Shown here: piece by piece, positions 1-23,018 of the stretch | Numbering within the stretch: position 1 is the stretch's first letter | Layout: each line of letters begins with the position of its first letter | IMG/VR virus record: IMGVR_UViG_3300017958_000076 | Coordinates: 1 to 23,018 of that record | From: a virus | Reading direction: 5' to 3' (one strand) | DNA length: 23,018 bases | Position numbers and translations under genes: made by a program | Notes under the pieces: model-generated | What the model saw: only the letters and a program-made list of their open reading frames with translations | The model's database searches: none | What the model was told of the DNA's origin: nothing

Positions 1-3000
1 GAGCTCGTCCAGCTTTGCCTGAACGAGGTTCTGCTTCAGGTTCTTCTTGAGGCGAGAAAAGTACCGAGTCAGCTTGCCTGGGCGACCACCCTCGGTGCCA
101 AAGATGTGCCGCTTGTCCCAGCCAATAGAGGTCAGCCGGCGGAAGATGTACTCCTCTGCGGTAGGCTTGGCCCATTCAGGCAGACGCTTGAGCTTATCGT
201 AGGCTCCGTAGTCACCATCGTATCCAAGAGCACCGACGGATCCCCCGATGGACCGCCCGGCATAACCGATGGTCTGAGCGATGCTAGTACCAAAAGCCAG
301 GGAGATGACCTCCTCCGGCAGCACGTCGTCGCCTTCCTTCATCTTCCACAGAACATCGACAACGGGTCCGCCCGTAAGGCCGACCAACTCCATCAGGGGC
401 CTCATGACACCACCTTCGCCAGTAGCCTGGATGATCCGGTCTCGGTCGTCGTCGCTGAACTTGCCGAGGACATTTCCGATGATGTTAACTAGGTTCTCAG
501 TTGGGGCCATTGCATCCATGGATGAGATGTCACGGAATCCCATAACGTAAGGGTCGCCGACGTCCAAGAACAGCTTCTGACGCACCTCGGTGGGAGCGTA
601 GGCAAGGGCCTTCTCCAGCGCCTCCGGGTGCTTTTCCGCCTCAGCCTTAATGGCCGACACAGTGACAGCCTTCCGGGCAGCAGTGTAGAACTCCTTCTTA
701 ATGAGCTTAGCAGCCAACGCAGGGGAGCTAGTACTGATCCCGTTCGAGCTTCCAATCACATGCTTGGCGAGACCTTCGCCGCCGATGCCGACAGCCTTCC
801 AGTACCACGTCAGGTACGGGTTAAGAATAGACGTTGCTCCGCCAGCACGATCCATGAACCGAAGGACGCCAGGACGCTGCGAGTAATCGAAGAACAAAGC
901 GTTCGCTTTCATCCGAGCGTTGGCGGCAGCCACCTCTTTGAACCCGCGCCTCTTCGACCCCTTCACAACAGGCACACCGTCTACGATCGTAACCGTCGTT
1001 CTGGTGGTTGGGCTGGTGGGGATGGTGATCGTGTCACCTTCCCCAAGTTCGTCGATGGCATCGTATAGGAAGCGCATAGACCGGATCGCCTCATCGAACT
1101 TGAACGCGCTATCTCCGAGTCGGTACGCAGCGCCAGCATGATCCTGCAGTGCTTTAGCTGCCCTGGCACCCCCTGAAGCAGCACGGTTGATGGCTGAGAC
1201 CTGCGACGGCGACGCTCCGCGACTATCTGCGATGGACGACAGGGCGCTGATCTCGGCGGCGATAAGATCACCCTCGACGAACCCCATCTTGGTCACAGCG
1301 TCCATGATCTCGGCATCGAGCTTGCTTACTGAACTCTTGTCTTTACGCCACTTGCGAAGTGTGTGGAGGTTGTTCGACATGCGCGCCACAACGGAGACAG
1401 GGCTCACACCTCCGGACATAGCCTGAAGACCCACGTTACTCAGGGCGTTGTTTACATGGGAGGCTACGTTCATCGTGGTGAACCCAGCCTTCACCCATGA
1501 TGAGATGGACTTAGCCAGTCGGTTGATGTTCAAGTTGTTTACCGAGTCACCAAGCCACGAGTAGGTGTTCCGTAGGGGAGCCCTGACCGAACGGCCGTCG
1601 GTCTGTGTAGCTAGGTTGATGTTGAAGCTATCCGACACACCATCCTCGAGCATCCGCTTGTATGCAGCCTCATCTAGGACACCGGCGTCCAGAGCATTCT
1701 CCATCTGCTGCCGGAACTTGTTCCCGCCAAGGCCGTCAGCCGTAAGGTACCGTGAGATATCGGACCCCATGTTGGCCAGGTCAACGGACACCTCATTGGC
1801 CGGATCGACAAGCTGGCGCTGGATGTCGTTGATTCGAGCCCTGGCCCTGGCGACCGTATCCGCATCCAGTGACTGCCCCAGACGCTGCTCGAAGAATGCG
1901 TTGATGGACTCAGGGTTCATCACCATCTGCTGCAGGCGGTTGGCGACGATGCCGAACTGCAGCCCACGGGGGCTCACCATCGGGACAGCGTCCCCTCGGA
2001 GCATCGTGCTCTCAAGGAGCTTGTTCGTGTAGATGTCGGCAGCCGTGTAGATATCATTGGCGTCGAGGGCCTTGCCCATCGCCGTCTTTGCCTCTGCATC
2101 CCCTGCAAAGATCCTGTCTGCTTCGATAGCCATACCACGAGCAGCGGCCTGCGAACGAACGACAGCCTTGTTCTCCTCGATGAGGGATGAGGCCACACCG
2201 CCAAGGACAGAACGACGCTCAGCTTCTTTCATGCCTACCCATGCATCGGTAGCAAGATCGCGAATATTGACGACGTCACCAGTGCTGAGCTTGATGTACG
2301 GGTTCATGCTGTGACGGCCGAAGATCGGCCCTTCCGCAACAGTCTTTGCCATACGCTCGATGGCACGAAGCCCGTCTCCGCTGATGTCTGGGTCCATTTC
2401 CCGTAGGCGGTCGATGATACGCTTCATGACCCTGTGGTCCTTAGCGTACTGAGCACTACGACCTGACAGCAGGTCCTCGATCAGCATGACCGTGTTCCCA
2501 GCCATGTCAGGCGAGGCGTTCTCACGGAGGTGTTGGTCTAGGTCATCCAGAGCAGCAACAGCCTTATCATCAAGACGGAACCTGGCCTTGCTACGCCTGC
2601 GCTCGCGGTACGAGGGGGGGAGGATGTCTTTCGACGCATGAACCACCGAGCCATCGTAGTCGAAGTAGGAGAATGTGGACGGCATCTCAACGATGTCCGC
2701 CAGACCGCTGGAGCGTGAGATCGCCTCCATGTTCTCCGGGGTGAGATCAACACCGTTCTTGAGGGCATCAACCACCGAAGACGTCACGTTATCCATGGCT
2801 GCCGATGCTGCCGCCCCGTGCTGCATCATGCTTCGCACAGCGACCTCGTCCGACACCCTTGCCTGAGATGAGGTGTGGCGAAGGACGCGGCCTACACCGC
2901 CGACAACACGAGCCGACGCTCCACCTTTGCTGGCCAGGTGCCCAGCCAAAGCCTTCCCGCCTAGCATGGTCATGGCTCCCCATTCAGGGACACCAACAAG

Positions 3001-3756
3001 AGCTCCTGCTGCTGCGCCTTGGCCGGCATACGTCATCGCCTCGCCGATGGTCATACCCTCATCGCCGATGGCTTTAGTGTAGATCGTGCCAGGGACCCTA
3101 TCGAGACCAACCTCTTTCGGCTTCCTCGACATGACACCTGGGATCTCGGTGTCCATCACAGCGCGCACTTTGGATGCCAAGGGCTCGGTGGCCTCAGCGA
3201 TCGCATCGATCTTGCGGGCCTTGGCCCCAGTCCTTCGAACACCCTTAGCCGCAGCGTTCAGCATCATGAGCGTGCTGACAGGGAATGCATGCATGGCCTT
3301 GACTGGGTTTTCGGCAGTCCACCGGAGGCCCATGATGGCGTCCTCGCCCATGACATTAGCGGTCTCGTACCCAGCCGAAAGCGGATCTTCGTCAGCAGCG
3401 GCCTGCCACAGCGAGTTCAGCATGATGATCGGGGAACTGAAGACATCCTGAGCGTCTGCGATGGTGTTCTTGTACGTCGATGTCCCAGCCCGCTCGGCAT
3501 ACATCTCCTCAAAGCGACGCATGCTGTCGGCATAGGCCTCACCGCCGAAGGTCTCACCGCCAACAGCGCCGATAGCCCCCTCAACCAAACCAGTGATACC
3601 GCCGGCAACAGCACCAGCAGCAGCAGCTGGAAGGCCTGCCGCCGTGCTAAGCACATCACCCGTACCCTCGATAACCTCATCAAGAGCAGTGTCGGGATTA
3701 TCAGCACCAAAGGTGCCGATATCGATCAGGCCTTCAGTTTCCTTTGGTTCGGGCAT
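1..3756 (-). CDS. Very large internal virion / DNA ejection-type protein, C-terminus cut off by the window edge
   Basis: The minus frame starting at the ATG at 3756 is open to base 1 (1252 codons), so the gene continues beyond the window. Its ATG shares one base with the upstream stop (TAATG), implying coupled translation. Two Gly/Ala-rich hydrophobic stretches lie near residues 36-70 and 235-290, then a long helical, charged middle. Around residues 758-782 is a segment with FTTMNVASHVNNALSNV, and around 952-990 one with LFFDYSQRPGVLRFMD followed by NPYLTWYW. I recall this pair (an N-x-x-x-H-x-x-N-x-x-SN type motif and an F-x-DYS type motif followed by an aromatic segment) from very large phage and plasmid-borne proteins. 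Position at the end of the tail module, after two smaller helical proteins, fits the largest member of an ejection set (T7 gp16-like by place, not by visible homology). No lytic transglycosylase motif was recognised. The reading frame is certain; the role is inferred. Confidence 0.8.
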   Translation of the reverse strand, partial: MPEPKETEGLIDIGTFGADNPDTALDEVIEGTGDVLSTAAGLPAAAAGAVAGGITGLVEGAIGAVGGETFGGEAYADSMRRFEEMYAERAGTSTYKNTIADAQDVFSSPIIMLNSLWQAAADEDPLSAGYETANVMGEDAIMGLRWTAENPVKAMHAFPVSTLMMLNAAAKGVRRTGAKARKIDAIAEATEPLASKVRAVMDTEIPGVMSRKPKEVGLDRVPGTIYTKAIGDEGMTIGEAMTYAGQGAAAGALVGVPEWGAMTMLGGKALAGHLASKGGASARVVGGVGRVLRHTSSQARVSDEVAVRSMMQHGAAASAAMDNVTSSVVDALKNGVDLTPENMEAISRSSGLADIVEMPSTFSYFDYDGSVVHASKDILPPSYRERRRSKARFRLDDKAVAALDDLDQHLRENASPDMAGNTVMLIEDLLSGRSAQYAKDHRVMKRIIDRLREMDPDISGDGLRAIERMAKTVAEGPIFGRHSMNPYIKLSTGDVVNIRDLATDAWVGMKEAERRSVLGGVASSLIEENKAVVRSQAAARGMAIEADRIFAGDAEAKTAMGKALDANDIYTAADIYTNKLLESTMLRGDAVPMVSPRGLQFGIVANRLQQMVMNPESINAFFEQRLGQSLDADTVARARARINDIQRQLVDPANEVSVDLANMGSDISRYLTADGLGGNKFRQQMENALDAGVLDEAAYKRMLEDGVSDSFNINLATQTDGRSVRAPLRNTYSWLGDSVNNLNINRLAKSISSWVKAGFTTMNVASHVNNALSNVGLQAMSGGVSPVSVVARMSNNLHTLRKWRKDKSSVSKLDAEIMDAVTKMGFVEGDLIAAEISALSSIADSRGASPSQVSAINRAASGGARAAKALQDHAGAAYRLGDSAFKFDEAIRSMRFLYDAIDELGEGDTITIPTSPTTRTTVTIVDGVPVVKGSKRRGFKEVAAANARMKANALFFDYSQRPGVLRFMDRAGGATSILNPYLTWYWKAVGIGGEGLAKHVIGSSNGISTSSPALAAKLIKKEFYTAARKAVTVSAIKAEAEKHPEALEKALAYAPTEVRQKLFLDVGDPYVMGFRDISSMDAMAPTENLVNIIGNVLGKFSDDDRDRIIQATGEGGVMRPLMELVGLTGGPVVDVLWKMKEGDDVLPEEVISLAFGTSIAQTIGYAGRSIGGSVGALGYDGDYGAYDKLKRLPEWAKPTAEEYIFRRLTSIGWDKRHIFGTEGGRPGKLTRYFSRLKKNLKQNLVQAKLDEL

Positions 3757-5843
3757 TACTTGAGCACCAAGGCGGATAAAGCCGGATCATCACCGGGGTA
3801 AGCATTAGGAGGCGGAGAACCCGCCGGACCCGCTCCAGCGTCGGGACGTCCACCCTCCTCTAGTTTAAGCACGTCACGGAGGAACGACTCCGAGAAGGCA
3901 TCGTCATCAGTGCCTGAGATGTCAGGGACGGTTGCGTCCACGATGCCGCGCTGAGCAGCAAGTACGTTATCCCCGAGGATCTCCATCGCTCCTTTATCGT
4001 TCCCGGCAGCAATCCTAGCCTTGTACAGGGCGGTGTCGTTCTCTAGTTTCCGCTTCCGCTTGTCAGCAGCCTTCATGGCGTCAGCAAAGGCTTTGAACTT
4101 ACCGCCCTGCTCTTTGCCGATGGCGTCAAGTTCCGCTGCCTTATCTTTGCCGGCCAGGTCCTGCAGTCGGCCCATGATGTTATCACGGTCGCCCTTGTTG
4201 AGCTTGGCTAGTTCCCGCTCAGTGGCGACGTTAAGCTCCATGTCCACCCCCTTGATGAGGTGGTCGAAGGCCTCGGCTCCGTATTTCAGGCGCTGCTTGA
4301 CACTGAGTCCGCCACCGCCAGCAGACCTGGCTGCCCTGTTCGCTTTGCTGACCTCCCCCATGAGCTTCTTAACCTTAAGCGCCTCCGGGGATACCCCCTT
4401 ATCATCCAGCCATTTCTCGAACTTGATGGCTCGATCCAGGCGAAGCTGCTCAAGCTCGCTAAGCTCCTTGGTCGGCTCTGGCATAAGCCTATCAAGCTGC
4501 GCAGTGTTTCTGGTTAGGCGAGCCTGGGATGAATCGAAGAACAGGTCCGAGAACGTGCGCTTGTTGCGGGCAGTGTAACGGGCCAGGAGGGACTTGAGCT
4601 TGGCTTGCTCCTTTTCCGACTTAGCGTTCGGTGCATCCTCCATGATCTTGTCGATGGCATCACCAGGGGACATCCCGTAGTAGGGGTCCTCGCTTCGCTT
4701 TTGGGCCAAGAACTCATCGGCGGCCTCCTTGCCAACAAGATCCAACTCGGCGCCTCGGGCCTCCTCGATGTCGTATGACGGTCGGGAGATAGCCAACTGG
4801 TCCGGCGACACATCCTGGCGAGCCCGCTGCCTGATCTCGCGGTGCAGAAGCTCCTCGAACATGTTGGCTTCTGAGGTGTCAGCACCGGTCTTAGCCATCT
4901 CCATCATGATGGCAGGCTTCCCGGAGGCCGACTTCCACTTAAACATCACGTCCCGAAGCTGAGCCCTGGTGAGGTTCTTCAGGCGGTCTGATCCGGACTT
5001 AAGGTCCTCGTTGGTCAGGCCCTGGAACTTGAACGCCACGGGTTCAGCGATGGGGGGGTACGGAATATTCCCAGCAGGACGGTCCCCCCAGGCTCCAGCG
5101 GTACGCTTAGCCCGATTCGTGATATCATCCAGCAACTCAGCGTCCGCCTCAGGGCTGATGAGGCCTGCTGCCTGCTTAGCCTGACGCCCCAACTCGCTGT
5201 AACTAAGGTCGTGCTCCGGGAGCCAGTCGTTCGGCCCCTTGTGAGCTGGGAAGCCAGCGGCCTGCTCACCACGACGCTTCAGCCTGTCGGCCTCCGTAAT
5301 GGTCTCCATCTCACGGCGACGCTCCTGGCGGCTGGCTGCAGGCATGAGGGCCTGGGTGGCAAGTTGCCTTTCCCCTACCTGCATGAGAATGTCCGCAGCC
5401 CGACGGCGATCCTCAGGGTCATCGCGTCGGTTTAGGATGGCGTTAGCCTCGCCGACAGCCCGGCGCCTGGCCTCATTCTGGAGACTTTCGGTGAACTCCT
5501 CGCCCATGCCCTCTTGGGCCTGCTCGAGAGCCGGACGATCCATAGCACGCTGGGCCTCGACGGCCTGCTGCGCCTGCGCAACCTCACCTTGCATCCCAGC
5601 CTTGGCCCCAGCTCGGGCCTCAGCGGCAGCACGAAGGGCCTCCCCCTCAGCATCCACACCGCCTGGCCCAAGGCCTCGGGGCAGCTTCATCTTACCGAGA
5701 ATACCAGCAAGCCCAACCATGGTCTGCACCCCGCTGGGTGACAACCACTGGCTCTTTAGCCCGCCCCCGGACTGATCTGGGAACGTGCGCTGCTTCACGG
5801 CGCCTGGGGCGAACGCTCTGGAGTCGAAGATGATACGGCCCAT
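3756..5843 (-). CDS. Helical internal virion / ejection-type protein (695 aa)
   Basis: A 695-residue protein with a Gly/Pro-rich N-terminus (about 1-60) and then long Ala/Glu/Arg/Gln-rich stretches (about 65-190, again 470-640) that should form helices and coiled coils. No enzyme motif or signal peptide was seen. The start is well placed: AGGAG precedes the ATG by about 6 nt, within a short direct repeat (GCTAGGAGCTAGGAATG). The stop overlaps the next start as TAATG. By size, composition and place between a 198-aa and a >1250-aa helical protein it resembles the middle member of a podovirus ejection trio (T7 gp15 position). This is inference from context; a structural role elsewhere in the particle remains possible. 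Confidence 0.78.
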   Translation of the reverse strand: MGRIIFDSRAFAPGAVKQRTFPDQSGGGLKSQWLSPSGVQTMVGLAGILGKMKLPRGLGPGGVDAEGEALRAAAEARAGAKAGMQGEVAQAQQAVEAQRAMDRPALEQAQEGMGEEFTESLQNEARRRAVGEANAILNRRDDPEDRRRAADILMQVGERQLATQALMPAASRQERRREMETITEADRLKRRGEQAAGFPAHKGPNDWLPEHDLSYSELGRQAKQAAGLISPEADAELLDDITNRAKRTAGAWGDRPAGNIPYPPIAEPVAFKFQGLTNEDLKSGSDRLKNLTRAQLRDVMFKWKSASGKPAIMMEMAKTGADTSEANMFEELLHREIRQRARQDVSPDQLAISRPSYDIEEARGAELDLVGKEAADEFLAQKRSEDPYYGMSPGDAIDKIMEDAPNAKSEKEQAKLKSLLARYTARNKRTFSDLFFDSSQARLTRNTAQLDRLMPEPTKELSELEQLRLDRAIKFEKWLDDKGVSPEALKVKKLMGEVSKANRAARSAGGGGLSVKQRLKYGAEAFDHLIKGVDMELNVATERELAKLNKGDRDNIMGRLQDLAGKDKAAELDAIGKEQGGKFKAFADAMKAADKRKRKLENDTALYKARIAAGNDKGAMEILGDNVLAAQRGIVDATVPDISGTDDDAFSESFLRDVLKLEEGGRPDAGAGPAGSPPPNAYPGDDPALSALVLK

Positions 5844-5852
5844 TCCTAGCTC

Positions 5853-6449
5853 CTAGCTCGTCAGCGTCTTCTTGCGGATGATCTCCTCGCCCTGGTCAAT
5901 AGCCGCACGGTACGCTGGCGACCCCTCGGGGATACCGTTATCGAACAGGTATTGCTTGATGGCAGCACGGAAATCACCCTTGTTCAGGAACCCCCACGAC
6001 GTGTGCTCGTCAGCCAGCGAGTTTACCTCAGACCTGGCAGCCGTAGCATCCGCAGTCATCTGTTCACTGGTCTTCATGGTCTCGCGCTCGAACTGGATGC
6101 GGTCCATGGCTGCCTGGTCAGCGCGAGCGTCAAGCGCAGAGCGGGCCTCAGCGGCCTGGCGGGACAGGTCAGCCTGGGTGCCAGACAGAGCTGCTAGTGC
6201 TCCACCACCCATGGCGCGACCGGCGCGACGGCCGACAGCAGCGGAGAACGCTCGGCCCTGCTCGGCACGCAGGCGACCCTCCAGGGTCTGAGCCTCACCG
6301 GCGATCCGCTCTTCCGCAGACCGGAGTCGTCCTAGGGCGGCCTCACGAAGGCGAGCCTCCTCAGCCTGCGCCGCTTCGATATCGGTGCGCCGGGTAGGTC
6401 CCTTCCGCCTACGTCGCTCGACAGGTGACCCGAAGGTTTTTTCGCTCAT
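5853..6449 (-). CDS. Ala/Arg/Glu-rich coiled-coil virion protein (198 aa), probable small ejection protein
   Basis: The N-terminus is very basic (residues 8-22 include RRRRKG and RR). A helical Ala/Glu/Arg-rich stretch follows (about 25-75), then a Gly/Ala patch around GRRAGRAMGGGALAALSG (about 73-90), then another helix to about 150. The C-terminus is more globular (from about 150, with GFLNKGDFRAAIKQYL). The ATG at 6449 has a strong GGGGGAG Shine-Dalgarno a few bases upstream. Size, composition and position before two larger helical proteins resemble the smallest internal virion protein of T7-type phages (gp14 position). No sequence signature confirms this. Confidence 0.75.
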   Translation of the reverse strand: MSEKTFGSPVERRRRKGPTRRTDIEAAQAEEARLREAALGRLRSAEERIAGEAQTLEGRLRAEQGRAFSAAVGRRAGRAMGGGALAALSGTQADLSRQAAEARSALDARADQAAMDRIQFERETMKTSEQMTADATAARSEVNSLADEHTSWGFLNKGDFRAAIKQYLFDNGIPEGSPAYRAAIDQGEEIIRKKTLTS

Positions 6450-6462
6450 TGTCTCCCCCTAA

Positions 6463-8094
6463 TCAACAAAGGTGCTTCTTGCCGATGATGTACACCCAAT
6501 GACCACCGCGTCCTATAGCTGTTTCGCCTGCGGCCTGGCCGTACATACCAAGAACTGGGTCGTGCATCGACCACCTAACCTCGAGAAACTGTTCACGTCC
6601 GTCAATCGACGGCATAGCGACGAAGGCGCCACCCGGTGTGTTTGCTGCTGGGGAGCGCACTGCATCCTGGCTGTTGGTCTTACCGACGTAGAATGGTGGC
6701 CCCTGGTCGGCAAGTGCCGGGCTCACGCTAGCGTCATACCCAACACCAGTCACAGTAGCGTCGTGAACCAATGGGATGTTTAGGATATCCCCGCCTACAC
6801 CTGCGGCAGCGTAGACATCTGGGCCTGTAAACCTATCAATTACGTTGGCCCCGTAAGACGTACCCGTCCACGTTGCATGAGCAACCTGCCTGTACGAGTA
6901 GCTGTCTGATCGCTCACCGGTGCCGATGCCTACCCCGACCTGCTGCTCGAAGGACGCCGCAGTGACCCGGTTCCAACCATAGTTGTAGTACGCCATGACG
7001 TGATGAACGACGAACGGGAACTTGATGGGGATGATGCGACGGTCGCATGTTGGGTCAGTCCCAGGGCCTATCCCAACATAGGGAAGATCACCGCTCGCTG
7101 TGGCGCCAGAAACAAACCACCCGTTGCCCCACATCGGGACAGCGATGACGTCGTACCCGGCCTGGTACATCAGCCCCTCGGCGCCGAAGCGCCTTGAGAA
7201 CATCGACCGCCCAGCGTTCAGTCCTGATTTGATGGCGTTATCGACAAGCTCGATGCTACCCTGGATACCACTGTCACCAGGCACTGAGTCCGCAACGATG
7301 AGGGCATCGGCAGCAGGCGTGTCGGCCGATACTGGCGACGTGTATGTTGCGCCGTACTGGGCTCCTGCCGGGAGGTCCGGAACTTGAGGCATGTTCTGAA
7401 CCTTGTGATGAAGGACATCATCAGCCTTATCTACCTCAATAATCGGAGCTTTAAAGTTAAGCGAAACCAGCAGGTTAGGAGCATCCAGGAGAACTGAAGA
7501 CGGAGCGAACGGGGCAGTCACAACGAGGACATACGAGCTATACGGATCGAACACCTCAGACATTCCGGTCAGGACCTGAGGGTTCGTTCGCAACCCACTT
7601 TTGTCGGCTAGAAACCCTAGGTTGGGAAGTTCTAGCGACAGCACCAGAGACGCATCGTTCATGTCCGACGTGCCGCCGAAGGTAACCATGCGACGCTTCC
7701 AGATGTCGATCTTGATGGCAACGTTGTCCTTCTCGTCGAAAGACAGATCCCCGTCAGCTTCGATGGCCGCTGCTTCCGCCCGCTGGTCGAACGAGGCGCA
7801 AACGGACTCGAGCGTATACACCGCATCATACAAGGACGTCACACCATCAGGCTGGAATCGCTCTTGGGGCGGAGGAAGCGTAAACGCCGCCGAGCCAAGA
7901 CCACTTTCACCTAGGTCGGTCTGAATCGACCCCCACGAGAAGTCGATAGAGAACCTTGAGTACCCCTGCTCCATGTCCTCGGGCAGCACCTGGGCCTCGG
8001 TGAATCGACTGAGCGCCTTGTCGATCTGGGTATAGAAGTGCTCAATAAGGAACTTCACCCCGCGACTTAGCCTGCGGAATCCGATCTTAGCCAT
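6463..8094 (-). CDS. Virion protein of unknown function (543 aa), possible tail appendage component
   Basis: A 543-residue, beta-rich, Gly/Val/Ser/Asp-rich protein with a short basic helical N-terminus (residues 1-35, with FRRLSRGVKFLIEHFY). It has no signal peptide, membrane segment or known motif, and ends in IIGKKHLC. Its start overlaps the end of the preceding gene by 8 bases. It lies between a 271-aa protein of similar composition and the helical ejection-type proteins, where podoviruses often keep tail or surface proteins. The helical N-terminus followed by a long beta-rich body would suit a virion-attached appendage or receptor-contact protein. I do not recognise the family. Confidence 0.7.
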   Translation of the reverse strand: MAKIGFRRLSRGVKFLIEHFYTQIDKALSRFTEAQVLPEDMEQGYSRFSIDFSWGSIQTDLGESGLGSAAFTLPPPQERFQPDGVTSLYDAVYTLESVCASFDQRAEAAAIEADGDLSFDEKDNVAIKIDIWKRRMVTFGGTSDMNDASLVLSLELPNLGFLADKSGLRTNPQVLTGMSEVFDPYSSYVLVVTAPFAPSSVLLDAPNLLVSLNFKAPIIEVDKADDVLHHKVQNMPQVPDLPAGAQYGATYTSPVSADTPAADALIVADSVPGDSGIQGSIELVDNAIKSGLNAGRSMFSRRFGAEGLMYQAGYDVIAVPMWGNGWFVSGATASGDLPYVGIGPGTDPTCDRRIIPIKFPFVVHHVMAYYNYGWNRVTAASFEQQVGVGIGTGERSDSYSYRQVAHATWTGTSYGANVIDRFTGPDVYAAAGVGGDILNIPLVHDATVTGVGYDASVSPALADQGPPFYVGKTNSQDAVRSPAANTPGGAFVAMPSIDGREQFLEVRWSMHDPVLGMYGQAAGETAIGRGGHWVYIIGKKHLC

Positions 8095-8902
8095 CGGTGT
8101 TGGGCTCCAGAAGGGTTACAGAGGCGCTCGGGGCGAATGTTCTCCACGGCTGCAGTCCCCAGTTAGTCTGACCTGGGCCAGGCGAGTCGTACTGCGGGAT
8201 TGCGATAACAAACCGAACTCTGGAGTAAGGAGCAAGAGGCACCCGAAGGTTGCTGATACGGACAGACCAACCAGAAATAGACCCACCAGGGTGCGGTGGG
8301 AGCATATCCGAAACAACCGGCGCCGACGGGTTAGGCGTGAACAGCCAGGCGTCAGAGTCGAAGTCAGCCTTGTGTACCACCATCGACGCCTGAGCCCGAT
8401 CCTCTGGGAGGAAAGGGTTATCGACAAGCACGAACATCTGGAGGTCCCGGACATTGGGAGGGATGTACGGAGACGGTGATCCGCCAGGCATGTAGTAAGC
8501 CTGGCCACCTGACCCGCCAGGATCCTGCACCATGAATAAGTCGAAGCTGTCCAGAATAACGGGGTGACTACGCTGAAGTGAGACTTCCCACAGGCTCCAG
8601 TCGCTGACGTCGTAAGGATTCGCATGCGTGACAGCACCGGACCCTTTGACCCGGAAAGTGTTTTCCGCTTCGGATGCAATGCTGTTCTGGAATGTCATCC
8701 ACGGCTGCTTCCAGTTGGCTGCACCGCTGAGCACTGGCTGGAACCCCATGGAAATCTGAGTCTGCGTGAAGCGGTTAGCGATAAGCCCAGCAGGGACCCG
8801 GTCGGCGATCTCTTCAATGTCTCGGAGGGCCACCTCGATGCGGTTGCCATCGATGGTCGTCCCGTCAGCGAACTGCTGCTTTGTTACCCGCCTGGTGCTC
8901 AT
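8087..8902 (-). CDS. Virion protein of unknown function (271 aa)
   Basis: A soluble 271-residue protein. The N-terminal 40 residues (with TKQQFADGTTIDGNRIEVAL) look like a short helical attachment segment. The rest is beta-rich with many Pro, Ser and aromatic residues, including a Gly/Pro loop near PGGSGGQAYYMPGGSPSPY (about 127-145). The ATG at 8902 follows a GGGGGAG ribosome site closely. Its end overlaps the next gene by 8 bases, so the two proteins are probably made in step. The N-terminus names a feature common in phage appendage proteins, but no family is recognised. A surface or tail-fibre-associated role is a guess from position only. Confidence 0.7.
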   Translation of the reverse strand: MSTRRVTKQQFADGTTIDGNRIEVALRDIEEIADRVPAGLIANRFTQTQISMGFQPVLSGAANWKQPWMTFQNSIASEAENTFRVKGSGAVTHANPYDVSDWSLWEVSLQRSHPVILDSFDLFMVQDPGGSGGQAYYMPGGSPSPYIPPNVRDLQMFVLVDNPFLPEDRAQASMVVHKADFDSDAWLFTPNPSAPVVSDMLPPHPGGSISGWSVRISNLRVPLAPYSRVRFVIAIPQYDSPGPGQTNWGLQPWRTFAPSASVTLLEPNTDG

Positions 8903-8910
8903 GGCTCCCC

Positions 8911-9522
8911 CTACGACGGAACGTACTGTGCGTAAGACATGTTCACAAACGGAGTTGTCGTCACGTCACTTGCGTTAACGCAGCCAGCAACAGCAACACG
9001 CCCAGGGCCAGGAGGAACTGCAGCATTGTCATTCCTGACGAGGGACCCGACACCGGACTGTACTCCATGGAACATGCAACCTTCGATCATAGCAAAGCCA
9101 CCATCCTCAATAAGGATGTAGGTCGATAAAGCCGACTGCTCGTTGTCGTCCTTGCTGATGTGGCAACCCCTTGCGATCAGGTAACCACCGCTCTTCACGA
9201 CGACTGCCGGGCTGTCGCCTTCGCACTTTAGGTTAGCCCCGTTCAAAACAAGTTTTCCTGTGACTTCAACTTGCTTCGTCACTGTGGATCCTGGGGAGAA
9301 AACAACAAACGACCTGTCTGCTGATGCTTTCATGCCGCCGTACTCACCCATCAGAACGAATGCCCCTGCATCGATCTTCTCATCCTGTTTAATCTGAGAC
9401 CCAGGCATCACCACGCTGCGCCCAAGACGCCGGATGGCGCCGAGGTACACCTCCATGGAGGTCTTATTCCTGACCTCCTCCCTGGTCTCAGAGCGATCCC
9501 ATACAGCACGCAGCAGGCTCAC
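8911..9522 (-). CDS. Beta-helix-like virion protein (203 aa)
   Basis: The start is a GTG at 9522 that overlaps the upstream stop as GTGA. Residues 1-35 are charged and probably helical. From about 85 to 155 there is a ladder of short strands of roughly 20-25 residues each, with hydrophobic/Gly patterns such as VTGKLVLNGANLKC, AVVVKSGGYLIARGCHI and YILIEDGGFAMIEGCMFHGV. This is the look of a right-handed parallel beta-helix, as in tailspikes and pectin-lyase-like folds. It is far shorter than a typical tailspike and shows no catalytic carboxylate cluster. It may be an appendage or a trimmed receptor-binding domain attached to the nozzle encoded just upstream. Confidence 0.7.
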   Translation of the reverse strand: MSLLRAVWDRSETREEVRNKTSMEVYLGAIRRLGRSVVMPGSQIKQDEKIDAGAFVLMGEYGGMKASADRSFVVFSPGSTVTKQVEVTGKLVLNGANLKCEGDSPAVVVKSGGYLIARGCHISKDDNEQSALSTYILIEDGGFAMIEGCMFHGVQSGVGSLVRNDNAAVPPGPGRVAVAGCVNASDVTTTPFVNMSYAQYVPS

Positions 9523-12047
9523 CGTCCGGTCCTCCGTCGGCCACCCTGGTTGCCCCTGAGGAGCAGCTTGGCGCTGGAAATCACCATGCGCTCGGCCCGG
9601 TTACGCATGAACCCAAATAGCATGTAGGTAACATGCTCCCCTCGCGTGCTGTCAGACGTTGAGATCGTGTCGTACTCCTCATCATCGATGAGGTACTCAC
9701 CGAACTTGGCCGCGTTGTTGAACGTGCGCTTCGACAGGACGCCAGCGGAGCTCTTGAATCGAGACCGCACCGTCAGCTTGTCTGCTACCTTGTCGATGGC
9801 GTCGTTATCGTAGTCAACAACCTGAGATGACCACCCCTTCCAATCGCCTGCGCTCAAGGTGTTGTACACACCCCAGATCCAGTTCGGCGCCAACTTGTTG
9901 GCGGCCGACCCGTGGCTAAGCATCCGGGTAAACACGCCGCGCGCCCTGGTTTGACCGACGCCATCCTCGCCGACCTGTGCCGACTTGTATGCCCAATCGA
10001 CAGCCTGAGCCTTGACGTTTTCGTCGTCGCCTGGTCCGATGTGGCCGTGCCAGTAGTACACCTCAGCATCTAACCCATTAATTTTAGCGTCAATAAAGCT
10101 CGTAATCATGCCGATGCTGGTGTGGTGGGAATGGTTCTCGATCCAGCGAATGACGAAATAAGGGCTGCGGCCTCCAATGGGGGCATTGAGGGCAACACCG
10201 GCATAGGAGATAGTAGCAGTCCCCGCAGCGATTGTGGCTCCGTACCCAGCCGAGCTTGCCTGCCTTTCCGGGGGCAAGCACATATCGATGTTACCGCCGG
10301 TGTTTCGGATGTCCCAGTGGGTGTTGATGTTGAACACAAGGTCAACCGACGTGATGACAGCGTCAGGGGCCACCTCAACCAGCATGAAGTACTCACCGGT
10401 AATCGGGTCAAGCTCTGGCTTGTGCATGTATATGTACCGGTCACCGACGGCTGACCGCACCTTGTAGGAGCTAGTCACGATGCGCTGATCCTCACCATCG
10501 TCAGATCCGGTGGACCGGTCTAACGCACCGCCTCGGCCTAGCTCCGTGATGTAGTAGCTAAGCGATTTGGAGGAGTTTCCCGTGTCAGCGTCGTTGAACT
10601 GCTCCTCGTCGATGCTGCCAACGCAGAAGATGTCGCCACGCCCGTTGGTTAGGCACACCGGGCTCTTGATGTTCGACACGTCTCGAACGATCGGTATGCC
10701 GACCTCCTGAGCGGCGCATGACGACGTAATCCACATGGACCACTGCCCCTGGGTTAAGCACCAGACGCAGCCGGACTCCGGAAAACTTGCCAGGAGGGCT
10801 CCTGACTGACTGTCATACATGATCGAGACGGGGTCACCCGCATCATACCGGTAGACAGTCTTTGGCATGTCTTCGGTCAGGGGATCTGCCACGCCACTAG
10901 CTGTGAGGTAGTGAGAAAGAGGTGTCGTCACGCTGTCAGTGAAGAAACCTCGTATCGACGAGCTGACCTCATTGACCGACATGCCGTTGGTCGTTGTGTG
11001 TATACCGTCGCTGGCGCACCAGAACACCGATGCCCCAACGGACACCACAGACTCCCGAGATGAGCACCCAGTGCTCGAACTGGCCGTGATGAACCTACCG
11101 TCGGATGCCAGCTCTCCAACCGAGGGCTGGTACAAGAACGTCTTTGACTCCGTGAACACCAGCAGGTTGTCGTTGATCTCCTCGATGGCGACGATGGGAT
11201 CCGTGGTGGGAGCAACAACGAAGTTTCTCGAGGCGTAGGCATTGGGCATTCCGGGGTCCGAGAAGTAAAGCTCGCCCTCCGAAGCTAGCACCATCCTGTT
11301 CTGCAGCGTGGCCATATCAACGACAGCCGGGATCTCCGATGCGTTGCGGTAGTTGTAGCTTTCCGGAGCAATACCGTTAGCGGGGGTCAGCGGGATGATG
11401 AGCGAAGACTCGCTCATGGGCTGATACCAGTTGGGCCGGTTGGCAACATCCAGAGCGGCAGACACGTTCGTCTCACGGAAGTCTGCCGGCAAGTAGACAA
11501 GGAGCCCAGTAGCCTTACTGTTGATGTACACAGCCCCGTCGTGAACATGGAATGAGAAGTCCTCGGACGTAGCGCCAATGAACTTTTGCCTATCGACACT
11601 AGCGTTGGTCTCGTAGCACCCTTTGCGGACGGGCATGCTAACACCGTCAAGCTGCGAGGTGTGCGTGTGGAGGATCTCCTCACGCCGCTTACGGCTATCA
11701 ACATCGAAGATAGAAACAGCCAGGTACCGTCCCCATACGCTACCCTGGGCGCCACCCTGGTTGCCGGTCTGAACCCGAGCCAGGAGAACAGACAGGATCT
11801 GCGTACTGCCCCAGTCGGTAACGAAGCACACCGATCCTAGATGCTTCTCGTAACCCCAGTTCACCGGGGACGTCATCTGGGCTGACATAGTCGTGTCGAA
11901 TGCGCACACCTGGCCGAAGCCAGGTCGTACCTCCCAGTCTCGGCGACCGTCCGGCATCCACATGTTCTGGACCCACGGCCCGCGAGCCGCAGAGGTCTCA
12001 TCGATGCCGCCACTAAGAAGCTCTACCTCGATCCCCCCGACAGCCAT
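9519..12047 (-). CDS. Large tail nozzle / tail hub-like protein (842 aa)
   Basis: An 842-residue, beta-rich protein directly after the head-tail adaptor, whose stop it overlaps (TGATG). The N-terminus (MAVGGIEVELLSGGIDETSA, then NMWMPDGRRDWEVRPGFG) resembles the start of podovirus tail nozzle or stabilisation proteins, which often open with a Gly-rich strand and an N-x-x-x-P-D/G-R...RPGF pattern. Residues about 240-375 carry repeated blade-like units, such as ATLQNRMVLASEGELYFSDP and NDNLLVFTESKTFLYQ, consistent with a beta-propeller as in T7 gp12 or P22 gp10-type proteins. The C-terminal half (about 500-842) is less familiar and makes the protein larger than P22 gp10 (about 470 aa). Assignment rests on gene order, N-terminus and propeller-like repeats. 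Confidence 0.8.
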   Translation of the reverse strand: MAVGGIEVELLSGGIDETSAARGPWVQNMWMPDGRRDWEVRPGFGQVCAFDTTMSAQMTSPVNWGYEKHLGSVCFVTDWGSTQILSVLLARVQTGNQGGAQGSVWGRYLAVSIFDVDSRKRREEILHTHTSQLDGVSMPVRKGCYETNASVDRQKFIGATSEDFSFHVHDGAVYINSKATGLLVYLPADFRETNVSAALDVANRPNWYQPMSESSLIIPLTPANGIAPESYNYRNASEIPAVVDMATLQNRMVLASEGELYFSDPGMPNAYASRNFVVAPTTDPIVAIEEINDNLLVFTESKTFLYQPSVGELASDGRFITASSSTGCSSRESVVSVGASVFWCASDGIHTTTNGMSVNEVSSSIRGFFTDSVTTPLSHYLTASGVADPLTEDMPKTVYRYDAGDPVSIMYDSQSGALLASFPESGCVWCLTQGQWSMWITSSCAAQEVGIPIVRDVSNIKSPVCLTNGRGDIFCVGSIDEEQFNDADTGNSSKSLSYYITELGRGGALDRSTGSDDGEDQRIVTSSYKVRSAVGDRYIYMHKPELDPITGEYFMLVEVAPDAVITSVDLVFNINTHWDIRNTGGNIDMCLPPERQASSAGYGATIAAGTATISYAGVALNAPIGGRSPYFVIRWIENHSHHTSIGMITSFIDAKINGLDAEVYYWHGHIGPGDDENVKAQAVDWAYKSAQVGEDGVGQTRARGVFTRMLSHGSAANKLAPNWIWGVYNTLSAGDWKGWSSQVVDYDNDAIDKVADKLTVRSRFKSSAGVLSKRTFNNAAKFGEYLIDDEEYDTISTSDSTRGEHVTYMLFGFMRNRAERMVISSAKLLLRGNQGGRRRTGR

Positions 12048-12721
12048 CAGTACCCCGTTGTCAGGTTGTAGCCAGGGGCAGGAGCAATGTAGTGGGAACC
12101 ATCAGTGGCCCGACCGACGGCGAGATACGACTCGAGCAGACGCTCCTTCTCCTGCATCAGGGAGAGGAGGGCATTGTTCGGGGCGCCATCTCGGACCATG
12201 TAGTAACGGGCCGCATAGAGGGCGATCAGCGCATGGTGTGAGTCGAACGTGTCGATGAACGTAAGGTCGCCACTTGTCCATGCTCCGGGCGAAATATGAG
12301 TCTCTGGGACGTACTCGATCCGGATAGTTCGCGATGTGTTTTCCGAGAACACAAGGCGTGTGCCGACAAGGCAGTAATCAACTTCAAGGTTATCAACCTG
12401 GGTCGGGTTCTGCCCTGGGGTCATGTACCATGCTAGGTTCCCGCTGCCGTCATCGGCGCCAATGCGAATGATGCGCTGGCACGGGTGAGTAGCCACCCCG
12501 AGAGCGTCCCGGAAAAGGACCCCAGCAAGCTCGTGCTCACGGCCAGAAACACTAACAGACAGGACGGTGTTGTATGCATCCGGCATCGTATCCGATACCA
12601 CCTGGCGGAACTCACGGTAACCCATGTCGCACATGGACTGGGCTTGAGACTCGCTCAGGAAGGTATCATCGGGCTCGTCGATCATCGACCGGAAGAGATC
12701 GTAGACTTCGCCGGTGTTCAT
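12047..12721 (-). CDS. Head-tail adaptor / connector protein (224 aa)
   Basis: A 224-residue protein that starts inside the portal stop (ATGA overlap) and ends in the nozzle start (TGATG). The N-terminus (VYDLFRSMIDEPDDTFLSES, then MCDMGYREFRQVVSD) is a helical pattern typical of podovirus adaptor proteins, which attach under the portal. A beta-rich middle follows with EVDYCLVGTRLVFSENTSRTIRIEYV split across about 110-138. Then a C-terminal helical region (from about 155, ALIALYAARYYMVRDGAPNN) has the Y-A-A-R-Y-Y and E-K-E-R-L-L features common in such adaptors. Its place between portal and nozzle matches the T7 gp11 / P22 gp4 position. The family-level call is good; no closer relative is named. 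Confidence 0.8.
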   Translation of the reverse strand: MNTGEVYDLFRSMIDEPDDTFLSESQAQSMCDMGYREFRQVVSDTMPDAYNTVLSVSVSGREHELAGVLFRDALGVATHPCQRIIRIGADDGSGNLAWYMTPGQNPTQVDNLEVDYCLVGTRLVFSENTSRTIRIEYVPETHISPGAWTSGDLTFIDTFDSHHALIALYAARYYMVRDGAPNNALLSLMQEKERLLESYLAVGRATDGSHYIAPAPGYNLTTGY

Positions 12722-14619
12722 CCGCCACCTCCCATCGGGGTACGACGAAGGCCACGCTCTGGCACCTCATCGACCATCTGCTGAGCGATCTGCATGGTCC
12801 CCATGCGCCGGTATTCCTCTTCGCCCTGAATGGCCGACACAGGAGACTGGTACGAGGCCTCGATCTGCGCCTCGCCTTTATCCGACGACCCGACTCGTGG
12901 GAACACCGTGCGCTTGATGTTCTCTTCTGCCGCCTGAGGGTCAGGCATACCGAAGGTGATGATCGATGCGTAGATGTCCCGGATGTACGCCTGGCGTTCG
13001 TAGGGAAGCTCGTAGTACTCAGCGTTTCGCATGAACTGACCGAATACGTCTTGGAACGCTTTGAGGTCATCAGTCGGGAACACCTCGACCTGAGCCCCAG
13101 CAGCCGCTGCCATGAGAATATCGTTGGCATGGGCGATAGACTGCATACGCTCGGTGACGAAGGAGTTACCGGTGCTGAACTTGAGCTCCCGGAGGGCGGT
13201 CTCTTTGTCGATCAGGCCCATCTCGAGAAGGTCCATGATGCGCTGATCTCGGTCCTGCTTCTCGTTGCGGAACAAGGAACCTGCCTCGATGAATACCTCA
13301 GGATCATCAACAAGATCAGTCGCCTTCAGGTAGTTGAAGACGACTTTACCCAGACCGTCCATCATGCGCATCATCCGAGGCTCATTGTAGTACTTGCGCA
13401 TCAGGATGAGCACGGTCTTTCCGAGGTCCTCGGTAGCCCGCTCGATGTCGTTCTGGGTCGTCTGAAGCTGGGTCATGTCACGACCGGATAGCGCCTCGAC
13501 GGCCTTGCCAGAGGTGACACCGACAGCCCGCTTTCCAAGCGACGTGGCATGGATACCGCTAACGTCCATCATCTCCGATGCAAGCTGAGCAGCGTTCTGC
13601 AGCACAAAGCCAGGCAGCGAGGGGGGCGACACCGGGGTGGGAGCCCCACCTGCCGGGTTGTAGTACACCTTCTCACCCTTGCGAGACGTGATAGAGTTGG
13701 CGCTAACGCCAGCTGTCTTCGGGATCAACCACTTGGGGTTACCGATAAGCTCTGCGTTATCAATGATTTGGCTGCGGGTCTTGTTGTAGTTAACCTGCAG
13801 GTCTAGGAGGGGCTCGATGGCACCCATGCCAAACAGGCGCCCTGGGATCTTGGTGTATCGAACGAACTGCACCGGCATGACATCACCCTCCCATTTCGTC
13901 TCGAAGAGGTAGGTGCTGTCGAGCAGGATCTTGCGATCACCGTTGCGGAAGTAGACGTCGAAGATCTCGAGACGGTCTTTCAGTTGCCTGGTCTCGCTGG
14001 ACATGAACGGCAGACGCTTCTGGCGCATCGCTTCGTCCATCTCAGCGGCCTGCATAATCACCTTCTTGTGATTGGGGTAGGCCTCTGCCAGGTCTTCTCG
14101 GTTGACGATTTTCGCCACGCCAACCCAGTTGGACTCTTCGGGGTTCGTCACACCAGGCTCGAAGTAGAGCATGTACGGCGACACAGTCTCAGTGATGATA
14201 TTCTTGCCGGTGTACCGGGTCAGAAACCCAGCGTTGCCCGTGCTGAGCAACCAGCCAACCAACTCACTGTACCGCTTACTCATACGAGATGCCTGCCAGT
14301 AGTACTGAAGGGCAGCCTCGCTGCTCTGGGCCTTAATGATATCCTCTGCGCTGGGTGATGCCGGGATGACCGTGGTGCCTGGGTACGCCACCTCGAGACG
14401 GCTCTGCAGGTTTCGGTACATGTTCAGGATGAGGTTCACCGTCACAGATGAACCCCTCACCTTTCGGCGGATCACATCACCAGACTTCGCCTCGACCTCA
14501 ACGTGCTGGCGCCCCTGCAGGAACAGGAGGCACGTATCCCAGATACGCTGATACGACGTGCGGTCGGTGTTGAATGACTCGATCGCCTGCTTGAGCTTCT
14601 CAGCTTTCGGGCTCTTCAT
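12718..14619 (-). CDS. Portal protein (633 aa)
   Basis: The dodecameric DNA gate of the capsid by inference. The N-terminal region (about 1-140) runs through a helical segment, NLILNMYRNLQSRLEVAYPG and QYYWQASRMSKRYSELVGW, typical of podovirus-type portals where an early helix precedes a wing region. Mid-protein, PVQFVRYTKIPGRLFGMG and IEPLLDLQVNYNKTRSQIID (about 250-285) match the conserved portal stretch in which GxGxxxxLxxLQxxxNxxxS-like patterns occur. A helical crown/stem region follows (about 385-470). The C-terminus is Gly-rich. It lies after the capsid genes and immediately before the adaptor, whose start overlaps its stop. The ATG at 14619 has AAGG about 7 nt upstream. The length suits portals of this kind. 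Confidence 0.9.
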   Translation of the reverse strand: MKSPKAEKLKQAIESFNTDRTSYQRIWDTCLLFLQGRQHVEVEAKSGDVIRRKVRGSSVTVNLILNMYRNLQSRLEVAYPGTTVIPASPSAEDIIKAQSSEAALQYYWQASRMSKRYSELVGWLLSTGNAGFLTRYTGKNIITETVSPYMLYFEPGVTNPEESNWVGVAKIVNREDLAEAYPNHKKVIMQAAEMDEAMRQKRLPFMSSETRQLKDRLEIFDVYFRNGDRKILLDSTYLFETKWEGDVMPVQFVRYTKIPGRLFGMGAIEPLLDLQVNYNKTRSQIIDNAELIGNPKWLIPKTAGVSANSITSRKGEKVYYNPAGGAPTPVSPPSLPGFVLQNAAQLASEMMDVSGIHATSLGKRAVGVTSGKAVEALSGRDMTQLQTTQNDIERATEDLGKTVLILMRKYYNEPRMMRMMDGLGKVVFNYLKATDLVDDPEVFIEAGSLFRNEKQDRDQRIMDLLEMGLIDKETALRELKFSTGNSFVTERMQSIAHANDILMAAAAGAQVEVFPTDDLKAFQDVFGQFMRNAEYYELPYERQAYIRDIYASIITFGMPDPQAAEENIKRTVFPRVGSSDKGEAQIEASYQSPVSAIQGEEEYRRMGTMQIAQQMVDEVPERGLRRTPMGGGG

Positions 14620-14628
14620 TGCTTGGCC

Positions 14629-14799
14629 TTACTCGGCAGGCTTAGGCCCCGGAACGCAGTTTCCTCGACGAGAGCAGATCATAATGTAATCCGCCCGCTC
14701 CTTATCGGTCATGGGCTTGCGCTCAACGTGCTTGGTGTAGAGATGCTGTCGGCGCTCCCAGGCCTTCAGCGCATCGCTCTTCTTGGTCTTCTTAGTCAT
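14629..14799 (-). CDS. Small basic protein (56 aa) with two cysteines, unknown function
   Basis: A short gene between the portal and a 107-aa protein. The ATG at 14799 has an AGGTGGG ribosome site about 4 nt upstream and the frame ends with TAA at 14629, 9 bases before the portal ATG. The 56-residue product is rich in Lys and Arg at the N-terminus (MTKKTKKSDALKAWERRQ) and has two cysteines six residues apart near the C-terminus (ICSRRGNCVPGPK), followed by Pro/Gly. This could bind DNA or a partner protein, or hold a metal only if dimeric, since two Cys alone are too few. The ribosome site, its fit in an otherwise empty gap and its coding-like composition support reality. The family is not recognised. 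Confidence 0.75.
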   Translation of the reverse strand: MTKKTKKSDALKAWERRQHLYTKHVERKPMTDKERADYIMICSRRGNCVPGPKPAE

Positions 14800-14824
14800 T
14801 TATCCCACCTCTATTCGCATTCTA

Positions 14825-15148
14825 TCAGTACATATCGAAAATACGCTGCAGCCGCTGGTACTCGCTTTCAGCTTTCCCGGCCTCGCCCATGTCAGATACA
14901 GCCTTAGACACCATTCCGCCGGCTGCTCCACCCAGCGACGCTCCGACGCCAGCCAGGGCAGGGTTACCAGTTGCTAATGCAGCACCAGCACCAAGGAGAC
15001 TACCGACGGTAGAAGCCAACCCAGACGTCTTCTGGGATGCGGCCTTTGCCTCGGCCCGCTTTCTGGCTGCGATCTTCAGCGCCTCTTCGGCCTTGACTCG
15101 GCCGTCAGCACGGAACGCATCAATGAGGGCGGCGCTAGGGTTTCTCAT
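14825..15148 (-). CDS. Ala/Gly-rich small virion-type protein (107 aa)
   Basis: Residues 1-42 are charged and helical with many Ala, Lys and Glu. Residues about 43-82 form a long small-residue hydrophobic stretch (Gly, Ala, Ser, Leu; for example VGSLLGAGAALATGNPALAG) with several GxxxG-like spacings. The C-terminus is charged (EYQRLQRIFDMY). Such Gly/Ala segments occur in small internal virion or ejection proteins and could insert in a membrane. The start ATG overlaps the stop of the 51-aa gene upstream (ATGA). It sits between the capsid and portal genes, so a minor capsid or internal protein is plausible; the family is not known to me. Confidence 0.75.
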   Translation of the reverse strand: MRNPSAALIDAFRADGRVKAEEALKIAARKRAEAKAASQKTSGLASTVGSLLGAGAALATGNPALAGVGASLGGAAGGMVSKAVSDMGEAGKAESEYQRLQRIFDMY

Positions 15149-15300
15149 CGCTCCTGCTCCTCGTACAAGTTTGACACCGAGAACTCGGCGTCAGCATCAT
15201 CCTCGATTTGCGGGACAAACGCCAGCCTGAACAGGTGGAGCCCCCAAAATAGGAGCCCCACCTGTCCAAGCTCGGCCAGTGCTGTGACTAGGTCAAGCAC
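15145..15300 (-). CDS. Small hydrophobic protein (51 aa, GTG start) between capsid and 107-aa gene
   Basis: The frame fills the otherwise empty space after the capsid gene exactly. Its GTG start shares a base with the capsid stop (TAGTG), and its TGA overlaps the following ATG (ATGA). The product has a hydrophobic segment at about residues 13-32 (QVGLLFWGLHLFRLAFV) and an acidic tail (about 33-51, with EDDADAEF and YEEQE). One transmembrane helix is likely. There is no clear Shine-Dalgarno, so translation would depend on coupling to the capsid gene. The 15231-15265 hairpin lies within it. It could be a minor virion or membrane protein; its function is unknown. Confidence 0.65.
   Translation of the reverse strand: MLDLVTALAELGQVGLLFWGLHLFRLAFVPQIEDDADAEFSVSNLYEEQER
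15231..15265 (-). promoter_or_regulatory. Stem-loop just downstream of the capsid gene
   Basis: An 8-bp perfect inverted repeat (ACAGGTGG / CCACCTGT) flanks 19 bases. In the minus-strand RNA a small internal loop and four further pairs (CUCC with GGGG, one G-U) would close a UAUUUU loop. It lies about 35 nt after the capsid stop. No U-run follows, so it is not a standard terminator; it may be an mRNA 3'-end stabiliser, a processing site, or just coding sequence of the 51-aa gene. Confidence 0.45.
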
Positions 15301-16646
15301 TAGACGCCAGCGTAGCTGATGCCGACGAGGATGCCGTTGCGGTTCGGACGCTCGCAGACCACGTTGTAGTAGTAGCGAACGAAGGCCTCGTAGGCGTCGC
15401 GGTTAGCGACACGACTGAGGACCGAGCCGTCCAGATCCGCCAGGCCAATCTCAGTGATCTGAGCGATGGACCACGACTTCAAGCTGAGGAAGATCAGCAG
15501 GCCCTTGCCGCAGTGGCGAGCCACCTTGAGCGGGATGCCATTGAAGCTGAGGGAACCCATGTTGAAGCCAGCATCGCCGCCATCAACGCTCTTGCTCAGG
15601 CTAGTAGCGTTGTCGGTGACGCTCGTGAACGACATCAGGGCGGTGTACTCCTGCCGGAAGATGTGGTTCGCGATCATGCAGTCAGGTGCGCTACCTCCAG
15701 CCTTCAGAGCGATGGAGTCCAGCATGGCCTGCATGCGCTTGGTCGCCAGGGCCGTGACGGCACCAGCACCAGGGTTGCTGGAAGCGATGGTGTTCTCGAC
15801 GCTCTCGATGGTGGACCGAAGAGGCTCAAGACTGGCGGTGTCGCGCAGGTTGCCGTGGAAACTCACGGTGCCGCCAGCTAGGTCGATGTAGCCACCACCC
15901 AGGTTGCCGTAGATACCCATGGCCTCGTCGGTGGTGACGTAGGCGGGGGTGGACAACGGGTCAGTTGCAACAACAACGGTAGCAGCAGCGCCCTTGGCCA
16001 GGCCGGTAAGGTCCACAGTGTTGGGAGCGGCAGCGGCCGTAGTGAAGTCAACAGCACCGGGGGTGACGCTCTGACGAACATGAAGGGCGCCAGCACCACC
16101 AGTAGTGATCTCCTCGTAGGTGTCAGTACGAACGAGGATACACGGCACCGGGGTGGCGGCAGCCAGGGGCAACCCTTCGAGGTTGCCGGACAGCGGCATG
16201 GTAGCGGCCGCAGCGGAGCGGTCGAACACGAATCCGACGTTGCCGCCGCCGATGAAGCAGGACGCGTCGCCCTGGTTCTTCACGCTCTCGATGGCGCCAT
16301 CAAGCTCGCTCTGCAGAGCGTTGACGAACGCGCCAGCGTTGGCCTTGGCTTGCTCGATGGTCGGGCCGGTGATGTCCATACGGCCGTAGAGGTACTTGGC
16401 CTGAATGGTCAGGTCAGCGTACTTCTGACGGTCGGCGGTCGGAAGATCGTTGTCCTCAGCACGGAAGCCGGCGGATTCGTTGCGGCCAATGCGCACAGGC
16501 ATGATAGCCTTGCGACCGGTCCAACTGACCTTCTTCTTGTTGAAGAGTTCAAAGACCAGCATCTCGTTGTTGAGCTGGTCGCGAATGGGACCCTGATAAA
16601 AATCCTTCAGGATCTTATCGAGGCTAGTGAGGGTAGAGACAGCCAT
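15300..16646 (-). CDS. Major capsid protein (448 aa)
   Basis: This is the main shell subunit by context and sequence style. It starts MAVSTLTSLDKILKDFYQGP, with an N-terminal arm, then VFELFNKKKVSWTGRKAIMP and AKYLYGRMDITGPTIEQAK (about 28-125), typical of HK97-fold capsid proteins in which a helix-rich N-arm and E-loop precede the P-domain. A Gly/Ala/Thr-rich beta insert spans about 150-260. Then come helical P-domain segments, with a C-terminal strand ending GILVGISYAGV. It directly follows the scaffold gene with an AAGGAAAT ribosome site 7 nt before the ATG. No capsid maturation protease gene is visible next to it. The stop overlaps the 51-aa gene. Confidence 0.9.
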   Translation of the reverse strand: MAVSTLTSLDKILKDFYQGPIRDQLNNEMLVFELFNKKKVSWTGRKAIMPVRIGRNESAGFRAEDNDLPTADRQKYADLTIQAKYLYGRMDITGPTIEQAKANAGAFVNALQSELDGAIESVKNQGDASCFIGGGNVGFVFDRSAAAATMPLSGNLEGLPLAAATPVPCILVRTDTYEEITTGGAGALHVRQSVTPGAVDFTTAAAAPNTVDLTGLAKGAAATVVVATDPLSTPAYVTTDEAMGIYGNLGGGYIDLAGGTVSFHGNLRDTASLEPLRSTIESVENTIASSNPGAGAVTALATKRMQAMLDSIALKAGGSAPDCMIANHIFRQEYTALMSFTSVTDNATSLSKSVDGGDAGFNMGSLSFNGIPLKVARHCGKGLLIFLSLKSWSIAQITEIGLADLDGSVLSRVANRDAYEAFVRYYYNVVCERPNRNGILVGISYAGV

Positions 16647-16663
16647 TGTCTATTTCCTTATTG

Positions 16664-17461
16664 TTATGACCCGAACATCGCCGCCAGAGCGGCGTGGGCC
16701 TCTTGCATGTTTTTAGGCCGACCAACACTGTTGGCAGCCGAAGAGCGAGATCGACCGGACCGTCCGGCAACCTCAGGGGGAACGCCACCAGCGGCCTCTC
16801 CGTCATCCTCGGAGTCATTCTGGCTGGCAATGAAGCGAGCGATAGCTGCTTCTTCGATTTCAGCGATTTGCTCGCTGTACTCAGAAGCCAGGGACCGGAG
16901 ATCCTGGCTGGGATCATTAATGATGGACTGAAGGAGCATATCACGGCTCACACCGGGGTAGTCCTCAGCGATCTGAGACAACTCCCGCTCGAGCTTGGCC
17001 TGCTCATTGACCACCATCATCTCGTGCATCTGACTCTGCAGACGCTGGATGTCCGACATTTCACCGCCGGCATCCTGGCCCTGATCCGGCTGGAAGGCTT
17101 CCGCCTCGTTGCCGGGACCGAACAGCCTGGCCATCGACCGAAGCTGATCCATCTCCTGCTGCATAGCTTCGAACTGCTCACGCATTTCTTCGGCTTCAGC
17201 ACGGGCCTCATTTCGAGCAGTAATCACCTGCGAGAAGCGGGAGTACGGCACGTTGTGGCCATGCTCCTCCTCCTGCTCGTGGTCATCCTGTTCGGATGCG
17301 TACTGCTCTTCGCTGTCTGCCCCGTCGCCTTCTTCGGGACTGGCTTCGACCGATTGCTCGGTGTACTCACCAGACGGTTGATCCGTGTCGGACGCAGCGG
17401 GAAGTTCAGACTGCAATGCCCCCATGAGGGCGCTCGTTTGCTCGGCGCTTAGCAACGACAT
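16664..17461 (-). CDS. Capsid scaffolding protein (265 aa)
   Basis: An acidic, mostly helical protein. The N-terminus (about 20-70) is rich in Glu and Asp, then HNVPYSRFSQVITARNEARA (about 68-88). VPYxRF is a motif I know from phage scaffold proteins. A long coiled coil follows (about 80-200), with REQFEAMQQEMDQLRSMARL and SQIAEDYPGVSRDMLLQS. The C-terminus is basic and small (SGRSRSSAANSVGRPK, about 236-252) and ends in a short Ala-rich helix, as expected for the capsid-binding end. It lies one gene before the major capsid protein. The ribosome site AAGGAGG is near-perfect, 8 nt upstream of the ATG, suiting a protein made in large amounts. Confidence 0.88.
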   Translation of the reverse strand: MSLLSAEQTSALMGALQSELPAASDTDQPSGEYTEQSVEASPEEGDGADSEEQYASEQDDHEQEEEHGHNVPYSRFSQVITARNEARAEAEEMREQFEAMQQEMDQLRSMARLFGPGNEAEAFQPDQGQDAGGEMSDIQRLQSQMHEMMVVNEQAKLERELSQIAEDYPGVSRDMLLQSIINDPSQDLRSLASEYSEQIAEIEEAAIARFIASQNDSEDDGEAAGGVPPEVAGRSGRSRSSAANSVGRPKNMQEAHAALAAMFGS

Positions 17462-17505
17462 GTTTTACGCCTCCTTACATGCAGATAACGCCCTGCACGG
17501 CGAGA

Positions 17506-19101
17506 TCACCAGACCCCAATATCGTTCAACACCTCATGGACGGGATCTGGTGAGAAGTCCTCTGAGGTCGCTTCGGAGAAGAGTCGCCCAGTTGCTTGCT
17601 CCCACTTGAGCATCTCTTTGACGCCCGTGGGTCGCACTTTGGCGGCAACTTCTTCCACAAGATCATGTACTTGGTCTAGTCCCATAAGCGCAAGTGCTAC
17701 TGCCATGACCATATCATCATGCTTACCTGAGGGGGCTTCAACCTTACCTCTGGCGTTGAATGCTAGGCTATTCGCCTCGCTGATGAACGCACCGTCGATG
17801 ACTTCAACTCGGTTGCTGGTGATGAACTGGTAGAGCCTGCTCATCATCAGATTGCGGCTCTTCGAGTTGGTGTTGAAGCCGTAGCGTGGCGTCCACTGGT
17901 TCTTCGCTTTGTCCCAGTGCTGATCTCGGAACATGTGGGGGTAGGCCTTAGACATCATGTACTCGATGATCGACAGGCCGTAGCTGTTGCTTTCGATGAC
18001 AGCCAGGGCCTCGTACTTCATCGCCATGTCGTAGACTTCCTCTTTGTAGTCCGACGGCGGATCCTTGTCGTAGTACGACGCAACCATCTCGATCTTGTTG
18101 TCGTTCGTGACGTCGAGGACCATGAACGCTGAATAATCACCACCGGGACTGCCAGAAGCAGTATCAACACCAATCGTGTAGATTCGATACGGCTGAGGTT
18201 CTTTGTAAATCTTAATACCACGGGAATACCCTGTGACTGGCCACGGGTCGGGGAAGAACCGCTGTCCGGATGTGACGAAGGCGAGTTCCGCTGTCGCCGG
18301 GAACTCCTGATTGAAGATGAGCCAGTTGTTGGCACACTTGGTTCTCAACTGATTAACGAACCAGTTGGACTGCGTGCTGGTGAGCTTGTGCTTCCGGGTG
18401 TACTCCCGCTCCTTCTCCGTCAGGTCCTTGAACCTGCAGTGCGGGAGGTTGTAGCGTTCGTCGATCTTCCACCCGAGGAAGATCTTATCGAATCCGTTGT
18501 CTTCGCCCCAAAGCTCGTGGGCCTTGTTCAGGCCGTTGGCGGTGGATTCGAAGATGATCGTGGCGTTGGCTCCGCCGGTCTGGAAGAGGGCTGCGATGGC
18601 TGTGTCGATGTTCGACCAGAAGGCGTACTCGGACGCGTGGATGTACTGGTAGGTCTGACCACGGAAGCTCTCAGATCCGGCGCTACCGACAACGATCTTC
18701 GATCCGGTCTTGAACTCCAGCCTGTTGTCCCGGTTCCTCACTGCTGAGACCTTCATCTCTGCGGGGAGGTTGGAGTACATGAACTGGTACATGGTGAAGA
18801 GTTCTTTGGCCGCCGGGTCCGTATGGGCCACGACAGCGACTCTGGTGTTCTTATTAAACAACGCCTTCCACAGGTAGTAGGCGGCGATGACCGTGGATGA
18901 CCCGAGCTTACGGGCCTTCAGGACCATGGTGTGGTTGTTCCGCATGGTTCGCGAGATGATAAGCCGCTGCGCCTCATTGAGCTTAAGCGGCAAGACCGCC
19001 GAGTCCATCCCGACGATCTTGACGTAGTTCTCAGCGAAGTAGTGGAAGCTCTTGGCGCACTTCTTCAGTTCGCTAGCGATGTGGTCCCTGGTATTCAGCA
19101 C
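17506..19101 (-). CDS. Terminase large subunit (531 aa), ATPase-nuclease DNA packaging motor
   Basis: All signature elements are visible. The N-terminal ATPase has a Q-motif-like LNEAQRLIIS (41-50), a Walker A-type KARKLGSST (63-70), a Walker B-like HASEYAFW (155-162) with the catalytic Glu at 158, and a coupling motif FESTANG (184-190). The C-terminal RNase H-fold nuclease has IGVDTASG (310-317) with Asp313, AVIESNSYG (367-375) with Glu370, and KHDDMVMA (460-467) with Asp462/Asp463. The start is a GTG six bases after the H1-like gene's stop; no strong Shine-Dalgarno is present, so coupling is likely. Length is normal for this family. It is separated from the small subunit by about 2.9 kb, which is unusual. 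Confidence 0.97.
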   Translation of the reverse strand: MLNTRDHIASELKKCAKSFHYFAENYVKIVGMDSAVLPLKLNEAQRLIISRTMRNNHTMVLKARKLGSSTVIAAYYLWKALFNKNTRVAVVAHTDPAAKELFTMYQFMYSNLPAEMKVSAVRNRDNRLEFKTGSKIVVGSAGSESFRGQTYQYIHASEYAFWSNIDTAIAALFQTGGANATIIFESTANGLNKAHELWGEDNGFDKIFLGWKIDERYNLPHCRFKDLTEKEREYTRKHKLTSTQSNWFVNQLRTKCANNWLIFNQEFPATAELAFVTSGQRFFPDPWPVTGYSRGIKIYKEPQPYRIYTIGVDTASGSPGGDYSAFMVLDVTNDNKIEMVASYYDKDPPSDYKEEVYDMAMKYEALAVIESNSYGLSIIEYMMSKAYPHMFRDQHWDKAKNQWTPRYGFNTNSKSRNLMMSRLYQFITSNRVEVIDGAFISEANSLAFNARGKVEAPSGKHDDMVMAVALALMGLDQVHDLVEEVAAKVRPTGVKEMLKWEQATGRLFSEATSEDFSPDPVHEVLNDIGVW

Positions 19102-19107
19102 CGGTCA

Positions 19108-20436
19108 CTACTTCATCGGGATTTCCTTGGCGGCAATACGGATAGCACGCACAACCTTGATAGCCTCACCAGGCGTCATCTTGTCCGGGTTTATTTTAAG
19201 TTCCCGAAGGATGGCTTTTGCATCACCACCCCGCAGTTGATTCCATTTGATCCTTTTGAGGTCAACCTTCCCGAGCTTTCCGTTACCCTGCATGGCCTCA
19301 GCTAGCTTCATCGGGGCTTTCTTGGCTACAGCAGCAGCTTTGCTTTTCTGCTTGGGCTTAGCCTGCTTGGATTCGGCCTTCTTCGGCTTGACATTCTGCT
19401 GTTTGGGTTCGGCCTTCTTCGGTTTGACCTGCTTGGGCTTCGGCTGTGGCTTAAACTTCACCTTAGGCGCCAGCCCCTCGTTGCCGACGTTGTAGTCCTT
19501 CCCGCCCTTGATGCGGCTGCTCGGCTTCTTCTTTGGACCTTTTTTGTCCGCCAACTTCCTTGCTTGGGCGTACGCTTTCTCGGAAGCCCTCTTCTCAGCC
19601 GCCTTCCGGAGTTTCGTCTCAGCACGCTTAGCAGCGGCCTTAGCTTTCTTCTGCGCTGCCTTTTCAGCGGCATCCTTGGCGGCGCCTGCTTCCATCTTAG
19701 CATTTCTCGAGAACTTCGGCTTCGAACGCTGAGGCTTGAAGGCGGCCTCGTCAGATGGCTTCTGCTTTGTTGCCTTGGCGCTAGCTTTAGCCTCCCTTTT
19801 GGGGGTCGATTTAACACCGACGTTCTTACGCCCCGTAACCTTGCCTTTCTCGTACGTCACCTTCTTATACTTAGGTTCTACGACGCTCTTCTTGACTTGC
19901 TTGGCAGCTTCCTTTCGGGTTGCTGTTTTAGCCGCCTGTTCGGCGCCCTTTTCGGCCGTCTCCTTGGCTGCTTCCTTTGCAGCCTTCTGGGCGGCCTTGC
20001 GCCGGAACAAACGCTTGCCGCCCTCCTTGGCAGCCTTCTTCGCTCCTTCTTTGGCCAGCAGTGCTCCGCCACCACGAGCAAGCGCACCCAAACCACCGGT
20101 AAGCAGTGTTGATCCGATAGCGCCGTAGGTTTCAAGCATCCCCTCGTCAGTCAGGTTTTCCCACCTGTCCTTCCGGCTCTGCCTCTTGCGGGCAATGCCC
20201 TGCCGAACCTTAGACTCGGCCATCACCTTCCGGTAACGCTCGGTCTCAGCGGCGGTAGCCTTCCGATCGCCTACCAGCAGGTCGCCGGGCCTCAGGTCTG
20301 ACACGAGGGCAGCGATCTTGCGCCGTTTCTCCTCTGGGATGTCGTATTCCTTGCCCTGGTGGGTCACCTTGCCGGTCTGCGCATAACGAGCAAGCTGCTT
20401 GATGTTCTCTTTTGACAGGCGTTTGGGGGCGGCCAT
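19108..20436 (-). CDS. Histone H1-like Lys/Ala/Pro-rich protein (442 aa)
   Basis: An extremely basic, low-complexity protein. The N-terminal about 95 residues are more ordered (for example DIPEEKRRKIAALVSDLRPG). Residues about 104-128 form a Gly/Ala/Leu hydrophobic stretch (YGAIGSTLLTGGLGALARG). Residues about 130-300 are long Ala/Lys/Glu helices of the AAKEAAKETAEKGAEQAAK kind. Residues about 325-375 are Lys/Pro-rich, with a 12-residue tandem unit (VKPKKAEPKQQN then VKPKKAESKQAK). The last about 50 residues look ordered again, with ILRELKINPDKMTPGEAIKV. This resembles the C-terminal tails of histone H1 and bacterial H1-like proteins, which condense DNA. In a phage it could bind packaged DNA or ride with the genome into the cell; both are inferred. 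The ATG at 20436 follows a GGAG about 10 nt upstream. Confidence 0.8.
   Translation of the reverse strand: MAAPKRLSKENIKQLARYAQTGKVTHQGKEYDIPEEKRRKIAALVSDLRPGDLLVGDRKATAAETERYRKVMAESKVRQGIARKRQSRKDRWENLTDEGMLETYGAIGSTLLTGGLGALARGGGALLAKEGAKKAAKEGGKRLFRRKAAQKAAKEAAKETAEKGAEQAAKTATRKEAAKQVKKSVVEPKYKKVTYEKGKVTGRKNVGVKSTPKREAKASAKATKQKPSDEAAFKPQRSKPKFSRNAKMEAGAAKDAAEKAAQKKAKAAAKRAETKLRKAAEKRASEKAYAQARKLADKKGPKKKPSSRIKGGKDYNVGNEGLAPKVKFKPQPKPKQVKPKKAEPKQQNVKPKKAESKQAKPKQKSKAAAVAKKAPMKLAEAMQGNGKLGKVDLKRIKWNQLRGGDAKAILRELKINPDKMTPGEAIKVVRAIRIAAKEIPMK
19372..19428 (-). repeat. Near-identical 21-nt repeats with 36-nt period inside the H1-like gene
   Basis: Two 21-base units at 19372-19392 and 19408-19428 differ at one base (TTCGGCCTTCTTCGG then c or t, then TTGAC on the + strand) and start 36 bases apart. 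They encode the 12-residue VKPKKAE... tandem unit. A repeat of this kind can change copy number by slippage and lengthen or shorten the tail. Confidence 0.8.
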
Positions 20437-20440
20437 GGTC

Positions 20441-20911
20441 TCAGTGCTCCGTTTCGGATTCGAAGTATGCGCCGACGGCCCCGATAAGGACGCTTTCGAC
20501 GATGCGGTCCCGCAGCTTCTGGCGTGAATCTTCCATCATGATGTTGTGGAGGTCGCTCAGGACTTTGACGAAGCCCCGGCAGAAACGCTCCATCTCCTTC
20601 GGGTCCTCATCGATTTCGGGGGGGAAGGTTTCGACCCATTCTCGGGCCTTGGCGATGTAGTCTGCGGCCCCTCGCTGCTTCTTCCGGAACATGGACCGGT
20701 TGAGGCCTGAGAGGAAGTCATCGAGGTGGGTGAGTTCGATGCGGGTGATCTTGTAGGTGGCGCCGTAGGACTGCTCGCCAGTGATCGCCTTGGTCTCGTT
20801 GCGCCCTTCGAGGGCCGTCATGCCTGCCAGGTAGATACTATTGAGGGTCTCAGTGATCCGGAGCTCTACGTTGCTGCTGTGCATACGGAGTTTTACTTGT
20901 CGTTGGTTCAT
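20441..20911 (-). CDS. Uncharacterised protein (156 aa), between membrane cluster and H1-like gene
   Basis: A soluble, mixed-charge, helical protein. It has no signal peptide or membrane segment. The N-terminus includes NVELRITETLNSIYLAGMTA (14-33); the centre has LTHLDDFLSGLNRSMFRKKQ (about 60-79) and REWVETFPPEIDEDPKEMER (about 90-109); the C-terminus LIGAVGAYFESETEH. The ATG follows the preceding stop directly (TAG then ATG), with only a weak GGTGA ribosome site, and the next gene begins 4 bases after its stop. It is probably made with its neighbours. I do not recognise the family and propose no function. Confidence 0.72.
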   Translation of the reverse strand: MNQRQVKLRMHSSNVELRITETLNSIYLAGMTALEGRNETKAITGEQSYGATYKITRIELTHLDDFLSGLNRSMFRKKQRGAADYIAKAREWVETFPPEIDEDPKEMERFCRGFVKVLSDLHNIMMEDSRQKLRDRIVESVLIGAVGAYFESETEH

Positions 20912-21121
20912 CTACTTCACCAAAAAATTCTGAACGGCGAACTGGATCGCCGGTAGCAGCAGGACGATGATGGCTGTCTGCCTGTTCACGGTGGCCTCGA
21001 GGGTATCGAGCTTGTCACCGAGCTTCTCGGTGCGCCGCTCAGCGTCCCTAATACGCTCGGAGTTGCCTCGGATAACTGCCTCTGAGCGAGCCATCCTAGT
21101 TTCCATCGTTTCCGTGCCCAT
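20912..21121 (-). CDS. Small XhlA-like coiled-coil and C-terminal TM protein (69 aa), possible holin-accessory
   Basis: The chosen start is the ATG at 21121, where it overlaps an upstream-frame stop as TGATG and has GGAG about 7 nt upstream. In-frame GTG at 21133 and ATG at 21127 are less well placed. Residues about 10-45 form a charged coiled coil (for example RIRDAERRTEKLGDKLDTLE). Residues about 49-66 form a hydrophobic segment (TAIIVLLLPAIQFAVQNFL), and the protein ends in VK. This plan, N-terminal coiled coil plus one C-terminal membrane helix, is that of XhlA-type hemolysin/holin-associated proteins. A role with the holin-like protein in host lysis is plausible, but no endolysin is present in the window. 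Confidence 0.75.
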   Translation of the reverse strand: MGTETMETRMARSEAVIRGNSERIRDAERRTEKLGDKLDTLEATVNRQTAIIVLLLPAIQFAVQNFLVK

Positions 21122-21302
21122 CACCATCTCCACTCAAGGCCAGCGACGGCCTGCCATTTTGGCATGTCCCCTCGCCATCCCCCTGAAACTTCTGCGGCTG
21201 CTGTAACATCAAGTTTTCTCCTGATCCGGTGACGAACACCAGCGCGAGCATTCCACCCAGAATCATCCCCGATAAGAGACAAATCAAGCCCACCAGAATC
21301 AA
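21096..21302 (-). CDS. Possible small membrane protein in alternative frame (TTG start, 68 aa)
   Basis: This frame is the same as that of the holin-like gene, continuing after its TGA. It begins with a hydrophobic segment (residues 1-25, LICLLSGMILGGMLALVFV) and ends with a Gly/Asp-rich tail. The only starts are a TTG at 21302 or internal ATGs, none with a good ribosome site; a CTG at 21318 would have GGAGG at about 8 nt. Third-position G/C (about 63% by my count) is coding-like here, and higher than in the competing W-R-W frame. It overlaps the next gene's start by 26 bases. It could be real, nested with the other frame, or a by-product. Confidence is low. Confidence 0.35.
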   Translation of the reverse strand: MILVGLICLLSGMILGGMLALVFVTGSGENLMLQQPQKFQGDGEGTCQNGRPSLALSGDGDGHGNDGN

Positions 21303-21327
21303 AAGGGTCGAGACGTACAGGTCTCAG
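21121..21327 (-). CDS. Beta-strand-rich small protein ending in W-R-W, reached by -1 frameshift or non-standard start
   Basis: From the CTG at 21327 (overlapping the holin-like TGA as CTGA) the frame encodes 68 residues to a TGA that overlaps the next ATG (TGATG). The sequence shows three alternating hydrophobic strands: GWNARAGVRHRI, KLDVTAAAEVSGGW and KWQAVAGLEWRW, separated by short basic or polar turns. This alternation and aromatic C-terminus are typical of outer-membrane or other beta-sheet proteins. No ATG or GTG precedes these strands; the only alternatives are CTG at 21327 and TTG near residue 16. The frame is open upstream through the holin gene, so a -1 shift at 21345-21351 would give a 143-aa fusion. 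Which route operates is not settled. Confidence 0.55.
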   Translation of the reverse strand: MRPVRLDPFDSGGLDLSLIGDDSGWNARAGVRHRIRRKLDVTAAAEVSGGWRGDMPKWQAVAGLEWRW

Positions 21328-21551
21328 CCCTCCGAGTCCTCGGGCTTTCCCGAGGCAGCGGCCTCCAGAGCCGCACGGCGCTGCTTGGCCACGTCTTCCA
21401 TGCTGATCCCCAGGATGCCAGCCACAGCACCAAGAACGCTGGCGATGATCGCCTCGGTCGGCAGGTTGGGCCACAGGTGGTTGCACACGATCGGCAGGAC
21501 AGCAGCAGCAACGCTGAGCCACAGCTTACGGGACTTCATTTTCTCGCTCAT
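21324..21551 (-). CDS. Holin-like two-TM membrane protein (75 aa)
   Basis: A charged start (MSEKMKSRK) leads to two hydrophobic segments, about 10-26 (LWLSVAAAVLPIVCNHL) and 33-50 (EAIIASVLGAVAGILGIS), followed by a charged helical tail (EDVAKQRRAALEAAASGK, 52-69) ending in DSEG. Size and two-helix plan match small class II-type holins. The ribosome site GGGGAGGAG lies 5 nt before the ATG. It starts an apparent lysis-like cluster with the XhlA-like protein. The holin role is inferred; small membrane proteins of other roles look alike. A shift site sits near its end. Confidence 0.7.
   Translation of the reverse strand: MSEKMKSRKLWLSVAAAVLPIVCNHLWPNLPTEAIIASVLGAVAGILGISMEDVAKQRRAALEAAASGKPEDSEG
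21345..21351 (-). promoter_or_regulatory. Candidate -1 frameshift heptamer G GGA AAG
   Basis: The heptamer lies in the holin-like frame as TC(G GGA AAG), exactly the X XXY YYZ phase and the same heptamer as the lambda gpG/gpGT shift site. A GGAGG lies about 10 nt upstream, the spacing that stimulates -1 shifting in dnaX-type sites. Immediately downstream a GC-rich inverted sequence (CCGA-GGAC-TCGG with flanking GC) can form a short hairpin, though with almost no spacer. A shift would join residue 69 of the holin-like protein to 74 residues ending W-R-W. Confidence 0.5.
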
Positions 21552-21604
21552 TCGGTCTCCTCCCCGCCGGTAACGACGGTAACCATATCAATCATTTTCA
21601 CCAT
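21548..21604 (-). CDS. Possible mini-ORF (18 aa) between the basic 99-aa gene and the holin-like gene
   Basis: An ATG at 21604 inside the end of the upstream gene (8-base overlap with its stop) opens 18 codons (MVKMIDMVTVVTGGEETE) closing as ATGA on the holin-like start. Two further in-frame ATGs follow. It may merely carry the ribosome through to the next gene or be chance. No good ribosome site is present. Confidence 0.25.
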   Translation of the reverse strand: MVKMIDMVTVVTGGEETE

Positions 21605-21897
21605 TTCGCTTTGTCAGCCCAGAACGCTGCTGACATCTTACCCTTTGCGATATTCTTTGCGTGTCTGGATTTGAATGACTTGCGTTTCATCTTCATGCGT
21701 TCGGACTCACCGGCCTTGGGTTTACCTGCTGTGCTTGCCCCCTGCTCACCGAACCGAATCAGCTTAACCTGGTTGCCCTCTTTAGCCATCACCACATGAG
21801 ACTTTTTCGGGTGGTTAGGCGTGCGCTTCGTGACGTTGAAGCCCTTGAGACCGAGCTTCTTCATCAGGCGGCGGGCTGCTTCGATCCGCTCAGTCAT
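21598..21897 (-). CDS. Conserved small basic phage protein (99 aa)
   Basis: The protein has an N-terminal helix (RIEAARRLMKKLGLKGFNV), a strand-rich middle with TPNHPKKSHVVMAKEGNQVK and LIRFGEQGA (26-54), and a very basic C-terminus: KRKSFKSRHAKNIAKGKMSA followed by AFWADKAKW. I recognise this overall pattern (LIRFGxQG...KRKSFKxRHAKNIAKGKMSAxxW) from many phage genomes, where the protein is small and of unknown function. The start overlaps the 41-aa gene's stop (ATGA). It lies next to the small terminase, so a packaging or head role is possible. No biochemical role is claimed. Confidence 0.82.
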   Translation of the reverse strand: MTERIEAARRLMKKLGLKGFNVTKRTPNHPKKSHVVMAKEGNQVKLIRFGEQGASTAGKPKAGESERMKMKRKSFKSRHAKNIAKGKMSAAFWADKAKW

Positions 21898-22019
21898 TTC
21901 TTCTTCCGACGGAGCCGGCTCGCCGCTGCCTTGCGGGCTTTGAACTTGGCAGGGCCGGAGATGTACCCGGTGCCCTCCTTGAGGACATCTCCTGCCGAGG
22001 TTTTCTTCTTCGCAACCAT
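21894..22019 (-). CDS. Very small Lys/Arg-rich protein (41 aa)
   Basis: The ATG at 22019 follows the small-terminase stop by one base, with GGGGGAAG about 4 nt upstream, and the stop overlaps the next ATG (ATGA). The product is strongly basic (MVAKKKTSAGDVLKEGTGYI, then SGPAKFKARKAAASRLRRKK) with no hydrophobic segment. Such a peptide could bind nucleic acid or the terminase. Perfect tiling and a good ribosome site support it. The family is not recognised. Confidence 0.65.
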   Translation of the reverse strand: MVAKKKTSAGDVLKEGTGYISGPAKFKARKAAASRLRRKKK

Positions 22020-22020
22020 A

Positions 22021-22533
22021 TCACTTCCCCCCGTTAATCACGGACAGTTTGCCCTCCTGCTTGTCCAAGAAGTCCTCGAGGCTGCTAGCCCCCTGCTTCT
22101 CGTCCATACCCCAGGAGCGGCGCTCGTTCTTCTGAAGGTTGCTCGCCACATCGCCAGCCACCTTGAGAGCCTGCAGAACCTTCTGAGGAGCAACCTCAGG
22201 GTCGTTGGCCATTTCCTCGATGCGAGTCACGGTCTGGTCCAGCAAGCCAGCGATGCGGTGCGAGATGCCCTTGTGGCGCTCCAGCACACCCCGCATGCTC
22301 TGCTCGGTCTCCTCGATCACAGCGATCACACGACCCTCAGCAGCTTCCTTAGCCTCCTGAATGCTGGCCTTCACCTGCGTGATAGGAAGGTCCCACTGCT
22401 CCTTGGTCTTCCGGTTCCACACCGTCTGCTCAGACATCCCGTAGACATCAGCCAAGGTCTTCACAGGAACACCGTTAGCCCAATCCCGACGGACCATCTC
22501 CCAGACCTTCTCCGGAATCTTCTGACGAGCCAT
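22021..22533 (-). CDS. Terminase small subunit (170 aa), DNA-binding packaging initiator
   Basis: The N-terminus carries a helix-turn-helix: KVWEMVRRDWANGVPVKTLA leads into DVYGMSEQTVWNRKTKEQW (about 9-47), with the V-P-V-K-T-L-A-x-x-Y-G-M-S-E-x-T-V-x-x-R arrangement common in phage small terminases. Long helices follow (about 55-135, with AEGRVIAVIEETEQSMRGVL), as expected for an oligomerising core, and a short polar tail. It is the first gene of the minus-strand module, after the 485-base leader. The ATG at 22533 has GGGAG about 6 nt upstream. The small subunit usually lies beside the large one; here they are split. Family match is by motif and location. Confidence 0.85.
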   Translation of the reverse strand: MARQKIPEKVWEMVRRDWANGVPVKTLADVYGMSEQTVWNRKTKEQWDLPITQVKASIQEAKEAAEGRVIAVIEETEQSMRGVLERHKGISHRIAGLLDQTVTRIEEMANDPEVAPQKVLQALKVAGDVASNLQKNERRSWGMDEKQGASSLEDFLDKQEGKLSVINGGK

Positions 22534-22572
22534 GAGAAACTCCCTACCGACTCACCTCCCCTACCCCAAACT

Positions 22573-22695
22573 CTACCCCCAGAGCAACAACTCCCAAAAC
22601 CGAGGGTCAACTCGGACTGCCATTGTGGCAGGTGAGCCGCTAAACATTCTGATTCCTGAGGAAAATCTTAGATCCTTGAGTTTCTTGCGGCCCAT
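22573..22695 (-). CDS. Possible small ORF (40 aa) in the leader
   Basis: From the ATG at 22695 the frame reads MGRKKLKDLRFSSGIRMFSG and later TMAVRVDPRFWELLLWG, 40 residues to a TAG 39 bases before the small-terminase ATG. A TTG start at 22770 would give 65 residues. The VRVDPRFWELL stretch is faintly like the strand-helix of ribbon-helix-helix proteins. No ribosome site precedes the ATG. Probably not a gene, but kept because it is compact and adjacent. Confidence 0.22.
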   Translation of the reverse strand: MGRKKLKDLRFSSGIRMFSGSPATMAVRVDPRFWELLLWG

Positions 22696-22806
22696 GGTAA
22701 GGTACTGTCGTTGGCTTTCGCCACTGCGGAAGGCGGCGATCAAAAAGCCCGCGCAACACAAACCAAACAAATGAGACGAAGCTCGCTGCTCATTGAGCGG
22801 CTCCCT

Positions 22807-22816
22807 GGGGGGGGGG
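22807..22816. repeat. 10-base G homopolymer
   Basis: Ten consecutive G on the + strand in the non-coding leader. Such tracts vary by slippage and can alter promoter spacing; they are also prone to sequencing error. Confidence 0.85.
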
Positions 22817-23018
22817 AATAGGTAGACTTCGAAAATCTGTCTCGAGTTTGTGGGGTGATGTCACATGAAACCGCAACCACACCATCACGACCACCCCCAC
22901 GGCACCAGTGCAGCCACGCCAACATGGGCTAGCTAGCACCTAGCGCCAGCGGGTCGGCTGTGCCCCTAGGTTGCGCCCCTCCCGGTGTGTTGTTGGCCAC
23001 CCTGTTTCAGTCTTAACC

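Follow-up and report, generated by a model that had tools for sequence, protein, structure and literature searches.

The ejection proteins of podoviruses are generally encoded by adjacent genes in the order small-middle-large, as described for 14 podoviruses in the available text of PMC8954989. In T7, these are gp14, gp15 and gp16 (196, 747 and 1318 aa), and in P22 gp7, gp20 and gp16 (229, 471 and 609 aa). The order of gp52, gp51 and gp50 of N4 is small-middle-giant too. For phage API480, 18, 19 and 71 unique peptides of gp14, gp15 and gp16 were found by mass spectrometry of an unpurified stock, in which non-virion proteins such as dUTPase were detected as well.

Here, a locus of this kind is described in a window of 23,018 nucleotides, i.e., positions 1 to 23,018 of IMG/VR virus record IMGVR_UViG_3300017958_000076. 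The preferred reading, to which a probability of roughly 0.8 is given, is that a podovirus with a P22-type portal encodes three ejection proteins here, of which the giant protein at the left edge is the largest and takes the slot of gp16 with an unrelated sequence. The relevant features are the following.

1 to 3756, minus strand: giant gene (residues 1-1252 of 1309), its product being the putative largest ejection protein, in the gp16 slot
3583 to 3639, minus strand: single hydrophobic Gly/Ala stretch, residues 40-58 of the giant (mean 1.52)
1435 to 1491, minus strand: motif 1, residues 756-774, K-A-G-x-T ... H-V-N-N ... S-N (from sequence and relatives)
796 to 894, minus strand: motif 2, residues 955-987, F-F-D-Y-S ... 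N-P-Y-L-T-W-Y-W-K (from sequence, relatives and profile)
790 to 1599, minus strand: region of about 270 residues (720-989) with probable remote profile similarity to podovirus giants of the actinophage type, in their C-terminal part
3756 to 5843, minus strand: putative gene for the middle ejection protein of 695 aa (gp15 slot, by position and size)
5853 to 6449, minus strand: putative gene for the small ejection protein of 198 aa (gp14/gp7 slot, by position and size)
9519 to 12047, minus strand: protein of 842 aa resembling a tail hub/nozzle (E 2.2e-15 to PHROG 'internal virion protein')
12047 to 12721, minus strand: 224-aa protein between portal and hub, without family match (adaptor slot by position only)
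12718 to 14619, minus strand: P22-type portal (PF16510, E 1e-25)
15300 to 16646, minus strand: major capsid protein (phrog_14242, E 5.7e-38)
17506 to 19101, minus strand: terminase large subunit (PF03237, E 1.6e-6; PF17289, E 1.2e-5)

The giant frame starts with an ATG at base 3756 and, as an earlier note on this DNA had claimed, continues uninterrupted for 1252 codons to base 1, while the longest open run in 300 base shuffles of the stretch is at most 360 codons (median 166). The giant ORF evolves as a coding sequence, because P0003 and P0004, two giants of the same group, differ by 0.25, 0.16 and 0.61 at codon positions 1, 2 and 3. The frame is indeed open at the left edge, but it runs over by 57 codons only: a 35.6-kb contig that is 99.9% identical, and represents the same phage, completes the protein (P0001) to 1309 aa. 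The missing C-terminus might have held a catalytic domain, which had been considered as counter-evidence, but none was found: these 57 residues hold no extra domain, and the full protein has no match in Pfam up to E 10. The Gly/Ala stretch is possibly a membrane-active segment; the predicted transmembrane content of the giant is weak.

The genes for the 198-, 695- and 1309-aa proteins are adjacent in the late region, after the capsid, portal and hub genes, and the giant is both last and largest. This is the small-middle-large arrangement of podovirus ejection sets. The stop of the middle gene and the start of the giant gene share TAATG. Four further contigs of the group have the same layout, with the giant split in one of them. 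The middle protein of one relative, L004, has a match to the peptidoglycan-binding domain PF09374 (E 3.2e-5; 24.5 bits against a cut-off of 24.6), which would fit a periplasmic role. The 198-aa protein also hits PHROG 'tail assembly chaperone' (E 0.02), which was judged to be due to chance. The hub additionally matches PHROG 'head closure Hc3' (E 2.1e-4) and, by tblastn, Edwardsiella phage KF-1 (16% covered, E 4e-4).

The set resembles that of T7 in order, adjacency, sizes and cysteine content (one in the whole T7 set, none here), whereas none of the three proteins shows profile similarity to its T7 counterpart. With P22, the phage shares the portal type, a hub that matches head closure Hc3, and the order and lack of cysteine of the set; however, the P22 set is smaller and profile similarity is again absent. 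By hhalign, the giant shows no profile similarity to eight ejection counterparts from T7, P22, SP6, phiKMV, epsilon15, P-SSP7 and N4, each entered as a single sequence (P 0.11-0.54), in agreement with the little resemblance to T7 gp16 that had been anticipated. Unlike T7 gp16, the giant has no N-terminal lytic transglycosylase that could be found with Pfam, NCBIfam or PHROG; according to the available text of PMC8954989, P22 gp16 lacks this domain as well.

Besides order and size, the proteins of the set share the absence of cysteine. The window set has no cysteine in 2202 residues, whereas the remaining late proteins would predict 15.5 (Poisson 2e-7), and the sets of four distinct phages of the group have none in 9139 residues. 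In seven model phages, 22 ejection proteins contain 7 cysteines in 17,623 aa (16 of the 22 have none), compared to 147 in 20,491 aa for 40 other structural proteins, both samples being hand-picked from annotation and not exhaustive. The exception is epsilon15, with five of these seven cysteines in four proteins; its assignment (gp14-17) is our own and differs from that in the review. In the remote family of giants introduced below, the sets contain 14 cysteines in 91,111 aa and the other ORFs of the same contigs 408 in 54,573 aa. ORFs were chosen mechanically, and middle and small ORFs were taken from 46 and 44 of the 57 contigs, the rest being dropped as nothing abutted. The giants themselves lack cysteine in 55 of 57 cases with start-codon ORFs, or 43 of 45 without near-duplicates; this count supersedes that of 50 of 57 from stop-to-stop ORFs. 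Near absence of cysteine is a criterion from the present analysis rather than an established definition, and it is not diagnostic alone, because 23 of 128 control ORFs lack cysteine too, as do several window proteins (the 442-aa and 271-aa proteins, those in the scaffold and TerS slots, and three small ones).

Taken as an ejection protein, the giant would be packed in the head and would leave it with its two partners via the portal and the short tail, unfolded or partly unfolded; since it has no cysteine, no disulfide can lock it. In the host envelope, it might then refold and, jointly with the small and the middle protein, form a short-lived channel for DNA entry, of which it would line the inner-membrane/cytoplasmic end, like T7 gp16. 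The earlier note had proposed the largest ejection protein from position, and order, sizes and lack of cysteine all argue for it, as far as sequence can tell.

Searches with the giant gave no significant match in Pfam, PHROG, NCBIfam or PDB sequences. Neither did tblastn of P0001 and P0003 against 50,697 phage records or of P0003 against 72,556 plasmid records, and no relative was found in genome contigs scanned with alignment A1 or with A7, an alignment of actinophage C-terminal parts. Viral contigs were scanned with the hub, the giant, alignments of the giant and a piece holding a motif, and yielded no records other than those of the same phage and of four relatives. When scanned with A7, they yielded a remote family of 57 loci. 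An HMM of alignment A9 gave no match in five records of the group, in a search without positive control.

The two motifs that had been picked out in the giant are real. In P0001 they read N763-x3-H767-x2-N770-x2-S773-N774, and F955-F956-D957-Y958-S959 followed by N979-P-Y-L-T-W-Y-W986. The named residues of both are identical in a relative with 42% identity (P0002). They are partly kept in the 24% relative P0003, with only N763, H767, N769, N770 and N774 in motif 1 and Y958, N979, P980, T983 and K987 in motif 2. The suggestion that they recall very large phage and plasmid proteins gains support from a profile of 53 C-terminal sequences, from four phages (DS1, Jasmine, Shocker and ctEqG8) and 49 viral contigs. 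With hhalign, this profile aligns both motifs with the four window-type giants at a probability of 83.5-84.7% (P 8.3e-6 and 6.6e-6). In a cleaned column-shuffle control, none of 200 scores exceeded 24.1, compared to a real score of 58.4. In a first control, two of 100 shuffles scored more than 130 and surpassed the real value of 59.3; this is taken to come from shuffling all columns, gap-rich ones included. Against the same remote profile, the reversed profile scored 20.8, the 695-aa family 17.6, the 198-aa family 14.5 and KF-1 gp37 27.1.

How strong this link is varies with the alignment used. P0001 and P0002 by themselves reach P 3.1e-4 and 9.2e-5 for motif 1, P0003 and P0004 by themselves P 0.056-0.08, and a comparison of the giants with just the four phage sequences yields P 0.0091 for motif 1 and 0.19 for motif 2. 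Similarity of the region of about 270 residues to other podovirus giants is thus likely rather than proven, because a separate alignment of 40 of the same contigs recovers motif 1 only (P 3.4e-4). API480 gp16 and the giant of a Paenibacillus phage-like plasmid, both members of the remote group, show no direct profile similarity to the window giant as single sequences (P 0.13 and 0.61) and are tied to it solely via the family profile. The giants of DS1, Jasmine (gp29), Shocker (gp37) and API480 (gp16) stand, like that of the window phage, in cysteine-free three-gene sets, which in these phages are followed by lysis genes. In the remote family as a whole, a middle and a small ORF abut upstream of the giant in 44 of 57 contigs. 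Outside the region of about 270 residues, no similarity between these giants and the window giant was detected. The giants of Jasmine and DS1 match phrog_36598, of which the PHROG function is given as unknown.

The fold predicted for the remote family raises an alternative, namely that the giant is a polyvalent effector, carried in the head and injected for host takeover or counter-defence instead of forming part of a DNA channel. The model of the C-terminal part (pLDDT 83.2) has 39 matches in BFVD at E<=1e-3, of which 13 are named 'large polyvalent protein associated domain', and at least one LPD38 protein is present at E 2.2e-3 among the best 50 of 304 matches. This likeness to LPD38 (PF18857) proteins is that of the remote family, the window protein's own model being poor: residues 110-1309 of P0001, modelled from six sequences, reached a mean pLDDT of 45.8 and were for this reason left out of the structure search. 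The PF18857 model gives no match at E up to 10 in three group members, and none in the five group records or in 31 others (30 of the wider family), the controls of these record searches being silent too. Moreover, polyvalent proteins carry several enzymatic domains per chain, whereas none was found in the three members scanned, and the giant follows a small and a middle gene in all five distinct phages (the window phage and four relatives). An effector is therefore considered improbable. Foldseek of the remote-family model against the PDB gave nothing at E<=1e-3, and the best Z in VIA-align 2 was 4.0, with scattered matches; these searches found no solved relative, from which a new fold does not follow. 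In literature on large polyvalent proteins and podovirus ejection, the term was absent among the matches listed.

A structural protein of the tail, needle or fibre that is not ejected would agree with the late operon adjoining tail genes and with a Laminin_G_3 lectin gene a short distance downstream, but it is a still less probable identity, as the giant is cysteine-free, closes a small-middle-giant set and matches no fibre family. The hub has 11 cysteines, the 203-aa protein four and the 543-aa protein three, although the 271-aa protein has none. Least credible is a virion protein with its own peptidoglycan hydrolase activity, in spite of the counterparts in T7, SP6 and phiKMV being annotated 'internal virion protein with endolysin domain', since no SLT, lysozyme or peptidase match was obtained with Pfam (P0001-P0003) or NCBIfam (P0001, P0002) and the M15_3 peptidase is encoded by a separate gene that overlaps the giant gene by GTGA.

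The ejection-protein reading provides a probable role for an orphan family without match in any library searched, and probably connects this family with a broad range of podovirus giants that lack annotation. Order, size and lack of cysteine together may offer a simple test for ejection sets where sequence fails. A wider proposal, held with slightly less than even confidence, is that ejection proteins generally exclude cysteine because their chains are threaded unfolded through the portal and the tail, and that giants with the two motifs make up a second large class in the gp16 slot, unrelated in sequence to T7 gp16, in podoviruses of actinobacteria, Paenibacillus and the hosts of this group. 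If so, LPD-type 'polyvalent' domains would often be conduit-forming rather than effectors. In print, the cysteine pattern was found only for the N4-like virion RNA polymerase, in the available text of PMC3915230; the word 'cysteine' does not occur in that of PMC8954989, PMC12633501, PMC10386132, PMC10925440 and PMC11784390. As the pattern also holds in DS1, Jasmine, Shocker and API480, phages of Gram-positive hosts, unfolding during passage seems a better explanation for it than the oxidising periplasm. The set on the Paenibacillus plasmid contains a single cysteine, which is located in the small protein.

The uninterrupted frame of 1252 codons described in the earlier note as reaching base 1 of the window is real. 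It is open on the minus strand from base 3756 to base 1, whereas shuffling that stretch 300 times produced open runs of 360 codons at most. The window record is linear and was taken whole (23,018 bases). Sequence to its left was obtained from IMGVR_UViG_3300017969_000001 (35,612 bases), which belongs to the same phage (99.94–99.98% identity, two long matches) and is probably a complete genome, because approximately 120 bases are common to its two ends. There the giant gene has 1309 codons; the window thus cuts off 57 residues and holds the giant nearly complete. A catalytic domain in the missing C-terminus, which had been named as evidence against a virion role, is not indicated: searched in full, the 1309-aa protein matches nothing in Pfam even with an E-value limit of 10.

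As its position had suggested, the giant most likely belongs to a podovirus ejection set, as its largest protein (probability roughly 0.8). The minus strand carries the late genes of the window, in this order:

minus strand, TerS-slot protein, sub-threshold HTH match
minus strand, TerL, after the TerS-slot gene
minus strand, capsid protein, after TerL
minus strand, P22-type portal, after the capsid protein
minus strand, 224-aa protein, between portal and hub
minus strand, 842-aa hub, partial similarity to families of internal virion and of head closure proteins
minus strand, three further genes, between the 842-aa hub and the 198-aa gene
minus strand, genes of 198, 695 and 1309 aa, end of the late order, giant last of the three

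The final three genes have no recognisable sequence similarity to the T7 and P22 sets, in line with the expectation of little likeness to T7 gp16. The stop of the 695-aa gene and the giant start share TAATG. At its 3′ end the giant gene overlaps the beginning of a 125-aa Peptidase_M15_3 gene by GTGA; a Laminin_G_3 gene comes next. By eye, an M15-like ORF is kept at that place in the related contigs L004 and L033. In each of the four phages inspected, a Laminin_G_3 lectin gene lies shortly 3′ of the giant:

L030 11693-12376, minus strand, Laminin_G_3 gene
L004 14147-14902, Laminin_G_3 gene
L025 5258-5998, Laminin_G_3 gene
L033 14607-15299, Laminin_G_3 gene

Among the early genes of the 35.6-kb contig are those for a DUF3799 PD-DEXK protein, RuvC, MazG, an IstB/DnaC-like ATPase and, by eye, an SSB-like protein. 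Adjoining TerL, a 442-aa protein (window 19108-20436, minus strand) consists of 20.5% lysine and 16.9% alanine with a net charge of +77; it has no Pfam match, and its resemblance to a histone-H1-like DNA-binding protein is a guess.

The most transferable result of the analysis is the cysteine pattern. The three ejection-set proteins of the window contain no cysteine in 2202 residues; the content of the phage's remaining late proteins (39 in 5544 residues) would predict 15.5. Across the four distinct phages in the group whose giant is intact, the sets have none in 9139 residues. In seven model phages (T7, P22, SP6, phiKMV, epsilon15, P-SSP7 and N4), there are 7 cysteines in the 17,623 residues of 22 ejection proteins, 16 of which have none, vs. 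147 in 20,491 residues for 40 other structural proteins. N4 gp50 has 0 in 3500 residues; epsilon15 is the exception, and the 18 ejection proteins of the other six phages hold 2. KF-1 gp40, gp39 and gp37 (215, 561 and 969 aa) are likewise cysteine-free. The same applies, among 45 distinct contigs of a wider group of actinophage-type podoviruses, to 43/45 giants, 36/36 middle and 32/35 small proteins. These sets contain 14 cysteines in 91,111 residues vs. 408 in 54,573 for 128 other ORFs, although 23 of the latter also lack cysteine. For the N4-like virion RNA polymerase, cysteine scarcity has been remarked, with tail passage as the reasoning (PMC3915230); literature searches turned up no wider statement.

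Close relatives of the giant are P0002 (1317 aa, 42% identical), P0003 (1543 aa, 24%) and P0004 (1569 aa, 71% identical to P0003). In a fourth relative (L026, about 367-4883, minus strand) the gene is split over three frames that overlap one another, a pattern that two frameshifts would give, whether from sequencing error or real decay. The family has no significant match in Pfam, PHROGs, NCBIfam or PDB sequences, and tblastn gave no match for P0001 (the complete window giant) and P0003 in the phage collection or for P0003 in the plasmid collection. Conservation is among the highest at motif 1 and at the N-P-[YF] portion of motif 2, both chosen unprompted by a pattern search.

Among phage records, 19 match the portal of the window, and Cellulosimicrobium phage DS1 is the best of them. 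Sets of 238–247, 417–441 and 1743–1803 aa, each followed by a lysin gene, occur in DS1, Arthrobacter phage Jasmine and Microbacterium phage Shocker; the set of uncultured podovirus ctEqG8 measures 195/394/1106 aa. Scanning with the C-terminal parts of these four giants found 57 viral contigs, and a profile was built from 53 sequences, i.e., the four phages and 49 distinct contigs. When it is compared with the four window-type giants, a single collinear alignment results, 234 columns long and spanning both motifs (probability 83.5%, P 8.3e-6; with cleaned columns 84.7%, P 6.6e-6, score 58.4). Shuffling the cleaned columns 200 times yielded at most 24.1, and controls reached 17.6 (695-aa family), 14.5 (198-aa family) and 20.8 (reversed profile), although in a first, uncleaned shuffle control 2 of 100 scores exceeded the real one. 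The P0003/P0004 pair alone gave P 0.056–0.08. The idea that the motifs recall a group of very large phage/plasmid proteins is probably right; the 53-sequence profile covers both, whereas a separately built 40-contig alignment (P 3.4e-4) recovers motif 1 only. The weight of the DS1/Jasmine-type link is lowered because it depends on the alignment; on sequence grounds, homology of the two-motif region is likely, not proven.

The window giant itself has a poor predicted fold. The C-terminal 600 residues of L046, a wider-group locus, were modelled on 40 sequences at mean pLDDT 83.2. No solved structure matches this model, but 39 BFVD entries do at E ≤ 1e-3, and 13 of these bear the name 'Large polyvalent protein associated domain-containing protein'; one further match (E 2.2e-3) is named 'domain 38'. 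The PF18857 model matched neither the window group nor 31 other records (30 from the wider group), a weak negative, as control genomes were silent too.

PMC8954989 assigns opening of the outer membrane to gp14-like proteins, the tunnel across the periplasm to gp15-like proteins, and entry into the inner membrane and cytoplasm to gp16-like proteins; PMC10925440 describes a DEV/N4 equivalent. Its place and length would suit the window giant to the third role; the searches detected no hydrolase domain in this protein. For the window phage, we infer packaging, exit order and channel formation. The middle protein of L004 (L004:7874-9877) has an inserted peptidoglycan-binding domain (PF09374/PF01471, 0.1 bit under the Pfam cut-off), absent from the 695-aa protein of the window, that fits the tunnel role of this slot.

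Paenibacillus larvae phage API480 gp16 belongs to the wider-group profile (97.2%; set 309/322/1631). In PMC6937236, mass spectrometry lists unique peptides for gp14 (18), gp15 (19) and gp16 (71, 60.8% coverage); the particles were unpurified, and the 47 proteins detected also comprise non-virion ones. There gp16 is listed at 128 kDa, so it is shorter than in the present record (1631 aa). These data support, but do not prove, that such giants are present in the particle. A Paenibacillus phage-like plasmid protein also belongs to the profile (hhalign 99.5%), although single Paenibacillus sequences have no direct similarity to the window-type giants (P 0.61 and 0.13); its set measures 262/490/1106 aa, followed by XhlA and GH25 genes. 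This Paenibacillus cellulosilyticus 'plasmid' (L108, NZ_CP054610.1), which has terminase as well as the ejection-like set with its giant and the XhlA and GH25 genes, is probably a phage-plasmid.

What the first reader, a model, noticed from the sequence alone, without database searches (positions are those of the whole stretch)
19108..20436. Large histone H1-like protein encoded between the lysis-like cluster and the large terminase
A 442-aa protein with H1-like Ala/Lys and Lys/Pro tails, a Gly/Ala hydrophobic segment at about 104-128, and ordered ends is unusual directly before a large terminase. Its ordered N- and C-termini suggest it is more than a random basic tail. It might be carried in the capsid with the DNA, act in packaging, or condense host DNA. 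The hydrophobic segment would also allow a membrane-crossing, ejection-type protein.
Basis: partly seen in the sequence, partly recalled or inferred. Interest (0 to 1): 0.65.

Follow-up and report, generated by a model that had tools for sequence, protein, structure and literature searches.

The report
Swappable histone-tail-like phage protein
Next to its DNA-packaging motor gene, an uncultured phage carries a gene for a large, very positively charged, DNA-binding-looking protein that its close relatives replace wholesale with differently built but equally charged versions, which suggests a fast-evolving accessory protein that coats or travels with the phage DNA.

Summary
The ORF is real: 442 aa, minus strand, 20436..19108, net charge +77, with a K/A-rich middle and a K/P tail. 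It sits between a conserved 156-aa gene and TerL of a circular ~35.5 kb genome of an uncultured tailed phage. It is not a linker histone, nor any recorded family (Pfam, PHROGs, NCBIfam, PADLOC, PDB, phage and plasmid records).

New here: four relatives (TerL 66-71% identical) carry a similarly large, basic ORF (net +84 to +116) directly before TerL, but the sequences are barely related. Two of them, 92% identical in DNA over 4 kb starting exactly at the ORF/TerL junction, share no DNA and 25% amino acids inside it: the gene is swapped as a cassette. In a sister clade the 156-aa homologue overlaps TerL and the slot is empty. So the gene is accessory and hypervariable, conserved in charge and place rather than sequence.

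Best reading: a non-specifically DNA-binding internal (head-carried, co-injected) protein behaving like T4's basic, polymorphic internal proteins; virion location and DNA binding are inferred. The 'membrane-crossing' segment is unremarkable against shuffles, and the idea of a SAP/Rho_N-like C-terminal domain failed its tests.

The parts
19108..20436 (-). H1-tail-like basic protein gene, 442 aa, net charge +77
20296..20412 (-). residues 9-47, predicted helix / beta-hairpin / helix N-terminal domain
   Evidence: AlphaFold2 pLDDT 68-81 by block over residues 11-50; no family match when searched alone
20053..20127 (-). residues 104-128, Gly/Ala-rich hydrophobic stretch, not a convincing transmembrane helix
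   Evidence: max KD19 1.14; 65/500 shuffles as high
19537..20058 (-). residues about 127-300, Lys/Ala-rich region, predicted long helices at low confidence
19342..19464 (-). residues about 325-365, Lys/Pro-rich disordered tail
19111..19320 (-). residues 373-442, small helical C-terminal domain
   Evidence: pLDDT 86 when modelled alone; no significant fold or profile match
20441..20911 (-). 156-aa conserved neighbour; its homologue directly overlaps TerL in the sister clade, which defines the slot
   Evidence: window-L012 score 417 and window-L102 score 124 against shuffles of about 30 +/- 5
17506..19101 (-). large terminase (TerL), other border of the slot
   Evidence: phrog_2 E 4e-33, Terminase_6N and 6C
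16664..17461 (-). hyperacidic scaffold-like protein (net -38), a conceivable partner for basic cargo
   Evidence: weak Phage_scaffold match E 0.012; charge

Best explanation
The gene is an accessory cassette in the late packaging operon. It codes for a highly basic, largely disordered protein that binds DNA without sequence preference through its K/A helices and K/P tail, as linker-histone tails do. Most likely it is enclosed in the head (perhaps drawn into the procapsid by the hyperacidic scaffold), sits on the packaged DNA and enters the host with it, where it screens the incoming genome or acts on the host. In behaviour this matches T4's basic, polymorphic internal proteins IPI-III. Shown: the ORF, its charge, its place, its replacement between close relatives, and the empty slot in the sister clade. 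Inferred: DNA binding, presence in the virion, co-injection, protective role.
For: Net +77 to +116 in all five members, directly before TerL. Accessory: the 156-aa homologue overlaps TerL in the sister clade. Allele swap: L014 and L015 are 92% identical in DNA over 4 kb from the ORF/TerL junction onward, but share no DNA match and 25% aa identity inside the ORF; TerL between them is 96% and the scaffold 93%. Late co-directional operon TerS to TerL, scaffold, MCP, portal, with no promoter-like site of its own. Scaffold net -38 to -55 in the sampled members. Precedent: T4 internal proteins are basic, about 300 copies each, bind DNA in low salt, are non-essential, poorly conserved and replaced by other basic proteins in relatives, are injected, and IPI and probably IPIII counter host defences (PMC9026906, PMC9391042).
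Against: No virion data and no binding data. No capsid-targeting sequence identified in this gene. The gene lies beside TerL rather than among the scaffold or ejection genes. The window protein has no significant sequence similarity to the four relatives in the same slot, so a shared function rests on place and composition. Only five members are known, three of them truncated at the 5' end.
Confidence: 0.4

Rival explanations
1. An intracellular nucleoid-acting protein made late in infection that condenses host or replicated phage DNA (Hc1-like action) and does not enter the virion.
For: H1/Hc1-like tail composition; jumbo moraphages carry a histone H1-like protein (PF07432) for which genome compaction was proposed (PMC12619734).
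Against: Lies in the late packaging operon rather than among early takeover genes; a conserved action on DNA would not by itself explain replacement of the whole gene between near-identical phages.
Confidence: 0.22
2. A packaging accessory that works with TerL or the portal, for example holding concatemeric DNA near the motor or neutralising DNA as it is packed.
For: Always directly before TerL in the five members; stop codon 6 nt before, or overlapping, the TerL start in most.
Against: TerL and the 156-aa gene function without it in the sister clade; TerL stays 96% identical while the neighbour is replaced, so there is no co-variation.
Confidence: 0.15
3. A membrane-crossing ejection (pilot) protein that forms part of a DNA conduit.
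For: Gly/Ala hydrophobic stretch followed by basic helices; the complete relative L012 has one at a similar position.
Against: Hydrophobicity is below the usual 1.6 limit and reached by 13% of shuffles. Better candidates exist: the 695-aa and about 1309-aa proteins further down the late region (role inferred from size and position). Conduit proteins would be expected to be conserved.
Confidence: 0.08
4. A recombination-prone filler: the slot collects any basic low-complexity ORF, and the protein has little function of its own.
For: Window and relatives share composition but not sequence.
Against: ORFs of 442 to over 600 codons stay open, in frame and strongly basic in all five phages, with phage-typical codon use in the window; relatives retain conserved segments.
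Confidence: 0.1

Closest known systems
Bacteriophage T4 internal proteins IPI, IPII, IPIII
   Same: Basic, accessory, highly variable between close relatives; at least one counters a host defence
   Different: T4 IPs are about 8-20 kDa with a cleaved N-terminal capsid-targeting sequence; this protein is 442 aa, lies next to TerL, and no such signal or prohead protease was found; no sequence homology was detected
Histone H1-like proteins of moraphages and Chlamydia Hc1 (PF07432)
   Same: Lys/Ala/Pro-rich tail composition expected to bind DNA
   Different: No match to PF07432 or to the linker-histone globular domain; larger
Podovirus ejection proteins (T7 gp14-16, P22 gp7/16/20)
   Same: Late genes of short-tailed phages; T7 gp15 and gp16 also show DNA binding
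   Different: Those are folded and conduit-forming; other genes of this phage fit that role better
SAP / Rho_N / HeH helix-loop-helix nucleic-acid-binding domains
   Same: The C-terminal model has two helices joined by an extended loop; the top PDB fold match is a SAP domain (E 2.4)
   Different: No profile match; all fold E-values above 1

Membership tests
Linker histone H1 / Hc1-like (PF00538, PF07432) | winged-helix globular domain, or the Hc1 profile | tested here: not met
   No Pfam match of the whole protein up to E 5, and none to these families for the ends up to E 10
Linker histone H1 / Hc1-like (PF00538, PF07432) | long Lys/Ala/Pro-rich basic tail | tested here: met
   K 20.6%, A 17.0%, net +77; K/P tail 325-365
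T4-type internal proteins | presence inside the virion and injection with DNA | not testable with these tools
   needs virion mass spectrometry
T4-type internal proteins | capsid-targeting sequence cleaved by a prohead protease | tested here: inconclusive
   No prohead protease family was matched among the late proteins searched in PHROGs; only the window and L012 have complete N-termini, and their similarity is weak (58 of 2000 shuffles as good)
T4-type internal proteins | basic, and polymorphic between close relatives | tested here: met
   25% aa identity and no DNA match between L014 and L015 although flanking DNA is 92% identical
Podovirus ejection (pilot) protein | membrane-active or transmembrane segment | tested here: not met
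   max KD19 1.14, 65/500 shuffles as high
SAP / Rho_N / HeH domain | profile match | tested here: not met
   no match in the window; hhalign probability below 1% against SAP and Rho
SAP / Rho_N / HeH domain | helix-extended loop-helix fold | tested here: inconclusive
   model pLDDT 86; best PDB match is the MKL1 SAP domain at E 2.4, TM 0.44

The most novel reading that the evidence does not exclude
These phages keep a dedicated cassette slot before TerL for interchangeable, head-packaged, histone-tail-like proteins, recruited into the procapsid by charge pairing with a hyperacidic scaffold and diversified by host defences: an internal-protein system unrelated in sequence to T4's, with a short basic tag (RKAAEAKxRKK) as a possible loading or recombination signal in the sister clade.
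Probability: 0.15. Interest if true: 0.75.

Novelty: new variant of a known kind. Interest (0 to 1): 0.47.

Why it matters
If the protein is in the virion, this would be a second, independently built set of hypervariable basic internal proteins outside the T4 group, and a marked locus (between the 156-aa gene and TerL) where new phage-carried, early-acting proteins could be collected from metagenomes. It also shows that H1-like composition can be kept while sequence is exchanged, which homology-based annotation misses.

Tried and rejected
(1) Homology search for the protein in phages, plasmids, Pfam, PHROGs, NCBIfam, PADLOC and PDB: nothing significant except a low-complexity match to an unknown PHROG (E 0.0028). 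(2) SAP/Rho_N/HeH identity of the C-terminus: suggested by eye and by the top fold match, rejected by profile tests. (3) A repeat motif (AKxxLxxxG...KMSxxQA) that I first thought the window shared with its relatives: real, two copies each, in L012, L014 and L016, but the window's C-terminus scores only -0.5 bits while the best of 2000 block-shuffles score up to 13.8, so it is not supported in the window. The alignment A4 used for the C-terminal structure model was built on that idea, so its pLDDT should be read with care. (4) Homology of the N-termini of window and L012: 58 of 2000 shuffles score as well, weak at best. (5) Hosts or prophages through TerL in 84,980 genomes: none. (6) More alleles through the 156-aa neighbour or through the L012/L015 C-terminal domain in IMG/VR: only the known contigs. 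(7) Full-length structure model: mean pLDDT 52.7, not used for fold search. (8) First scripts for the repeat test failed on HMMER options and gapped input and were redone.

Full report
OBSERVATION. The ORF is genuine. It lies on the minus strand, ATG at 20436, stop ending at 19108, 442 aa. TerL begins with GTG at 19101, six bases after the stop; upstream, the 156-aa gene ends at 20441. Composition: K 20.6%, R 7.2%, A 17.0%, net charge +77. K/A blocks fill about 127-300 and a K/P tail about 325-365. Its codon usage resembles the other late genes. No promoter-like site was found between 18900 and 23018, in keeping with one late operon. The Gly/Ala stretch exists, but its best 19-residue hydropathy is 1.14 and 65 of 500 shuffles of the same protein reach it.

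CONTEXT. The window is an IMG/VR contig. A 35,612-nt contig overlaps both of its ends with 11 differences in all and has an identical 123-bp terminal repeat, so the genome is a circular assembly of 35,489 bp. The gene order on the minus strand is TerS-like, small basic protein (phrog_7595), holin-like (weak), XhlA-like (weak, by sequence look only), 156-aa protein, the H1-like gene, TerL, acidic scaffold-like protein, MCP, glycine-zipper protein, portal and tail or internal virion proteins. MCP and portal are only 20-30% identical to Arthrobacter, Microbacterium and Cellulosimicrobium phages; in Shocker and Jasmine the genes annotated just before TerL are short (about 66-98 codons). A TerL search of 84,980 bacterial and archaeal genomes found no host or prophage.

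RELATIVES. Searching with MCP and TerL gave four relatives (MCP 59-63%, TerL 66-71% identical) with a large basic ORF in the same place: L012 (591 aa, complete), L014 (at least 574), L015 (at least 483), L016 (at least 607), net charges +84 to +116. L014, L015 and L016 are cut by the contig end inside this ORF. The proteins are far more diverged than their neighbours: L014 and L015 are 96% identical in TerL and 93% in the scaffold but 25% in this ORF. In DNA they are 92% identical over 4 kb from exactly the ORF/TerL junction onward, with no DNA match inside the ORF. Drift in a disordered protein would leave DNA similarity between such close relatives; replacement of the whole gene is the simpler reading. 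Pieces are shared mosaically: L014 and L016 are 49% identical over 426 columns, L012 and L015 share their C-terminal half (33%), and L015 shares about 45 residues with L014 and L016. The window protein has no significant similarity to any of them; its membership of the slot rests on place and composition.

EMPTY SLOT. In a sister clade (TerL 57%; L102, L103, L104, L106, L107), a 141-145-aa protein overlaps the start of TerL and there is no H1-like gene. That protein is homologous to the window's 156-aa protein (score 124 against shuffles of 28.8 +/- 4.6). The H1-like gene is therefore an accessory insertion between two core genes (or was lost in the sister clade). The sister clade has other variable basic ORFs further upstream; several, with unlike bodies, end in nearly the same peptide, RKAAEAKxRKK. 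The pattern [KR]KAAE[AKR][KR] occurs, among 4,902 ORFs scanned (redundant loci included), only in these clades; the window protein has one copy at residue 277, which its own composition gives in 1.6% of block shuffles. This is a lead chosen after the fact, not a result.

STRUCTURE. The full-length model is mostly low confidence (mean pLDDT 52.7), with an N-terminal helix-hairpin-helix at 68-81. The last 70 residues model well alone (pLDDT 86). The top PDB match is the MKL1 SAP domain, but at E 2.4, and profile tests against SAP, Rho_N and HeH are negative. I had aligned this end with a repeat in the relatives; a profile of that repeat does not find the window, so that homology is withdrawn.

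MECHANISM. A +77 protein of this composition will very probably bind DNA without sequence preference (inference). A late, accessory, exchanged, basic protein is what T4's internal proteins are: about 300 copies each of basic proteins that bind DNA at low salt, are non-essential, are poorly conserved between relatives and replaced by other basic proteins, and are injected; IPI inhibits GmrSD and IPIII is needed on strain ECOR17 (PMC9026906, PMC9391042). The hyperacidic scaffold (net -38 to -55) offers a plausible way into the procapsid (inference). Against a core packaging role: the slot is empty in the sister clade and TerL does not change when the neighbour is replaced. Against a membrane conduit: the hydrophobic stretch is unremarkable. 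An intracellular nucleoid-condensing role, as discussed for H1-like proteins and Hc1 (PMC12619734), cannot be excluded and is the main rival.

VERDICT. Observation confirmed; interpretation partly supported. Not a histone. A new, hypervariable, sequence-orphan group of H1-tail-like phage proteins in a defined slot beside TerL; function by analogy only.

Noticed in passing
L103 1188-2081, L107 1911-2414 and 3101-3589, L115 321-824 (C-terminal); L102 2764-3312 and L115 1686-2189 (internal): Variable basic ORFs with unlike bodies share the peptide RKAAEAKxRKK, with short DNA similarity at that spot (for example L102 2707-2753 to L107 2369-2413 and 3557-3588); possible loading tag or recombination linker.
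   Followed up: partly
window 14825-15148: 107-aa glycine-zipper-like protein between MCP and portal, with a basic N-terminal region; relatives have it too (L012, L014, L015), some with RKAAEAR; candidate small ejection protein.
   Followed up: no
window 21598-21897: Small basic phrog_7595 protein, extremely widespread (600 or more stretches in IMG/VR, 43 phage records, mostly marine), also resembling part of a 'minor head protein and DNA pilot' family; function unknown.
   Followed up: partly
window 1-5702 and 5580-23018: With contig IMGVR_UViG_3300017969_000001 the genome closes as a 35,489-bp circle (identical 123-bp terminal repeat), although IMG/VR classes the record as linear.
   Followed up: yes
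L012 residues 100-151 of the basic protein: Weak match to circular bacteriocin (uberolysin/circularin) models, below cut-off (NCBIfam E 6e-4, Pfam E 0.007); probably amphipathic-helix similarity.
   Followed up: no
L014, L015, L016 starts: Three of four relatives' contigs break inside the H1-like ORF, which would fit allele diversity or repeats disturbing assembly there.
   Followed up: no
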